From contig CAADGK010000143.1 in assembly GCA_900696515.1 (NCBI GenBank), forward strand, positions 1 through 64,000: 64,000 nucleotides of DNA, read 5' to 3'. Under the pieces are notes generated by a model that worked only from the letters and a program-made list of their open reading frames with translations, made no database searches and was not told where the DNA came from. Each line of letters begins with the position of its first letter. Positions within the stretch are counted from its first letter, which is position 1. Below, piece after piece: positions 1-64,000 of the stretch. Made by a program: the position numbers and the translations under genes. Origin of the DNA: an uncultured Nitrosospira sp. GTDB taxonomy: Bacteria; Nitrospirota; Nitrospiria; Nitrospirales; Nitrospiraceae.

Positions 1-1053
1 ACCACGATTGAGCTTGGACCAGAAAGCCTGATACTCAGGGCTGTTGACATAGGCAGGCTGGCAGAACATCCGGTGGTGCTGCCCCTTGATCTCTTCCAAC
101 CGATACCCCAGCGTCTTCAAAAAGTTCCCGTTCGCCGTCAGCACCGTCCCATCTAAGTTGAACTCAATTACGGCTTGACCACGACTGATCGCATCCGTGA
201 TGCCCTTGACTTCGGCATTCATGGACGCAAGTTCCGCCGCCTTGACCCGTTGCGCCTCATCCGCCTGTTCGAGTTTGCGGCCCATCTCGTTGAACACATC
301 GGCCAGCTTCCCGATCTCATCCTTGGTCCCCACCATGGCCCGGGCCGAGAGATTGCCGCTTCCCAGGGCTTCCGCGGCCTGCAACACCGTCCTGAGGTTT
401 CGCGCGATGAACCGGGCCAACATCGCCCCGAAGGCCAACCCCAGGAGCACCCCGACGACATTGATGGTCAGTAAGACAACCTTGATGGTCTCATAGCGGG
501 ACTGGGCCTCTTCATATTGCTGTCTGGCATTGGCCTGCGTCAGGTCGACGAGTTGCGTCACGCTCTTCAGCACCGTCTCGTACACCTGTCTCGTTTCGTG
601 CCCCATGCGCGACATCGCCTCGGCCTGTTTGCCCTCTACCGCAAGCTGCATGCTCTTCGATCGGCTCTCCCTATAGGCCGTCAGATTGGCCTCGAACTCC
701 TGAAAGACCTTCCGCATGGCGTCCGACGTCATCAATTGCTCGAACCGGGCCTTGTTCTCATTATTGGCCTGAGCCAGTTCCTTGACCTTGTCTATCGCCT
801 CTTGTTGGTCGGCCTTGTTGGTGGCGGCCACTGCCCGCAACACCCAAAATCGAACCATCGTCAGATTCGTTTGAATCTGGGAGGCTTCGCGCACCATCGT
901 AAGCTGAACCTGATACAGATTCTCGCTACTGGCGTTGATTTCCTTCAGATTATAGAGACTGAGCATGCCCAGCCCTGTCATGATTGTTCCAACCACGACC
1001 GAACCGGTCATGAGTTTGACCATCAGCGTCTGATTACGAAACCACGTCAGCAT
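1..1053 (-). CDS. Methyl-accepting chemotaxis protein, partial (C-terminus beyond left edge)
   Basis: Transmembrane chemoreceptor; 351 N-terminal codons are visible and the frame stays open at base 1. Seen: a membrane segment at about residues 10-31, a helical periplasmic domain of 4-helix-bundle type to about 185, a second membrane segment at about 190-213, a HAMP domain to about 265, then the start of a PAS domain with the [20 protein letters not shown] stretch shared with the other receptors here. The signalling domain must lie outside the window. The ATG at 1053 follows a strong AGGAGG site. A sigma-28 promoter at 1502-1528 and a structured leader at 1369-1474 lie upstream, giving a roughly 440-base 5' UTR that also contains repeats. 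Family assignment is firm; the ligand is unknown. Confidence 0.9.
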   Translation of the reverse strand, partial: MLTWFRNQTLMVKLMTGSVVVGTIMTGLGMLSLYNLKEINASSENLYQVQLTMVREASQIQTNLTMVRFWVLRAVAATNKADQQEAIDKVKELAQANNENKARFEQLMTSDAMRKVFQEFEANLTAYRESRSKSMQLAVEGKQAEAMSRMGHETRQVYETVLKSVTQLVDLTQANARQQYEEAQSRYETIKVVLLTINVVGVLLGLAFGAMLARFIARNLRTVLQAAEALGSGNLSARAMVGTKDEIGKLADVFNEMGRKLEQADEAQRVKAAELASMNAEVKGITDAISRGQAVIEFNLDGTVLTANGNFLKTLGYRLEEIKGQHHRMFCQPAYVNSPEYQAFWSKLNRG

Positions 1054-1090
1054 TGTTCCTCCTCCGAGTCTGAGTTTCACGTATCGCGTT

Positions 1091-1225
1091 CTTCACGCGA
1101 GACTTGCGAGACGCGCGAGAAAAGCGTATCGGGCAAGATGCGTGATCTTCGCGAGTCCCGCCTGTCGCGCTCGCCTCGCTGAGTCGGCGAAGCGGGCTTG
1201 TCTCGCGCACCCTTCACGTTTCACG
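1091..1225. repeat. Family D interspersed repeat, copy 1
   Basis: About 135 bases nearly identical to 1569-1703 (offset 478). Both begin CTTCACGCGAGACTTGCGAG and end in a TTCACG run. Diverged copies lie at 12160-12248 and, inverted, at 28267-28362. Together with the second copy and short TTCACG-type heptamers it fills most of 1054-1761, which contains no gene other than the leader and promoter described separately. Confidence 0.85.
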
Positions 1226-1368
1226 GCTTTTTCTTCCCGCTTCACGCCCCCTAGCCCTTCTCCGTGACAAACCTCTCTTCTATCGGTCTTTTCTCGATGG
1301 AGCTGGAGTCCTCGCTTGCTCACGTCCTGCGGCTCAACCCAATGTCATCCCACTCCAGCGGGAACAAT

Positions 1369-1474
1369 AAAAAAGCGCCTCCGTGAGCCTCTTCTGGAGA
1401 GTCTCGCGGACGCGCCTTCAACCGGCAGGTCTTGCTCCTGCCCGCTCAGGCGGTTTGAGCCTTTCGCTCAGACC
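1369..1474 (-). ncRNA. Candidate riboswitch-like leader with terminator, copy 1
   Basis: Read on the minus strand. Hairpin 1 pairs 1474-1466 with 1460-1452 around a GAAAG loop and has one mismatch. Hairpin 2 pairs CGCCT (1452-1448) with AGGCG (1417-1413) and contains an inner GCAGG/CCTGC stem. A terminator stem, 1415-1407 with 1383-1375, is followed by six U (1374-1369). The AGGCGC strand is used by both hairpin 2 and the terminator, so they exclude each other. About 60 bases are nearly identical to the copy at 4153-4259. Structure was folded by eye; no known riboswitch consensus was recognised. Confidence 0.65.
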
Positions 1475-1501
1475 GACACCCGACGTGTGATGCCGACAAT
1501 G

Positions 1502-1528
1502 TTATCGGTTGGGGATCGAAAAACTTGA
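1502..1528 (-). promoter_or_regulatory. Sigma-28 (FliA) promoter for the left-edge chemoreceptor
   Basis: On the minus strand: TCAAGTTT at 1528-1521, 11 bases, ACCGATAA at 1509-1502. This matches the enterobacterial FliA pattern TAAAGTTT-N11-GCCGATAA closely. Transcription would start near 1495, just before the structured leader. Confidence 0.75.
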
Positions 1529-1568
1529 CCTTCCTGTCCGAGAAAGGACGCGTGAGGCGTCTCGCGTG

Positions 1569-1703
1569 CTTCACGCGAGACTTGCGAGACGCGCGAGAAA
1601 AGCGTAACGGGCAAGATGCGTGATCTTGGCGAGTCCCGCCTGTCGCGCTCGCCTCGCTGAGTCGGCGAAGCGGGCTTGTCTCGCGCACCCTTCACGCTTC
1701 ACG
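1569..1703. repeat. Family D interspersed repeat, copy 2
   Basis: Second near-identical copy of the 1091-1225 element, same orientation. It lies upstream of the chemoreceptor promoter, between it and the stop codon of the next receptor gene. The near identity suggests recent copying or gene conversion. Confidence 0.85.
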
Positions 1704-1761
1704 AACGACGCTTCACCTTCCCTTCCCCTCGCTTCACGCTTCACGTCCTGTTCTCCACGTT

Positions 1762-4038
1762 TCACGATCGTCCCGCATGCGCCCTGACCGATCCGGTCTC
1801 ATCGTACACATCGTGAATGATACCTGCCACGGACTCCCGCAGCTCGGTCACCGGCGGCATCATGACCTTGTCTTCCTCCGTGACGTCGATCTTGAACTCC
1901 AGCACGCGCTGCCGCAACTCTCCGGCCTGCATCTTGAGCGACTGGCTGGCGCTGGTGGTCTCCTCGACCAGCGCCGCGTTCTGCTGCGTCATGGTGTCCA
2001 ACGCCATCACCGCCTTGTTGACCTGATCAATCCCGCTCGCCTGCTCCTGTGACGCCGTGCTGATATCCGCAATAATATCGGTCACGCGCTTGACCGAACT
2101 GACGATCTCCTCCAGCCGCTTCCCCGATTGGTTCACCAGCTCGCTCCCGTCGTTCACCCGCTGAATCGACTCATTGATCAACCCCTTGATCTCCTTCGCC
2201 GCAAGGGCCGAGCGTTGCGCTAGATTGCGGACCTCCGCCGCCACCACGGCAAACCCCCGCCCGTGCTCACCCGCCCGCGCCGCTTCCACCGCGGCGTTTA
2301 AGGCCAAAAGATTCGTTTGAAAGGCGATCTCGTCGATCACCGTGATGATATCCGCGATCTTCTTGCTGCTCTTGTTGATTTCTCCCATCGCCTCGATGGC
2401 CCTGACCGTGACGGCGCCGCCCAGATCGGCCGCTTCGCGGGCTGCGGTGGCCAGCTCATTGGCCTGTTTGGCATTGTCGGCGTTCTGCTTGACCGTGCTG
2501 GTCATCTCTTCCATGGACGCGCTCGTCTCTTCCAGTGAGCTGGCCTGCTCGCTCGTCCGTTGCGCCAGATCTTCATTGCCCCTCGTAATCTCCTCGGCTC
2601 CGCTCGCAACCGACTCCACCGCTTCACGCACCGCCACTAACGTCTCACTGAGCCGGGAGAGCCCGCTGTTCAAACTCGTCTTCATCTGTTCGAACTCGCC
2701 CTGGTAGGTCCCCGTCATAGTCTTCGTCAAATCATTGCCCGCCAGGGCAGTCAACGCCGTCATGGCATCGCGCAGAGGGGTCGCCACGGCATCCAGCAGT
2801 CGATTGAAGTTCGCCGCAAGGTCTTTCGACGAACCGCGCAAGTGATCGAGCCTGATCCGATCCGACAACTGCCCTTGCGCCGCGGCCTTGATCAACTTCT
2901 CCACCTCGTTCTGCGCCTGTTTCTGACCGGTGATATCCGTAGCAAGTTCCACCACCTTCAACGGCCGCCCCATCTCATCCGTGACGGGACAGTACGAGGC
3001 CTGGATCCAGACTTCCTTGCCGCTCTTTCCAAGCCGCCGGTAGATGCCCGAATCGAACTCGCCCCGGTTCAAACCGCTCCAGAATGCGTGGTATTCAGGG
3101 GTGGCCGTATCGGCCGGATCGCAAAACATGCGGTGGTTGCGCCCTCTGACCTCTTCCAGGGTATAGCCCATGGTGGCAAGAAAATTCTCGTTCGCCGTCA
3201 ACACCGTGCCGTCAAGGCTGAACTCGGCCATCGAATAGATACGGTTGATCCCGTCCAGAATCCCCTTCATATTGTGTCGCGCCGTCTCGGCCTCGGTAAT
3301 GTCGTACCGTACGCCCAAATATTTCCGCGGCTTGCCGGTCGTTTTGTCCATGAACGGCGCGATCACCGCATCGACATAGTAGGGCGTGCCGTCCTTGGCC
3401 CGGTTCTTCACGATGCCACGGAATATCTGCCCTCGTCCGATCGTGGCCCACATCTGCCGGAACACGTCTTTGGGCATGTCCGGATGGCGGGTGGTGTTAT
3501 GCCCGTGGCCGAGCAATTCCTCCTTCGGGTATTTTGAAACCTGAAGAAATTTGTCATTCACCGTCACGATCGTCCCCTTCAGGTCGGACTCCGACACAAT
3601 ACTGGTCAGATCCATGATGCTCTGCCGAACGGCGAGTTCTTCGCGTGTCTGTTCCAATTCTTGCTGGATCGCCGTGTCAACGGTCACAAAGACCGCAACG
3701 ATCCCCGGCTTTCCCATCGGCACATACGTCGCGTGCACCCAGACGACTGCTCCATCCTTCGCAAGATACGGATGAAGCGCGGACTCGGACCGGCCGCTGC
3801 GTAGTGTGTCCCAGAGGGCTTGATAGACCGGGCCGTCCACGAAGTCCTTCTCGCAGACCACCCGATGGGATCGCCCCGTGATCTCAGTCAGGCTATAGCC
3901 CAGGAGACGGAGAAACCTCGCATTCGCCCCCTGCACGGTCCCCTCGGCGTTCAGTTCAACCATCGCCTGAGTCCGCTCCAAGGCCCGGCCGTAGGCGATC
4001 TGATTGACCATTCCCCTCATGTCTTTGAACAGTGCCAT
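1762..4038 (-). CDS. Soluble methyl-accepting chemotaxis protein with three PAS domains
   Basis: Cytoplasmic chemoreceptor of about 758 residues with no membrane segment. Three PAS domains occupy roughly residues 15-120, 130-250 and 260-375. The middle one carries the [13 protein letters not shown] signature of Aer-type redox/energy PAS sensors. A HAMP-like linker follows, then the MCP signalling hairpin with its conserved tip ([20 protein letters not shown], about residue 575). Such receptors usually sense the internal redox or metabolic state and signal to CheA through CheW. The ATG at 4038 is preferred because GGGGGAG lies 8 bases upstream; an in-frame ATG at 4056 has no clear ribosome site. 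Its own sigma-28 promoter and structured leader lie upstream. Confidence 0.92.
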
Positions 4039-4152
4039 AGCAGTCTCCCCCTTCATCCCAAAGAAATATTCGGGCGGCTTATTGAATATCCGCGCGCCCT
4101 AGCCCCGGCCGGCTGTTCATGGATCGTCGAACGCGTATCGGTCGCACCGCAT

Positions 4153-4259
4153 AAAAAAAGCGCACTCCCGATGCCCTCCTCAGAGGACACGGAACTGCGC
4201 CTTCAACTGGCAGGTCTTGCTCCTGCTCGCTCAGGCGGTTTGAGCCTTTCGCTCAAACC
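4153..4259 (-). ncRNA. Candidate riboswitch-like leader with terminator, copy 2
   Basis: Minus-strand RNA matching the leader at 1369-1474. Hairpin 1 is perfect here: GGTTTGAGC (minus strand, from 4259) with GCTCAAACC (to 4237), loop GAAAG. CGCCT (4237-4233) pairs with AGGCG (4202-4198), enclosing GCAGG/CCTGC. The terminator stem runs 4200-4160, followed by seven U (4159-4153). The terminator reuses the 3' strand of the preceding helix. It lies between a sigma-28 promoter and the chemoreceptor start at 4038. Confidence 0.65.
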
Positions 4260-4284
4260 GACGGCTATTGTCTTGTCCGGCACT

Positions 4285-4311
4285 CTATCGGCAGGCCGGG
4301 GAAAAACATGA
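4285..4311 (-). promoter_or_regulatory. Sigma-28 (FliA) promoter for the soluble chemoreceptor
   Basis: On the minus strand: TCATGTTT at 4311-4304, 11 bases, GCCGATAG at 4292-4285. The predicted start near 4278 falls just before the structured leader, and the 5' UTR would be about 240 bases. Confidence 0.72.
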
Positions 4312-4323
4312 GCGGGAGAACGA

Positions 4324-4463
4324 GGTTTCACGTTTGAGGTTTCAGGTTTCATGTTGTCAGAAAACATGAAACGTTAACATGAAACTTGAAACAAGAAACT
4401 CGAAACTCCTTTCCGTTTCAGGTGGTCCAATAACTCGAAACTCGAAACTTAAAACCTGAAACT
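4324..4463. repeat. GTTTCA-heptamer inverted repeat (family B)
   Basis: Tandem 7-base units of GTTTCAx on the left and the inverse xTGAAAC units on the right, around a short non-repeated centre. It fills the space between the response regulator stop (4473) and the sigma-28 promoter. The same design recurs at 5261, 13147, 19735, 22499, 23647 and 25522. Confidence 0.8.
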
Positions 4464-4472
4464 CATCCATCT

Positions 4473-5231
4473 TCACGCCTCTTCCCGCAGCAACTGTTCG
4501 ATTTTTTCCCGTAAGAGGCCAAGATCCTTGGAGCGGAAGGAGTTTTTGGTCTTCGCGAGCACCTCGACCGTCCCCTCGAGCGCACCTCGATAGGCCGTGA
4601 GTCTGGGGCACTCCATCATCCGGCACACATCGGTCGGCGCGTCTGCACGGCCCTGAAATTGACTCGTCAGCACGGACCGGATCCGGTCGGACAGCACGGC
4701 CATCTGGGTGAAGCTCTGCGCGAGATAGGTATCCAGCGACCAAGCCAACTCCGACTCACTGGCGCCGCTTCCGATCGGCGGGAGATCCTGCTGCAAATGT
4801 TCCAGCGATGTGACCAGCCGTTTCGCCTCCTCACGCACGGCGGCGGTCATCCGCAACATCGTCGTTTTTTTCACCGCCTCCCCCACCGCCCGGCGCAGAT
4901 CCGGCCAATCCACCGGTTTCAACAAATAATCCGTGAAGGAGAGCCGCAGAGACTCCACGGCGGTCTGGACGGATGGATACCCCGTCACCAGGACGATCGG
5001 CAGCATCGGGAAGCGGCTGCGGACGTCCCGGAGAAATTCAAACTGCATGTTCCCCGGCATGCGGATGTCGGACACGAGCACATCGTGCTCCTTCGTCAGC
5101 AATCGACCGGCCTCAGTCGAATCCTCCGCGCAATCGCACTGATAGCCCTCCTGCTCAAAAAGCCTGGCCGTTGAGCGCCGGAAGGTCTCCTCATCGTCCG
5201 CCAAGAGAATTCTCGGTGCATCCATCAACAT
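4473..5231 (-). CDS. Response regulator (receiver domain plus helical C-terminal region)
   Basis: 252 residues. The N-terminal receiver domain has the acidic pair in LLADDEETF, phospho-acceptor Asp55 in VSDIRMPG, and Lys105 in YLLKPVDW. The remaining 130 or so residues show no HTH, GGDEF or other output domain I recognise; they look mainly helical. The ATG at 5231 follows AAGGAGGT. It lies 216 bases downstream of the giant PAS kinase on the same strand, so it is the likely partner of that kinase. Output is unknown: it may act by protein contact. Confidence 0.88.
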   Translation of the reverse strand: MLMDAPRILLADDEETFRRSTARLFEQEGYQCDCAEDSTEAGRLLTKEHDVLVSDIRMPGNMQFEFLRDVRSRFPMLPIVLVTGYPSVQTAVESLRLSFTDYLLKPVDWPDLRRAVGEAVKKTTMLRMTAAVREEAKRLVTSLEHLQQDLPPIGSGASESELAWSLDTYLAQSFTQMAVLSDRIRSVLTSQFQGRADAPTDVCRMMECPRLTAYRGALEGTVEVLAKTKNSFRSKDLGLLREKIEQLLREEA

Positions 5232-5260
5232 GGGTTAGGACCTCCTTGGTGATTAAACAC

Positions 5261-5453
5261 GTTTCTGGTTTCAGATACTGGTTTCGAGTTTCAAGTTTCA
5301 GGTTATCGGAAGCTCTGTTCCGGCAACATGAAACCTGAAACAAGAAACTCCTTTCCATGCGACACTTCACATCCCGAATTTCAGGCTGTCCGACGACTCG
5401 AAACTTCAAACCCGAAACGTTAAACCTGAAACTCGAAACCTGAAACATTAAAC
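5261..5453. repeat. GTTTCA-heptamer inverted repeat (family B)
   Basis: Heptamer units of GTTTCAx, a centre containing ATCGGAAGCTCTGTTCCGG, then inverse TGAAAC units. The stop codon of the giant kinase (TAA, 5450-5448) lies inside the repeat. Confidence 0.8.
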
Positions 5454-8400
5454 CTTTACTCCCACCCTGTCGCGCGGCAAACGCAGCGTGAACGTCGATC
5501 CGCGATGCAGTTCCGTCTCGACCTCGATCGTCCCCCCCAGCGCCTGTACCAGGCTCTGCGAGACGGACAGGCCGAGTCCCATCCCCTTCTGATCGCGCCC
5601 CGTCTTCGTCGTATAGAACGGGTCGAAAATGTGCGGCAAGTGTTCAGGATCGATACCGGCCCCCTGGTCGCTCACCGCCAACCGGACGCCATCGGTCTCC
5701 TCCCGCAGACTGAACACGATGGTCCCCCCTTCGGGCGAGCACTCGATGGCATTGCTCAACAGATTCAGCAGGACCTGCATGAGATCCCCTCGCGGCAGAC
5801 ACAGCCATTGGACCGAGGCCATCAGATCGACGTCGAACTTCAGCCGCCGCTGCTGCAGCAGCGGCATGAGCAGCGCCTCCAGATCCTTCACCAGGGTCCA
5901 GACATCCACCGTCTCGTCCACGCGAGTTTCCGGTCGGCAGAGTTGATACATATTCTGGATGATCGACGCCACGCGCGCAATCTCACGGTCGATCAGCGCG
6001 GCAAACTCGGCGTTGGGATGGGCCGGATCGATCGCCTGCCGGACGAGCGTGAAAGCGTTCTTGATCCCCGCGATCGGGTTGTTGATCTCATGCGCCACTC
6101 CGGCCGCGAGCCGGCCCATTGCCGCCAGCTTCTCCGTCTGCGCCCGCTGGGATTCCAACCTGGCAATGTCCGCGCTCCGCTCGGCGACCTGCTGCTCGAG
6201 CGTTTCCAAATAACGCGCTCGCGCCTCCTCCAAATGTTTGCGTTCCGTGATATCGCGTCCCGCCACAAGACGGACTTCCTTCCCTCGATAGTGATGGGGT
6301 CTGACCACGACCTCGCCGGGGAAGGTGCTGCCGTCCTTGCGGCGTCCTATCGCCTCATAGGGTCCTCTCACCCCGGCCTGCATCTTCGCAATCACGATGT
6401 CGCGAGACTCGTCGGCAATGAGATCCAGGATCGATCGTCCGATCAGTTCTCCCGGCTGATAGCCGAACATCCGCTCCAACCCTGTATTCACCTCCAGCAA
6501 TATCCCCTGATCGTGGATGGCGATGCCGTCAAACGTCGCCTCCGTCAGCAGCTTGTACCGCAACTCGCTCTCTCGTAGGGCTACCTCGGCCTGCTTGCGA
6601 TCGGTGATGTCGCGGATGATCGCGCACGCCATTTCTTGTCCATTGAGCACATGATGGGTAGCGGTCACCTCGACCGGATACACCTCTCCGGACTTACTGC
6701 GGTGCCTGCTCTCCATCCACCGCTGGCCCGCTTGCCTAAATTCCTCCCACTCGTTTCTCCACGCTCCGCGGGAATAGTCCAGATCAATGTCCATCACGGA
6801 CATCGCCAGCAACTCCTCCTTCCTGTACCCCAATCGGCCACAGGCCGCTTCATTCACATCGAGAAAATGTCCGTCCGGCGAGACGAGGAAGATTTGGTCT
6901 GAAGCATGATCGACGGCAAACTGCGTCAGCCGCAACCGTTCGACCATCTCTTTATGCTTCGTCACGTCCATCAGGATGCAGCAGAGTTTCACCTTGCCGC
7001 GCTCATCGTGCATCAAGGAGACGACATCCCTGATCCAGATGATCCGTCCATCGCTGGCCCTCATCCGGTACTCCATCTCATGGTTCAGGCCCCGCTTCGT
7101 CATATCCGCGCAGTATGCAATGACTCGCTCACGATCATCCGGATGGAGATGGTCACGAAAAAACAAAGGGTCGTCCATCCACAATTTCGACGGGTACCCG
7201 ATGATGCGTTCCGATTGTGCGCCCACAAAGGTGATCCGGGATGCTTCAGGGTCAAACTCCATAATGATCCCGTCCACTGAGTTGACCAACGCGGCATAGC
7301 GCCGCTCTGAATGACGCAAGGCGGCCGTGCGTTCCGCGACTCGTTGTTCGAGTTCGGCATGAGCTTCCCGCAAGGCCTGCTCGGCATTCCTCTGTTCCGT
7401 GATATCGGCAATCGACCCGACCATGCGCACCGGGCGGCCCGTGCTATCCCACACCGCCTGGCCCCGGTCGCGGAACCAGCGATAGCTCCCGTCCGGCATC
7501 CTCACCCGTACTACCATGTCGTAGGGTTCACGAGTCTCCAGGTGACGACGGATCTCGCGATCGATCCGATCGGCATCCTCCGGATGGATCAGTCCGATCC
7601 ACGCGGCATAAGTCGGGACGAAGTCGCTGGACTCAAGCCTGAGCAGTTCACGGTGGCGGTCGGACCAATACTGTTCTCCGGTGAGAATATTCCAGTCCCA
7701 GATGCCGTCGTTGGTTGCGCGAACAGCCAACTCAAACCGTTGCTTACTTTCGAGGGCTGCGGCTTCCGCCTGTTTGCGGGCTGTAATGTCCTCCGAAAAA
7801 ATCACGATCCCGCCGACGGTTCCTTCATGTCTCAGCCATGGACGGATCTCCCAGCGTGACCAATCCGTGCGACCGTCGAGCCGGATAAAGGGGTCCTCCG
7901 CACAGCCCTCAACAGCGCCGGCCAAACACCGGCGATGGACGGCTCTCCACCGTTCAGGAATCTCCGGGAAGATCTCATAATGGCTTCGTCCGATCAGCGG
8001 TTGCTCACCCAGATGATAATCCTCTCTCCAGCGCCGACTCACGGCGAGATACCGCATCTCCTGGTCGAGCATCGCCAGCGCCACTGGGCTGTGTTCGATG
8101 AACAGCCGAAAATGTTCCTCCCGCTCGGCCAGCATCGCCTCGATCTTTTTGCGGGTGGAGATGTCTTCGCAGACAATGAGCGCCACTGGTTCCCTTGCTT
8201 TCGTACGGATAACCCGCAACCGCTCTTGCACCCAGATGATTGCCCCGTCCTTTGTTCTTTTTCTGAACTCCAATGACTCGATGCCGCCTGTCGGATCGGA
8301 GAAGAGCTTGGCCAGCTTCTGACTCACGGACGCGTAGTCCTCTTCATACACGACGTCGGACACCGGCCGGCCGATCAGTTCATCCGGATGGTACCCCAAC

Positions 8401-11400
8401 TGCTGAGATCCGAAGCGGTTCACGGACAAAATCGTGCCATCCGACGCCACGGTGAAATACATGGAGGGATTATCATCGTACAAGCTACGGAAACGTTCCT
8501 CGTTTTCCCGCAAGGTCTCTTCCACTTTCTTGCGTTCAGTGATATCGCGCACGACGGCCACGACATACTCTTTCGTGCGCCGGATGATCTGTGCGACGAC
8601 TTCCACGGGAAAGGTCGTGCCGTCTTTGCGCAGATGTACGCTCTCGATCCGCAAAGGGACCTCTGCCTCCCGCAAATGTTGCATATACTTCTGAAACACG
8701 GACGCCGAAACCAGCGGGTCAATGTCCGGCACGGTCAAGCGTGATAATTCCTCCCGCGTATAACCGATGCTCTCATACGACTGCCGATTACCGTCGAGAA
8801 ACCGTCCGGTGGAAGGATCGATGACCTCGATGGAATCCGTCACCTGATCCAACAAGGTTCGAAAGAGTTTCAGGTCCGCTTCCTGCTGCCGCTGGCCGGT
8901 GATGTCCCGAAACGACGCGACCACACCGAGCAGAGGCCGGTCCAACCCCGAGACAATGGGCTGCGTGTTGATGGAAATCCACACGATCGACTCGTCCGGC
9001 CGATACACCCCCATGACGACGTGCTCGCACGGACGGCCGGTTCGGAGCGTCCGCACGATCGGATGGGTCTCTCCGGGAAACGGCGAGCCGTCTTCATGAA
9101 TCGTCTTCCAGTGAGGGTCGAGCGAGGTACGGCCGAGAATCTGATCTTCGGTCAGTCCCAGAATCCGGCAGGCGCTGGCGTTGCACGCGCGGATCACCCC
9201 CCGCCCGTCCTGAATGACAACCCCCTCCGCCATGGCCGCCACGACGCTGCGGTGGCGTTCCTCACTGTCCCGCAGGGCCTCTTCCATGCGCTTGCGATCG
9301 GTGATGTCGAGGGTGGCGCCGATGAGATGGGTCACCTGCCCGTCGGCATCGCGCACGGCATGGCCTCGCACATCGGTCCAGATGCTCCTGCCGTCTTTTC
9401 TGACCATGCGCAGTTCATACTGGTAATCGTCGGTTTCCCCCCGCACGATGCGCTGCCAATGGGCCATGGCAATGGATTGATCGTCCGGGTGCACGATGCT
9501 CAGCCAGGCATAGGGATCGGTGGACAGCTCGTCGCCCTGATACCCGAACATGGCTTTCAGATTCTTGTCGCCGTAATACGTCCCGGCCCGCACGTCCAAT
9601 TCCCAGACTCCGACTTGTCCCACCGCCGTGGCCCTGGCATACCGTTCTTCGCTGAGTCTCAGGGTCTGTTCGCCGCGCTTACGCCCGGTGATATTCCGCA
9701 CGGTCCCCACCATCCGGGCGGGCCGGCCCAGCTCGTCTCGATAGACCACGCCGTTGCCCTCGAGCCACTGCACCTCGCCGCTCGGCGGCACGATCCGGTG
9801 CTCCGTGTGGTACGGCTTCCGGCCGCTGAGCGCGCTCTCGATGTCCGCATGCAGCCCCGGAAGGTCCTCGGGATGCACCAACCGTTGATAGGCGTCAAAC
9901 GTTCCCTCGAACGAGCCGGGAGGCAACCGCTTCACCTGCTCACAGTTCTCGGACCAGACCACCTCATTGGTGAGGATATTCCAATCCCAAATAGCCAATC
10001 CCGCAATGTCCATCGCCAGACGAAGACGATCATGGTGGTCTCGACCGGACTGTTCGAGCCTCTTCCGTTCAGTGATGTCCCGTGTCACACTGAGTACCGC
10101 CGTGATCATGCCCCCTGTCTCGCGCAACGGAACGGAATGCGTATCCATCCAACGGAGCTGTCCCTTGCGCCCAATGATTCTGAATTCCAGGGTGCGGGGG
10201 CTGCCATTGACAGCGGCACAGTGCACCTCCCAGAACGCTGAACGATCATCGGGGTGAATCAGCGGCATCACAGAACGGCCGACGACCTCCTCCAGCGAGT
10301 CAGCCTCTACCATGCGAAGGCCGGCAGGATTCATCGTCAAGAGCGTCCCATCTGGAGCAACCGTTTTCACACATTCCGGCTCATGCAGGAAGATGAGTCG
10401 AAACCGTTCCTCGCTCTCCCGCACGGCCTCCACGCTGCGAGCATGTTCGATGGCGAGCGCGGCGATATGACTGGCCCGTTCAACGACTTTCAGATCGGCC
10501 TGCTGAGGAGCGCGCACTTCTTGATAGTAGGCGGCAAAGGTGCCTAGCAGCGTCCCGGTGGAACCGCTGATCGGCTGGGACCAACAGGCCCGCAGCCCGT
10601 GCCCGAGCGTCACCGAGGCATAGTCTTTCCACAAGGGGTCCGTTGCGATATCCGTGACGATCGACGGTGTTTTGAAGTGGGCGGCGCTGCCGCAGGACCC
10701 GATCGCCGGGCCGATGGGAATGCGACTGATCGCCCGATTGTATTCCTCCGGCAGGCTGGGCCCGGCAGCCAACGAGAGGTGCGCGCGATCATCCGTCACC
10801 AGCATGACCGAGCAGAGCATCGGCGCCGTTTGGTCTTCGATCGTACGGCAGATGAACGCCAACACGTCGTTGAGTGCGGTGCCTTTGGCGACCAATTCCA
10901 AGGCCTGTTTTTCCGCCATCTGAAAGACTTCTTCCCGCTTGCGCTCGGTAATGTCCGTATGGGATCCCGCCATACGAATGGGACGCCCCTCGGCATCCCA
11001 CACCGCTTTCCCTCGCGCATGAATCCAACAGTAGCTGCCGTCTTTCTTTCGAAGTCGAAATTCCACATCATAGGCATCCAGCCGGCTCTGCAAATAGTCG
11101 GTCAGTCCGGACATAACGCGGGCACGATCATCCGGATGCAGACGTGACTCCCACTCGCTATAGACATCGGTGAGTTCATGATCGTCATATCCGATCATGG
11201 CCTTCCACCGCTCGGAAAAATAGACTTCGTTCGTGCGAAGGTCCCAGTCCCAGATGCCGTCATTGGCACCTTGCATGGCCAACCGAAACCGCTCCTCACT
11301 CTCGCGGAGCGCCTGCTCTTGCTGCTGCTGCTCGGTGATATCCCGGGCGATCCCGAACAGGCCACACACCCGCCCCTCGGAATCAACCATCGGCCCCTTC

Positions 11401-11741
11401 GTCGTTCTGAAAATCCTTGACGCTCCATCCGGCATCGCCAAGGTTTCCTCGAACGTAACAGTCTTGCCATCGACCATCACCAGCCGGTCCTGCTCCCGAA
11501 TAGACTCGGCAGCCCTCGGGGGGAACAGCGTCGAATCGTCCTGCCCGATAATGTCTTCTGCCGATCGCCCGAGGAGCCGGGCTGCCGCGGCATTGCACAA
11601 CCGATAGCGTCCGGTTCGGTCCTTCGTGAACATCGCATCAGGGGTTGCTTCGAGCAGCGTTCTAAAGTACGGACCCGCGTTCTCTAGGATATCTGTCTCG
11701 GGATAGGGATTCACTCGCCCTGGATAGCGCGACTCATTCAT
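5448..11741 (-). CDS. Giant multi-PAS sensor histidine kinase (about 13 PAS plus GAF)
   Basis: 2097 residues, no membrane segment, so a cytoplasmic sensor. The order is two PAS, one GAF (about residues 270-440), eleven further PAS modules mostly ending in a DITERK-type PAC motif, a coiled coil, HisKA (His1884 in GVAHEINNP) and an HATPase domain with the NAIECSPEGG, DQGAGI and GMGLGLS motifs. PAS modules of the WDWN/WDWD type recur (near residues 145, 570 and 1340), suggesting internal duplication. It probably phosphorylates the downstream response regulator at 4473. No obvious ribosome site precedes the ATG at 11741. Signals are unknown. Confidence 0.93.
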   Translation of the reverse strand: MNESRYPGRVNPYPETDILENAGPYFRTLLEATPDAMFTKDRTGRYRLCNAAAARLLGRSAEDIIGQDDSTLFPPRAAESIREQDRLVMVDGKTVTFEETLAMPDGASRIFRTTKGPMVDSEGRVCGLFGIARDITEQQQQEQALRESEERFRLAMQGANDGIWDWDLRTNEVYFSERWKAMIGYDDHELTDVYSEWESRLHPDDRARVMSGLTDYLQSRLDAYDVEFRLRKKDGSYCWIHARGKAVWDAEGRPIRMAGSHTDITERKREEVFQMAEKQALELVAKGTALNDVLAFICRTIEDQTAPMLCSVMLVTDDRAHLSLAAGPSLPEEYNRAISRIPIGPAIGSCGSAAHFKTPSIVTDIATDPLWKDYASVTLGHGLRACWSQPISGSTGTLLGTFAAYYQEVRAPQQADLKVVERASHIAALAIEHARSVEAVRESEERFRLIFLHEPECVKTVAPDGTLLTMNPAGLRMVEADSLEEVVGRSVMPLIHPDDRSAFWEVHCAAVNGSPRTLEFRIIGRKGQLRWMDTHSVPLRETGGMITAVLSVTRDITERKRLEQSGRDHHDRLRLAMDIAGLAIWDWNILTNEVVWSENCEQVKRLPPGSFEGTFDAYQRLVHPEDLPGLHADIESALSGRKPYHTEHRIVPPSGEVQWLEGNGVVYRDELGRPARMVGTVRNITGRKRGEQTLRLSEERYARATAVGQVGVWELDVRAGTYYGDKNLKAMFGYQGDELSTDPYAWLSIVHPDDQSIAMAHWQRIVRGETDDYQYELRMVRKDGRSIWTDVRGHAVRDADGQVTHLIGATLDITDRKRMEEALRDSEERHRSVVAAMAEGVVIQDGRGVIRACNASACRILGLTEDQILGRTSLDPHWKTIHEDGSPFPGETHPIVRTLRTGRPCEHVVMGVYRPDESIVWISINTQPIVSGLDRPLLGVVASFRDITGQRQQEADLKLFRTLLDQVTDSIEVIDPSTGRFLDGNRQSYESIGYTREELSRLTVPDIDPLVSASVFQKYMQHLREAEVPLRIESVHLRKDGTTFPVEVVAQIIRRTKEYVVAVVRDITERKKVEETLRENEERFRSLYDDNPSMYFTVASDGTILSVNRFGSQQLGYHPDELIGRPVSDVVYEEDYASVSQKLAKLFSDPTGGIESLEFRKRTKDGAIIWVQERLRVIRTKAREPVALIVCEDISTRKKIEAMLAEREEHFRLFIEHSPVALAMLDQEMRYLAVSRRWREDYHLGEQPLIGRSHYEIFPEIPERWRAVHRRCLAGAVEGCAEDPFIRLDGRTDWSRWEIRPWLRHEGTVGGIVIFSEDITARKQAEAAALESKQRFELAVRATNDGIWDWNILTGEQYWSDRHRELLRLESSDFVPTYAAWIGLIHPEDADRIDREIRRHLETREPYDMVVRVRMPDGSYRWFRDRGQAVWDSTGRPVRMVGSIADITEQRNAEQALREAHAELEQRVAERTAALRHSERRYAALVNSVDGIIMEFDPEASRITFVGAQSERIIGYPSKLWMDDPLFFRDHLHPDDRERVIAYCADMTKRGLNHEMEYRMRASDGRIIWIRDVVSLMHDERGKVKLCCILMDVTKHKEMVERLRLTQFAVDHASDQIFLVSPDGHFLDVNEAACGRLGYRKEELLAMSVMDIDLDYSRGAWRNEWEEFRQAGQRWMESRHRSKSGEVYPVEVTATHHVLNGQEMACAIIRDITDRKQAEVALRESELRYKLLTEATFDGIAIHDQGILLEVNTGLERMFGYQPGELIGRSILDLIADESRDIVIAKMQAGVRGPYEAIGRRKDGSTFPGEVVVRPHHYRGKEVRLVAGRDITERKHLEEARARYLETLEQQVAERSADIARLESQRAQTEKLAAMGRLAAGVAHEINNPIAGIKNAFTLVRQAIDPAHPNAEFAALIDREIARVASIIQNMYQLCRPETRVDETVDVWTLVKDLEALLMPLLQQRRLKFDVDLMASVQWLCLPRGDLMQVLLNLLSNAIECSPEGGTIVFSLREETDGVRLAVSDQGAGIDPEHLPHIFDPFYTTKTGRDQKGMGLGLSVSQSLVQALGGTIEVETELHRGSTFTLRLPRDRVGVKV

Positions 11742-12360
11742 ACTCGAACACCATGGTTCTCAGTGACCACGCGGACCGATGCCGGCAGGCATGCGGCGCT
11801 GAACGATCCAACAGAAGCGAAGACCCGCTGGTCAACCAGGCTGGAGACAGGAACGGGGGGAGAGGACATCACCGGCTGTGACATGTGACCCCAATCGGGT
11901 GAACCTCTTGATGACGGCTAAGTATTACATCGATGTAACATCACGCCTAACTAATTACACGTTTCGGCGATTCCGTCCATCGAGCTATTCAGCCTAGGTC
12001 TGAACAGCCCTAACAAGTCGCAGCGTGTGGGATCGCGGGGTTAGAAGAGGTGAGGTGCCTGAAGACAGTGAAGCGTCGTACGTGAAGTGTGAAGCGTCCG
12101 AATCCGGAGTGCTTCACATTGTCTCTGGTCGATCTGGTCTGTCTGTGGGAGGTGATGGGTGATCTTTCTACGCGCGAGTCGCGAGACCGGCGGGAAAAGT
12201 GAGACGGGCCGTAAGCGCCAGTGTTATGAGTCTTGTTCTCGCGCACATCCTGTAACCGACACTTCACGAGTCCCCATCGCTTCACGCTTCACATTTCACG
12301 TCTTTTTCTTCACGCTTCACGAACAACGCCTCGCGGCATTGTGTGACGTGTGACCGTTCG
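11742..12360. other. Long non-coding spacer with repeats and a palindrome
   Basis: No convincing gene. The first 250 bases are unique sequence, likely the promoter region of the giant kinase, with a perfect palindrome at 11925-11938. From about 12060 it is made of CGTGAAG/CTTCACG heptamers, a diverged family D element (12160-12248) and more heptamers up to the toxin gene stop. Confidence 0.7.
11925..11938. promoter_or_regulatory. 14-bp palindrome, possible operator
   Basis: TTACATCGATGTAA is a perfect inverted repeat in an otherwise unique spacer, about 185 bases upstream of the giant kinase start. Its length and AT-rich arms suit a dimeric regulator, but no regulator is identified. Confidence 0.35.
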
Positions 12361-12361
12361 G

Positions 12362-12787
12362 CTACAAATCGGCGGGGATTCTGGTAGGAATCGTTTGCCG
12401 CCCGTGCTTGCGGTACACCCGAAAATCGTGGTCGAGCGTCATCACCGTACCGGCTGAATAGCGCTCGGCCATGGACACCAGGCAGGCATCGGCCAACGAC
12501 ATGGGAACGGAGGCATATCGAAAGAGCAATTTCGCCACTGCAGGCATCGCTTCTTCCAGGTGAAACGGTACCGCGACAATCCCCCGAATCAGCAATTGCA
12601 TCACGGCCTGACTCCCTCCCGCCGACCGCCGAAGCAGAAAACAGGATTCGGCCAGCACGGCCTCGCATGTGAAGAACGGGGGTTTCACCGCAGCCCACTG
12701 AGCCACCGCCCACTGATGATGCCGATCACGGCGATTGAGAAACGCGACCAGGGGGCCGGTATCCAACAGGATAGGAGGAGCCGGCAT
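12362..12787 (-). CDS. vapC: PIN-domain toxin (VapC-like ribonuclease)
   Basis: About 141 residues with the PIN acidic set: Asp in LLDTGPLVAF, Glu in AVLAESCF, Asp in SLADACLVS and Asp in TLDHDF. PIN toxins are Mg-dependent RNases. The start overlaps the antitoxin stop as TGATG (ATG at 12787; a GTG at 12790 is also in frame), indicating translational coupling. With the upstream ribbon-helix-helix gene it forms a type II toxin-antitoxin pair. All acidic residues are present, so it appears intact. Confidence 0.88.
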   Translation of the reverse strand: MPAPPILLDTGPLVAFLNRRDRHHQWAVAQWAAVKPPFFTCEAVLAESCFLLRRSAGGSQAVMQLLIRGIVAVPFHLEEAMPAVAKLLFRYASVPMSLADACLVSMAERYSAGTVMTLDHDFRVYRKHGRQTIPTRIPADL

Positions 12788-13056
12788 CACCGGACGCCGG
12801 TCCGCTTGCGCCTGAGCGGACGTCCGAATTGTTTCAGATGCGCGGGATTGACCGACAAGTCCGCGGGTCCGGCAATACTGCCGGCAAGGTCCTTCGCCAA
12901 GATCAACGCCGATCCGTCCTGCCCCTTCCCGGCATGGTCGAGAAAGGCCGCGAGGGCTTCGCGAATCACCTCCGACTTGGTGCTCTTGCGGGAAGACGCC
13001 ACAGAAGTCAGCCGATGGTCCAGAGTATCGGACACTTTCAGCGACAGGATCTTCAT
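12787..13056 (-). CDS. Ribbon-helix-helix antitoxin of the PIN toxin
   Basis: 89 residues. The N-terminal MKILSLKVSDTLDHRL and the STKSEVIREALAAFL helix fit a CopG/MetJ-type ribbon-helix-helix DNA-binding domain; the basic C-terminal tail likely wraps the toxin. GAGGAA lies 4 bases before the ATG at 13056. First gene of the pair, as is usual for vapBC operons, and probably self-repressing. Confidence 0.85.
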   Translation of the reverse strand: MKILSLKVSDTLDHRLTSVASSRKSTKSEVIREALAAFLDHAGKGQDGSALILAKDLAGSIAGPADLSVNPAHLKQFGRPLRRKRTGVR

Positions 13057-13396
13057 GAATTCCTCACGTCATACCGCTATGTCGCGATGGTACTACGCAT
13101 GATGAATCGGATTCAAGCGTCGATCGCTATTCATGATTCATGGATGGAGTTTCAAGTTTCAAGGTCCAAGTTTCAAGGTCCAAGGTCCAAGTTTCAGGTT
13201 TCAAGGTTCGTGAGGCGAGAGGATCTCGTGAAGCGTGAAGCGCTCCGGACGGGGAGTTTCAGGCTATCCGAGAACTTGAAACCTGGAACATGAAACCTGA
13301 AACTCTTCTATCCATGAAACCTCAAATTCGAAACCCGAGACTCAACGCTTCACGTACGACGCTTCACCCTTCACCCTTCACGTCATGTCTCGTGGA
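13057..13396. repeat. Repeat-filled spacer (families A and B)
   Basis: No gene. GTTTCA heptamers with GGTCCAA variants at 13147-13210, a centre with TATCCGAGAAC, inverse TGAAAC units to about 13316, then CTTCACG-type heptamers up to 13384, next to the stop of the broken ATPase gene. Confidence 0.8.
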
Positions 13397-13971
13397 TCAG
13401 CCGAGCGTGTTCCGAAGCGCCGTCATCGTCTCCGCCAACGGTATCACGATCGCGCGATTCGCAACCGGGTATTGTTCAACACCCGGATAGACGATGAACC
13501 GGTGGGTGGCGTTGATATCCTCACAGCCCAGGTGGAACCCTTTCGAGACAGACGGCGCGAGCGACCGCTTGATCTCAATGGCGATCCGCCGACGCGATCC
13601 CTGTTCGATGACCAGATCGATCTCCGCGCCTGCCGCTGTCCGGTAAAACCAGGCGGTCGCCCCGTCCGGCATAACCGACCGGCTCGGCGGCGGTGGTCGA
13701 TGACGCCGCGCAGAACCTGAAACAGCCCGGGCACGCGCTGTATTTCGTCGAGAATGATCAATCGCCCGGTGTGGGTTTGAAAATACCGTCCGGGATCATC
13801 GAGTTTTGCAAGGTCGAGGTACACAGGAGACGGTGTGGTGCGGGCGGCCATCTCGTAAGCCAGCGTGGTTTTGCCGATCTGGCGCGGGCCTAAAATTGCG
13901 ACAGCGGGAAATTGTTCCAGCAACTGCAACAATTCTGTTTCTGCACGCCTCTTTATCATCCTTGTAAACAT
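13397..13971 (-). pseudogene. AAA_14/DUF4143 ATPase, internally deleted and frameshifted
   Basis: The N-terminal part (13971 to about 13690) carries Walker A GPRQIGKTT and the Walker B region LIILDEIQRVPGL. The C-terminal part (about 13690-13397) lies in another frame and holds the DUF4143 nuclease-like piece with GAEIDLVIEQ and IAIEIKRS. Intact members have about 380 residues; roughly half the protein, between the RRRAGR stretch and the C-terminal domain, is missing at the junction near 13685. It is probably a dead gene. Confidence 0.82.
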
Positions 13972-14351
13972 GCCACATCATGTCATATTTGCAAGGACGC
14001 AATTCAGCACATCCCCACACAGAACTCAGGTAGGAAGGTTCATGTCGCGGATGTCAGGTTTAGAAAGCGTAAAGCGCTTCTCGTGAGGCGCCCAAAGACC
14101 GTGAAGCGTCGTACGTGAAACGTGCGCGAGACAAGCACGACACGCGCGACTGAGGACTGAGGGGGAGAGTGATGAGTTGTGAGTTTTAAGTTATTAGTTG
14201 TTTCGACAACTCAACACTCACAATTCACAACTCTGGTCAACGCACGTCCCGCGTGAAGAACGAGATACGCTTCACCCTTCACGGTCTCTTGACGACCTTG
14301 CCGCTTCTTCGTTAGGGTATCACCGTCTCCATCAATTCAGCGGAGGACCCC
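13972..14351. other. Spacer between ATPase remnant and Uma2 gene
   Basis: No gene seen. It holds short CGTGAAG heptamers, a family D fragment near 14126-14150, and direct repeat A (14151-14275). GGAGG at its right end serves the Uma2 gene. Confidence 0.6.
14151..14275. repeat. Direct repeat A flanking the Uma2 gene
   Basis: About 125 bases nearly identical to 14945-15070. It includes an imperfect hairpin whose core is AGTTGTTTCGACAACT (TTCG loop), with arms of GTGAGT/ACTCAC type. Confidence 0.85.
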
Positions 14352-14909
14352 ATGTCTCTTCCACACCGGGTTCGATTCAACTACGAAGACTTCCTGCTCT
14401 TTCCCGAGGATGGGAAGCGTCACGAGATCATCGACGGAGACCACTTCATGACACCGGCGCCGAACACTAAACACCAACGAGTCTCAGGTAGCCTGTTCAA
14501 CGCTCTCACAAACTTTCTCAAAATCCGAAAGAGTGGGGAGGCCTTCGCCGCTCCCTACGATGTAGTCCTCTCCGATGAGGATATCGTCGAGCCGGATTTG
14601 CTCTTCATCTCTGCCGCCCGTGCGACCATCATCACGGATAAGAATATTCAAGGCCCACCGGACCTTGTCGTCGAGATCCTCTCTGCCGGGACCAGGAAAA
14701 CCGATGAGGTCATCAAGCGAAAACTCTACGAACGGTACGGGGTGCGTGAATACTGGATCGTGGACCCGGAATTGGAAGGCATCAAAATTTACCGGCTGAC
14801 GGACCAGGGCTATGTCCGAGCCGCCGAGCTGGCGCGGGAAGCGAACGACAGCCTTCCCACCCCGCTGCTGCCGGGCTTCCAGGTGCCGCTCGCCGAAATT
14901 TTTGCGTGA
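14352..14909 (+). CDS. Uma2-family putative PD-(D/E)XK endonuclease (DUF820)
   Basis: 185 residues. The Uma2 fold is recognisable from HEIIDGDHFMTPAPN, IVEPDLLFIS, PPDLVVEILSAGTRKTD, KLYERYGVREYWIVDPE and the C-terminal LPGFQVPLAEIF. The conserved Asp and Glu of the nuclease core are present. GGAGG is 4 bases before the ATG. It is a lone plus-strand gene bracketed by direct repeats, so it is probably a mobile cassette. Cellular role is unknown; the family is abundant in cyanobacteria and other bacteria with many repeats. Confidence 0.87.
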   Translation: MSLPHRVRFNYEDFLLFPEDGKRHEIIDGDHFMTPAPNTKHQRVSGSLFNALTNFLKIRKSGEAFAAPYDVVLSDEDIVEPDLLFISAARATIITDKNIQGPPDLVVEILSAGTRKTDEVIKRKLYERYGVREYWIVDPELEGIKIYRLTDQGYVRAAELAREANDSLPTPLLPGFQVPLAEIFA

Positions 14910-14944
14910 AGCGTGAAGGGTACGCGAGGCGAGCACGACACGAC

Positions 14945-15070
14945 TGAGGACGGAGGGGGAGAGTGGTGAGTAGTGAGTTTTAAGTTATTAGTTGTTTCGA
15001 CAACTCAACACTCACAATTCACAACTCTGGTCAACGCACGTCTCGCGTGGAAAAACGAAATACGTTTCAC
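14945..15070. repeat. Direct repeat B flanking the Uma2 gene
   Basis: Second copy of the 14151-14275 repeat, same orientation, starting 36 bases after the Uma2 stop. The pair could be the target of recombination or mark insertion of the cassette. Confidence 0.85.
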
Positions 15071-15082
15071 GCTTCACGTCTT

Positions 15083-18000
15083 CTAGAATTCCTCAAAATC
15101 CTCGCTCGCGCTGCGGCGATCCTTGCCGTTGCCCCCCGCAACACCGGCTTTGGCAGGAGTTTCAGGTTTCATGTTGCGGGTTTCAGGTTTCAAGTTTCTC
15201 GTTTCAGGTTGCGGGGTTCGGGGTTTAAGGTTCAGGGTTCGAGTGTCATGCGGCAAGTTCTTCCGGTTATTTGAAACTTGGAACTTTGAACTTGAAACTC
15301 CCTGCGTTTCCGTCCCATTCAGCTTGAACACTTCCACCTGCTGCATCAGCGCCCTCGCCTGTTCCTTCATCGACTGAGCCGCCGAGGTGGTCTCTTCCAC
15401 CAGCGCCGCGTTTTGCTGCGTCGTCTCGTCCATCGACATGATCGCCTTGTTCACCTGCCCGAGCCCGCTGGCCTGTTCCTGCGAGGCGGCGCTGATCTCG
15501 GCGATGATGTCCGTCACCCGTTTGACCGAGATGACGATCTCCTCCAAGGTCTTGCCGGATTGATTCACCAATTCGCTGCCGTCGCCGACCCGCTGTATCG
15601 ACTCATTGATCAGTCCCTTGATCTCTTTGGCCGCGGTGGCCGACCGCTGAGCCAAATTCCTCACTTCCGCCGCCACCACGGCGAATCCTCGCCCGTGTTC
15701 ACCGGCCCGCGCGGCTTCCACCGCCGCGTTCAACGCCAACAGATTCGTCTGGAAGGCGATCTCATCGATCACGGTGATGATGTCGGCGATCTTCTTGCTG
15801 CTCGTGTTGATCTCCTCCATCGCACCCACGGCCCGTTGGGTCACGGCCCCGCCTTTGTCCGCAATCTCCCGCGCCGCAATGGCCAGTTGATCGGCACGCT
15901 TGGCATTGTCGGCGTTCTGCTTGACGGTGGAGGTCATTTCCTCCATCGACGCCGCGGTTTCCTCGAGCGCCGACGCCTGTTCGCTGGTCCGCTGCGACAG
16001 ATCTTCATTCCCCTTGGTGATCTGCTCCGATGCGGTCGTGACCGCCTCGACGGCTTCCCGTACCGTGTTCATGGTGGTGGTCAGGTTGGTAAGGGCTTCG
16101 TTGATGCTGACCTTTACCTTATTCAGTTCTCCCTCATACATTCCCTGTATCGGTCTGGTCAGATCACCCTGAGCCAAGGCTCCAAGCGAACTCTGCGCCT
16201 CGCCCATACAGGATTCCAGCTGAGCCTGAGCCTGCTTCTGTGCCGTGATGTCCGTGGCAAACTCCACCACCTTGAACGGCCGGCCCATTTCATCCTTGAT
16301 CGGATTGTACGAAGCCTGAATCCAAACGTCCTTCCCTCCCTTGCCCAACCGACGATAGACGCCGCTGTCGGGCTCCCCGCGACCCAACTTCTGCCAGAAG
16401 GCCGCATACTCCCCTGTACCGGTATACGCCGGATCGCAGAACATCCGGTGATGGTGTCCCTTGATTTCCTCGAGACTGTACCCGACCGTCTGCAAGAAGT
16501 TGTCGTTCGCCGTGACGATCGTTCCATCCAGGGTGAATTCGATCGTGGCATAGGTCTTATCGATGGCATCCATAATGCCCTTCATATTCTGACGCTGAAT
16601 CTCTTGTTCCGTAATGTCATATCGCACGCCGAGGTACTTGCGTGGCTTCCCGGTTTTCTTGTCGACAAAGGGCGCGATCACGGCATCCACGTAATACGGG
16701 GTGCCGTCTTTTGCCCGGTTTTTCACAACGCCGCGAAAGATCTGCCCGCGACCGATGGTCGCCCACATCTGTTTGAACACGTCCTTCGGCATATCGGGAT
16801 GTCGCGTGGTGTTGTGTCCATGTCCGATCAATTCCTCCTTCGAGTATTTTGACACCTGGAGAAACTTCTCGTTGATCGACATGATATCGCCCTTGAGGTT
16901 CGCTTCCGAGACAATCGAGGTCAGGTTCATGATTTCCTCACGAACCTTATATTCATCGCGCATCTCCTGGGCCTCTAATTGCTTCGCCGTCACGTCTGAC
17001 CCGAAGATCACAACTTTGTAAATATTCCCGATGCTGTTGAGGATCGGATAGTAAGCGGCCTGAATCCAGACCTCTTTGTTGCCCTTGCCGACCAACTGGT
17101 AGGTCCCGGTCTCATACTCGCCTCGACCGAGCTTGCCCCAGAGAGCCTGGTACTCGGAACTGTTCGCATAGGCCGACTCGCAAAACATCCGGTGGTGCTG
17201 TCCCTTGATCTCCTCCAGGCCATAGCCCATCGTCTTCAGGAAATTCTCGTTGGCCGTGATCACCGTCCCATCCAGATTGAACTCCACCACGGCTTGCGCT
17301 CGGTTGATCGCGAGCAGTTTTCCCTTGTACTCCGCGTTTCGATTTTTGTGCTCCGTGATGTCGGTGGCAAACTTCATGATCTTGTAGACCTTGCCGTCGG
17401 CATCCAGGACTGGATTGTACGAGGTCTGCAGCCAGATCTCCTTGCCGCCCTTCCCGAGCCGCCGATAGGCGCCCAACTCGAACTCCCCGCGGTTCAGCTT
17501 ATGCCAGATTGCGGTGTACTCGTCGCTGTTGGCATAAGCCGGCTCACAAAACATGCGATGATGCCGCCCTTTGATCTCCTCCAGGCCATAGCCCGTGGTC
17601 TTCAGGAAGTTCTCGTTCGCCGTGAGGACCGTGCCGTCCAGATTGAACTCGACAATGGCTTGGGACGTCCCGATGGCCTGCATCACCCCGTTCAACTCCG
17701 CCGTTTGCGCCTGCTGTGTGTTCGCGGCGGTCTGCAACGTCTCCGCCATCTGATTAAACGCCGTCGCCAGCTTCCCGATTTCGTCCTGCACTGTGACGGT
17801 GACGCGGTGCGCCAGGTTGCCCTGTTGGAGATGATACGCCCCGTCCAGCACCTTCATCAGATTCTCGACGATCAACTTGGACACGAACCACACGGTCCAG
17901 ACCCCGATCAACAGCGCAACGGCATTCAACGTCATCTGTGTCCCGTTGAGCGAGGCGCTGAGACTCTGACTGTGGGCATAACTCTGCTCCGCCTGCCGCT

Positions 18001-18517
18001 GGTTCTCGGCGACCAACTGATCCAGCCCCTCGAAGATCACCGCGAGCTTTTCCTTGAGTTCGACCCGTTGGACCTCCGCCGCCTTGTCCTTGCGCAGACT
18101 CTTGCTGAGGTCGAGGACTTTTTTGCGGACCTCCTTGTACGCCGGCATGCCGTCCTTGACCTGTTCAAACGCCTTTCGCTCTGACTCCGTCACGATGGCG
18201 GGCTCGTACTTTTCCAGCAACCCTTCGATCTTGGTATCCGCTTCAACAATCTCCCGGCTTTGCGCCTCCATCGTGGCCGCATCATCCGCCAGGAGGTGCC
18301 ACATCACGAGATTGCTCCGCTTCAACATCGTGGCCCGAAGCTCACTCAGTACCGTGATGGGAATCACGTTGGTTGTATAAATGGATTCCACCTGGCCGGT
18401 CAGCTGATTCATCCCCACCACGGACATCCCCCCGATGACGAGCAGCAACAGCCCCGACAGTCCGAAGCCGCAAATCAGTTTCTTCTTGATGCCCAGGTTC
18501 CTGAATCGGTTCAACAT
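15083..18517 (-). CDS. Transmembrane chemoreceptor with four PAS domains and a repeat-derived tail
   Basis: 1144 residues. Membrane segments near residues 15-35 and 190-215 flank a helical periplasmic domain; then HAMP, four PAS domains (about 285-395, 405-515, 525-650, 655-765), and the MCP signalling domain with the conserved tip near residue 930. The third PAS is the Aer-like [10 protein letters not shown] type. Residues about 1073-1119 are encoded by family B repeats ([16 protein letters not shown]), and the protein ends in DFEEF, resembling the C-terminal pentapeptide that tethers CheR/CheB. A GGAGAGGGGAG site precedes the ATG. It lies 184 bases downstream of cheW, likely co-transcribed. 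Confidence 0.92.
15159..15301. repeat. Family B repeat inside the chemoreceptor gene end
   Basis: GTTTCAx heptamers with variants, overlapping the 3' end of the receptor reading frame at 15083-18517. The frame stays open through it and gives a Lys/Glu/Thr-rich repetitive peptide. Confidence 0.75.
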
Positions 18518-18540
18518 AGCACTCCCCTCTCCTGCACCAT

Positions 18541-18605
18541 CAGTCTGGTCGGTCTCGTCTATCTGGTCAGTCTGGTTTCTTTGGTTTGTTTGGTTTCTTT
18601 GGATC
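18541..18605. repeat. Family C repeat (CTGGTC-rich)
   Basis: Degenerate tandem units such as CTGGTCGGTCT and TTTGGTTTG between the receptor start and cheW. A related but inverted element lies at 35050-35128, and a short trace at 12122-12148. Confidence 0.6.
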
Positions 18606-18701
18606 TACAACTCAACCGTCAACATTCACTTCTCACTTCCTACTACCCACTCACGCTTCACAAGATACGCTTCACACCCGCCTTGACAACCGTTTCTCCC
18701 C

Positions 18702-19220
18702 TTATGCCGCCACCGCGCTATTGGCACCCGACAGATCGCCCTCGCTCAACAACGAATCCATGTCCAGCAAGGCCACCAGTTTGTCTCCGGACTTCCCGAT
18801 GCCGTTCAAGAATCTGACGTCCACGTTGGCCCCGAACTGCGGAGGCGCCTGAATGTCTTTCTGCGCGATATCCAAGACATCGGACACCGCGTCGACGACA
18901 AGCCCCATGACCTTGTCGCGCACCACCACGACGATGATGACCGTAAACGTCGTATAGTCGATCGTCGGCATCCCGAACTTCGTGCGGAGTTCGACGATCG
19001 GAACAATGGTCCCCCGGAGATTCAAGACTCCTTTGATATGGGATGGCGTATTCGGGATTTTGGTCACGGTCGTATAGCCCTTGATTTCCTGGACGCGGAG
19101 AATATCCACGCCATACAGCTCTTCGCCAAGATTAAATGTCAAAAATTGGCTTCCCTCGGTCGTCAGTCCGGTCTCCTGGTTGGGCTCTTTCACCGCCGTC
19201 TCGTTGGCCGCTCCCGACAT
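18702..19220 (-). CDS. cheW: Chemotaxis coupling protein CheW
   Basis: 172 residues; one CheW domain (FLTFNLGEELYGVDILRVQE, then HIKGVLNLRGTIVPIVELR) that joins receptors to CheA. The N-terminal 25 residues are an unstructured Glu/Thr-rich extension. AAGGAGGA precedes the ATG at 19220. First gene of a pair with the receptor downstream. A sigma-28 promoter at 19345-19371 lies about 125 bases upstream. Confidence 0.95.
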   Translation of the reverse strand: MSGAANETAVKEPNQETGLTTEGSQFLTFNLGEELYGVDILRVQEIKGYTTVTKIPNTPSHIKGVLNLRGTIVPIVELRTKFGMPTIDYTTFTVIIVVVVRDKVMGLVVDAVSDVLDIAQKDIQAPPQFGANVDVRFLNGIGKSGDKLVALLDMDSLLSEGDLSGANSAVAA

Positions 19221-19238
19221 GGTTCCTCCTTCATCCGG

Positions 19239-19334
19239 CGTGAAGCGTATTTCGTGAAGGGTATCTCGTTTCCGGATTCGGACGCTTCACACTTCACGTA
19301 CGACGCTTCACCCTGTACGTTTCACACTTCACGA
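19239..19334. repeat. CGTGAAG/CTTCACG-heptamer inverted repeat (family A)
   Basis: CGTGAAG units, a centre with TTTCCGGATTCGGACG, then CTTCACG units. It lies within the cheW 5' UTR downstream of the sigma-28 site. The same plan occurs at 22018-22111 and 24625-24702. Confidence 0.75.
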
Positions 19335-19344
19335 ACTACGGACT

Positions 19345-19371
19345 CTATCGGATCCCTGCGTGTTTTCTTGA
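19345..19371 (-). promoter_or_regulatory. Sigma-28 (FliA) promoter for cheW and the downstream chemoreceptor
   Basis: On the minus strand: TCAAGAAA at 19371-19364, 11 bases, TCCGATAG at 19352-19345. It sits immediately after the ferredoxin stop codon, about 125 bases before cheW. Confidence 0.6.
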
Positions 19372-19373
19372 AA

Positions 19374-19721
19374 CTACCCCCGCACTCCGTACCAGGCCTT
19401 GTCCCATTGAATGTCCTTGTGGGGATGAAGCCGTTGGGCCCTCGCAAACAGGGTATCCTTTGACTCCGCATGCGCCGGATCCGGCACGCAACAACCGCCG
19501 ATCGGACAAACCGCGGCACACTGCGGCTCGTCGAAATGGCCTACGCACTCAGTGCAGCGGTCCGACGAAATCACATAGGTCGTCCCATCAACCCCCTGTC
19601 CCGCACTCACGCGATAGCGGTTGGCCTCGGCATCGCTCCGTTTTTCAAAGATCGCCTGGTTGGGACAGGCCGGAAGACAGGCATCGCACGAAATGCAGTT
19701 GGTGTTGATCATCAACGCCAT
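19374..19721 (-). CDS. 2x[4Fe-4S] ferredoxin, YfhL-like
   Basis: 115 residues with two clusters' worth of cysteines: CISCDACLPACPN, and CTECVGHFDEPQCAAVCP followed by further Cys in GGCC. The 9-residue insertion between the second and third Cys of the second motif matches YfhL-type ferredoxins. The ATG at 19721 (GGAG upstream) is chosen; a longer frame to 19775 would translate repeat sequence. An electron carrier inside a chemotaxis operon is unusual; a partner is not evident. Confidence 0.88.
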   Translation of the reverse strand: MALMINTNCISCDACLPACPNQAIFEKRSDAEANRYRVSAGQGVDGTTYVISSDRCTECVGHFDEPQCAAVCPIGGCCVPDPAHAESKDTLFARAQRLHPHKDIQWDKAWYGVRG

Positions 19722-19734
19722 GGAGTCTCCATAG

Positions 19735-19806
19735 AGTTTCAGGTTTACAGTTTCAGGTTTCAGGTTTTCCGCCAACTTGAAACTCGCAACGTGAAACCTG
19801 AAACTG
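19735..19806. repeat. GTTTCA-heptamer inverted repeat (family B)
   Basis: Compact hairpin-capable element: GTTTCAG units, centre TTTTCCGCCAACTT, inverse TGAAAC units, between cheA stop and the ferredoxin start. Confidence 0.8.
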
Positions 19807-19820
19807 AGGCGCGTTGCGCC

Positions 19821-22001
19821 TCATGCCGCCACGGGCACGCCGCGACGGGCGATTTCCAGCACACCCCGCACGTCGAGGATGAATCCGACGGTCCCGTCGC
19901 CGAGAATGGTCGCCCCGGCGATGCCTTCCACTTTCCTGAAGTTTTGCTCCATGCTCTTGATGACGACTTGCTGCTGCCCGAGAATCTCGTCCACCATCAC
20001 GGCCACCCGTTCCCCTTCCGTTTCAAGGATCAGGAGAATGGCATCCGTCGGAGTCCTGTACTCCGGCTCCAGCCCGAACACGTCATACAGGCGAATCAGG
20101 GGGAGATAGGTTCCCCGCACATTCATCAGTTCACCCTTCCCCACGACGGTCTTGACCCATCCTTCTTTGGGCTGGATCGATTCGAGGATCGACAGCAGCG
20201 GCACGATATAGGTTTCCTTGCCGACCCGGACGGTCATGCCTTCGATGATCGCCAAGGTGAGCGGGAGTTTCAGCGTGAAGGTCGTGCCCTTTCCCGTGGC
20301 CGTTTTGATGCTGACGGTGCCCCCCAGGGATTCGATGTTCCGTTTCACCACGTCCATCCCGACACCGCGGCCGGAGACGTCGGTGATTTTCTCCGCCGTC
20401 GAGAAACCCGGTTTAAAAATGAGCGGCCAGATTTGATCGTCGGCCAGCTTGTCGTTCTCGCCGATCAGCCCTTGCTTCACCGCCTTGGCCAGAATCTTGT
20501 CGCGATGCAATCCGCGCCCGTCGTCTTCCACGGTGATGCAGATGTTCCCGCCTTCGTGAAAGGCATTGAGCCTGATGGTCCCGACCTCCGGTTTGTTGTT
20601 GTCCAACCGTTCCTCCGGCGGCTCCAACCCGTGGTCCGCCGAATTGCGCACGAGGTGCGTGAGCGGATCGCCGATCGACTCGATGACCGTTTTATCCAGC
20701 TCGGTTTCCTCTCCGGCGAGGACCAGCTGGATCTTCTTGCCCGCTTTGGCCGACAGGTCCCGCACCAGCCTGGGAAAGCGGCTGAACGCCGTGCCGATCG
20801 GCAACATGCGGATGCCCATCACACGCTCTTGAATTTCCCTGGTGTTCCGCTCGAGCTGCGCCACCCGCTCAAGCAGCACGGGCAACTGCCGCATCTCGAA
20901 GCGGGATCCGAGATCGCTCAACATCGACTGGGTGATGACGAGCTCTCCCACCAGGTTGATCAGCTTGTCGATCTTGCCCGTATCGACTCTGATCGACGCC
21001 GTATCGGTTTTCTTGGCCTGAGCCGAGGACTCCTGCTTCTGCTTTTGGAGCGCCTGCTCCAGTTGCTGCGGCGTGACGGCCTTTTGCTCGACGAGAATCT
21101 CCCCGACTTTCTTCTGCTGCGCCAGGGCATGATCGAGCACCGCGGGAGACACCACCCCGCTCTCCACCAGGATCGTGCCGAGGGGCTTGGGCCTCTCGCC
21201 TTCGTCCGCGTGAGGGGTGAGGGGTTGAGTGGAATCCGATGCCCCATCACTCTTCACCCCTGACTCCTTACCCCTTACCTCTTCAATAGAGAGCTTGCTG
21301 TCTTCTCGGACGAACTCAAAGACCTTCTCAATCGCCTTGAGATCCTTGGCCGTCGTCAGCTGCATGCGCCAGGAGAGATAACAGGTCTCCGGGTCGATGG
21401 CGGTCAGCTCCGGGAGACGCGACTGATCCATCACGATCTCCCCCAGCGTCCCGAGAACTCTCAGCTCCCGCATGATCTGGAGCGGATCGAGGCCGCGCCG
21501 AAACAGCCATTCCGGCGGAGTCCAGTCGATAACAAAGGTTGTAGTCGAGGTTGAGGTCAAGGATGGGGTCGAGGATGATTCGGAAGGGCCCCTCTCAACC
21601 TTAGCCTGAGCCTTCAGATCACTCTCCGCCGCCAGTTCCGCCGTCAGCCGCTGCACCGCCTCGTCGTCGACCGACGCGCCGCTCTTCGTCGCGTCGATCA
21701 ACGTCTTCAAACAATCCGTCGACTTCAGCAGCAGATCCGCCACGACCGGGGTAACAACCTTTTGCCCGTTCCGCAACAGATCGAGCAAGGTCTCCATCTT
21801 GTGGGTGAATTGTGCGACCGCCGTGAACCCGAACATGCCCGCTCCGCCCTTGATGGAATGGGCCGAACGAAAGATCTTATTGAGCAGGTCGCGGTCGTCC
21901 GGTTGCTGCTCCAACGCCAACAACCCCTCTTCCACCACGGCCAAATGCTCGGCCACTTCATCAAAGAAGGCGTCTTGAAATTGCGCAAAATCGTTGCTCA
22001 T
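19821..22001 (-). CDS. cheA: Chemotaxis histidine kinase CheA
   Basis: 726 residues. HPt domain with phospho-His in SAHSIKGGAGMFGF (about residue 47); a middle region with a P2-like part; two tandem units near 270-320 (LGTILVESG, VGEILVEQK) that resemble the N-terminal domain of GspE/PilB ATPases; dimerisation domain; HATPase with LVRNSADHGLE, DDGRGL and GRGVGMDVV; C-terminal CheW-like domain. The ATG at 22001 has GAGG just upstream; a frame to 22076 would only translate repeats. Central kinase for the receptors in this window, phosphorylating the CheY proteins. Confidence 0.96.
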   Translation of the reverse strand: MSNDFAQFQDAFFDEVAEHLAVVEEGLLALEQQPDDRDLLNKIFRSAHSIKGGAGMFGFTAVAQFTHKMETLLDLLRNGQKVVTPVVADLLLKSTDCLKTLIDATKSGASVDDEAVQRLTAELAAESDLKAQAKVERGPSESSSTPSLTSTSTTTFVIDWTPPEWLFRRGLDPLQIMRELRVLGTLGEIVMDQSRLPELTAIDPETCYLSWRMQLTTAKDLKAIEKVFEFVREDSKLSIEEVRGKESGVKSDGASDSTQPLTPHADEGERPKPLGTILVESGVVSPAVLDHALAQQKKVGEILVEQKAVTPQQLEQALQKQKQESSAQAKKTDTASIRVDTGKIDKLINLVGELVITQSMLSDLGSRFEMRQLPVLLERVAQLERNTREIQERVMGIRMLPIGTAFSRFPRLVRDLSAKAGKKIQLVLAGEETELDKTVIESIGDPLTHLVRNSADHGLEPPEERLDNNKPEVGTIRLNAFHEGGNICITVEDDGRGLHRDKILAKAVKQGLIGENDKLADDQIWPLIFKPGFSTAEKITDVSGRGVGMDVVKRNIESLGGTVSIKTATGKGTTFTLKLPLTLAIIEGMTVRVGKETYIVPLLSILESIQPKEGWVKTVVGKGELMNVRGTYLPLIRLYDVFGLEPEYRTPTDAILLILETEGERVAVMVDEILGQQQVVIKSMEQNFRKVEGIAGATILGDGTVGFILDVRGVLEIARRGVPVAA

Positions 22002-22017
22002 CCTCGACCTCGTTGTG

Positions 22018-22111
22018 TGTGAAGCGTGAAACGTGAAGCGTCGCACGTGAAGCGTGAAGCGTCCGAATCCAAACACGAAATGCGCTTCACGAAATACGCT
22101 TCACGCTTCAT
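22018..22111. repeat. CGTGAAG/CTTCACG-heptamer inverted repeat (family A)
   Basis: Tandem CGTGAAG units, a centre with CGTCCGAATCC, and inverse CTTCACG units; its right end overlaps the last codons of the cheY at 22108. Confidence 0.8.
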
Positions 22112-22482
22112 GCCGGCATCACCTTCGCGATCGTTTTCAACAACACATCCGGGTTGAAAGGCTTCACGATCCACCCCGTGGCTCCCGCGGCTTTGCCCTC
22201 CTGCTTTTTGTCCATGGCCGACTCGGTCGTGAGCATGAGAATCGGAGTAAACTGGAAGGCGCTCATTTTCCGCAGCTCCTTGATGAGGGTGATACCGTCC
22301 ATCTCCGGCATGTTGAGGTCCGTCACGACAATGTCCATCTTCGGGCCGCCGGCGACTTTCTTCACCGCGTCTTTCCCGTCCTCGGCCTCGATCACGGTAA
22401 AGCCGGCATTCGTCAGCGTGAACGACACCATCTGCCGCATGGTCCGTGAGTCATCGACGACTAGCGCTGTTTTCCCCATCAT
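22108..22482 (-). CDS. cheY: Chemotaxis response regulator (CheY family)
   Basis: 124 residues, a lone receiver domain: LVVDDSRTMR, phospho-acceptor Asp55 in VVTDLNMPEMDG, Thr near residue 85, Lys107 in WIVKPFN. GGAGGGG precedes two adjacent ATG codons (22482, 22479). Between cheA and a CheZ-like gene, so a substrate of CheA. It is less like classical CheY than the second one at 26242 and may act as a phosphate sink or a connector. Confidence 0.93.
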   Translation of the reverse strand: MMGKTALVVDDSRTMRQMVSFTLTNAGFTVIEAEDGKDAVKKVAGGPKMDIVVTDLNMPEMDGITLIKELRKMSAFQFTPILMLTTESAMDKKQEGKAAGATGWIVKPFNPDVLLKTIAKVMPA

Positions 22483-22498
22483 GCCCCTCCACGGCTTT

Positions 22499-22569
22499 CG
22501 AGTTTCAAGTTCCGCGTTTCATGTTTCAAGTTCTCGGAGCCGGTTTCTTTTCATCTGAAACCAGAAACT
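22499..22569. repeat. GTTTCA-heptamer inverted repeat (family B)
   Basis: GTTTCAA-type units, centre TTCTCGGAGCCGG, then CTGAAAC units, between two chemotaxis genes. Confidence 0.75.
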
Positions 22570-22577
22570 ACTTCGTA

Positions 22578-23117
22578 TTAGAACAGTGTCACGGCGTCAT
22601 CCCCTTCTTTGGACAGACTGGTCGGCACCGGCTCTCCATAGTCGGGGCTAAGCGTCGTCTGATGAAGACGCCGCTCTTCTTCCATCGTGTATTGGCGTTC
22701 GAACTGTTCCAGCGCCGCAAGCTCCTGCGCCGCACCGGCATGATCCGGCCCTTTCACCAACACCTGCAGGTGGCTGCCCAGCTGCGCAAGGGCCTGGCCG
22801 ATGTGCTCCAGTTTTTGACGCGTGATGTCCTGAAACTGCATCGCCGTCACGATTTTCGACAGACTCTCCGCCCGATCATGCGATATCGCGTCCGAATTCG
22901 ACGCCGCCAGGACCCTGAGATGCACCATCAGTTCCATCGCCGCCCGCTCGGTTTCTTGTGTCACCGCCGACATGTGGGCCTGCAAGATCGGGATCATCTT
23001 CAGTGTATCCCTCCCGAAGGCTTCCCACGCGCGCTGGTGCGCGTGCAGTTTCGCAATCCCCTGCGTATCAGTTTCCGATCTTCCCGCTGTGTTGACGACT
23101 TGATCATCGCGTTTCAT
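22578..23117 (-). CDS. CheZ-like protein, possible CheY-P phosphatase
   Basis: 179 residues, mainly helical. The AMQFQDITRQKLEHIG stretch keeps the Asp-x-x-x-Gln pair (Asp97, Gln101) that CheZ uses to hydrolyse CheY-phosphate. The C-terminal end (DDAVTLF) only faintly recalls the CheZ CheY-binding peptide. AGGA lies 5 bases before the ATG at 23117; an ATG at 23150 gives 11 more residues but has no ribosome site. It is a second CheZ-type gene besides the clearer one at 25606. Confidence 0.7.
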   Translation of the reverse strand: MKRDDQVVNTAGRSETDTQGIAKLHAHQRAWEAFGRDTLKMIPILQAHMSAVTQETERAAMELMVHLRVLAASNSDAISHDRAESLSKIVTAMQFQDITRQKLEHIGQALAQLGSHLQVLVKGPDHAGAAQELAALEQFERQYTMEEERRLHQTTLSPDYGEPVPTSLSKEGDDAVTLF

Positions 23118-23226
23118 CATCATCCTTTTTGTCTTAAGCGTCTCAGTCATCCGAGCTGCTGAACGGCCGACACCCTGCAGCGTGTCGGATCCTCCAACGC
23201 CCCTTGACCGCGATCGGCACAGGCCT

Positions 23227-23517
23227 TTACTCGCTTAACGACCCCGTAAACCCGAGTTGTGTCAGTTTCCCCTGCAATTCATCGGGCATTCCCGCGACCA
23301 GCATGCGCTGTTGCTTGCGCGCCGACAACAGCAACTGGATGGCCGCCGTATCGACTCGCTTCACGCCGGACAGATCCATTGAGACAAGCCCCTCGTTCGT
23401 GAACAGTTTCACCAGGGCGTCCTTGAACTCGCCGGCTTCAAAGATCGTGAGATCGCCCGTCGGCACCAGATGCCTGGGGTTCTCCTCTCCGGCCGGCTGT
23501 GCTTGAGATTCCGTCAT
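23227..23517 (-). CDS. STAS-domain protein (MlaB/anti-anti-sigma type)
   Basis: About 96 residues: a single STAS domain with the MDLSGVKRVDTAAIQLLLSA segment. In anti-sigma antagonists the equivalent loop residue is a phosphorylated Ser/Thr; here Ser and Thr are both available. Start taken as the ATG at 23517, 10 bases after GGAGG; the ATG at 23526 is too close to it. STAS genes of this size often sit in chemotaxis operons of Nitrospira, deltaproteobacteria and related groups; function unproven. Confidence 0.82.
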   Translation of the reverse strand: MTESQAQPAGEENPRHLVPTGDLTIFEAGEFKDALVKLFTNEGLVSMDLSGVKRVDTAAIQLLLSARKQQRMLVAGMPDELQGKLTQLGFTGSLSE

Positions 23518-23646
23518 CGCCTCCATGCCTCCTGCGTGAACGCCCGCACAAGAAGACCACTGGATCCTCTTGTCGGTTTGCGCCGTTCAATACTTGAGAG
23601 AGGGGACTGTCGAGCGTAATCGGGGTACTCTGTGAAGCGTTGCGTG

Positions 23647-23731
23647 TTTCGAGTTTCAAGTTTCAAGTTTCAAGCGTTCGGAGACAGTTTCCGGACAACA
23701 TGAAACATTGAACATGAAACCTGAAACGCTT
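23647..23731. repeat. GTTTCA-heptamer inverted repeat (family B)
   Basis: Three clean GTTTCAA units in a row, centre GTTCGGAGACAGTTTCCGG, then inverse TGAAAC units, between motB and the STAS gene. Confidence 0.8.
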
Positions 23732-23816
23732 TCACGAGTGACGTATCACGAACGAAGAATCTTTGTCGCCGCAGCCTATCGGTGGTTGGGGCGAACGCGT
23801 GACTCAATCACGCCTG

Positions 23817-24623
23817 CTATGGTCCGGGCTGGAAAGGATTTTGCCCGTTCGATTCCGCCGAGAGCTCGGCGGCGTCCGCGTCACTCCCGGCTTGCAGCGG
23901 ATGAACTTGGGGCGCCTGTTCAAGAATGACGACCTCGACCCGGCGGTTTTTGGCACGCTGGTCCGCGTCTGCATTGGGCATCACCGGTCTGGTGTCGGCA
24001 TGCCCCACGGCGGACAGATGATCCGCCGTGACTCCGTAGAGCTCCGACAAGACCCGCACGACCATCACGGCTCGGGCCGCCGACAATTCCCAATTCGACG
24101 GAAACAGCGCCGTCCGGATCGGGACGTTATCCGTATGCCCCTCTACTCTGGTATGCCGGTTGAGCTCTACAATGGCCGCGCTCACCCCTTCGAGAAACGG
24201 GAGCGCTTCGCTGCGGATGGCGGCTTCGCCGCTGTTGAACAGCAACTGATCCGGAATCGTGATCACGATATCTCCGTTCACCTGTTCCGTAATCCGGACC
24301 AAAGACATATGCGCCGAATCCTTGATCGCCTTCACAAGATTCCGCAGTTTCCGGATCACGACTTCCTTGCTGCCCGGTGCATTAGGCGACGTCAGAGCCG
24401 CCTTGCTTGAATCCAAGCTGAACACTGCTTTGGAAGCCGGCGGGGCGACCACGGGGTTCAACGCCGCTTTGATCGACTCACTCACGGTGCGGTACTTGCC
24501 CACGTTGACGGATGAAATCGAGTACATCACCACGAAGAACGCGAACAGCAGGGTAATGAAGTCGGCATAGGAGACCAACCACCGCTCATGATTCTCATGT
24601 TCTTCGTGTTTATGCTTCGCCAT
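23817..24623 (-). CDS. motB: Flagellar motor stator protein MotB
   Basis: 268 residues. One N-terminal membrane helix with the ion-carrying Asp21 in SYADFITLLFAFFV, a plug/linker, and a C-terminal OmpA-like peptidoglycan-binding domain (VEGHTDNVPI, NWELSAARA, GHADTRPV, KNRRVEVVI). With MotA it forms the stator that drives rotation. The Tyr-Ala-Asp-Phe-Ile-Thr context fits proton-type MotB, but the ion is not proven. Confidence 0.95.
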   Translation of the reverse strand: MAKHKHEEHENHERWLVSYADFITLLFAFFVVMYSISSVNVGKYRTVSESIKAALNPVVAPPASKAVFSLDSSKAALTSPNAPGSKEVVIRKLRNLVKAIKDSAHMSLVRITEQVNGDIVITIPDQLLFNSGEAAIRSEALPFLEGVSAAIVELNRHTRVEGHTDNVPIRTALFPSNWELSAARAVMVVRVLSELYGVTADHLSAVGHADTRPVMPNADADQRAKNRRVEVVILEQAPQVHPLQAGSDADAAELSAESNGQNPFQPGP

Positions 24624-24624
24624 G

Positions 24625-24702
24625 TGAAGCGTGTCTCGTGAAGCGTGAAGTGTGAAGCGTCCGGATCCGAAGACAAAATACGCTTCACGAACGACGCTTC
24701 AC
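24625..24702. repeat. CGTGAAG/CTTCACG-heptamer inverted repeat (family A)
   Basis: Between motB and motA: CGTGAAG-type units, centre CGTCCGGATCCGAAG, CTTCACG units. It separates two genes that are normally directly adjacent. Confidence 0.8.
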
Positions 24703-25469
24703 TTCTTCCCTTCCTTTGTCCGCTCGTGGTGGGGAAGGAACCCCTCCAACTTCTCCTGCAAGAGCCGGGGGTTCTCACCCTGCGCCAGCCCGACGAGCCC
24801 CATGATCATGAGGTTTCGCGCCCCGGCTTCTTCCTTCAACTTCAGCTTGATCTTGTTGGCCAGGGGTAAAAAGAAGAGGTTGGCCGCTCCCACACCGTAG
24901 ACCGTCGCGACGAACGCCACCGCAATACCGCCGCCGAGCTTGGAGGGATCCGCCAGATTCTCCATCACGTGAATCAGTCCGAGTACCGCGCCGATGATCC
25001 CGACGGTCGGCGCATACCCTCCGGCCGCCTCCCACACTTTGGCCGCGATCACACCTTGCTCCTCATGATGTTCCACTTCGATCTCAAGAATTTCATGCAC
25101 CGCCTTCGGTTCGGTTCCATCGACGATGAGTTGAACCCCTTTCTTCATAAAGGGATCCCTGACGTCCTTGAGTTTACCCTCCAGCGCCAGCAGCCCCTGT
25201 TTCCGCGAGATGTTGGCAAGGTCCAAGATCAGTTTGATCGTGCCTTTATTGTCGACGTGCGAACCCGCCACGGCGATGGACAGCGCGCCGAATGCCTTGA
25301 TGACCACGGGCAGCGGATTCTGTATGCAAATGGCGCCGAAGGTACCGCCGATGACGATGATGAAGGCCGTAAGCTGCATAATCGAGCCTACGTGCCCGCC
25401 TTCCAGTATTTGGCCTCCGATAATGGAGCCCAATGCAATGACGATTCCGAGAATTGTGGCAATATCCAT
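24699..25469 (-). CDS. motA: Flagellar motor stator protein MotA
   Basis: 256 residues with four membrane helices: MDIATILGIVIALGSIIGG start, a second near residue 35, and a pair at about 150-200 (YAPTVGIIGAVLGLIHVM, VAFVATVYGVGAANLFFLPL). The cytoplasmic loop with charged residues contacts FliG. The KIKLKLKEEAGARNLM end is typical of PomA/MotA. Upstream of motB in one operon. Confidence 0.96.
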   Translation of the reverse strand: MDIATILGIVIALGSIIGGQILEGGHVGSIMQLTAFIIVIGGTFGAICIQNPLPVVIKAFGALSIAVAGSHVDNKGTIKLILDLANISRKQGLLALEGKLKDVRDPFMKKGVQLIVDGTEPKAVHEILEIEVEHHEEQGVIAAKVWEAAGGYAPTVGIIGAVLGLIHVMENLADPSKLGGGIAVAFVATVYGVGAANLFFLPLANKIKLKLKEEAGARNLMIMGLVGLAQGENPRLLQEKLEGFLPHHERTKEGKK

Positions 25470-25521
25470 CCGTCATCGCCCTCATGCCTGCGCCCGGTCA
25501 GGCGCTACCGGTGTGTCTTGG

Positions 25522-25598
25522 AAGTTTCAGGTTTCATGTTTAACGTTAAAGCAAGCGGCCTCGCAAACTTGAAACCTGAAACTTGGAACTTGAAACCA
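25522..25598. repeat. GTTTCA-heptamer inverted repeat (family B)
   Basis: GTTTCAG and GTTTCAT units, centre with TTAACGTTAA, inverse TGAAAC units, between motA and cheZ. Confidence 0.75.
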
Positions 25599-25605
25599 TA
25601 CAGCG

Positions 25606-26193
25606 TCACTTGAACCCGAATTGCGCCAGCAGATCGTCCGCCACCTGCTGCTTCATGGCCGTGGTCTTCGACTCTTCCAGTTGTTTGAGCATCTGATCCG
25701 CTATGCCCGTACCCGCTGCCGCGTTCCCGTTTCGCTGGAGACCGAACACCACGACGAGCTCCACCAGCTTGGTTTGCACTTCATCAAGGATGGTCACCAG
25801 TTTCTTGACCCGCTGGGCGACCAGGTCCTGAAACGAGAGGGTCGTCATGATCTCCATGAGGTGTTTGTCGTCCTGCGCCATCGTGGCGCGCACCTGTTCC
25901 AAGCGTCCCGCGAGGATCGCGCAGTCCATCGCCTTCAGGACTTCGGCGATTCCACACAGCTCTTTGGCCATCGCCGCATGGTTGTCCTGAACCAGCTCCG
26001 TCAGCCGCATGACTTCGAGCGTGCCGTCCTCCGTCATTTTTTTCAGGTCACTGAGATGGGAGGCCGCGGTCGGCAGTTGGGTGCTGCTGGAGATGATCTG
26101 AGGAGCGGCGGCCGAGATCGCGTGCATGGCATTGTCCACGAAACGGGCCAAGGCACCGAGTTCTTCGTATAGCTTATGTCCCTGGTTCTCCAC
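25606..26193 (-). CDS. cheZ: Protein phosphatase CheZ
   Basis: 195 residues. The catalytic pair Asp123/Gln127 lies in TLSFQDLVAQRVKKL, matching the CheZ Asp-x-x-x-Gln motif. The C-terminus VADDLLAQFGFK closely resembles the CheY-binding peptide of enterobacterial CheZ (DDLL..LGF). It should dephosphorylate CheY-P. The start is GTG at 26193 behind GGGAGGT. Sits between motA and a classical cheY. Confidence 0.9.
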   Translation of the reverse strand: MENQGHKLYEELGALARFVDNAMHAISAAAPQIISSSTQLPTAASHLSDLKKMTEDGTLEVMRLTELVQDNHAAMAKELCGIAEVLKAMDCAILAGRLEQVRATMAQDDKHLMEIMTTLSFQDLVAQRVKKLVTILDEVQTKLVELVVVFGLQRNGNAAAGTGIADQMLKQLEESKTTAMKQQVADDLLAQFGFK

Positions 26194-26241
26194 GGGACCT
26201 CCCTTCTTACCCGCTTGCCCGTCGGCGCATCATCGATGCGA

Positions 26242-26622
26242 CTACTTGAAAATTTTGCCGATTTTTTCTTGCATCGTCTCCGCGGTGAACGGCTTGACGA
26301 TGTAATTGCTCACTCCCGCCTGCACCGCTTCGATCAAATTGCTCTGTTGCGCCTCGGCCGTCACCATCAAGACCGGGATGGATTTCAATTTCGCGTCGGC
26401 CCGGATCGCCCGAAGCATCTCGATGCCGGTCATGACCGGCATATTCCAGTCGGACACCACAAAGTTGTACGAGCCTTCCCTGAGCTTCTGGAGCCCCTCC
26501 TGCCCGTTTTCCGCTTCATCCGTGTTGGCGAATCCCAGCTGCTTCAGAATGTTCTTCACGATCTTTCTCATCGTGACCATGTCATCGACCACGAGAATTT
26601 TCATATTTGGATCAGCCGGCAT
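26242..26622 (-). CDS. cheY: Chemotaxis response regulator CheY
   Basis: 126 residues. Classical CheY: VVDDMVTMRKIVKN, Asp58 in VSDWNMPVMTG, Thr in MVTAEAQ, Lys110 in NYIVKPFT. The ATG at 26622 has AAAGGAG upstream; the longer open frame to 26766 has no support. It is probably the CheY that binds FliM at the motor switch, given its neighbour cheZ. Confidence 0.95.
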   Translation of the reverse strand: MPADPNMKILVVDDMVTMRKIVKNILKQLGFANTDEAENGQEGLQKLREGSYNFVVSDWNMPVMTGIEMLRAIRADAKLKSIPVLMVTAEAQQSNLIEAVQAGVSNYIVKPFTAETMQEKIGKIFK

Positions 26623-26912
26623 AACGACTCCTTTGGTTTCCGCCTTTCCGCCGCGCCCGCAGGTCTCGCCGATTCCTCTTCCACCGCACGCCTCGCTCCC
26701 TATCGGTCTCTTGACCGCACAACCTGAGTCTGGAAGCTGTCGTGCTCCGTCGTGAACGAAGCGCATGCAACGGCTGGGGAGGTGATGTCTCGCGAGGTGT
26801 GTTCGAACAGTCGAAGGACCGGTACTTCCCGCTCATTTCCTGAATACCCGGGGAGTCTTCCCTTTCGAGACCAGCCGGACCGACGGGCAACAGGCCGAAC
26901 GGCCCGCCATCC
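26623..26912. other. Spacer between cheY and the HTH gene
   Basis: No gene and no heptamer repeats. A weak sigma-28-like -10 (ACCGATAG) lies near 26699-26706 but its -35 is poor. Confidence 0.4.
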
Positions 26913-27143
26913 TCAACCCCTGCCGGATCGGCTATGCATCCAGTCATGGATGTCACGGCGAAGGAAACGCCAATGTTTTCCGATCTTGGATGCCGGCAGC
27001 TCCCCGACTCGCGCGAGTTTATAGACCGTCGATTTGGGCACTCGAAGAAATCGTGCCACCTCCATGACGGTCAGAATCTCACCGTCCGTCGAGGTGTGTT
27101 CAGCCGGCTGCAACTCCGTTCCTGCAGATCCTGATTCATTCAT
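26913..27143 (-). CDS. Small helix-turn-helix DNA-binding protein (excisionase/MerR-like)
   Basis: 76 residues from the ATG at 27143. The ILTVMEVARFLRVPKSTVYKL segment with RVGELPASKIGKHWRFLRRD is the winged-HTH pattern of the excisionase family (helix_turn_helix_17). The frame is open to 27323, but a longer start would overlap the divergent ATPase gene's start region. No clear ribosome site. It faces the MinD-like gene back to back and may regulate it; target unknown. Confidence 0.8.
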   Translation of the reverse strand: MNESGSAGTELQPAEHTSTDGEILTVMEVARFLRVPKSTVYKLARVGELPASKIGKHWRFLRRDIHDWMHSRSGRG

Positions 27144-27322
27144 GACGGATGTGATATCGGCCGTGCGCCACGAAAACTTGAGCCGCCGAGGCCGTACTCC
27201 GCTCGCCGCACCGGCGTTCTCTCGACGGGCCATCACCGGTCCGCTCCCTCTGCTCAGGTTTTTCGGAACGGCGACCGAAGAAGACTCCGCTATCTGCACC
27301 CAACCGGCTGGAACTGCGCGCA

Positions 27323-28222
27323 ATGGCCTCTATCATTTCGATTGCATCAGGCAAAGGGGGCGTCGGGAAAAGTGTGGTGGCCGCCAATCTCTCCGTGCTC
27401 CTCGCACAACGCGGAAAACAGATCGTGCTGGCTGATCTGGATACCGGAGGCGCGGACAGTCACGTCCTGGTCGGTCTTCTCAATCCGCCGCTGACCCTGA
27501 CGGACTTTTTGAATCACCGGGTCGAACATCTGCGGGACATCGCCCAGCCCCTTCCCATTCACCCCAATGTACGCATCATTCCGGGCACCGGAGATACCCT
27601 GGCGACCGCGAATATGCCCTATGCCCAGAAAAAGCGGCTGATCCGGCAATTTCAGGACATCGAGGCCGACGTCATCGTCGTGGATATCGGAGCGGGCTGT
27701 TCCTACCACACGCTCGATTTCTTCCTGATGGCCGACTACCATGTCGCGATCGCCACTCCCGATCCGACGTCCGTGTTGGACTTGTATCGCTTTCTGAAAC
27801 TCGCGGCGATTCGCCGCGTGTTATCTATGTTCCTGACGCGCGAGGTGATGGCGGAGGGGCTTGCCAATCGCGACTACAGCAGTGTCAAGGAAGTCTTGGA
27901 CGTAGCGGGCAAGACCGATGAATCAGGCCGAACGCTTGCGGAAGCCACACTCCAGGCGTTTCAACCGGCCCTCATCCTCAATCGCGCGACGGGGCGCGCC
28001 CGTGTCAATGTATCCCAGCTGAAAGCCTTGCTGAAGGAATATGTCGGCGGCAGCTTGATGTTGCTTGGAGAGATTCCCGAAGATCCGGCCATGGAACAAG
28101 CGGTTCGTACGTACGTCCCGGTCGTTCAGCAGGCTCCTTCGTCGCCCGCCGTGGCCGCGCTCAACAAGGCCGCCGACGCGTTACTGCATCTGCTCGCCAC
28201 GCCTCCGGCTCGAGCGGCCTAG
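27323..28222 (+). CDS. MinD/ParA-family ATPase, FlhG-like
   Basis: 299 residues. Deviant Walker A GKGGVGKS at residues 10-17, LADLDTGGADSH, and the IVVDIGAG switch region. It resembles FlhG/MinD2-type ATPases found near flagellar genes, which limit flagellar number or placement, but it lacks an N-terminal DQAxxL activation motif and a clear C-terminal amphipathic helix. It has about 35 residues inserted after the DPTSVLDLYRFLKL segment. No strong ribosome site is seen before the ATG. One of few plus-strand genes here. Confidence 0.85.
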   Translation: MASIISIASGKGGVGKSVVAANLSVLLAQRGKQIVLADLDTGGADSHVLVGLLNPPLTLTDFLNHRVEHLRDIAQPLPIHPNVRIIPGTGDTLATANMPYAQKKRLIRQFQDIEADVIVVDIGAGCSYHTLDFFLMADYHVAIATPDPTSVLDLYRFLKLAAIRRVLSMFLTREVMAEGLANRDYSSVKEVLDVAGKTDESGRTLAEATLQAFQPALILNRATGRARVNVSQLKALLKEYVGGSLMLLGEIPEDPAMEQAVRTYVPVVQQAPSSPAVAALNKAADALLHLLATPPARAA

Positions 28223-28442
28223 CCGCTATCGAGCGTGAAACGTATTTCGTGAAGCGTGAACGGTGAAACATGAGCGAGACAAGCACGACAGGCGGGACTC
28301 GGGAAGGTAAACATCTTGTCGTCACGCTTTTCTCGCCGCTCTCGCGAGTCTCGCGTGGAAAGATCACCCATCACTCTCTACAGACCAAATAGCCCAAGCC
28401 GTTTCACGCTTCACGCTTCACGAAGTGCGCGGCAGGGGCGGG
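28223..28442. repeat. Repeat-filled spacer (family A and inverted family D)
   Basis: CGTGAAG heptamers at 28231-28265, an inverted family D element at 28267-28362 (minus strand reads CACGCGAGACTCGCGAGAG), and CTTCACG heptamers at 28403-28424. No gene. Confidence 0.75.
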
Positions 28443-29051
28443 TTAATTCGTCTGACCGCGGCGGGCACGCAGACGTTCGGCCTGTGTCTGGAGAATATGC
28501 CGGATGACCTGTTCCTGATCGTCGACTTTCAGATCGACGAATTCCGTCGCGATCGCGTACCCCCGGCCATCGGCCTGAGGAACGGCCCGGATGACTTTGA
28601 CCAGGGTCTGAATCAACGTGAAGGGCGGAAGGATGAGCTTGATCGCCAGTTGATCGCCGGACGAGAATTCCCGCGGAGAGACGAAGCCTATTCCTCCCCC
28701 GCTCAGATTGACCTCCATGGGCCGGGCCATCGTGACGCTGGACGGCTGACTGACGGCCAGGGCGTTCAAAATCACTTCGAGCAGATAATCGACCTTCCGG
28801 ATCCAGGGGAGCACCACCGAATCGGCCATCACCTCACCGGAACGGGCCAGAAGATCCGATGTCGGTTTGCCCACGGCGACGGCGATCGACTCCGGAGTCG
28901 CAGGGCTCGCCTCGACCGGCACGGTGTTCCCGCTCTCGGTCACCAATCGATATTCCATCAGGACCCGGTCATCGATCCTGATCCATTCCCGGCGTTCGTC
29001 CGGCTCCGCGCTGTGAGATGTCGACGCCGCAGTCATGATGGGGGATGCCAT
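28443..29051 (-). CDS. PilZ-domain protein (c-di-GMP receptor)
   Basis: 202 residues. ERREWIRIDDR supplies an RRxxR-like basic motif and VNLSGGGIGF the (D/N)xSxxG motif of PilZ domains; between them is a helical insertion of about 75 residues (30-110), so it is an unusual split PilZ. AAAGGTG is 8 bases before the ATG. Next to flagellar chaperone genes, it may couple c-di-GMP to motility. Confidence 0.78.
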   Translation of the reverse strand: MASPIMTAASTSHSAEPDERREWIRIDDRVLMEYRLVTESGNTVPVEASPATPESIAVAVGKPTSDLLARSGEVMADSVVLPWIRKVDYLLEVILNALAVSQPSSVTMARPMEVNLSGGGIGFVSPREFSSGDQLAIKLILPPFTLIQTLVKVIRAVPQADGRGYAIATEFVDLKVDDQEQVIRHILQTQAERLRARRGQTN

Positions 29052-29211
29052 GATTCAGACACCTTTCGACCTCTGGTCGTCGTTCGTGAAGCGGTCACGG
29101 ATGGAAGCCTGAAGTTTTGAGGCGGCAGCTCGGGCTTCAGACCTCCGGCCCGCCCGCTCCTCTCGCCGTCGCGCTTCGCTCGCCTGTCACGCCTTTCTGA
29201 CGCTTCAGGAA
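29052..29211. other. Short spacer with degenerate repeats
   Basis: Contains the PilZ gene's ribosome site and degenerate fragments of the CGTGAAG and family D repeats; no gene seen. Confidence 0.5.
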
Positions 29212-29538
29212 CTACGCTTCCCTGGACAATGTCTCCGGTTGGGATGGAGGAACAGCAAGACGCTGACGCAACCCTTGCACCTGCCGTTTCGTCATCTGTG
29301 CCCCGGCCAACAGATCTTCCAGCACGGCTTGTGCGGTCTGGATGCGGTCCCGCAGTTCGCCGTCCATTTTCAACAGTTCCTCGATGGGAAGCGGCATGTC
29401 ATGGATCGATTCCAGGAGCGCGCCTCGTTCGCTGTAACAGTGGATGACCTCGTCCCACCGCCCCTCACGAGCCGCCTCGCCAGCCAGCCTGGTTAATCGC
29501 ACGATGTCGGCCTTGCCTCCGGCCACCGGCGTACTCAT
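29212..29538 (-). CDS. fliT: FliT-like flagellar chaperone
   Basis: 108 residues, all helical, with a leucine- and charge-rich pattern typical of FliT (binds the FliD C-terminus). Sequence identity in this family is low, so position carries much of the call: it overlaps the fliS stop by four bases (ATGA) downstream of fliD and fliS. Confidence 0.65.
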   Translation of the reverse strand: MSTPVAGGKADIVRLTRLAGEAAREGRWDEVIHCYSERGALLESIHDMPLPIEELLKMDGELRDRIQTAQAVLEDLLAGAQMTKRQVQGLRQRLAVPPSQPETLSREA

Positions 29539-29930
29539 CGGGTACCGGCGAGATGGGTCGGCTGTTGACTGGCCACCTCACGCCAGGCCTCGCGAAGAGT
29601 GCCGAGACAGCGTAGCGGAGCATCTAGTTTCTGCGCGTTATTGCGTGCATTGGCCTCCACCAGCTCCATCAGCATGTAGTCGTACAACCGTCGCAGTGAC
29701 CGCGCGATCTCTCCCCCTTGTTCCAGATCGAGTACGCTATTGAGCTCCCCGATGATGGCGATCGCGCGCCCCAGATGCCTCGCCTTCTCCCTGATATTTC
29801 TCGCTTGAATCTCGCGCCGTGCCATCTCCAGCGACTGAATCGCCGCATCATAGAGCAGGACGACCAGCTGCACACCGGACGATGTCACCACCTGAGTCTG
29901 TTCATACTGACGCGCATACTGCATCATCAT
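29535..29930 (-). CDS. fliS: Flagellin export chaperone FliS
   Basis: 131 residues. LVVLLYDAAIQSLEMA near the N-terminus and LRRLYDYMLMELVEANARN in the second half are diagnostic of FliS, which keeps flagellin unfolded for export. Three ATG codons start it, behind a GAGGGA site. It is followed by fliT with an ATGA overlap and preceded by fliD. Confidence 0.95.
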   Translation of the reverse strand: MMMQYARQYEQTQVVTSSGVQLVVLLYDAAIQSLEMARREIQARNIREKARHLGRAIAIIGELNSVLDLEQGGEIARSLRRLYDYMLMELVEANARNNAQKLDAPLRCLGTLREAWREVASQQPTHLAGTR

Positions 29931-29948
29931 GGAATCCGTCCCTCGTCC

Positions 29949-31349
29949 TTATTGTTGCCGCTGGGCCGACTGAGCCTGGAGAAATCCGCTCTGTCCTTCC
30001 AGCTGGCGTAACAGTCCGTCCAGCGCGGCAAACTGCCGCCGCAGCCGTTCTTCATACCGACTCACCGCATCTTCTTGCCTGGCGATCTCGTCCCCCACTC
30101 GAGTAATCTCGCTCGTGAGACCATTCTTGCGAAGCGTCAGGGCACCTCCCGCCACATCGTTGAGGGCATCCACCGCGGACACAATGGACTGGGCCAGACC
30201 GGTTGCCGCCCCTTGGTTACTGAAAAGGGATTTCACCGCGCTGTAGTTCGTGCTTAACGCGGTCGACAGCTGCCCCTCGTCGACCGTAATCGTACCGTCC
30301 CGTTCGGTCTTGAAGCCGACTTGCCCGACGTTTGAAAATACCGTCGTCCCGCTCACCGACGACGACAACGCGGTACGGAGTCTCGACAAGGCGGTTCTCG
30401 CCGCCGCCTCATTGAAGAAGATGCCCCCCTGCTTCGCCGCTACGTCGTAATTGCTTCGCTCGTTGATGAACTTCACGACTTCGTTGTAGGCCGTCGCCAC
30501 CGCCTGGATATTCGTCTTGACCGCATTTACATCTTGCGAGAGGCTCACTTGGACGGTCCCGGTGCCCGTCGTCTTCGTCAGGGTCAGAGTCACGCCGGCA
30601 ATGGCATCGGACACGGAATTGGAGCTCCGTTCAATCGTCAAGGGATTCAACGCCTGGTCACCGATTTGAATTTGAGCATTTTGCGCCGCTGCAAGCGTAT
30701 CGACACCGCCTGTCCCGCTGCCGTTCAAGAGATCCAGATCCGTCCCATCAGCCACAATGGTAATGGCATTTGCGCTGCCCGTCGTACTCGAGGAGAGTGC
30801 CAATCGATAAGATGGCGCGGCCTCGGTCCCCGTATTGATGAGAGAAGCCGTCACGCCGGCACCCAGGTCGTTGATCTGATCCCGCAAGTCGGTGATGGTC
30901 CCCGCCGCGCCCAGTGTCACCGTCTGATTCGCTCCGGATCCCACCTTGAACGTAAAAGCGGCCGATCCACCAGCGACGATATCCGTGGTTGCGGACGAGA
31001 CGGCCTTGGCCGCCTTGCTGACGACTTGATGGGCCTGGGCAAGCTGAATGACCCGGACGCTGTAGGTTCCCGCGGTTGAGGATGATGAGGCCGAGACGGA
31101 CAAGACCGTGGTATCCGACACCGACGCCGTCGTGCGATCAAACGAGGTCGACAGCCGTAAAGCCTGGGCAGCGCTCTGCAACGCCGCCACTTTCGTGCTG
31201 ACCGTAGTCAGATCGGTGAACTTGGTATTGAGATCGGCTTTCTTCTTGGTCAACCGATCAACCGGCAGTTGCGCCACTTTGACCAGTTGATCGACGACCT
31301 GTCCGAAATCCAGCCCGTTGCCGAGTCCACCGAAACTTATCGTCGCCAT
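29949..31349 (-). CDS. fliD: Flagellar filament cap protein FliD (HAP2)
   Basis: 466 residues. N-terminal SFGGLGNGLDFGQVVDQLVK, central Ser/Thr-rich region with a flagellin-IN type motif, and a C-terminal coiled coil (LTSEITRVGDEIARQEDAVSRYEERL). It caps the filament and helps flagellin assemble. Followed closely by fliS. Confidence 0.95.
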   Translation of the reverse strand: MATISFGGLGNGLDFGQVVDQLVKVAQLPVDRLTKKKADLNTKFTDLTTVSTKVAALQSAAQALRLSTSFDRTTASVSDTTVLSVSASSSSTAGTYSVRVIQLAQAHQVVSKAAKAVSSATTDIVAGGSAAFTFKVGSGANQTVTLGAAGTITDLRDQINDLGAGVTASLINTGTEAAPSYRLALSSSTTGSANAITIVADGTDLDLLNGSGTGGVDTLAAAQNAQIQIGDQALNPLTIERSSNSVSDAIAGVTLTLTKTTGTGTVQVSLSQDVNAVKTNIQAVATAYNEVVKFINERSNYDVAAKQGGIFFNEAAARTALSRLRTALSSSVSGTTVFSNVGQVGFKTERDGTITVDEGQLSTALSTNYSAVKSLFSNQGAATGLAQSIVSAVDALNDVAGGALTLRKNGLTSEITRVGDEIARQEDAVSRYEERLRRQFAALDGLLRQLEGQSGFLQAQSAQRQQ

Positions 31350-31370
31350 GCCACATCCATGTGCGCCAGG

Positions 31371-31721
31371 TTAGACATGTTCTCCGAACAGCACCCCCTT
31401 GGCTCCCGCTAGGTTCTTGGCCAGATCGATCACTTCCTTGGGGGGAATCTGTCGAATCACTTCTCCGGAATCCCCCTTGAGAATTTTGACGATGACCCGT
31501 TGAAGATCAGGATCGACTTCGATCTGCAACTGAGAACCCGATTGCTGTAAGACTTCCTTGACTTTACTCACGGCTTGCTCAAGCGCGACCCGATCCGTGG
31601 GAGAGGCGAACGAAAAGTCAGCCGTCGCTTCCACAGGCTTGGTCCTGGGAGGAACACCGGCGTGACTTTTGTTGTTGGCAGCGGCCGGGAGATCCACCTT
31701 CGATGTTACATTGGTGATCAT
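31371..31721 (-). CDS. flaG: FlaG-family protein
   Basis: 116 residues; the conserved C-terminal half (LQIEVDPDLQRVIVKILKGD, EVIRQIPPKEVIDLAKNL) identifies FlaG, linked in other bacteria to filament length control. Lies between flagellin and fliD, its usual place. The N-terminal half is variable. Confidence 0.92.
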   Translation of the reverse strand: MITNVTSKVDLPAAANNKSHAGVPPRTKPVEATADFSFASPTDRVALEQAVSKVKEVLQQSGSQLQIEVDPDLQRVIVKILKGDSGEVIRQIPPKEVIDLAKNLAGAKGVLFGEHV

Positions 31722-31750
31722 AATGCCCCCTATTACACTCCGTTCACCGG

Positions 31751-31776
31751 GCCCCTCTCCTGTCTAGGAGAGGGGC
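31751..31776 (-). terminator. Hairpin after the flagellin gene
   Basis: Perfect 10-bp stem (GCCCCTCTCC with its complement) and a 6-base loop, 20 bases past the flagellin stop. There is no U-run after it, so it may slow decay or partly stop transcription rather than terminate fully. Confidence 0.6.
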
Positions 31777-31795
31777 TGTGGACGGCGTGCCGCCA

Positions 31796-32623
31796 TTATC
31801 CTCTGAGTAACGCCAGCGCTTGTTGCGGTAACGTGTTGGCCTGCGCCAACGTCGCGATACCGGCCTGCACCAAGATCTGATTCTTGGTGAAGACGGACGT
31901 TTCATACGCAATATCCGCATCGCGGATACGTGATTCTGCGGCGGTGAGGTTCTCACTCGTCACCTGCAGATTGGCGATCGTCGCCTCGAACCGGTTCTGA
32001 ATCGAACCGTATTCGGCTCGTGCCGTTGCAATGGCGCTGATCGCGCTGTCGACGTTGGCCAACGCGCTGGTTGCATTGGCGGATGTGGAGACGTTCACAG
32101 AGGCCAATCCTAACGAGGTCGTGGTGATATCGTTCAGGTTGAGGCTGAGTGTGTTGCCGGATCCGCTCCGGAACCCGATGGCGATGGAGAAACTGATCGA
32201 GCTTCCGCTGGTAAGTGCCTGCCCGTTGAATTCGGTGACTTGCGCGATCCGGTCGATTTCTGAACGCAGCGCGAGGAACTCCTGGTCGATGTAGGAGCGT
32301 TCCGTATTCCCCACCGTCCCGCTCGCCGACTGCGAAGACAACTCACGGAGACGGGCCAGCAATGACCCGATCGTGGCGGCGGCGCCGTCGGCGATCTGCG
32401 TCAAGCTGATGCCGTCCGAGGCGTTTCGCGTCGCCTGGTTGATACTGCGAATCTGGGCCCGCAAGGACTCGGACAGTCCGAGACCCGCCGCATCGTCGGA
32501 CGCTCGTGTGATCCGGAGACCGGACGACAAGCGTTCAACCGACTTGTCCAGGCTCAGGGTGTTAATCGAGAGGTTCCGCTGCGCCGCAATGGATGCGGGG
32601 TTATTGTTAACGATAAGTGCCAT
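31796..32623 (-). CDS. fliC: Flagellin
   Basis: 275 residues. The conserved D0/D1 ends are present (LIVNNNPASIAAQRNL, LSSGLRITRASDDAAGL, and the C-terminal ILVQAGIATLAQANTLPQQA), with only a short middle, so the D2/D3 surface domains are missing. Many Ser/Thr residues between 125 and 200 could take O-linked sugars. AAGGAGGA precedes the ATG. Own sigma-28 promoter at 32722-32748. The glycosylation genes lie upstream. Confidence 0.97.
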   Translation of the reverse strand: MALIVNNNPASIAAQRNLSINTLSLDKSVERLSSGLRITRASDDAAGLGLSESLRAQIRSINQATRNASDGISLTQIADGAAATIGSLLARLRELSSQSASGTVGNTERSYIDQEFLALRSEIDRIAQVTEFNGQALTSGSSISFSIAIGFRSGSGNTLSLNLNDITTTSLGLASVNVSTSANATSALANVDSAISAIATARAEYGSIQNRFEATIANLQVTSENLTAAESRIRDADIAYETSVFTKNQILVQAGIATLAQANTLPQQALALLRG

Positions 32624-32721
32624 TGCCCTTCCTCCTTGAAACTAGAACACCGTCCGCTGCTGTGCTTCCGACATCCGTGTAGAAGCCGTATTCCCTTACG
32701 CCTGTACGTGGCGTGCCTGTC

Positions 32722-32748
32722 TTATCGGCCGATCCCAGTGGGACTTGA
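32722..32748 (-). promoter_or_regulatory. Sigma-28 (FliA) promoter for flagellin
   Basis: On the minus strand: TCAAGTCC at 32748-32741, 11 bases, GCCGATAA at 32729-32722. The -10 equals the enterobacterial consensus. The 5' UTR would be about 90 bases. Confidence 0.85.
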
Positions 32749-32816
32749 GCTTCCCCCCAAAAGCCGCAGAGATGACGGTTACCCCGCTCGAACGGGAACG
32801 AATGGACATCACGGGC

Positions 32817-33344
32817 TCAGGCGGCAATCCTCGGCAGGATTTCGTACTCCAGCAGATCGGCCATCCTCACCGTGTCATGGCTGCCCCTTGCCGCCAGAAG
32901 CTCTTCGATCCACCCTGCCATGACCTGCCCCGAAGACCCGGTTCCGACCCGTTTCCGGCCGTTCTCGATGACCTCGACTACGTCCGCGACTTTTCCCAGC
33001 CAGAGGTCGAATGCCGACAGGTCCTGTGCGCCCATCCGGAACTGATCGGCAAGCGCGGCGCCTTCGGTCACGACCAGACGACGATATCGCTCGATGGCCC
33101 CTTGTGCGGACTCAAGAATCTCCTGCTGCGTCGATGAGGTCGCGACCAACAGCCCATAGCTCGAGGAAGATTGTCGGAGCAGGTGCGGATCAATGTCCCG
33201 ATCCGTAATCCGGCGACTATCCAGGATGAGGGTCGTCACGATTCGAGCCCGCGCATGCGCCCGTTCGCTGAGATCGGCGAGGATGTCGCCGAGCGTCGCG
33301 GTACTTCCGGCTTGCCATTGTTCGTTGTCCAATTGAATATTCAT
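32817..33344 (-). CDS. Uncharacterised protein of flagellar/glycosylation locus
   Basis: 175 residues, soluble, mixed alpha/beta in the first 60 and helical later. I do not recognise the family. It carries LGDILADLSERAHARARIVTTLILDSRRI near the start. Located between the flagellin promoter and a GT9 glycosyltransferase; start supported by an adjacent GAGGAG-like site upstream. The position suggests a role in flagellin glycosylation or export, which is inference only. Confidence 0.6.
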   Translation of the reverse strand: MNIQLDNEQWQAGSTATLGDILADLSERAHARARIVTTLILDSRRITDRDIDPHLLRQSSSSYGLLVATSSTQQEILESAQGAIERYRRLVVTEGAALADQFRMGAQDLSAFDLWLGKVADVVEVIENGRKRVGTGSSGQVMAGWIEELLAARGSHDTVRMADLLEYEILPRIAA

Positions 33345-33371
33345 GTGTCGTCTCCTCGTCCGTCATCCGGC

Positions 33372-35045
33372 TCATGCCGCTTGCCGTTCCCGCCCGACCA
33401 CGATCAACTTGTCCGCATGACCGGCTGTGGCAGACCGATCACCGGAAGAGATGTCGACCAGATACCGCTCGATCTCCGCCAGGCGTCTCAGCCAGGTGTG
33501 GTAGGCGCCGGCCTGATGCCTCGCAAGCCGGTCCAACCCGATGACATCGTCGTTTCGTATCTGCCGGGCGAATGCCGCCGAGAGCGGGGCGAGGGCCTCC
33601 GTCGCCATGCCGATGCGAAGCAACCGCTCCTGATCGGTTCGTTGCTCATGCTGGAGCCGTTTCAACTCCGAAATATCAACCGCTGCCCTGCCCGCCGCTC
33701 GCGCAATCTCATCCGCTCTTCGACAAGCGGCCTCCAACAGAGGCTGTAGTGTCCTCAGCTGTCCCTGTACCTCCGATACATCGGGAGACATTCCTTCGGG
33801 CGGAGGCAACCGGCTCCGCAATCCCGTATGGGCTTCATACCAGTACCGTCGCCAGAACGCCGCATACCATACCGTGACGGGAGACTCCCTGCCCGCTTTC
33901 AAGCGAAATGCGCCCAACCCGTCCTCATCCACGCCGGACTCGTAGAGCCGTACTCCGGAGACCTCTGTCGGACACGGGCCGGTCTGCAATACATGACCCA
34001 GGAGATCAGCCACGAAGTCCGGTGAAATACGATCCTTACACGCATGATGCGCGCAGACTTGCTCGAACCCGCAGGGAGCACAATCCAGCTCTGGTTGGAC
34101 CACCCAATGACCGGGCCCATAGGGACCGGTTTCCTGAAAATCGACGTGTCCGACCGAAAGATCGATGACCGAGGTCCCCATCGCTACGCCGATATGCATC
34201 GGCCCTGTATCGTTGGTCAACAGCAACCGGCAGTCAGCCAGCAACCCGGCGAGTTGATTCAATGTCGTTCGTCCGGCCATGTTCATGACCGGGTTCTTCC
34301 CTCCGGCTTCTCGATAGACCTGTATGACCTCCGCAATCGTGGCTTCTTCCTCACGACTCCCGATGAAGAGAATTCCACCCTGCCATCGTTTGCTCACGTT
34401 CGCCAGGGCGAGACCAAAGAGATGCGGACGCCAGGCTTTCATCCCGTCGCTCGCCCCGGCCTGCACGGCAATCCACTCCGCTGATCCTGCGAGTGCCTCC
34501 TGCGCCCATGTGCGGTCTTCACGGGCCAGCGACAGCCGGAGCGGCGCAAATGCCCCCGGCCGACTGCCGCCCAGTGCATAGATGTCAACCAGGTTGAAGC
34601 GATTCATCCGGCGAAACAGGTGAAAGTCGCAGAAATAGGCCATCCAGGGATTCTCGACGACCAGGCCGCCGTCCCACGCGCTCCGCGCTCCTCGAATATC
34701 CGGTGCTCCGATGAATCCGGCCAAAAGTGCGCTCGGCCGGTTGAACGTCAGATTGATGACCCGATCGTACCGGCGCTCAGCCAGGGGCTTCGCCCAGGCC
34801 GCCGTCTCGTGATACAGCACAACCACATCCTTCACGTGGGCTCGGCTCTCATCGATCAGCTCGTGGAAATCCACGGCAATCACCTCGCGCAGCCCCTTCA
34901 GCAACGAGGCGACCGGCGCGAACCGGCGATCCACAAGCAGGTCGACGGCGACTCCCGGCCTTTCTTCATGGAGGCGATCCAGCAACGCGCCCATCTGCAC
35001 GAGATCGCCCATCCGGGTAATGTTCAAAATCAAGACTTGCTTCAT
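33372..35045 (-). CDS. Glycosyltransferase family 9 with C-terminal helical extension
   Basis: 557 residues. GT9 (heptosyltransferase-like) features: ILNITRMGDLVQMG at the start and CRLLLTNDTGPMHIGVAMGT near residue 270. A Cys-rich stretch after it (CAPCGFEQVCAHHACKD) resembles those in other GT9 proteins. Residues about 390-557 are a helical extension not found in LPS heptosyltransferases. Such fusions occur in flagellin glycosylation islands. It likely transfers a heptose or heptose-like sugar. Confidence 0.85.
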   Translation of the reverse strand: MKQVLILNITRMGDLVQMGALLDRLHEERPGVAVDLLVDRRFAPVASLLKGLREVIAVDFHELIDESRAHVKDVVVLYHETAAWAKPLAERRYDRVINLTFNRPSALLAGFIGAPDIRGARSAWDGGLVVENPWMAYFCDFHLFRRMNRFNLVDIYALGGSRPGAFAPLRLSLAREDRTWAQEALAGSAEWIAVQAGASDGMKAWRPHLFGLALANVSKRWQGGILFIGSREEEATIAEVIQVYREAGGKNPVMNMAGRTTLNQLAGLLADCRLLLTNDTGPMHIGVAMGTSVIDLSVGHVDFQETGPYGPGHWVVQPELDCAPCGFEQVCAHHACKDRISPDFVADLLGHVLQTGPCPTEVSGVRLYESGVDEDGLGAFRLKAGRESPVTVWYAAFWRRYWYEAHTGLRSRLPPPEGMSPDVSEVQGQLRTLQPLLEAACRRADEIARAAGRAAVDISELKRLQHEQRTDQERLLRIGMATEALAPLSAAFARQIRNDDVIGLDRLARHQAGAYHTWLRRLAEIERYLVDISSGDRSATAGHADKLIVVGRERQAA

Positions 35046-35147
35046 GATTTGGGATGTCTATCTGGTCTGTTTGGTTTATCTCGTCTGTCTGGTCGACAAG
35101 ACAGACGAGACAGACCGAATAGACCAATACGCTTCACGACTGACGCG
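35046..35147. repeat. Family C inverted repeat
   Basis: CTGGTCTGTTTGG and GTCTGTCTGGTC units followed by the inverse GACAGACGAGACAGACC, giving a long imperfect hairpin; CTTCACG-type units at the right end. Between two glycosyltransferase genes. Confidence 0.7.
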
Positions 35148-36965
35148 TTACACCAGATCTTTTGTCTCAGCCCGATAACTGTCGAGCATCAGGACAAGCA
35201 ACTCCTCCCGGGCCAGTTGTCGTCCGGACGCACGCGCGCGAATATCAGCTGCAAGGTCTTTCAACTCGACTCGTTGCCCCGCTGGAAAACGGTTCAACAA
35301 GGGAAGCAGCTCCGGCACCGACGCGGCTCGTTCCTTGAGGCCCGTCGTGAGCCGGTCCCCCCGCAAGATCGCGCCGATGCGATCGGGTTGCGCAAGGCCC
35401 ACCGTGGCGAGCAGCTCTTGTACACGATGCCGGTAGGTATGGTCGCGCAGCACCCGGCGACGGGACGCCTCGGCATAGCCGCGACGACCTTCCGGATCCG
35501 TCAGCCACGTCCGAATCAGCTGCGGCACATCGTCCGGACGTCGAAAGGACACCACCTCGTCCGAGGTAAACAGATCGGGAAGGAGTGTCCTGGCATCCAC
35601 GAGCTGAAATGCGCCGCAGGCCGCCAATTCAAATGTACGAGGGTTTACGAAGTCCGGCTGAGGATCCATGCCCGCCCCGGAATACGAATGCAGATTCAAA
35701 TTGACGGCCGTGGCGTTGAACACCTTCATACAGGTCTCCGTATCGATCCTGGCGCCGTTTCGTTGGAGCACTCCGGAGAGAGCCTGCGTTCCGTCCCATT
35801 CATTCCCCCACAGTTTCATCGTCCACTCGCTCGACAACCACTGGGGCAAGAGACTCCGTCGGTTGGCATAACCGGCCCCGACGAAGGAAACGTCGGCTCC
35901 ATAGTCCTGTTGTTCGGTCTGGGTGAGCGTCATCGGGCGATGCACCGCGGGATCGGCCGCCATGGGCAAGTAATGCACGTGTGCCGCCCCGGCCCTCTTC
36001 AATGCGGCATGGCAGTCCCCTTGCTGAATGACGAACCAGTAGTCATACCCGGCCGCCAACTGTTGCCAGTAGGTCAGATGGCGATAGTTCTCCACGAACC
36101 ACATGGCCGTGACAAACTTCTTCTTCCGCAAATGTTGCAACACCGCCAAGGTCATCGGAGCTTGGGCAATGGCAAGAACCAGATCGGGCGGATCCTCCGC
36201 GAGATGCGCCATCGTGCTCAGGCTGAGGACGTCGGCGAATCGGCTTTGGAGCATCAGGCGATGGCGTTCGTCGCGATAGGATCCGAAGGCCTCGTAGCTC
36301 TCCTGATGCACATGGTGATCCAGCCAACTGACCCGATGCCCCAGCTCGTTCAACGCCGAGACGACCGAGCGGGCGATCGGAAGCGATCCCCCGTAGATCG
36401 GACCGACCACCGCCACATGCAGTCGGCCTCCCGTTTTGTCGGCCATCATTCGGCGCAGGCTTGCCTCGAGACGCTGATGGAAGTCGGCATGGAAACGCGC
36501 CGCCGGCCCATACGTAAGGAAACGAAGCGGGGACGACCGTGCCTCCAACTGCGCGGCCACGTCTTCGGCCGTACCGGTCACCCATTGCACGCTGTTGATC
36601 CACGATCCGAGCGGCCTCGCACCCAGTGCATCTTTCAAAACGGACGGATCCGGTACCACGACGACCATTCGGGCATCGGGAGGGCGAGAATGGGCGAGTG
36701 CCTCCACGTGATAGAGGAGGCCGACCCCGAGCACCACCGCCACCTCTTCGTGCTTCCATTCCTTGAGTTGCTGTTCTGCCCAGGACCTGGCTTCCTTCTT
36801 GGGATCGTAGGCACTGTGGACCCATTGATCGTGATACCTCGCCGAAGGAGACCCCTCACGTGAGGGAACCATCGCAAGGACCCCACCGGAGCAGGTCCGC
36901 AGCAGGGCGACAAGATCAGGGGCGATCTGACGAAGGTTGTCTAGGTTGTGGTTCAGGTACTCCAC
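35148..36965 (-). CDS. CgeB-like glycosyltransferase (DUF3880 type)
   Basis: 605 residues. The middle has DVSFVGAGYANRRSLLPQWL and WGNEW, and the C-terminal half has NPRTFELAACGAFQLVD with SFRRPDDVPQLI, as in CgeB/spore-maturation type GT-B glycosyltransferases found in flagellin glycosylation loci. GTG start at 36965 behind GAGGAG. It starts 11 bases after the stop of the GT9 gene at 36977. Confidence 0.85.
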   Translation of the reverse strand: MEYLNHNLDNLRQIAPDLVALLRTCSGGVLAMVPSREGSPSARYHDQWVHSAYDPKKEARSWAEQQLKEWKHEEVAVVLGVGLLYHVEALAHSRPPDARMVVVVPDPSVLKDALGARPLGSWINSVQWVTGTAEDVAAQLEARSSPLRFLTYGPAARFHADFHQRLEASLRRMMADKTGGRLHVAVVGPIYGGSLPIARSVVSALNELGHRVSWLDHHVHQESYEAFGSYRDERHRLMLQSRFADVLSLSTMAHLAEDPPDLVLAIAQAPMTLAVLQHLRKKKFVTAMWFVENYRHLTYWQQLAAGYDYWFVIQQGDCHAALKRAGAAHVHYLPMAADPAVHRPMTLTQTEQQDYGADVSFVGAGYANRRSLLPQWLSSEWTMKLWGNEWDGTQALSGVLQRNGARIDTETCMKVFNATAVNLNLHSYSGAGMDPQPDFVNPRTFELAACGAFQLVDARTLLPDLFTSDEVVSFRRPDDVPQLIRTWLTDPEGRRGYAEASRRRVLRDHTYRHRVQELLATVGLAQPDRIGAILRGDRLTTGLKERAASVPELLPLLNRFPAGQRVELKDLAADIRARASGRQLAREELLVLMLDSYRAETKDLV

Positions 36966-36976
36966 GCAACTCCTCC

Positions 36977-38161
36977 TCAGACCGCAGTCGGGTGCAAATC
37001 GTTCCAGATTTGTTCTCGTTCAAGCGGGGCGACCGGTTCCTGGCCCGCCTGAACATAGTACGCTCCCCACCGATCCCGTTGGCTGTTCCATAACGACCAG
37101 TTTGGAACCGACGCGACCGGCTGATTGGTCAGGAGGGCGATGGTCTCCTCGATCGGCCATCGCGTCGGCTGAATGGTCTCTCCGGCCCGACCGTCTACGC
37201 CCTCCGCTTGCCAGACCCAATGGCTCTGCCCGTAGGGTCCCGTCTCATGAACGCGCGCCCTGGCACAGTACCACCCGATCACCTGGGTCCCCACCGCCGC
37301 CGCCAGATGAAGGGGGCCGGTATCGGCTCCGATCACCACCCGGCAACGGGTCAGCGTCTGCGCCAATTCCGTCAGCGAAAGACGACCGGTCGTGTCCCAG
37401 ACTCGCCCGACGAGTGAAGAAGACAGCGCGGTCTGAATCCACCCGGCCCGTCCCTGTTCTTCACCACTTCCCAGCAAGACGACACGACTTCCGTGAAGGG
37501 CCCCCAAGCAACCTGCAATCACCTCCGCCCAGACCGTGACCGGAATCAGCCGTTCCGGAGCGCCGGCCCCCACCAGGAGTCCGATCCACGGTCCGGAAGA
37601 TTGTCCGATCGGATCAAGATCATGCGGAAGCGGGACGGAGCGCACCGGTATCGGCGGCACGTCTCTGGGTGGATGGACACCGCACATCCCACAGAAGGCA
37701 TCCGCCAGGTGAATGCGATTCGCCCGTCGATCCCTGGCGATCGCTCTTACATAGGCTGCCCAGGGCGATAACGTCTGATCGAGCGGCCTGCCGATGATCG
37801 CTCCCATGCTCTCCCGAGCAAGCAGTGCCCCGGCCAGAATGGCCCGAGGATGTTGATTGAGCACACAAGCGTAATCATAGGGTTCTTGCGTGACGGCACG
37901 AATATCCGCATCGGCTTCGACGACATACTCAGGCCGGAATTCCTTCTCGGCCCGGCGCGCGCGTCGACTCCACTCTGTTCCGTCCCACCCCACGACCGTG
38001 GAAATTCCCGGCAGGATCCGTCCGATATCCTGCAAGTGCGCCGGACAGAGCAAATCCAGCATCCAATCTGCATGAGCTTCTTTCAGCGCCGTGACGGCCG
38101 GAATCGTCTGCACGAGATCACCGAGCCTTGCAAGCTGGATGAGAAGCGCACGTTTTCCCAC
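36977..38161 (-). CDS. Glycosyltransferase family 9 (heptosyltransferase-like)
   Basis: 394 residues. LLIQLARLGDLVQTIPAV at the N-terminus and CRVVIGADTGPLHLAAAVGT plus HETGPYGQSHW near residue 275-310 define GT9. GTG start with an upstream GGGGACA. Adjacent to the CgeB-like gene, probably acting on the same glycan. The acceptor is unknown; flagellin is likely from context. Confidence 0.87.
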   Translation of the reverse strand: MGKRALLIQLARLGDLVQTIPAVTALKEAHADWMLDLLCPAHLQDIGRILPGISTVVGWDGTEWSRRARRAEKEFRPEYVVEADADIRAVTQEPYDYACVLNQHPRAILAGALLARESMGAIIGRPLDQTLSPWAAYVRAIARDRRANRIHLADAFCGMCGVHPPRDVPPIPVRSVPLPHDLDPIGQSSGPWIGLLVGAGAPERLIPVTVWAEVIAGCLGALHGSRVVLLGSGEEQGRAGWIQTALSSSLVGRVWDTTGRLSLTELAQTLTRCRVVIGADTGPLHLAAAVGTQVIGWYCARARVHETGPYGQSHWVWQAEGVDGRAGETIQPTRWPIEETIALLTNQPVASVPNWSLWNSQRDRWGAYYVQAGQEPVAPLEREQIWNDLHPTAV

Positions 38162-38325
38162 GTCACTGTCCCCTACTTCTTGCTTGCCTTGACCACGGAG
38201 ACCGCCATCACCTATTCACCGTTGACACGAAGCCTGCGCGCGCGTTGGAGAGTAGGAGGTCCGAGGTTTGAATCGTGAGATGTATGCCTCCGACTTCCGA
38301 CCTCACGCTTCCACCAGTGACCGTT

Positions 38326-41300
38326 TCACGCTTCACCGTTCACGAACGACGAACTGGCCATGGCAAGAGCCGCTTCCCTGCCGGCAATGGCCTGGCCAAG
38401 CTGAACCAGTCCGTCATAATGCGAGTCGGCCGCGCACAGGGCATCGTATTCCCTGCGAGCGGCCTCGATGTGCTCACCGCGCAACAGAACGCCGGTCAAG
38501 GCGAAGCGCGCGGCAAGATCCTCCTGATTTCTCGCCGTATACAAATACAGGTGTTCGCCCAATTCCTGCCACCGATTTTGTGCCGTACCGGCACGGAGCA
38601 GCCAGTGGATCGCCTCCGCGTCATCGGGATGCTCTCGCAGCACCTCAAGAAACCTCTCCCAGGCTCCCTGGGTATAGGCTCGTCCCATGGCGGCCATTCC
38701 CATTCCCATCAGGCATTTTCTTCGGTCGGCGCCCCCCCGAAGCGCCGCGCTGAATGCAGACTCCGCTTGTTCATACTGTTCCCTCTGTATACAGAGGATG
38801 CCCTTGAGCACCAAGCCTTCCGCGTGATCAGGCGACGCATCCAGCAGGGTTCGTAGCTGTTCCTCCGCGCCCGGCACGTTCTTCTGTTCCAGAAGCATGC
38901 GGATCAATTCGAGCCGCTCAGCAGGCGCATCGACCAATGTCAGACGTCGCGCAAGGAACTTTGCGCGATGAACCGGCTCATCCAGCCGTTCTGCTACCAT
39001 GGCCCCCCAGGACAGCACGAATCGGTCGTTCGGCCAGTAGTCCGCCATTCCAAGTTCCCATCTGACGGCCCCCCAATCTTTCTTCAGCGCCGCTCGTTGG
39101 GCGGCGGCGACATGGGCCCAGGCGGCCTGATCCTGCACGTCATGGAAGGGCTTGATTTGCGTCGCAAAGTTGACATCCTGATCGCCGCCGACGAGTTTGA
39201 GTCCATCCTGGTGATAGTACAGATCTTCATCCCCAAGCCACCAATGTGACCCCCATCGTTCCTCCAGCAATCGGCTGTTGTGGACATCCTGATCTTTTCG
39301 ACCCGGTGTCTGGCTCTCCAGATGGTACAAGACGCTGCGTGGCTGATAGACGATGAGATATCCCTTCTCCCGTGCCTTCAGACACAAATCCACGTCCTCA
39401 AACCCGTTGACAAACTGGTCATCGAAACCGTGTACCTCCTCAAAGAGTTTCCGGCGAACCAGCATGCAGGCCGCGGTCACGGCCTGGAATTCACGCCGCT
39501 GATTGACGCCCGGGCTTGAACTTGGAGCCGTTCGATAGATGTGATAGGCGCTTCTCCGCGAGCGCATGAATACGACGCCGGCATGCTGAACGGATCCGTC
39601 GGCGAAGAGCAGCTTGCTTCCCACGATGGCCACGTCCGGATGAGCCTGGACCTCATCCACCAGCGCCTTGAGCCACCCTTGCAACGGAATCGTATCATTG
39701 TTGAGAAACACCAGATAATCCCCTGTAGCGGCGGCGGCGCCTTGATTGCACGCCTTGGCGAAGCCTAAATTCTCCCGATTCCGGATCACCTGCACATCGC
39801 CGCTCAACGACCCCAGGAACTCCTGCGTGCCATCGGTTGAGCCGTTATCCACGACGATCACCTCATAGTCCGGCTGGTCTTGCAGCTGAGACAACGCCGT
39901 CAGGCAGTCCCGCGTCAGATCAAGCCGATTGGATACCGGTATGACGATCGAGCACACATACGACTTTGCGGCGGTCTTTGGAAAACAGTTCGCAAGATGC
40001 CGCGCCTGCGCTTCACGAACCCCGGGAATTTGCGCCGCGTGAGGCGCATATTTGCGATAGATGATCTCGGTCGTACGCTGATAGGTCTCTCGTGTCCCGC
40101 TGGTCATGGAAGTGCCGTCACTGCGCCAGGTGAACTCGGCCGTGGTCACCGGCAGATGCATGAACGGGAATCTGGTCGCCATTCTGATCCAGAGATCCCA
40201 ATCTTCATGTGCAAACAGCGATTCATCGAAGTACCCCACCTCCTCCAAACACTGCCGCGCATGCATGACGCACAAGACCGGGAAATAGTTGCCGACCAAC
40301 AGCTCGGCCGGATTGAAGTCGCACGAGTACGGAACATCGCGCCCGGTCTCGACGTAGATACCGTCGACCTGCCGTTCATGCACGCGCCAGGCATCGGTGT
40401 AGGCGACCCGGGACTCCTGCCGCTCCAGACAGGCGACCAGGGTTTCCAGATGGTGGGGCAGGTACCGGTCATCATCGTCAAGATACGCGATATAGGTTCC
40501 CTTCGCCGCGCGGAGTCCGCTGTTCCTGGCGGCGGCCAATCCCCGGTTCCGATCATGGCTGATCGTGGTGATCCGATGCCGATCGACACAGGCGTTCACC
40601 ACGAACCCCACCTCACAACCCGCATCGTTGACGACGATGACCTCGAAATCCTGGAAGGTCTGAGCCGCCAGGCTCTCGAGCGCGGTCCGCAAGCGATCGG
40701 GCCGGTTGTACGTCGGGACAATCACGGACACCTTCGGACTTCGGGTAAACGGAATGGGCCTGGGGTGAGCGCTTCGCTGGCAGACCCAGACCTGGTAAAT
40801 CGGGAGCAGGTTCATGGATCGCATGTCGGCCGGCGTCGGTGCCGGGACGAACCGGAGATTCGGCACTTCGACGTAGACGCGCTCGAGTCCCAGCTCGGAG
40901 AATCCCTGCGACGCGAAAAGAGCACGCAGTTGCTCCTCGGTCACCCAGTCTTCCACCGGCTGATTCGGCGGTGCGATCGTCTTCCACTGTTCCCACGTTT
41001 CTCCTCGCGGCGTCGTGAGAATCAGATAGCCGTCCGGCTTGAGCAGTCGGGCCAGTTGCGCCAGGAACGTTTCCTTTTTCCCGTTCGGAACATGCTCGAT
41101 CACTTCCGACGTCACCACCACGTCATAGGGGGCAAAGTCCGGTCGGCTGAGAACGCTGTCCGCCGTGCCCGCTTCAAAGCGGAGATGGGGAAACAACGTA
41201 CGCGCCCGTTCGATGACTCCGGCGACCGGCTCAATCCCTTCGCATGTTCCATAGGCCGCAGCCAGATTGGTGAGCCACCCGCGACCACACCCGACGTCCA

Positions 41301-43605
41301 ATATTCGGAGCTGTTGGTTCGGCTCCTGCTGCCGTACTCGGCGCAGGATGTATTCCAAAGACGCGGCTATCTTGCTCCAGCGGGCGGCCTCGTCGGCGTT
41401 CGGATAGGGTGTCGACCAGTGCGGCTTGTTCACGAACAGATCGACGTAGAACTCATCCTGCGTCGTGTCCGCCTCCGTCGCCGACTCACATGGCTCAGGG
41501 ATGTGCGGGCATTCGATGCCCTCGACTCCGTACCGAGGTTCGATCCCATCTTGGATCCAACACAGGGTTTCCCGTAGGCGCCGCTCGGCGGTATGGTAAC
41601 GACGGACTCGCTCCTGTCCTTTGCGCGCTACGGCTGCCGCATATCGGGGATCATGCCTAAGACGGTCGATTTGGGCGGCCAACGCGGCGGGATCGTCGGA
41701 ATTGAACAATATGATCTCTTCGTCCGGTTCAAAAAGGGAAAGATTCCTCGGATGGTTCGGCACGTGCCATGAGATCACCGGCCGTCCGGCGGCCATCCCC
41801 TCCATCACACGGCCGCCATAGAACTTGGCGAGACTCGGCAGATTGACGATCGCAGGCCAGTCAGGGAGTCGGCCCATCCAGTCGGAGAATTCCGCCACCC
41901 GAATCTTCTGGAGCGATTCGGCATGCTCTCGTAACAACCGGGGCGTCAACGGTTGGCCCGATTGCAGCAACTGCTCGGCCATATGCTGCAGGTGATCGAA
42001 GAGTTGCTGGTTTTTCGTCGGGGGCTGGTCCGCTCCGGCGCACTGCAACCGATGGTGCAAGAGCGGGTGAACCGTCCAGCGTTGTCGACGACCATACGGA
42101 GTCCCATGAAACACGGCATCTTGTTGAGTCGGACGCGCGTTCGGTGACACGACGAAGCGCTCCGGTACCATGGCCGGCCACCAGAGCGCCCGTACTCTGC
42201 CGATCGCGTTGATGTCGGCTGCATCCTGCTCGTCCGGCGCGAGCACATGGGTGAGATACGGTAACTGGCTGTCTACCTGCTCGCGACGGCCTCTGAGATG
42301 GGGCGCCCAGCGATAGTCGTCTTCGTCGTATCGAAGGGATTCCATCACGACCCCGACCCGGACGGGAGCAAGCCCTGACAGCCACTCCAGCGTGGCTTCA
42401 TCCAGAGGAGTATGAACCAGCCAGATCCAAACTTGATCGAACCGCTGCCCGGACAACAGCGTTTTCATATGCGAGAGCCACGAAGCCTGACTCGAGCAAG
42501 GATGCTCCGCAATCGCGGGTACCGTCACGCACTCGACACCGTTGGCCGTAAGCCCCTCTTGCACTCCGTACGCGGCGCAATAGGACCAGGCACGCGCCCT
42601 CGCCCATGTTTGGAAATCCAGTTGAATCAGCAGCGCCTTCGTCCGTTTTTCTCCGCGCCCGTTCAGCGATGATGCAGGGAGCACGCCGGTGGATACGTGA
42701 ACTGGTCCGTCGCGTCCGTCCATGGACGTCCGAGCCGACATCCACTGGCGAAACTCAGGATCGGCGCCCGGATCATGCGGTTGAAGATGCCGTGGAATAT
42801 TCTCCGGCACCGGGCTGATGTCCGCTGTGGACACCGGTTCCCATTGGCCGCCCGTTCTTCGCATCGCCCAGCACCCGGCGACACTGGCGACCGGTCCCAA
42901 CAGTTCAGCGACTGCGAGCGTCACCCCGGGATGAAAATCCTTCCCGGACCGAGGGTCGCGTATATAGTCGTCCTTGACCTTGGTTCTCGCATGGGCTTCA
43001 TCGATCTCGGAGAGCTGCAGCTCCAAATCGTCACCGCAGAGAATTCCTCCCTCTCGGACTACACGCATGGCCATCTTCACGTCTTCCGACACAGCCTGAT
43101 AAGAATGGTCGCCGTCGACAAAGACGATGTCGAAGTATCCGTGCGGGAGCATGGGAAGCACTGCGGTACTCTGCCCCCTGAGGGTCAAGACGACATCTGA
43201 ATGTCCTGCTGCGTTGACGTTGTGGGTGAACAAGTCGTATATAGTGTCCTGCTCTAACGCCTCAGCCATACGGCGGTAGACAGGGGCATCGGGACGATCC
43301 GTTGGATTGAAATACGGTTTCCACGGATCAACACAAATAACTTTCCCTCCCTTCGCGTATCGCTTGATGGCTTCCGCCCAGGTAATGGCAGACCCTCCGG
43401 CCCAGGACCCAACCTCGAGGATGCGGAGCGGTGATCCGGATTGGCGCGATGCTTCCAACCGAACCAATTCCTGCATGACCACGTGACGGAGCGGAAGCCC
43501 TTGAGAGGCCCACATATGACGGCCGAAATATGGCCGCCGGCGCTCCCGGCAGAATTCGTAGTAGGCTGCTTCTACGGTATGTGCTGTGCGCTCTTCGGCC
43601 ATCAT
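38326..43605 (-). CDS. Five-domain methyltransferase/glycosyltransferase fusion with TPR tail
   Basis: 1759 residues. Order: SAM methyltransferase (about 25-230; ILEVGSWAGGSAITWAEA, FVDGDHSYQ); a GT-B CgeB-like domain (330-690; GRVMEGMAAGRPVISWHVPN); a second SAM methyltransferase (735-930; LDVGCGRGWL); two GT-A family 2 domains (965-1190 VSVIVPTYNRPD; 1220-1480 IVIPVSNRLDLT, VDNGSTDGT); a C-terminal TPR-like region (1560-1740). It could add and methylate several sugars on one acceptor. The ATG at 43605 follows AAAGGG; an ATG at 43632 would overlap the upstream stop. No membrane segment. Confidence 0.9.
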   Translation of the reverse strand: MMAEERTAHTVEAAYYEFCRERRRPYFGRHMWASQGLPLRHVVMQELVRLEASRQSGSPLRILEVGSWAGGSAITWAEAIKRYAKGGKVICVDPWKPYFNPTDRPDAPVYRRMAEALEQDTIYDLFTHNVNAAGHSDVVLTLRGQSTAVLPMLPHGYFDIVFVDGDHSYQAVSEDVKMAMRVVREGGILCGDDLELQLSEIDEAHARTKVKDDYIRDPRSGKDFHPGVTLAVAELLGPVASVAGCWAMRRTGGQWEPVSTADISPVPENIPRHLQPHDPGADPEFRQWMSARTSMDGRDGPVHVSTGVLPASSLNGRGEKRTKALLIQLDFQTWARARAWSYCAAYGVQEGLTANGVECVTVPAIAEHPCSSQASWLSHMKTLLSGQRFDQVWIWLVHTPLDEATLEWLSGLAPVRVGVVMESLRYDEDDYRWAPHLRGRREQVDSQLPYLTHVLAPDEQDAADINAIGRVRALWWPAMVPERFVVSPNARPTQQDAVFHGTPYGRRQRWTVHPLLHHRLQCAGADQPPTKNQQLFDHLQHMAEQLLQSGQPLTPRLLREHAESLQKIRVAEFSDWMGRLPDWPAIVNLPSLAKFYGGRVMEGMAAGRPVISWHVPNHPRNLSLFEPDEEIILFNSDDPAALAAQIDRLRHDPRYAAAVARKGQERVRRYHTAERRLRETLCWIQDGIEPRYGVEGIECPHIPEPCESATEADTTQDEFYVDLFVNKPHWSTPYPNADEAARWSKIAASLEYILRRVRQQEPNQQLRILDVGCGRGWLTNLAAAYGTCEGIEPVAGVIERARTLFPHLRFEAGTADSVLSRPDFAPYDVVVTSEVIEHVPNGKKETFLAQLARLLKPDGYLILTTPRGETWEQWKTIAPPNQPVEDWVTEEQLRALFASQGFSELGLERVYVEVPNLRFVPAPTPADMRSMNLLPIYQVWVCQRSAHPRPIPFTRSPKVSVIVPTYNRPDRLRTALESLAAQTFQDFEVIVVNDAGCEVGFVVNACVDRHRITTISHDRNRGLAAARNSGLRAAKGTYIAYLDDDDRYLPHHLETLVACLERQESRVAYTDAWRVHERQVDGIYVETGRDVPYSCDFNPAELLVGNYFPVLCVMHARQCLEEVGYFDESLFAHEDWDLWIRMATRFPFMHLPVTTAEFTWRSDGTSMTSGTRETYQRTTEIIYRKYAPHAAQIPGVREAQARHLANCFPKTAAKSYVCSIVIPVSNRLDLTRDCLTALSQLQDQPDYEVIVVDNGSTDGTQEFLGSLSGDVQVIRNRENLGFAKACNQGAAAATGDYLVFLNNDTIPLQGWLKALVDEVQAHPDVAIVGSKLLFADGSVQHAGVVFMRSRRSAYHIYRTAPSSSPGVNQRREFQAVTAACMLVRRKLFEEVHGFDDQFVNGFEDVDLCLKAREKGYLIVYQPRSVLYHLESQTPGRKDQDVHNSRLLEERWGSHWWLGDEDLYYHQDGLKLVGGDQDVNFATQIKPFHDVQDQAAWAHVAAAQRAALKKDWGAVRWELGMADYWPNDRFVLSWGAMVAERLDEPVHRAKFLARRLTLVDAPAERLELIRMLLEQKNVPGAEEQLRTLLDASPDHAEGLVLKGILCIQREQYEQAESAFSAALRGGADRRKCLMGMGMAAMGRAYTQGAWERFLEVLREHPDDAEAIHWLLRAGTAQNRWQELGEHLYLYTARNQEDLAARFALTGVLLRGEHIEAARREYDALCAADSHYDGLVQLGQAIAGREAALAMASSSFVNGEA

Positions 43606-43615
43606 CTCAACCCTT

Positions 43616-45454
43616 TCACGGCGGAGTGGCATTGTTGGGACGGATCACATCGGGCATTTCCGGTTTCTCCCACCCGTCCACCGGTTCGATCGACAGGTTC
43701 TTCCTGAACTCCTCGCGCGGCAGATAGGGATACATATCCTCGATCGGCGTTTTCCATCCGAAGATTCTCGGTTCATAGGTGTGGTACTCGTGCATATCGA
43801 CATCGCAGACCACCGGCCCATCGAACCCGAGAACCTGATCGATCTTGGCCTCCATCTCGGCATGGTTGCCGATCGCCACCGTCTTAATGCCGTACGCCTC
43901 GACCAATTTCAGGAAATCCGGCGGCCGGTATCCCTTCGGACCGCACGCTTCGGCACGCCCTTGGAAGTTGGTCTCCTGATACGCCTTGGTGATCCCGTAA
44001 ATGTGGTTGTTCAGGATGAACGTCTTGACCTTTACCCCGTAATTGATGAACGTCTGCAACTCTTGCAGGTTCATATTGAAACCACCGTCGCCGATCGTGC
44101 AGACGACCCGGCGGGACGGATCCGCAAACCAGGCCCCCATGGCGCCGGCAAACGAAAAGCCCATCGGTGAGTTGCCGTTGTTCGTCAGATTCCGTTGACC
44201 ATACTTCGTCTCAAATGCGTGGTTGCTGACGACGATGTTGCCGCCGCAATCGCCGACCAGAATGTCGGTCGCGCTCATTTTTTCCGACAGACGTCTCATG
44301 AATGCATAGGGATGCACCCGTTCGGCTTGGGTGAAAAACTCTGGCCGGACCGGATCATAGGCCCGCTTCCAACCCATGACCCGGGAGGTCCATGCGGACC
44401 AATCCGGACAGGGTTTCTTCGCCCGGTCCAACGCGACGAGCATCCGTTGGGCAAACACCTTCGCGTCGCAAAGTATGTTCACGTCGAAAGGGACTTGCTG
44501 AAACTTCCGCTGCACCATGGCCGGATCGATTTCCACCAGATATTTCCTGGCCTGCCTCGCAAAGCTCTGTACGTTGCCGCCCGTAATGCGCCCGGAAATC
44601 CGGCTGCCGATCGAGAGCAGGAGATCGCTGTTCTGAATGCCGAAGTTCCGCCCCGCGCCCCCATACGTGCCGACGCGTCCGCCGTAGAATTCATAGTCGG
44701 AGGAAATGATATCGAGCGCGTTCCAGGTCGGAAAGCAGGGGATCTTCAGCCGGCGCCCCAGTTCACGTACCTCGTCCTGGGCGTCGGCCAGCCGCACACC
44801 GCCGCCGATGAGTATGACCGGGCGTTCCGCCGCGCGCAGATCGTCGAGCAACTTGTGAATCTGTCGATCCACGACCTCGATGTCGTAGCCGGCCGCGGCC
44901 GGGGGCTCGAACCCGACCAGTTGCTTCACATCAATCTTGGCCTTTTGAATGTCGAGCGGGATATCGAGCAAGACAGGCCCCGGACGGCCGTGCTGACAGA
45001 TCCACAGCGCCTTCTCCACTTCGTAGCGCACATCCTCCGCCTTCATGAGCATCTTGGCGTACTTGGTCACCGGAGCCTCCATGGCGACGATGTCCGTCTC
45101 CTGGAAGCCGATCTGCCGAATCGACGGATCGGGGCGGAGAAAGCGAGAATTGATCTGCCCCGTCAGGAAGACGCAGGGAATGGAGTCGTAAAAACAGTTC
45201 CCCATCGAGGTGAGCAGATTCATCCCGCCGGGCCCGCTGGTGGCGATCGCCACGCCGGGAATGCCCTTCACCTTGGCATACCCTTCGGCGGCAAACCCAC
45301 CGGCCTGCTCATGCATGACCGCTACATAACCCGTGGCCGCCGTCCGAGTGAACGCATCGATCAAATCGCCGTTCGCCGCGCCATAGACAACGAACATTTT
45401 GTCGATGCCCCGTTCCGCGAGGGTATTGATGATGTAGTCCGCCACTTTGATCAT
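43616..45454 (-). CDS. ThDP-dependent acetolactate-synthase-like enzyme
   Basis: 612 residues with all parts of the acetohydroxyacid synthase fold: catalytic Glu49 in MHEQAGGFAAEGYA, a middle domain, and the thiamine diphosphate motif GDGGFNMNLQELQT followed by FILNN. Housekeeping ilvB is not expected in a glycan operon. YerE of Yersinia, a ThDP enzyme of this family, adds a two-carbon unit to a 4-keto-3,6-dideoxy sugar; a similar role fits here but is inference. AAGGAG precedes the ATG. It ends 10 bases before the fusion gene's start. Confidence 0.82.
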   Translation of the reverse strand: MIKVADYIINTLAERGIDKMFVVYGAANGDLIDAFTRTAATGYVAVMHEQAGGFAAEGYAKVKGIPGVAIATSGPGGMNLLTSMGNCFYDSIPCVFLTGQINSRFLRPDPSIRQIGFQETDIVAMEAPVTKYAKMLMKAEDVRYEVEKALWICQHGRPGPVLLDIPLDIQKAKIDVKQLVGFEPPAAAGYDIEVVDRQIHKLLDDLRAAERPVILIGGGVRLADAQDEVRELGRRLKIPCFPTWNALDIISSDYEFYGGRVGTYGGAGRNFGIQNSDLLLSIGSRISGRITGGNVQSFARQARKYLVEIDPAMVQRKFQQVPFDVNILCDAKVFAQRMLVALDRAKKPCPDWSAWTSRVMGWKRAYDPVRPEFFTQAERVHPYAFMRRLSEKMSATDILVGDCGGNIVVSNHAFETKYGQRNLTNNGNSPMGFSFAGAMGAWFADPSRRVVCTIGDGGFNMNLQELQTFINYGVKVKTFILNNHIYGITKAYQETNFQGRAEACGPKGYRPPDFLKLVEAYGIKTVAIGNHAEMEAKIDQVLGFDGPVVCDVDMHEYHTYEPRIFGWKTPIEDMYPYLPREEFRKNLSIEPVDGWEKPEMPDVIRPNNATPP

Positions 45455-45475
45455 AGAACTCCTTCGCGGTCCTGG

Positions 45476-46984
45476 TCAGACCGCCGGCATGGCCGCGGCG
45501 TCGCGATGGCGCCGTCGGACGTGATGAGCACACATCTCCCTGACGTGATCAGCCACATGGCGGCCGAAGGTCCGGTGCAGCAGCCCGAGATACGACGGAT
45601 GCTGGAAATACTCCAGGAAGGCCCGGTCGCGGAAATCAAGCACGTCGATGGCCGCCAACCGTTCGGTCGGCAACGGCAGCGTGTCATAGGCATGCTGTGA
45701 ATACCCGATCCATCCCGGCCCTCCCAGATCATCAGGGAGCGGCCACCCCTTGTCTTTCGCCAGACCGTACAGGGGCGATCCCGGGTACGCCATGGCGCAA
45801 TAAAAGTTGGCCCACTCCGTATTCAGCTCAAGCGCCAAGTCCAGCGTCGCCCGCATGCTGGCCGGAGTATCGTCGGGCAGCCCGAAAATGTAATTGGCGG
45901 CGACGTAGATGCCATGGGACCGAATACGTTCTACCGTCGCAACAATCTCCCGGTCTCCGAACCGGCCTTTCTCCACACCGTCGCGGACGTGCTGGCTGCC
46001 GGACTCAATACCCAGTCCCAGCCAGTGGAACCCTGCTGCTTTCAGTTTTTCGAGAACCTGGTCCTGTACGGTGTCCACACGGGCATACGCCCAAATATTG
46101 AGGTGGTAGCCCCGTTCGATGATCCTGTCGCAAATACCCAGCACATGCCGCCGGTTCAACACGAACATCTCATCCGGAATCTTGATATTGGTGACGCCAT
46201 AGTCCAGGACCAGCCGGTCAATCAGGCGAATGACGTGATCGGGGCTCCAGGTCCTGAGCATCGGCGTATCAAACGGCGCATTGATGCAACAAAACGAACA
46301 TTTGAAGGGGCATCCCAGGCTCGTTTGTAACGAGGCATAGGGACTGCGGGATTCGAGATGGTCGAAACAATGCCAGTTGTGGGCGCGATAGCGGCTCATA
46401 TCGAGCAAGTCCCACCCCTGACCGGGCAACTCCCGGTCGAGATCAGCAATCAGCGGCGCAGGAGGATTCGAACGGATCACGCCCTGTTCCCGATACCAGA
46501 GTCCCGGCACGTCCTTGAGGGTTCCGACACCATCCCGCAGCACTCGCAGCAGGCCCAATACGGTGTAAGGCCCTTCCCCCTGGCACACATACGTATAGGG
46601 TTCTTCCAGCAGCGTTCGTCCAGGCAACGCCGACGGATGCGTCCCCATCACAAGCGTGGGAATATCCGACAACGCCTGCAGTTCTTCGCAGACACGCCGT
46701 CCGGCCGGCATGCATTGCGTGGAGGCCGAGGGTTGTTGCCCATAAATGACGAACACCGCCACGCGGGGATCGGCCTGCGCGATGGCCTGAGCGGTTTGCC
46801 TATGGGTGAATCCTTTCGCCTCTGCGTCGAGAATCCCCACATCGTACCCGTGAGCCTGGATGCAGGCCGCCATCAGTCCCGCCCATACGGGCGGCTCGAT
46901 CGCGGCCAGGTTCCGGCTCAAGTCCTGATAGACTTCCACCCGACTGGGAGGTGTGATGAAGAGCACGTCGTTACGCAGCGACAC
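45476..46984 (-). CDS. B12-binding-domain radical SAM protein
   Basis: 502 residues. The N-terminal third is a Rossmann-like B12-binding domain without the DxHxxG His; then the radical SAM core with CPFKCSFCC (CxxxCxxC) and the ESGSQHVRDGVEKGR segment. Class B enzymes of this layout often methylate unreactive carbons or rearrange skeletons. The GTG at 46984 is chosen because GGGAGG lies 6 bases upstream; it overlaps the aminotransferase stop by 14 bases. The open frame up to 47188 translates the opposite frame of that gene. Substrate unknown; likely a sugar or its amino-acid side group. Confidence 0.85.
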   Translation of the reverse strand: MSLRNDVLFITPPSRVEVYQDLSRNLAAIEPPVWAGLMAACIQAHGYDVGILDAEAKGFTHRQTAQAIAQADPRVAVFVIYGQQPSASTQCMPAGRRVCEELQALSDIPTLVMGTHPSALPGRTLLEEPYTYVCQGEGPYTVLGLLRVLRDGVGTLKDVPGLWYREQGVIRSNPPAPLIADLDRELPGQGWDLLDMSRYRAHNWHCFDHLESRSPYASLQTSLGCPFKCSFCCINAPFDTPMLRTWSPDHVIRLIDRLVLDYGVTNIKIPDEMFVLNRRHVLGICDRIIERGYHLNIWAYARVDTVQDQVLEKLKAAGFHWLGLGIESGSQHVRDGVEKGRFGDREIVATVERIRSHGIYVAANYIFGLPDDTPASMRATLDLALELNTEWANFYCAMAYPGSPLYGLAKDKGWPLPDDLGGPGWIGYSQHAYDTLPLPTERLAAIDVLDFRDRAFLEYFQHPSYLGLLHRTFGRHVADHVREMCAHHVRRRHRDAAAMPAV

Positions 46985-48173
46985 GGATGCCTCCCAGTTC
47001 CTGGCTGAGCGCGATGACGCGTCGCACTCCTTCCATGACGTCTGCCTCCTGACCGCACGTGGCAATACGGATCGCCGTATCCCACGCCGGACCAAAACTT
47101 CGCCCGGGCGTAACGGCAGTCTGATGGCTATCCAGCAGCCTCCGGCAAAACGCCATGTCTTCCAAACCCACGGCACTGATGTCGACAAAGAGATAGAAAC
47201 CCGACTCCGGCGCGGCGCACCGCAGCAGACCCGATCGGTTGATCGCCTCGGCGCAGGCCGCCGTGACTCTGTTGCAGTGAGACCGGACCTTCTCCACGTA
47301 CGGCTCCATCACGGACATTCCGGCCAGGCAGCCAAGCTGCGTAAACAAGGGCAGACAGGAGATCAGCGTCGAGGTGGATAATGCGAGCTTGTTGATCACG
47401 TCCGGATGGGCCAGCGCATAGCCCGTCCGGTACCCGGGAATAGAAAACAGCTTCGAGAAGGACGACAGGACCACCGCCTGTGGAGTCGGACAGGAGGCCA
47501 GGCTGAAAAAGGGCCAGCCGAACGAGAGCTCTCCGTAGGTCTCATCACTCAAGAGCCAGATTCGCTCCTCCTCGCATCGCCGAGCCAGCAGTTCCAGCAT
47601 CGGTCTGGTGTATACCGCGCCGGTCGGATTGTTGGCGGAATTCACGATGACCGCTTTGGGCCTGGCGGCGATGGCCTCGTCGATCTGCGCCTCGCCGAGG
47701 TGAAACCCGTTCTCGGCCGTCAAGGGCACCGCGATCACATCCAGCCCGATATGAGACGCCGCCGCCCAATACGAGGGAAACGCCGGTGTAAAGAGCGCCA
47801 GCCGGTTCCCCGGGTTACAGGTCAGATCAAGAAACTGGCTGATCAGCAGATTCGCGGGACTGATGGCCACATGCCTCGCCTCATACTCGTGGCCGGTCCG
47901 GTGCCGATATCGGTCGGCCACAGCCTCGCGTAATTCGAGCAGCCCGCCCATCGGCGCATACCCGACATGCTTGGCCCTAATGGCCTCGATGGTGGCGTCC
48001 ACGATATCAGGCGGCGGAGCCATTCTGGGATTGCCGAGCTCCAGGTGATACACCTGCTTCCCCTGCCGCTCAAGCTTCTGCGCACGCTCCATCACTTTGA
48101 ACATCTCTTGCCCCACGAGATGTTGGCCTCGCAGGGAAAACGGCAATGTCGTCGGCAGCGATGCGTGTGTCAT
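46971..48173 (-). CDS. Pyridoxal-phosphate aminotransferase, class I/II
   Basis: About 400 residues. Fold type I aspartate-aminotransferase-like: NSANNPTGAVYT, DETYGEL, and the PLP lysine in SSFSKLFSIPGYRTGY. Enzymes of this subgroup act on amino acids or keto acids rather than nucleotide sugars. Start taken as the ATG at 48173 (GAGGG upstream). Tightly packed between the guanylyltransferase and the radical SAM gene, so it likely serves the same product. Confidence 0.88.
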   Translation of the reverse strand: MTHASLPTTLPFSLRGQHLVGQEMFKVMERAQKLERQGKQVYHLELGNPRMAPPPDIVDATIEAIRAKHVGYAPMGGLLELREAVADRYRHRTGHEYEARHVAISPANLLISQFLDLTCNPGNRLALFTPAFPSYWAAASHIGLDVIAVPLTAENGFHLGEAQIDEAIAARPKAVIVNSANNPTGAVYTRPMLELLARRCEEERIWLLSDETYGELSFGWPFFSLASCPTPQAVVLSSFSKLFSIPGYRTGYALAHPDVINKLALSTSTLISCLPLFTQLGCLAGMSVMEPYVEKVRSHCNRVTAACAEAINRSGLLRCAAPESGFYLFVDISAVGLEDMAFCRRLLDSHQTAVTPGRSFGPAWDTAIRIATCGQEADVMEGVRRVIALSQELGGIRVAA

Positions 48174-48180
48174 GATCCCT

Positions 48181-48936
48181 CTACTGCAGCCGGAGATTCC
48201 GCTCCTCAACTCCGCCCCCTACGCCGGCCCCGGCCTGCCTGATGAAGGCGTCGAGGCGCTCCGGAGTCCCGATATCGTACAGAGGCTGATAAAACACCTG
48301 TCCGTAGATCCCCTCGGTCAGGAGACCCGGCAGCAAGTCTTGCTCCAGGGAATAGGGCCGGCCGGCCGGAATCCGGTCCAGTACGGCCCGGTCACACACA
48401 TAGATCCCGGCATTGTGGAATCGTATCTCGCGGTCAGTCTGCGTGTCGGAAAATGACATCAGCCTGCCCGCATGATTCACCGTCACACATCCCGCATCCG
48501 TCCGTGAATCGGCCGGCGTGAGCGCGAGGGTCACCGGTCCGGTCGTGGCTGTATGACGCGAGAGCAATGCCTGGAGATCAACCTCGCACAGCGAATCACC
48601 GTTGAGCACCATGAACGGATTCGTGCGGATCAGCGAGGCGGCATGCTTCAACGCCCCGGCCGTGCCCAGCGGAACCGGTTCACAGGAGAACCGCACATCA
48701 CAGGACTGAGGATGGGCGGCATACCATTCGCGAAACTGGTCTCCGAGATATCCGGTACAGAGGATGACCCGGCGCACCCCTTGCCCTGTACAATAGGCCA
48801 GGACGCGATCCACAAACGGCCGATCATCGATCATCACCATGGGCTTGGGCCGATCCTTGACGACCGATCGCAGTCTCCTCCCTTGCCCCCCACAGAGCAC
48901 CAGCGCATCACAGTCTGCTACACCCATCATGGTCAT
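48181..48936 (-). CDS. hddC: Sugar-phosphate nucleotidyltransferase, HddC-like
   Basis: 251 residues. LVLCGGQGRRLRSVVKDRPKPM is the nucleotide-binding signature and VLNGDSLCE the metal/sugar site. Closest in pattern to D-glycero-D-manno-heptose-1-phosphate guanylyltransferases, an assignment supported by the kinase gene directly upstream, whose stop it overlaps (4 bases). It would form a GDP-heptose. A hexose-1-phosphate substrate cannot be excluded. Confidence 0.8.
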   Translation of the reverse strand: MTMMGVADCDALVLCGGQGRRLRSVVKDRPKPMVMIDDRPFVDRVLAYCTGQGVRRVILCTGYLGDQFREWYAAHPQSCDVRFSCEPVPLGTAGALKHAASLIRTNPFMVLNGDSLCEVDLQALLSRHTATTGPVTLALTPADSRTDAGCVTVNHAGRLMSFSDTQTDREIRFHNAGIYVCDRAVLDRIPAGRPYSLEQDLLPGLLTEGIYGQVFYQPLYDIGTPERLDAFIRQAGAGVGGGVEERNLRLQ

Positions 48937-50003
48937 GCAGCCTTGCCCACTGCCGCTCCGGCATTGAAGACCGCGGATTTGTTCTCCGGCCCGCAGTCAG
49001 GCGCCTGCAGGACGGAAGATTCCTGCTGATAGAAGACGATCTGGGTGCCTTGATGTTCAAACCGGAACGGTACCTGCAACAAACCCGGTAACGCCGCTCT
49101 GATCTGAGCATGCATCTCGGGCTTCGCAAAAAGCAGTATGAACCCGCCTCCGCCGGCGCCCAGCAATTTCCCACCGATGGCGCCCGCTCGTCTGGCCGCG
49201 TCGTAGATGTCATCGATCATCGGCGTCGTGATCTTAGAGGTCAGGCCTCGTTTCACCATCCAGGATTCGTGCAGCAATTCTCCGAACTCGGAGAGATCCC
49301 GATCTCCGACCAGCACGGAGACGCCCTCCTGCACCATTTGCAACATGGCGAAGAGCTCGACCCGTCGGTGCTTGGTATGGGCGATCTGCTCCTTGGCGAT
49401 CACCGACGCCGTGCGGGAAAAGCCGGTAAAGTACAGCAGCAAATGATCCTGAAGCTGCGCGAGACGTTCCGGTCCCATGACGATCGGGGTGTACCCGATG
49501 TCTCCGTTCTGAAAAAAGTTGACGCGGCACAATCCCCCGTGCGCCGCCAAGACTTGATCCTGACAGCCAACGGCTTCCTGCAGCACCTCCTGCTCGATAT
49601 GGATGGCGGTACGAGCCAGCTCGTCCTTGCTCGGCATCCGATGTCGCAACGCGTGCAAGGAATGGAGCAGTCCGACGGTAAACGACGAGCTTGATCCCAA
49701 GCCGGTGCGCGCCGGAAGATCTCCATCGTGATGAATCTCCAACCCCTCCTCAACATTCAAATACTGCAGCACGCCTCGCACCGCCGGATGCTCGATGTCG
49801 CTGTTGGACCTCGTCTGCTCAATCCGCGAATAGGCGATACGGGTCTTGTGTTCGAAAAACGGCGGCAAATAGCGACAGCTCAGGTAACAGTACTTGTCGA
49901 TCGTCGTGGCGAGCACGGCGCCTCCGTGCTCTTTGAACCAGACCGGATAATCGGTGCCCCCGCCGAAGAACGAAATGCGGAATGGCGTGCGGCTGATGAT
50001 CAT
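48933..50003 (-). CDS. hddA: GHMP-family sugar kinase, heptose-7-phosphate kinase-like
   Basis: 356 residues. PFRISFFGGGTDYPVWFKE at the start, PARTGLGSSSSFTVG as the ATP-binding motif 2, and LGAGGGGFILLF as motif 3. The GGGTD start is typical of HddA, which phosphorylates D-glycero-D-manno-heptose 7-phosphate at C1. GAGAGG lies upstream of the ATG. Together with the next gene it forms a GDP-heptose module. Confidence 0.82.
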   Translation of the reverse strand: MIISRTPFRISFFGGGTDYPVWFKEHGGAVLATTIDKYCYLSCRYLPPFFEHKTRIAYSRIEQTRSNSDIEHPAVRGVLQYLNVEEGLEIHHDGDLPARTGLGSSSSFTVGLLHSLHALRHRMPSKDELARTAIHIEQEVLQEAVGCQDQVLAAHGGLCRVNFFQNGDIGYTPIVMGPERLAQLQDHLLLYFTGFSRTASVIAKEQIAHTKHRRVELFAMLQMVQEGVSVLVGDRDLSEFGELLHESWMVKRGLTSKITTPMIDDIYDAARRAGAIGGKLLGAGGGGFILLFAKPEMHAQIRAALPGLLQVPFRFEHQGTQIVFYQQESSVLQAPDCGPENKSAVFNAGAAVGKAA

Positions 50004-50036
50004 CGTGCGTTGTTCCTCTCTGCGATCGTGCCGGCC

Positions 50037-50990
50037 TTACACATTGCCGTACCCGGTTCCACCGATGACGGTGTAGCACTTGACGAGTTCCCTGATGCCG
50101 CGCGCGAGAGACCAATCCGGGTTGAAACCTGTGGCACGGATCCGCTCGTTCGAGACGATATAATCCCGTTTGTCGGGATCTTCACCGATCGGAGCCTCCG
50201 AGTAGACGAACTGCGGGATCTGCCGTTTGATTTCGGCGCATAATTCCAGTTTCGACAAGTTGGCATCGTCCAGACCGACGTTGTACGGACGGTCCTTCAT
50301 GGTGTCGAACTGTTCGATCGCATGGAGGAAGGCCTTGGTCACGTCGCGGACATGGATGTAGTTGCGCGTGCAGTGGCCTTCGAAGACCGTGACGGCTCGA
50401 TCATGGACGGCCCGCCAGACGAAATCGTTCACCAGGAGGTCCATTCGCATCCGGGGCGAGGCACCGAACACCGTGGCGAGCCGGAGTGTGACGGCATTGC
50501 CCCGATCAAGCACGACGCGTTCGGCCTTGACCTTGGTCTCGCCGTACAGGCTGATGGGGCGGAGCGGCGAGTCTTCGGTGCAGGGAACTCCGGGTTGGCC
50601 GATCCCGTACCCGCTGTTGGTGACGGGGAAAATCATGCGCTGGTTCGGCGAGGAGAGTTTGCACAGCATGTGAACCGCTTCCAAATTGATCGAATAGGCG
50701 CCGATTCGGTCCCGATTGCACAGCGGCGCACCCACCAGTGCCGCCAACGGAATGAGGATATCGGCGTGACGTATCGCCTCCGTCATGACCCGCTCATCCC
50801 GGCAGTCCCCTCGCACCACACTGAAGGCATCCTCCCCGCAGCAGTCCAGGAGGCTGCTTTGCCGGTACATGAAATTGTCGACGACCGTCACCCGATATCC
50901 GCGAGTGAGCAAGTGACGCGACAGCACGGATCCGATATAACCCGCCCCACCCGTGATCACGATATGTCCTTGCGATGTCATCATACGCAC
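50037..50990 (-). CDS. NAD-dependent sugar-nucleotide epimerase (extended SDR)
   Basis: 317 residues. Rossmann motif GGAGYIGS, Ser/Thr in VTNSGYG, catalytic YGETK (Tyr-x-x-x-Lys). It lacks the Asp-Glu pair of 4,6-dehydratases, so an epimerase or reductase is more likely. GTG start with AGGAG 5 bases upstream; the previous gene's TAA is only 10 bases away. It presumably edits the GDP-sugar made by its neighbours. Confidence 0.83.
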   Translation of the reverse strand: MRMMTSQGHIVITGGAGYIGSVLSRHLLTRGYRVTVVDNFMYRQSSLLDCCGEDAFSVVRGDCRDERVMTEAIRHADILIPLAALVGAPLCNRDRIGAYSINLEAVHMLCKLSSPNQRMIFPVTNSGYGIGQPGVPCTEDSPLRPISLYGETKVKAERVVLDRGNAVTLRLATVFGASPRMRMDLLVNDFVWRAVHDRAVTVFEGHCTRNYIHVRDVTKAFLHAIEQFDTMKDRPYNVGLDDANLSKLELCAEIKRQIPQFVYSEAPIGEDPDKRDYIVSNERIRATGFNPDWSLARGIRELVKCYTVIGGTGYGNV

Positions 50991-50999
50991 ACCGGCTCC

Positions 51000-51953
51000 T
51001 TACGAATGCCCGCACATCGACGACTCAGGATGATACTGGGATCGTCCGACCTCTCGGCTGAGAAACCACCGCACGGCCTCCGTGAGCCCGTCGGTGAGAC
51101 TGGTAAATCGGTGGCCCGGAAACCGCTCGTCGAAGGCCGTACTCCGCAAGCGCTTGACCAGCATGCCTTCCGGCTTGGCATCGTCGAAGACAATAGGACC
51201 GGAGTAGTTCATGACCCGGCCGATCGTACGGGCGAGGTGAGCGATCGAAACCCCTTCGTCCGGAGTCACAATCGTCGTACCTGATCCCCAACCGCCCGAT
51301 AAAGCTCCAAGAGCCAACCGTGCGACATCGTCGACATAGACGAATTGACGAATGGCCCGTCCGGTACCCCAAACGGTGAAGGCCGTGCCGTGCGTTCGGG
51401 CGTCGTGACATCGGCGGATCAGCGCCCCCACGACATGCCCGGACTCCAGGTCGAATGAGTCGTGCGGTCCGTACATGGTGACGGGTGTCAGGCTGTTCCA
51501 CATCAATCCCGCTTCTTTGGCCGCGAGCCCGACGTGAAGATCGAGCATCCGCTTCGCATAGGCATAGCCCGCATTTCCGTCATAGGGCATTGCGTTCTGC
51601 ACGTCGGCTTCGGTGGTCGGACGATCCGCAAACATCGGGAACGCGCAGCTGGATAACATCGCCGTGAGGCGCGGTATACGCAGCTGCCGGGCGGCCGACA
51701 AGACGGCCGTGTTGATCAGAATGTTTTCCTCGAGAAATCGCGCATTGTCGGCGGCGTTGGCCTTGACGCCCCCGACCACACCGGCCAAATGCAGGATTCG
51801 ACCGGGCCGGATGGATCGCAGCAGTTGTTCGGCGACGCCTCGATCGCGGAGATCCCCGTCCCGGCTGGACAGGTAGACGCCATCGGGTCTCAGTCGGCGC
51901 ACGGCCCGGCCCAGCAATCCTGATCCTCCCGTAACGAGTAAGGGACCTGTCAC
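51000..51953 (-). CDS. GDP-fucose-synthase-like epimerase/reductase (Fcl/ColC-like)
   Basis: 317 residues. TGGSGLLGRAV Rossmann motif, HLAGVVGGVKANAADNARF, Ser-Cys in LSSCAFP and YAYAKRM (Tyr-x-x-x-Lys) match GDP-L-fucose synthase. ColC, the last enzyme of GDP-colitose synthesis, is in the same family. GTG start overlaps the upstream gene's stop by four bases. Next to a ColD-like gene, a ColC-type role fits well. Confidence 0.85.
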   Translation of the reverse strand: MTGPLLVTGGSGLLGRAVRRLRPDGVYLSSRDGDLRDRGVAEQLLRSIRPGRILHLAGVVGGVKANAADNARFLEENILINTAVLSAARQLRIPRLTAMLSSCAFPMFADRPTTEADVQNAMPYDGNAGYAYAKRMLDLHVGLAAKEAGLMWNSLTPVTMYGPHDSFDLESGHVVGALIRRCHDARTHGTAFTVWGTGRAIRQFVYVDDVARLALGALSGGWGSGTTIVTPDEGVSIAHLARTIGRVMNYSGPIVFDDAKPEGMLVKRLRSTAFDERFPGHRFTSLTDGLTEAVRWFLSREVGRSQYHPESSMCGHS

Positions 51954-53149
51954 GCTGCCTCCAGCACGATGGTGGAAATGGCCGCAATGTCCTCTTCCCT
52001 CAACCCCTGGTGGTTCGGCAGAAAGAACCCGCAGTGATGAATTCGGTCGGCGACGGGAAAACTGGCCGCTCCATAGCGGTTGACCCAGAAAGGATGCAAG
52101 CCGAGATTGCCCGCCGAGAAGATGCGGGTTTCCACCCCGTGTGCGGACAGGGCTTGGACGATGCGCCGGCGCTGTTGGCGCGACTCCGCCAGGAGTCCGA
52201 CAGAAATGCTGGCGACGTCACTTCCCTGCGGAGGGCGTTGGGCATAGAAATGGCCGCTCAGGCGCTCCACATAGCGGGCATGGTTCCGACGTCGCTGCTC
52301 CGTCATCCAATCCAGTTTGTCCAGTTGTCCGATTCCGATGAAGGCGTTCAGATCCGTCGAGCGAAGATTGAAACCCGGTTCATAAAACACAAATGGCGAG
52401 TGGAAATCATCGACGCCGTAGCGCGACACGAGCGCGTGATGTGTCTCGCCGTCCAAGTCCTTGCTCCAACCGTGGCTTCTGAGCATGAGCAGCAGGTCAT
52501 TCAATGTCTTGTCATCGGTAGACACCATGCCGCCCTCGATCGTCGACATTTGATGGCCGAAGTAAAAGGAAAAGCTCCCCATGTCGCCGAATGATCCGAC
52601 TTTCCGTCCCTGATAAGTTGCTCCGATTGCGGCGCAGGCATCCTCCAGCAACAGGAACTCATAACGGGCTTTCAATGCCATCAGTTCCCGCATTTTGTGC
52701 GGGACCCCAAGGACTTGGACGAGCATGACGGTCTGCGCGTGATGCTGTTTGAGCAACGTTTCGAGATGATCCAGATCAAGGCCGAACGTCTCCGGATCGG
52801 CTTCGCACATAATGGGCTCGAACCCGAATTGGATGGCCGGTGCAATCGATGTGATCCAGCCCACGCTGGGAACGATCACTTTTCTGTTGTGCAGCCGGCC
52901 GGAAGCCAGGAGCGCATAGTACATCAGGAGATTTGCCGAGGAGCCGGAGTTGCAGAACACGGAGTGCGGTCGGACCAGCCAGCTGGACCACCGTGACTCG
53001 AACTCACGCGTGACGCCCCCCTTCGTTAATCGAGGGTACGAACCAAGCCACTGAATCAGACGATCGATATCCTGGCGATCGATCGTGTCGTAGGCTAAAC
53101 ACCATCGAGGATTCAACTCATGGCGCGCTGTAGACGGACCGTTCATCAT
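51950..53149 (-). CDS. DegT/StrS-family PLP enzyme with His for Lys (ColD-like 3-dehydratase)
   Basis: 399 residues. DegT/DnrJ/EryC1/StrS fold: NSGSSANLLMYYALL, LLLEDACAAIGATY (Asp170 to the PLP nitrogen) and MSTIEGGMVS. At the position of the PLP-binding Lys of aminotransferases is His199, in FSFYFGHQMSTIEGG. This His is the mark of ColD and E1-type dehydratases, which remove the 3-hydroxyl of 4-keto-6-deoxy sugars. GGAG precedes the ATG. First gene of the operon. Confidence 0.87.
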   Translation of the reverse strand: MMNGPSTARHELNPRWCLAYDTIDRQDIDRLIQWLGSYPRLTKGGVTREFESRWSSWLVRPHSVFCNSGSSANLLMYYALLASGRLHNRKVIVPSVGWITSIAPAIQFGFEPIMCEADPETFGLDLDHLETLLKQHHAQTVMLVQVLGVPHKMRELMALKARYEFLLLEDACAAIGATYQGRKVGSFGDMGSFSFYFGHQMSTIEGGMVSTDDKTLNDLLLMLRSHGWSKDLDGETHHALVSRYGVDDFHSPFVFYEPGFNLRSTDLNAFIGIGQLDKLDWMTEQRRRNHARYVERLSGHFYAQRPPQGSDVASISVGLLAESRQQRRRIVQALSAHGVETRIFSAGNLGLHPFWVNRYGAASFPVADRIHHCGFFLPNHQGLREEDIAAISTIVLEAA

Positions 53150-53528
53150 GCGTGAGTTCTCCAGATCAGGCCTGCAGGGACACGCCTTTCAAAACACATG
53201 CCGGGCTGCGTTGCTGGGTTCTGGCACCAGGCAGGGGAAAGGACTCTTTCATCGATGCCAAGGAGACGGCTGTACAGTTCCGCAGGGGACGGACACAGCA
53301 ATCCCGGCAGGATGCTCAAAAAGGCTGTCCGGCACGGCCGCGGCGAGTGAAGAGGAGGAAGCCTACGGTACGGGAGGGTGAGTCTCCGAGCGACGGGAGC
53401 AGGTCCCTGTCCGAATATTTCATCATCCGGCTGGACAAGAGCGTAGGAGGGAGAATTCGAGCGGGTCGGCAGTATTTACCGATCTGGAGGGAAAACAATT
53501 CCGCAAGAAGGGTGGAGGATCTCCGCCG
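53150..53528. other. Spacer upstream of the glycan operon
   Basis: Unique sequence without heptamer repeats and without a convincing gene. It should hold the promoter of the 53149-leftward operon, but I see no clear sigma-28 or sigma-54 site. Confidence 0.5.
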
Positions 53529-54251
53529 TCAAGATAATGACGGCGCGACTATTTTCTGCGTCGCCCACTGTTCGATCGCGCTCTTGACCGATCCGCCCCA
53601 TCCTCGATACTCGATGTATTCCATTTCGTCGAACCGAAATTCAATCCCGACCGTTTCGCTACCCTGCCGTACGTCGACATTCTTCACGACTCCCGTCAGG
53701 TTGGTAATGTGCCCCAGCCCGGGAAGTTCGAACTCCAAACGGACGGTCGTTCCGGGTCGCAACCACGGCGGTCGTTGAACCAATGTCACGCTGCATCCTC
53801 CTCCGCTGAGATCCTTCAGTAACCCGCCCAAATAACTGGCGGCGGGTAACACCGAGGCAGAGGGATTCGCCATGTCTGTTTTCATCAACAGGATCGGCTC
53901 GCTGGCGGAGGCTCGGAAATGTTTGCGTAGATGCATTTCTTCCACGGTCTTCGGATAGGCCACGAACAGTAACGGCACCGGTGCCGTTATCAGTTCGCGA
54001 ATTTCACTGCGATACCCGACGAGTTTGCCGTCGTGCAGATAACTCACGGTACAGGGAGTCCCGCTCTCGACCCGATGGTCATGCCCAAGAGGCAGCGGCC
54101 ATTCGCAGACGAGCCAGGCGTGATCCTTCCACCCCAACAGCGTCGAACCATACATCACCTTCTGCCCGTCGAGCGTGAGAGACAGCTTGAGAGCCAATCC
54201 CACCGATAGGAACGATGCTGGAGATGGACTCGCCTCGGCTATGTCGTTCAT
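53529..54251 (-). CDS. YcgR-like PilZ flagellar brake protein
   Basis: 240 residues. An N-terminal YcgR-N-type beta domain (about 20-115) is followed by a PilZ domain with RKHFRAS (RxxxR) and DLSGGGCSVT (DxSxxG). In YcgR this pair binds c-di-GMP and slows the motor. AAAGGAT precedes the ATG at 54251. Promoter of sigma-28 type at 54301-54328; divergent from an HD-GYP gene. Confidence 0.85.
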   Translation of the reverse strand: MNDIAEASPSPASFLSVGLALKLSLTLDGQKVMYGSTLLGWKDHAWLVCEWPLPLGHDHRVESGTPCTVSYLHDGKLVGYRSEIRELITAPVPLLFVAYPKTVEEMHLRKHFRASASEPILLMKTDMANPSASVLPAASYLGGLLKDLSGGGCSVTLVQRPPWLRPGTTVRLEFELPGLGHITNLTGVVKNVDVRQGSETVGIEFRFDEMEYIEYRGWGGSVKSAIEQWATQKIVAPSLS

Positions 54252-54300
54252 CGCGATCCTTTCTCATCGAACCGTCGTTACAAACAGCCTCTGATGGCCT

Positions 54301-54328
54301 CTATCGGCGCAGGAGAGGCTTTTCTTGA
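54301..54328 (-). promoter_or_regulatory. Sigma-28 (FliA) promoter for the YcgR-like gene
   Basis: On the minus strand: TCAAGAAA at 54328-54321, 12 bases, GCCGATAG at 54308-54301. Start near 54294, giving a 5' UTR of about 45 bases. Confidence 0.65.
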
Positions 54329-54399
54329 GCAGCAAGGATACGAGATGGAATCCATTGATTACGAATGGAGTGCAACGTACAAGGTTGCACACGCACCGA

Positions 54400-54427
54400 T
54401 CAAGTTTGATGCTTTCTTCACCGATAA
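54400..54427 (+). promoter_or_regulatory. Sigma-28 (FliA) promoter for the HD-GYP and hybrid kinase genes
   Basis: Plus strand: TCAAGTTT at 54400-54407, 12 bases, ACCGATAA at 54420-54427. It lies 66 bases before the HD-GYP start. Confidence 0.65.
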
Positions 54428-54492
54428 CGCACGCGAACCAGCAGCAGTGTGAAGGCCCGTTTAATGACGTCGCTGATCTGGAGCCACGATCT

Positions 54493-55770
54493 ATGACCAT
54501 AAAACGCATTTCGATCGACCAGCTGATCCCCGGCATGTATCTCGTTGAAATGGACATCCCTTGGTATCGCACCCCGTTTCTTTCTCATAAATTTTCCATC
54601 AAGGATCTGGACACCGTTCAAATCATGAAGCGCCACGGGGTCAAGATGGTGAAAATCGACACCAGCAAGGGACTTGATGTTCCTTCCTCCGGTGCGCCTT
54701 CGCTTGCCGGTCCGGCGGGTCATGAGCACGATGCACCACCGCAGCCTCTTCCGCTCAGCGCATGCTCCCCCTCCGATGCCGCCCCATCCGATGGAGCAGC
54801 GGCCCACGACGCCACCCCTCCCCCTTCGGTGATCTATGCCCAAGCGCTGGAAGCCGTAGAGCGTATTTTCACCGATCTTGAACGCGGCATTTCTCCTTCG
54901 CCCGAAGCGACCAAAGCGATCGTATCTAGCGTCCTGAACCAGGTGCTCAGCGATCAAGCCGCGATGGTGACTCAACTCGCCATCCAAAAAATCAAACAGT
55001 TTGACCGGTCCCTGACGACCCATGCACTGGATACCTGCATCCTGTCGCTGATCGTGGCCTTGGAGAGCGGACTGGATCAATCGACCCAGGAACTGGTCGG
55101 AATGGGGGCACTGCTGCATGATACCGGATATGTGCGGTTACCCCGCAACTTGGTGCGCAAGCGGGAGGAATGCACCGGACAGGATAAGGCGCTCCTTGAG
55201 CAGCACTGCAAACTCGGAGTCGCCGTGCTTGCGGAACCCCCCGGGATGCCCGATGATGTCTTGCGCATCGTCAGGGAACACCATGAACGGGGTAATGGGA
55301 GCGGATTTCCGGCCGGCCTTCAGAGCGACCAGACCTCGAAGCTCGCGCAAATCGTCGGCATTGTCGATCTCTACGACGGGATGGTCAGCCGACGCGGCAC
55401 TCGTCCTTCCATGACGCCCCATGACGCGGTTCGGCAACTGTTTCTGACCGGGGAGCGTGGTCAATTCGAAAAGTCTCTCGTTGAACTGATGATTCGCAGC
55501 ATCGGCGTCTACCCGGTCGGAAGCCTGGTCAGGCTCAACACCGGAGAACAAGCCGTGGTCGTTGGGGTCAACCCTCAACAGCGACTTAAACCTCTTGTCA
55601 AGATTACGACCGATCCGCAAGGCGGCTCCTATCCGACGCCGATCGAAATGGATCTTGCCGCCCCATCTTCGGACCATACGGTCCGTTCCGTCTTGCGTGT
55701 ACTCGATCCAGCTCAGGAACGAGTCAACATCGGCATCCATCTGGACAATCCCGATTTGCGAGCTGCGTAA
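54493..55770 (+). CDS. HD-GYP c-di-GMP phosphodiesterase (DUF3391 N-terminus)
   Basis: 425 residues. The N-terminal DUF3391 (ISIDQLIPGMYLVEMDIPW) is usual for this group; a Ser/Pro-rich linker (about 70-115) follows; then the HD-GYP domain with GALLHDTGYVRLPRN (HD) and REHHERGNGSGFPAGL. The last motif reads GFP instead of GYP. ATG at 54493 with GGAG upstream; an ATG at 54325 in frame precedes the promoter and is unlikely. Its stop overlaps the hybrid kinase start (TAATG). Confidence 0.9.
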   Translation: MTIKRISIDQLIPGMYLVEMDIPWYRTPFLSHKFSIKDLDTVQIMKRHGVKMVKIDTSKGLDVPSSGAPSLAGPAGHEHDAPPQPLPLSACSPSDAAPSDGAAAHDATPPPSVIYAQALEAVERIFTDLERGISPSPEATKAIVSSVLNQVLSDQAAMVTQLAIQKIKQFDRSLTTHALDTCILSLIVALESGLDQSTQELVGMGALLHDTGYVRLPRNLVRKREECTGQDKALLEQHCKLGVAVLAEPPGMPDDVLRIVREHHERGNGSGFPAGLQSDQTSKLAQIVGIVDLYDGMVSRRGTRPSMTPHDAVRQLFLTGERGQFEKSLVELMIRSIGVYPVGSLVRLNTGEQAVVVGVNPQQRLKPLVKITTDPQGGSYPTPIEMDLAAPSSDHTVRSVLRVLDPAQERVNIGIHLDNPDLRAA

Positions 55771-58637
55771 TGCCCCGATCGCAGGAAAAACGAAGACCCA
55801 CCCGCCGTCGCGCGGCAACCGCAGCTGTTCCAATCCCCTACATCCTTGACCTGATCGAGGGGTTGCCGATCGGCGCCATCCTCCTGAATCCCGATTTCAC
55901 GGTGCTCACCGTCAACCGCGAAGGACGCCGGCTCCTCGGACCGCGATCACGGCTCCCCATGAAACAATCTTTTCCCGCCTTCTGGGCGACGCTCACCGCC
56001 TCGGATACGGACGTGATCATGGCACAGTTGAGCAGAGTGTTGGGAAGCGGTCAGCCGATTGCATCGAGACAACACCTCCATATGAAAGGGACGGACGACC
56101 TCATTCCGGTCGAATGGACCTGCACGCCCACCATGGTCGGCAAAACCACGATGCTGATGATCTGTGTCCGGGACTTGTCGCAGGAAATGGAGGTGACACA
56201 GGAACGCAACCGTCTCGCCGCCATTGCACATGAAAGTCCCTCGCCCATGATTGAATTGGACCGACATGGCAGCCTCTTGTATGCCAACCCCGCGATGATT
56301 TCCTTGCTCTCTCGATTCGGCTATAGCCTCGAGGGATTTCCCAGCGTGGCACCCGCTCACCTCCTCACGATCATCCAACGCTGTCTCTCGACCGGCCGGA
56401 CTCTGGACCGGGAAGACGTCATCCTCCCGAACGCCAGTTTTTCATGGGCCTTTTGCCCGATCCTGTCTCACGGGGTCGTCCGAGGGTACGCAACGGATAT
56501 GACCACGGTCTATGCGGCGCAACAGGCGCTCGAACAGACCGCCGCCCAACTGCGCGAGAGCAACCAGCGCCTCGATCAGGCGCTTGAGAAGGCGACGGAG
56601 TCCGCACGCGTAAAATCGGCATTCTTGGCGACGGTCAGCCATGAATTGCGTACACCCATGAACGGTGTGATCGGCATGACGAGCCTGCTGATGGAGACTC
56701 CGCTGACCCCCGAACAGCGCTCGTACGCGGAAACCATTCGTCAGTGCGGTGAGTCTCTCTTGCAGTTGATCAATGATGTCCTGGAATGCAGCAAAATCGA
56801 AGCCGGGAAGCTGGAGTTGGAGTGTCTGGATTTCAATCTCAGGACAACCGTGGAACAGGTCTTGGCACAGTTTGCCGAACGAGCCGAAACGAAAGGAATC
56901 GAACTCACGGGCCTGGTACATGCGGCCGTTCCGACCGAACTCAAAGGGGATCCGGGACGCCTCCGCCAAGTCCTTTCCAATCTGGTTGCGAACGCCGTGA
57001 AGTTCACGGACAAGGGAGAGGTGACTCTCCAGGCCTATCTTGAGAACGAATCCGCTGATACCGTGGACATCCGCTTCGAGGTCACGGACACCGGAATCGG
57101 CATGAGTGCCACGACCATGAACAAACTCTTTCGCCCCTTCGTCCAAGCGGACAGCTCGACGACAAGAAAATACGGAGGGACCGGCCTGGGGCTGTCGATT
57201 TCAAAACAGTTGGTGGAGTTGATGGGAGGCGGGATCGGGGTACGCAGCAGCGAAGGTCAGGGAAGCACCTTCTGGTGTACGGCGCGCTTCCGGAAGCAGA
57301 TCGGTTCTCTCTGTGCCATTCTTCCCTCCGGTGAGCTTGCCGGAAAACGGGTGTTGATTGTCGACGACAACGAGTCGAATCGGATGATTCTGCACCACCT
57401 GGTTTCCGGATGGGGCATGGTGGACGATCTGGCCGAAGATGCCGAATCGGGATGGCGGCGCATCACGGAGGCCAACCGGAACGGGACACCTTACGACCTC
57501 GCCATTTTGGACGTCATCATGCCCGGAAAAGACGGTTTGGAGCTCGCACGCGAGATCAACAGCCATCCTGAACGGTCTCACACGCGGCTTGTGGTCATGA
57601 CGTCCATTCTCCAGCGCGGACATGCGGAACAGGCCCGAGCATCCGGCGCAATGGGTTACCTTCCCAAACCTGTTCGCCATGACGAATTGCGGGAGTGTCT
57701 CCGAACCGTGCTTGGGATGCCGGACGATCAAGAACGGCCGATCGGACATACCGGCACCATCGTCCCGCAACTGGTGACGAGACATACGATCGCCGACAAC
57801 GTTCAGCACCAGCATGTGTTAGTAGTGGAGGACAATCTTGTCAACCAAAAACTGGCCGTTCGAATGGTCGAGAAGCTCGGGTACCGGCCGGCTGTCGTCA
57901 ATAATGGTCAGGAAGCTTTGGCGGCGCTCGAAAAAGGGCGATATGCCGCCATCCTGATGGATTGTCAGATGCCCCTGATGGACGGCTTTGAAACGACCCG
58001 GGCCATTCGGGAACGAGAGGCGTCCGCACCCTCCGAACCCAATACACTTCGCGCGTCAGGCTTCACGTCTCATATCCCCATCATCGCGGTCACAGCCAAT
58101 GCGATGCAGGGCGATCGTGAACGCTGCTTGGCCGCCGGAATGGACGATTACCTCTCGAAACCGATCAAGCTCGATGCACTACGGGCCGCTCTCGCGCGCT
58201 GGACGCCGGCACCACTTCAGGCGGCCCATCCGGCCCAACCGATGCTGCCTCCCGGCAACACCGGCCCCGCCCGAGGCATTTTCGATCACGCGCAGATGTA
58301 CCGGAACATCGGGAGCGACAATGAGTTATTCGGCCAACTCATCCGTCTTTTTCTGGATCGCCATCAGACGATGTTGGCGGACATTCGCACGGCCCTGGCC
58401 GATGGTGATTCGTCCGCCGTCGAGCGGTCGGCGCACACGTTCAAAGGAACCGCGGGAAATCTGTGTGCCTCGGAGGTCGGATTGATCGCCAGCCGCCTTG
58501 AGGCAGTCGGCCGCCTTCACGCGCTTCACGACGCCCCCCCTGTATACGCACAACTTGAGATGGAGGTCGCGCGGCTGGTCCAGGCGCTGGAGCCCTATCG
58601 CAGCGGGTACCCTCCTCTGACACAGGCCGCCGCCTGA
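55770..58637 (+). CDS. Hybrid sensor histidine kinase (PAS-PAS-HisKA-HATPase-REC-REC-HPt)
   Basis: 955 residues, no membrane helix. Two PAS domains (about 25-135, 145-250), HisKA with His292 in SHELRTPMNGVIGMT, HATPase with GTGLGLSISKQLV, two receiver domains (about 525-645 with Asp in LDVIMPG; 680-810 with Asp in MDCQMPLMDG), and a C-terminal HPt with phospho-His near 888 in SAHTFKGTAGN. BarA/RpfC-like architecture. Translationally coupled to the HD-GYP gene, so it may control c-di-GMP turnover. Confidence 0.94.
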   Translation: MPRSQEKRRPTRRRAATAAVPIPYILDLIEGLPIGAILLNPDFTVLTVNREGRRLLGPRSRLPMKQSFPAFWATLTASDTDVIMAQLSRVLGSGQPIASRQHLHMKGTDDLIPVEWTCTPTMVGKTTMLMICVRDLSQEMEVTQERNRLAAIAHESPSPMIELDRHGSLLYANPAMISLLSRFGYSLEGFPSVAPAHLLTIIQRCLSTGRTLDREDVILPNASFSWAFCPILSHGVVRGYATDMTTVYAAQQALEQTAAQLRESNQRLDQALEKATESARVKSAFLATVSHELRTPMNGVIGMTSLLMETPLTPEQRSYAETIRQCGESLLQLINDVLECSKIEAGKLELECLDFNLRTTVEQVLAQFAERAETKGIELTGLVHAAVPTELKGDPGRLRQVLSNLVANAVKFTDKGEVTLQAYLENESADTVDIRFEVTDTGIGMSATTMNKLFRPFVQADSSTTRKYGGTGLGLSISKQLVELMGGGIGVRSSEGQGSTFWCTARFRKQIGSLCAILPSGELAGKRVLIVDDNESNRMILHHLVSGWGMVDDLAEDAESGWRRITEANRNGTPYDLAILDVIMPGKDGLELAREINSHPERSHTRLVVMTSILQRGHAEQARASGAMGYLPKPVRHDELRECLRTVLGMPDDQERPIGHTGTIVPQLVTRHTIADNVQHQHVLVVEDNLVNQKLAVRMVEKLGYRPAVVNNGQEALAALEKGRYAAILMDCQMPLMDGFETTRAIREREASAPSEPNTLRASGFTSHIPIIAVTANAMQGDRERCLAAGMDDYLSKPIKLDALRAALARWTPAPLQAAHPAQPMLPPGNTGPARGIFDHAQMYRNIGSDNELFGQLIRLFLDRHQTMLADIRTALADGDSSAVERSAHTFKGTAGNLCASEVGLIASRLEAVGRLHALHDAPPVYAQLEMEVARLVQALEPYRSGYPPLTQAAA

Positions 58638-58893
58638 CTCGCGATATTCACGAACGCTGCTACCGCACCGGCTTACGTAACTCGTCGTTCGACTCAGGGT
58701 TTACCGCTTCATGTGCGATATCTCACGTCCCAAGCTGTCCAACAACTCGAAACCTCCACTTTCAAACTTGAAACAGTTATGGGTGGAAGCCCTTGAAGCG
58801 TGAACTGCCTGTCTCTAACGTGGGTGCTTCGTCGCACGTCGGGGAAATGTTTCACGAGATACGGGCTACACAACGCGTACTGCTCACTCTGTC
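58638..58893. other. Spacer between convergent hybrid kinase and fliW
   Basis: Mostly unique; half of a family B repeat (inverse TGAAAC units) at 58730-58776. No gene and no strong terminator. Confidence 0.5.
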
Positions 58894-59376
58894 TTATACG
58901 GAACACTTTGCAGCAGGCCGTGCCTCTACGGGACCGGATGGCTGGAAGGACGATGCCGGGAAAAGCGGATATCGGGTGGGATACTCCTCGGAAAGTACCA
59001 ACTGAGTGCCCAATCTGGTCTTGTGACTCATGACAAGCGGGCCTCGTAGATTGGCCGTCATGCTGGCAGGATCGTCGGAGGGAATGGTCAAAATAACGAC
59101 TACCGCCAGATCTTCTTCTTTCCCGTTATTCACCTCGGCCAAGATGTCGGCCGGCACACTGACATGATAGTCGGGGTGAAAGACAACCGGATCAAGGATC
59201 ACGAATGCGAGCCCTGGTTCATCGATTGATTGAAGCCATTTAAACGGGGCCTCCGTGTCATGATCAAGAATGACGTACCGTTGGGACTCGGGAAACCCCA
59301 ACAAACCGGCGGGAAACCGGATGAGACGGTCCCCAGCAACGTCAAACACTCCGAATCTGATCGATGTGCACTTCAC
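58894..59376 (-). CDS. fliW: Flagellar assembly factor FliW
   Basis: About 160 residues. The RLIRFPAGLLGFPESQRYVI and FVILDPVVFHPDYHV segments are diagnostic of FliW. FliW binds CsrA and releases flagellin mRNA repression when flagellin is low. Start set at GTG 59376 (GAGGG 8 bases upstream); the frame is open to a TTG at 59397 that would overlap csrA. Directly after csrA, the usual order. Confidence 0.92.
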   Translation of the reverse strand: MKCTSIRFGVFDVAGDRLIRFPAGLLGFPESQRYVILDHDTEAPFKWLQSIDEPGLAFVILDPVVFHPDYHVSVPADILAEVNNGKEEDLAVVVILTIPSDDPASMTANLRGPLVMSHKTRLGTQLVLSEEYPTRYPLFPASSFQPSGPVEARPAAKCSV

Positions 59377-59386
59377 AATAATGCCC

Positions 59387-59632
59387 TCACGAGACAATCC
59401 GTGTCTTCAGCGGAATGAGACGACGCAATGCGTCAAGAGACACCACCTCGGTCTTCGCGGCCAATCGATTCTCCTCCTGAATCCTTGCATAGACTTCTTC
59501 ACGATGGACGGCCACCGAATGGGGTGCCTCGATGCCGAGCCGGACCTGGCCGCTTTTCACTCCGAGTACCACCACCCGAATATCCGGACCGATGGTGACG
59601 CTTTCTCCACGCCGACGGGTGAGTACCAGCAT
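59387..59632 (-). CDS. csrA: Carbon storage regulator CsrA
   Basis: 81 residues. [15 protein letters not shown] and VRLGIEAP identify CsrA, an RNA-binding dimer that represses flagellin translation here through its partner FliW. AAGGAAGG precedes the ATG at 59632; a longer frame to 59650 is not supported. Slightly longer C-terminal tail than enteric CsrA (61 residues). Confidence 0.96.
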
Positions 59633-59712
59633 AACCGCCTTCCTTGGCAAGAGACATGTGGTCTCCTTTCTTTTCGGACTCCTTCCCCGGAAACTTTATC
59701 CTGGCCCTGGTT

Positions 59713-61476
59713 CTACAGATAATTCAGCAACGAATTCTCAAACACCCTGGCCAGAGTGCGGCTTGCCGCTTCAATCGCATATTGCTGCAATGTCAGATCA
59801 GAAATGGCTTTCGCCATGTCAACGTCCTCCGTCTCCGACAGCGTCTGCTGAAAAAACCCTCTCGCATCCAGGAGCCTCGCGTCGGTCGTCTCCAGGCGGT
59901 TCGCCGTGGCTCCCACTTCTCCCAGCACGGCCGCCACCTGCGAGATGCCGGCTCCCAATCCTCCGAGTGCTTCGGTAATCTCCAATCGAAAATTTCCTCG
60001 CAACGCGGCGACCAGCTGCTTCACATGCGCAAAAATATCGCTCTGGTCCCCGGCAAAGGCCCGATCCCCGACCACATTGGTCGATACCGTCTGTCCGGGC
60101 CCGATCTCGATATCCTGCCTCTCCGTGTCACCTTGATACTGGAGACCGGACACGACGGAAAAGAGGTCGCCGCCGGCCGGTGCGCCCGTCCCGTTCGTCA
60201 ACGCCAGACGGATGCCATTGAAGGCGATCTCACTTCCCGAGACATAGGTTTGACTCGTGAGGACGTTGCGAGGCGCCAGACTGATTGAGAAGGTATCCCC
60301 CGCCTGCGGTCCGCCCTGTTGGCCGTTTCCAAGCACCACGCGCAGACCGCCGAAGGCAATCGCGTCGCCCGATGCATACGTATTGCCCGATGAAAGCGTC
60401 GTACCCGTGGTTTGATCGACGACAGAGTACTGAGTCGTGGAGGTAAACTGAATTTGATAATTGTGCAGCGTCAACTGGGCGGCGTCACTCACCCCCGCGT
60501 CCTGTACAGCGGCGCCGCCGGCATTGCCTGATCCTCGAGTCGCGGTCACCGGAACCGTGACGTTCAGCACATCATACGTGGTCGCGGAGGTAAAGCGGAT
60601 CAGGTAATCATCCAACGTCAGGGCATTGCCGTCGATCACACGTCCCTGTCCGGCCACGACGCCTCCGGTGTTGCCGGCCGCCGACGCGACCGTTGCGGTC
60701 AGCGCAAACGGGACGTCCCCGGTGGTCTGACTTCCTCCCGCGAACCCAAGCGCGCTCCGAGCCAATCCTCCGGTCACGCCCACGGTGGATTCGATGCCGC
60801 TCGAGTTCGACGCGATAACCAGGTGATCCTGGTCGAATGTGACGGTGACACTTTTCCCGGAATTGCCGAGGACCGAATCCGCGTTGATCCTGCTCTGGAG
60901 TCTGGCAGCCAATTGGTCTCCCGTAAGTGATTCGGTCCCTGACGTCAGATCGATGGCGCCGGAGGTGATGCCGTCGACGGCCAAGACGATCGTATCGTTT
61001 GCGCCGTCGGTCAGTGTGACCGGCACGGTCAGCGACAGCCCCGTGGCGCGCCCATGGGTGCTGGTTCCTGTAAAAATCGGCTGGCCGTTCAATTCCGTAT
61101 TCGCGGACTGTTGGAGCTGGGCAAACAGTTGCCGAACCTCTTGAGCACCGATGTTTCGTTCCGCCGCTCCGTTTGTGCCGCTGCGAAACTGGACGGCCAG
61201 TTGTTGTACCCGGCCCAACGTATTCGTCACCTGCGTCAACTGGTTGTCGGAGAGATCCAGTCTGGTCCGGCCAAACACGATATTGCGCTGCCATTGCTCG
61301 ATCAGGGACAAGGAGGCCTTGTCCATCGCAATGTGGTTGAACGCGCTGGGGTCGTCGGACGGCTGACGCACCAGCTTTCCGGTGGATACCTGTTGCTGGA
61401 ATACGAGGGCCTGGGCACGGGCACGGGCCAGATTGTTGGCCAGCACGCCGAACGTCTGTTGTTCTGTGACTCTCAT
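59713..61476 (-). CDS. flgL: Flagellar hook-associated protein FlgL (HAP3), enlarged
   Basis: 587 residues, much longer than the typical 300 or so. The N-terminal RVTEQQTFGVLANNLARAR and C-terminal AKAISDLTLQQYAIEAASRT coiled ends fit FlgL; the middle (about 160-500) is an inserted beta-rich surface region with a repeat unit of the YxIxFTSxTxY type (near 287 and 337). Sits 12 bases after flgK, as usual. Joins hook to filament. Confidence 0.92.
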   Translation of the reverse strand: MRVTEQQTFGVLANNLARARAQALVFQQQVSTGKLVRQPSDDPSAFNHIAMDKASLSLIEQWQRNIVFGRTRLDLSDNQLTQVTNTLGRVQQLAVQFRSGTNGAAERNIGAQEVRQLFAQLQQSANTELNGQPIFTGTSTHGRATGLSLTVPVTLTDGANDTIVLAVDGITSGAIDLTSGTESLTGDQLAARLQSRINADSVLGNSGKSVTVTFDQDHLVIASNSSGIESTVGVTGGLARSALGFAGGSQTTGDVPFALTATVASAAGNTGGVVAGQGRVIDGNALTLDDYLIRFTSATTYDVLNVTVPVTATRGSGNAGGAAVQDAGVSDAAQLTLHNYQIQFTSTTQYSVVDQTTGTTLSSGNTYASGDAIAFGGLRVVLGNGQQGGPQAGDTFSISLAPRNVLTSQTYVSGSEIAFNGIRLALTNGTGAPAGGDLFSVVSGLQYQGDTERQDIEIGPGQTVSTNVVGDRAFAGDQSDIFAHVKQLVAALRGNFRLEITEALGGLGAGISQVAAVLGEVGATANRLETTDARLLDARGFFQQTLSETEDVDMAKAISDLTLQQYAIEAASRTLARVFENSLLNYL

Positions 61477-61488
61477 GACTCTCCTCCG

Positions 61489-63519
61489 CTAGTACGGCTT
61501 CAGGGATAAGAGCGTTTGAAACATTTCGTCCGTGATGCGCACCAGCCGCGACGCGGCTTCAAATCCCCGTTGAAACTTCATGAGATTCACCAGCTCCTCG
61601 TCGATCGAGACTCCGGACACCTGTGCGCGAAGAGTCTCGATCTGGTCCTTCAAGATCTCCTGTGCGTCCGTTTCTCGCTCGGCGGTCTTCGCCACGACAC
61701 CCAGATCGGCTGCGGCTGTCCGATAGGCATCCTTCAAGGTTCCTCCGTCCAAACTGGCGAACTGCCGATGCTGAAGCGCCACCATGGACAACAGATTGAC
61801 ATTGTTCCCCGGAGAGCCGGCCTTCGTCGACGAAGCTGCCACGGAGGCCGGATCAGTGAGCGCAACCGCTAGATCACGGGCGGCATCATGATAGGTATTC
61901 ACTTCGAGCACATCCCCCGCCGACGCCGTACCGGTGAGACTCACACTGACGCCGTCGAAGACCAGCGTCGTCGGACTCGCGTAGACGCCTGATGCCGCCG
62001 TACTGGTGCCGTTCAATACACCGAGCGACGTTCGAGCCGTTCCACCGGTCACGGTGACGCTCGATGCGCTTGTGGTGTCGTTGGAGGTCACGATGAGGCG
62101 ATTGGTCGTGACGTCATAGCTCACCACCACCGATTTGCCTGCGGCTTGCAATGTCCCGTCGGCATTGATCTTCGCCTGGACTTCCTGCGCAAGCGCCGCA
62201 CCGGACGTAAACGCCAAGCCCGGGCTCGCCGCCCCGGCGAGGGTGATGGTACCCGAGGCTACTCCATCGACCGTGACGGCAAGCGTATCATTGACACCGG
62301 TCACGATGCTCAACGGTGAGTCGATGGAGGGCGCACTGATCGCCGTCCCGGTGTAATTTCCGCGAATCGAGGCGCCCGTCGTGACATCCACGATCGAGTA
62401 GGCCGTCGGGGATGAAAATCTGACCTCATAGTCGTGGAACGTCAGCAGGCTATTCGCCGTCACTGCGCTGTCACTGACCGCTATCGTCCCTTGATTGGCC
62501 GCACGCGCACTCGTGGTGATCGACTCCGGGTTAAAAAAATCCCGTCCCGTTGACCCATCCAAGCCATACCCCTGTCGATGGATCCCGTTGACGGCATTCG
62601 CCAATGTCGCGGCAAGGCGGTCGAATGAGACCTCCAGCTCCTTCACGGTGGTATCGCGAACATCCAACAAACTGCGCAATCGGCCGTTCGAGATCAGCCC
62701 GGCGATACTCAGCGGCCTCGTACCGCCCGTAGAATATCCGACGGTAAACAGCCCCTGATTGTCCGGATCCTCGATGGCGGCCAGCTGCCGGATGGTCGCG
62801 CCCTCCACGAGCACCTGTCCACGCGCCGCGAAGACCGTCAACGCCCCGCTCGTAGCCTCTACCGTGGTGATATCGATGCGTTTGGCCAGCTCGTTGACCA
62901 CGCTGTCACGTTGATCCCGCAAGTCGTTGGCGCTTTGGCCCGTGACCTCGGCCGCGACGATCTGACCGTTCAATGTGGCCAGCTGCGTCGACAGGCTGTT
63001 GATCTCATCCACCGTTTGTCGGACCTGGAAGTTCAGTGATTGCCGGGCGGCCACAAGATCTGCTGAAGCTTGATTCAGACTGGACGCTAGCTGTTTGGCG
63101 TTGGCCAGCAAGACAGACCTCGCCGCCAATCCGCTCGGGGTGGTCGACACATCCTGAAGGCCGCGGAAAAAGTCGTCCAGGCGCGCCGCAATGCCCTGGT
63201 TATTGCCGTCAGCGAAAAGATTTTGCAGTCGGAACAGCTCGTCCTTTGAGACGGACAGACGGCCGAGATTCTGCTCGATCGCCGTCAGCTGTTTGTTGAC
63301 GAAATAATCGGTATACCGTCTGATCGAGGTGGCCCGGACACCCGTACCCACCATGCCCGGCTGCCCATGGAGCGGCGGCTGCTCCGCCAATACCGCCTCT
63401 TGCCTGCTATAGCCGGGAGTATTGACGTTGGCGACATTGTGCCCGGTCACCGCGAGGGCTTGTTGCGAGGCCGTGAGGGCGCTCCGGGCGATATCCAACA
63501 GCGACGAGAGACCGACCAT
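61489..63519 (-). CDS. flgK: Flagellar hook-associated protein FlgK (HAP1), enlarged
   Basis: 676 residues. LLDIARSALTASQQALAVTGHNVANVNTPGYS at the N-terminus and the C-terminal NLMKFQRGFEAASRLVRI are FlgK signatures. An insertion of about 150 residues (345-505) shares two kinds of segment with FlgL: the FHDYEVRFSSPTAYSIVDVTTG type and the DTLAVTVDGVASGTI type. Start at ATG 63519 and only 2 bases from the flgN stop. Confidence 0.95.
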   Translation of the reverse strand: MVGLSSLLDIARSALTASQQALAVTGHNVANVNTPGYSRQEAVLAEQPPLHGQPGMVGTGVRATSIRRYTDYFVNKQLTAIEQNLGRLSVSKDELFRLQNLFADGNNQGIAARLDDFFRGLQDVSTTPSGLAARSVLLANAKQLASSLNQASADLVAARQSLNFQVRQTVDEINSLSTQLATLNGQIVAAEVTGQSANDLRDQRDSVVNELAKRIDITTVEATSGALTVFAARGQVLVEGATIRQLAAIEDPDNQGLFTVGYSTGGTRPLSIAGLISNGRLRSLLDVRDTTVKELEVSFDRLAATLANAVNGIHRQGYGLDGSTGRDFFNPESITTSARAANQGTIAVSDSAVTANSLLTFHDYEVRFSSPTAYSIVDVTTGASIRGNYTGTAISAPSIDSPLSIVTGVNDTLAVTVDGVASGTITLAGAASPGLAFTSGAALAQEVQAKINADGTLQAAGKSVVVSYDVTTNRLIVTSNDTTSASSVTVTGGTARTSLGVLNGTSTAASGVYASPTTLVFDGVSVSLTGTASAGDVLEVNTYHDAARDLAVALTDPASVAASSTKAGSPGNNVNLLSMVALQHRQFASLDGGTLKDAYRTAAADLGVVAKTAERETDAQEILKDQIETLRAQVSGVSIDEELVNLMKFQRGFEAASRLVRITDEMFQTLLSLKPY

Positions 63520-63521
63520 AG

Positions 63522-64000
63522 TTAACCCTGCTGATGAATGAGGACATTCGTACGTCCCATGGCAACCGATTGTCCGCCGGCGGTGTACAGCTCATGCCCC
63601 TCTCCGATAGTCGGGCCGGCTGAGAGCGCCTGATCGATCACGCCACGAATTCCTTCGATCAATCCCGCATTGTGCTTGATTTCATCGCGCACGGTCTTTG
63701 CTTGCGTGAGATAGCTCTGATAACAGCCCCGGAGACCGGCCGACGTGGCGTGTAGATGATCGACCAGCTGATGGAGGGACGTGTCGTGAGGCAACCCGCA
63801 GTGCCGGGCTACGTCCTGAACCACGCGATGCCGCGCGTCGGCAATGGTCTGCAGCAATTCCAGAATGGACAGTCGTCGGCAGTTGATGTCATGAAATCGA
63901 GTGATATCGACGGTCCGGATGGCGGCACGTTCTTCATACACCGTATCCAGCAACTGACGGCATGCGGCCTCTTCCTCATTCAGCACCCGGCGTAGCTGAT
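63522..64000 (-). CDS. flgN: FlgN-like flagellar chaperone, 5' end beyond right edge
   Basis: About 160 codons visible, all helical. The GTG at 63986 is in frame, but the frame stays open to the window end and the upstream residues (QLRRVLNEEE) continue the FlgN N-terminal helix, so the true start is probably outside. FlgN holds FlgK and FlgL for export. It stops 2 bases before flgK. Confidence 0.82.
   Translation of the reverse strand, partial: QLRRVLNEEEAACRQLLDTVYEERAAIRTVDITRFHDINCRRLSILELLQTIADARHRVVQDVARHCGLPHDTSLHQLVDHLHATSAGLRGCYQSYLTQAKTVRDEIKHNAGLIEGIRGVIDQALSAGPTIGEGHELYTAGGQSVAMGRTNVLIHQQG

Follow-up and report, generated by a model that had tools for sequence, protein, structure and literature searches.

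A modular enzyme proposed to assemble the flagellin glycan of Nitrospira, with a variable front on a constant GT2-TPR end

Flagellin glycosylation islands, fusions of glycosyltransferases with methyltransferases, and TPR-bearing flagellin transferases are already known. GmaR of Listeria is a flagellin O-GlcNAc-transferase composed of a GT2 domain followed by a TPR region (PMC9638930, PMC3150276), and the TPR has been proposed to recognize flagellin (PMC9638930). The TPR module of Caulobacter FlmG, a modular soluble enzyme, has been shown to bind flagellins (PMC7591256). Cytosolic flagellin is the direct target of FlmG, Maf, and GmaR (PMC7591256, PMC4065374, PMC9638930). The flagellin enzyme GT2 of type B C. 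difficile (CDR20291_0242), encoded beside fliC, is a GT2-methyltransferase fusion that transfers two rhamnoses, which it has also been proposed to methylate (PMC5207246). Fusions of GT41 with methyltransferases are found in flagellin islands of enterobacteria, the content of which varies between strains (PMC4875605). WsaE, from the S-layer glycan pathway of Geobacillus, combines a methyltransferase with two glycosyltransferase domains in one chain and methyl-caps its product (PMC2943079). A limited literature search, in which absence proves little, returned nothing on flagellin glycosylation in Nitrospira or on flagellin glycosyltransferases with shuffled modules.

The window, a 64,000-nucleotide stretch of a contig, encodes a protein that joins two methyltransferases, a GT-B domain, two GT2 domains, and a C-terminal TPR region (Table 1). 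The protein shares with GmaR the order of GT2 followed by TPR; however, GmaR has a single GT2 domain, contains neither methyltransferase nor GT-B, and carries a C-terminal antirepressor part. In the AlphaFold2 model of the window protein, the chain ends at the TPR solenoid, and the antirepressor part is absent. FlmG differs in its N-terminal TPR, single GT-B domain, transfer of pseudaminic acid, and lack of a methyltransferase, and no module exchange has been reported for it. The C. difficile enzyme has only two domain types, with no GT-B and no TPR reported. The combination of methyltransferase and two glycosyltransferase domains that characterizes WsaE is also present in the window protein; however, the S-layer glycan is made on a carrier and exported, and WsaE has no TPR. 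In the enterobacterial islands, the glycosyltransferase belongs to the GT41 family, and the variation reported is in gene content rather than in intragenic swaps of modules (PMC4875605). The features that appear to be new are the long fusion and, above all, the intragenic exchange of cassettes on a constant, presumed docking end.

Table 1 Features of the modular enzyme and its neighborhood (positions in the window).
Feature	Position	Strand	Remarks
Multidomain flagellin-glycan enzyme gene (putative)	38326..43605	-	1759 aa from ATG 43605
MT1, SAM methyltransferase (Methyltransf_24)	43027..43419	-	aa 72-202; missing from most congeners
GT-B (GT4-type) glycosyltransferase	41545..42642	-	aa 331-696
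Mosaic junction	41443..41475	-	aa ~720-730; in linker between GT-B and MT2
MT2, SAM methyltransferase (Methyltransf_23/UbiG-like)	40768..41397	-	aa 746-955
GT2a glycosyltransferase	40018..40749	-	aa 962-1205; DDDDR and HEDWDLW motifs
GT2b glycosyltransferase	39208..39963	-	aa 1224-1475; constant across complete relatives
TPR-type helical solenoid	38335..39138	-	aa 1499-1766; constant C-terminal part, probably binds flagellin
GT9-family glycosyltransferase	36977..38161	-	next downstream of modular enzyme in Nitrospira loci
DUF3880/Glyco_trans_1_2 glycosyltransferase	35148..36965	-	constant
GT9-family glycosyltransferase (second)	33372..35045	-	constant
Conserved 175-aa protein	32817..33344	-	between FliC and GT9 gene; in nearly all Nitrospira loci
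Flagellin FliC	31796..32623	-	275 aa; probable substrate
FlaG	31371..31721	-	
FliD filament cap	29949..31349	-	reference gene in congruence test
TPP-dependent enzyme	43616..45454	-	acetolactate-synthase-like, below equivalog cut-offs; presumed sugar precursor gene
B12-binding radical SAM enzyme	45476..47188	-	listed frame; actual start probably more internal
PLP aminotransferase	46971..48209	-	
Sugar-1-phosphate nucleotidyltransferase	48181..48936	-	HddC/ManC-like, below cut-off
GHMP sugar kinase	48933..50003	-	HddA-like, below cut-off
NAD-dependent sugar epimerase/dehydratase	50037..50990	-	
GDP-fucose-synthase-like reductase	51000..51953	-	below cut-off
Sugar aminotransferase, RfbH/PseC type	51950..53149	-	below cut-offs
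FlgL-type hook-associated protein	59713..61476	-	Flagellin_N match; other flagellar border of island

The reading frame 38326..43632 (-) is uninterrupted and comprises 1768 codons counted from its first ATG, at 43632. This ATG overlaps the end of the preceding gene for the TPP-dependent enzyme, and a Shine-Dalgarno-like AAAGGG is positioned ~6 nt 5' of the ATG at 43605, which is therefore the preferred start. Residues are numbered throughout from the upstream ATG, as in the 1768-residue version. An open frame of this length, kept across the whole family, is, judged from the sequences, not a product of chance. The initial annotation had described a five-domain enzyme with a TPR region in one chain; the five domains are the catalytic ones and the TPR is a sixth part, and the fusion is confirmed by the open frame and by Pfam scores above the curated cut-offs for all five: Methyltransf_24 for MT1 (aa 72-202, 72.1 bits, cut-off 26.3), Glyco_trans_1_2 for GT-B (aa 597-689, 55.8 bits, cut-off 25), Methyltransf_23 for MT2 (aa 769-911, 74.8 bits, cut-off 27), and Glycos_transf_2 for GT2a and GT2b (208 bits, cut-off 23.3, in two stretches at approximately aa 967-1182 and 1228-1399). 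Only the TPR of the window protein falls below the Pfam cut-offs (TPR_16, 23.6 bits against 32.7; TPR_19, 21.8 bits against 25), and it is backed by the profiles of relatives and by the model. TPR_19 exceeds its cut-off in relatives (43.5 and 35.5 bits), a profile of 53 sequences matched an engineered TPR protein among solved structures at 1e-16, and the AlphaFold2 model contains a solenoid of 15 helices at aa ~1499-1766, mostly with pLDDT of 92-97. As modeled, the C-terminal region is a TPR solenoid. In the window protein, no Pfam match to the MptE-like Maf domain (PF01973) was found, and no membrane segment is evident.

The sequence motifs of the catalytic domains are present, with methyltransferase glycine motifs at residues 73 and 779, the GT-B glutamate at 611, DDDDR (1052) and HEDWDLW (1142) in GT2a, and NND (1311) and GFED (1410) in GT2b. 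In alignments of the relatives, the acidic motifs of GT2a and the motif glycines of MT2 are invariant, and the NND of GT2b is retained in at least 90% of rows. According to structure comparison, GT-B is complete, with model residues 330-696 aligning to GT-B enzymes at Z ~19-23, and MT2 has the fold of class I methyltransferases (Z ~19-21). The fold of GT2a is nearest to AvpGT and SpsA (Z 25-27). The fold of GT2b is near that of polypeptide GalNAc-transferases (Z ~21-23), which hints that GT2b may act on protein or on an inner sugar. A fragment of GmaR (22ao) matches GT2b over ~108 residues of the catalytic core with E 5e-7; chondroitin synthase and other GT2 enzymes score better. The linker at aa 705-722, between GT-B and MT2, is modeled with low confidence.

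The modular enzyme and the sugar genes are positioned between the FlgL-type gene and the genes for flagellin, FlaG, and FliD. As in a flagellin glycosylation island, glycosyltransferase and sugar genes are inserted among late flagellar genes beside flagellin, and the glycosyltransferase gene co-occurs with flagellin across genomes of the genus. The order modular gene, GT9, DUF3880 glycosyltransferase, GT9, 175-aa protein, FliC, FlaG, and FliD is found in nearly every Nitrospira locus with enough flank. The 175-aa protein has no Pfam or NCBIfam match. A donor sugar was sought in the likeness to HddA and HddC; however, the kinase scored 121 bits against a curated cut-off of 600 and the nucleotidyltransferase 131 against 300, far under these cut-offs, and therefore no donor sugar is claimed.

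The host is a Nitrospira, and nearly all close relatives of the modular enzyme are from this genus. Among 79 congeners, 66 carry both the gene and FliC, ten carry neither, two carry only the gene, and one carries only flagellin (Fisher 5e-10, the genomes not being independent). The classes were set by hand; FlgL-type frames were not counted as flagellin, nor was a 34% paralogue in G072 counted as the modular gene. Both congeners with the gene and without FliC are incomplete genomes, and linkage to flagellin accounts for part of the co-occurrence. The sole congener with flagellin and without the gene, G078 (L115, L116), has a different and longer flagellin of 652 aa (L116:6436-8391), and at the usual place of the modular enzyme it encodes an 895-aa Maf(MptE-like)-TPR protein together with NeuB and UDP-GlcNAc 2-epimerase. 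This appears to be a wholesale swap of flagellin plus its glycosylation system. The Maf-type protein likewise ends in TPRs, so that two unrelated presumed flagellin transferases at this locus share only their TPR end. The distribution bears on the alternative that the enzyme serves to synthesize a surface polysaccharide (LPS, capsule, or EPS) and is merely located in the flagellar region. Such pathways often contain GT2, GT4, and methyltransferase modules, and giant multi-GT2 relatives from Brocadia, Kuenenia, and others mostly have no flagellin gene nearby; however, ten of the 11 congeners that lack the gene also lack FliC, while the remaining one has a Maf/nonulosonate system beside its different flagellin, and the order with FliC, FlaG, and FliD is fixed and the TPR end constant. 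A role in surface polysaccharide is thus improbable.

The modular enzyme is likely to act in the cytosol and to assemble the glycan of Nitrospira flagellin, with a constant GT2b-TPR end and a front that serves as a swappable cassette. Very probably, it decorates the flagellum with a methylated sugar chain; the locus, the co-occurrence with flagellin, and precedent lend good support to the initial annotation of a glycan enzyme acting on the filament. The TPR solenoid would hold unexported flagellin, for which FlmG and GmaR provide precedents, and GT2b would start or extend the inner glycan alongside the constant trio of downstream glycosyltransferases. GT2a and GT-B would add further residues, one or more of which may be methylated by MT1 and MT2, possibly as caps. 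The front cassette presumably sets species-specific outer sugars. Of the two roles suggested earlier for the TPR, that of a scaffold on a filament protein is likely; nothing supports that of a ruler, and the precedents of FlmG and GmaR favor substrate binding. A stepwise, methylated oligosaccharide is a plausible product, for which the C. difficile enzyme (PMC5207246) and WsaE (PMC2943079) are precedents.

Alternatively, the oligosaccharide might be assembled on a lipid or on a free carrier before another enzyme transfers it to flagellin, with the TPR only organizing partner glycosyltransferases. This is how WsaE works in making the S-layer glycan (PMC2943079), and three more glycosyltransferases are encoded alongside. 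By contrast, the FlmG, Maf, and GmaR systems modify cytosolic flagellin directly, and no oligosaccharyltransferase or flippase was found among the scanned genes of the cluster. The carrier route is unlikely, if less so than a surface polysaccharide. It has also been considered that GT2a and GT2b form a two-site polymerase, the chain length of which is measured by the TPR and the chain of which is ended by the methyltransferases. Searches with the two-GT2 part found the bifunctional K4CP and heparosan synthase first, and a methyl cap ends the chains of WsaE (PMC2943079). However, the GT2 domains superpose well singly and jointly only with an rmsd of 13-22 Å, so that either their arrangement differs or the model is uncertain. 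Furthermore, the domain preceding GT2b differs in L091 and is swapped in other relatives, and a long polymer on every flagellin would be unusual. The probability of such a polymerase is low, comparable to that of the surface polysaccharide.

All 63 complete relatives of the modular enzyme end in GT2b-TPR, and the modules are arranged in 13 orders. The exact order of the window protein recurs in 11 other relatives, and those with a genus code belong to genus g14, not to the genus of the window; the order described at the outset is therefore one of 13, and not the general arrangement. One congener (L009) has the order of the window protein with an extra N-terminal module. Variants of the front include an inserted second GT4 segment, an FkbM methyltransferase, and CgeB-like and additional GT2 modules, and in some loci (L083, L093) front modules form a separate gene. 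Parsimony on the tree of the C-terminal part requires at least 22 changes of the front. The N-terminal modules of L055 (8909-10039, 377 aa) and L061 (8864-9997, 378 aa) have no Pfam match, and it is possible that they are new glycan-modifying domains. In a sample of 395 genomes of the phylum, the full GT2b-TPR unit is confined to the order of the host, and further out only the GT2b part matches. One Nitrospirales genome contains a 3500-aa frame (L096:9017-19516) with three GT2b-TPR units separated by a weak GT4-like segment and a methyltransferase segment. Brocadia, Kuenenia, Planctomycetota, Ignavibacteria, and others (L097-L111) have frames of 1185-3893 aa in which several GT2 domains are related to GT2a or GT2b, mostly without a flagellin gene in the flank examined.

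The histories of the two parts of the gene were compared by correlating protein distances with those of FliD, with intervals obtained by resampling loci. Across 31 loci, the correlation is high for the downstream genes and the C-terminal side (GT9a.83, G880.83, GT9b.72, TPR.71, GT2b.61) and falls along the gene towards its front (GT2a.38, MT2.33, GT-B.25). In the 18 loci that also retain the upstream sugar genes, these genes follow FliD (KIN.85, EPI1.81, NTF.74), as does the C-terminal side (GT2b.76, TPR.83, GT9b.86), in contrast to the front (GT-B -.01, MT2.19, GT2a.35). Rate alone does not explain the low congruence of the front, because the mean distances of GT-B, TPR, and GT9b are nearly equal (.48-.49). 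The upstream sugar genes were considered as the variable side; this was rejected for the loci that have them, where KIN, EPI1, and NTF track FliD like the downstream genes. The break is directly visible in pairs of loci. The proteins of L053 and N. defluvii (L080) are 97% alike upstream and 95% downstream, while GT-B, MT2, and GT2a are 50, 54, and 59% alike; their DNA agrees at 93% over 8.25 kb upstream and at 86.8% over 12 kb downstream, and between the matching flanks lie 3.4 and 5.2 kb in which nothing can be aligned. Similarly, L056 and L082 are 92-96% alike from the TPR to FlaG, and their fronts are unrelated. These comparisons show that recombination within the gene swaps the modules ahead of GT2b between species, while the flanking genes keep a common history.

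The mosaic could in principle reflect errors of binning or assembly, or a comparison of ancient paralogues, since most of the relatives are metagenome-assembled and some versions of GT-B are only 45-50% alike. However, the frames remain open across the junctions, the pattern recurs in many assemblies, and three complete chromosomes, those of N. defluvii (FP929003), N. moscoviensis (NZ_CP011801), and UBC2 (CP092081), have three different fronts. The module order is GT-B, GT2d, MT2, GT2a, GT2b, TPR in N. defluvii and CgeB-like GT, GT2c, GT2a, GT2b, TPR in N. moscoviensis. Replacement by a paralogue would itself count as cassette exchange. An artefact is hence extremely improbable.

The window gene is itself a mosaic, with a switch of ancestry near residue 725. 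Up to aa ~720, the protein is nearer to genus g14 (L023, L024), and beyond that it is nearer to its own genus. In trees, the GT-B domain groups with g14, whereas those built from MT2, GT2a, and the C-terminus place the protein with the genus of the window; AU tests reject the alternative groupings tried (p ~4e-4 or less), the groups having been named after the trees were seen. The front of the window gene may have been acquired from a g14-like donor, or it may be an old front retained while congeners replaced theirs; MT1, about equally far from g14 (60%) and from L055 (59%), favors neither direction.

Since catalytic front modules have been exchanged in an otherwise unchanged cluster, related strains probably wear different flagellar sugars. 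The usual account of the diversity of flagellin glycans is gain or loss of whole genes in the island, whereas here the variation is concentrated within one reading frame, the end of which appears to hold the substrate. The chances appear evenly balanced that the enzyme is a combinatorial assembly protein, with modules spliced onto an unvarying GT2-TPR end that docks on flagellin; phages or grazers recognizing the filament would probably be the driving force. Intragenic recombination would join methyltransferase, GT4, GT2, FkbM, and CgeB-like modules in varying number and order, with the flanking genes on both sides inherited vertically. Such a system would resemble the swapping of specificity domains in type I restriction enzymes, or the modules of polyketide synthases. 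It would also point to a surface trait on which diversifying selection acts in the main nitrite oxidisers, the phages of which are poorly known. The relatives supply a natural collection of at least 13 combinations of modules, all joined to one constant anchor, and therefore the question of whether module order corresponds to glycan order is directly testable across sequenced Nitrospira. The GT2b-TPR anchor could serve for building designed glycans on a protein.

Dispersed repeats with a seven-base period (GTGAAAC/GTGAAGC) occur in the window at 38323-38336, where one copy overlaps the stop codon of the modular enzyme gene, and at 36 places between 1074 and 28421. The repeat GTGAAACGTGAAAC has 37 matches in the window with at most two mismatches, against 0.5 expected, and the exact sequence GTGAARCGTGAARC is present in 50 copies in the genome, 11 of them on the contig of the window, while the reversed control has none. 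The window also encodes a histidine kinase of 2097 aa (5448-11741) that contains many PAS domains and a GAF domain, and PAS-bearing chemoreceptors are encoded near it at 15083-18517 and 1762-4056.
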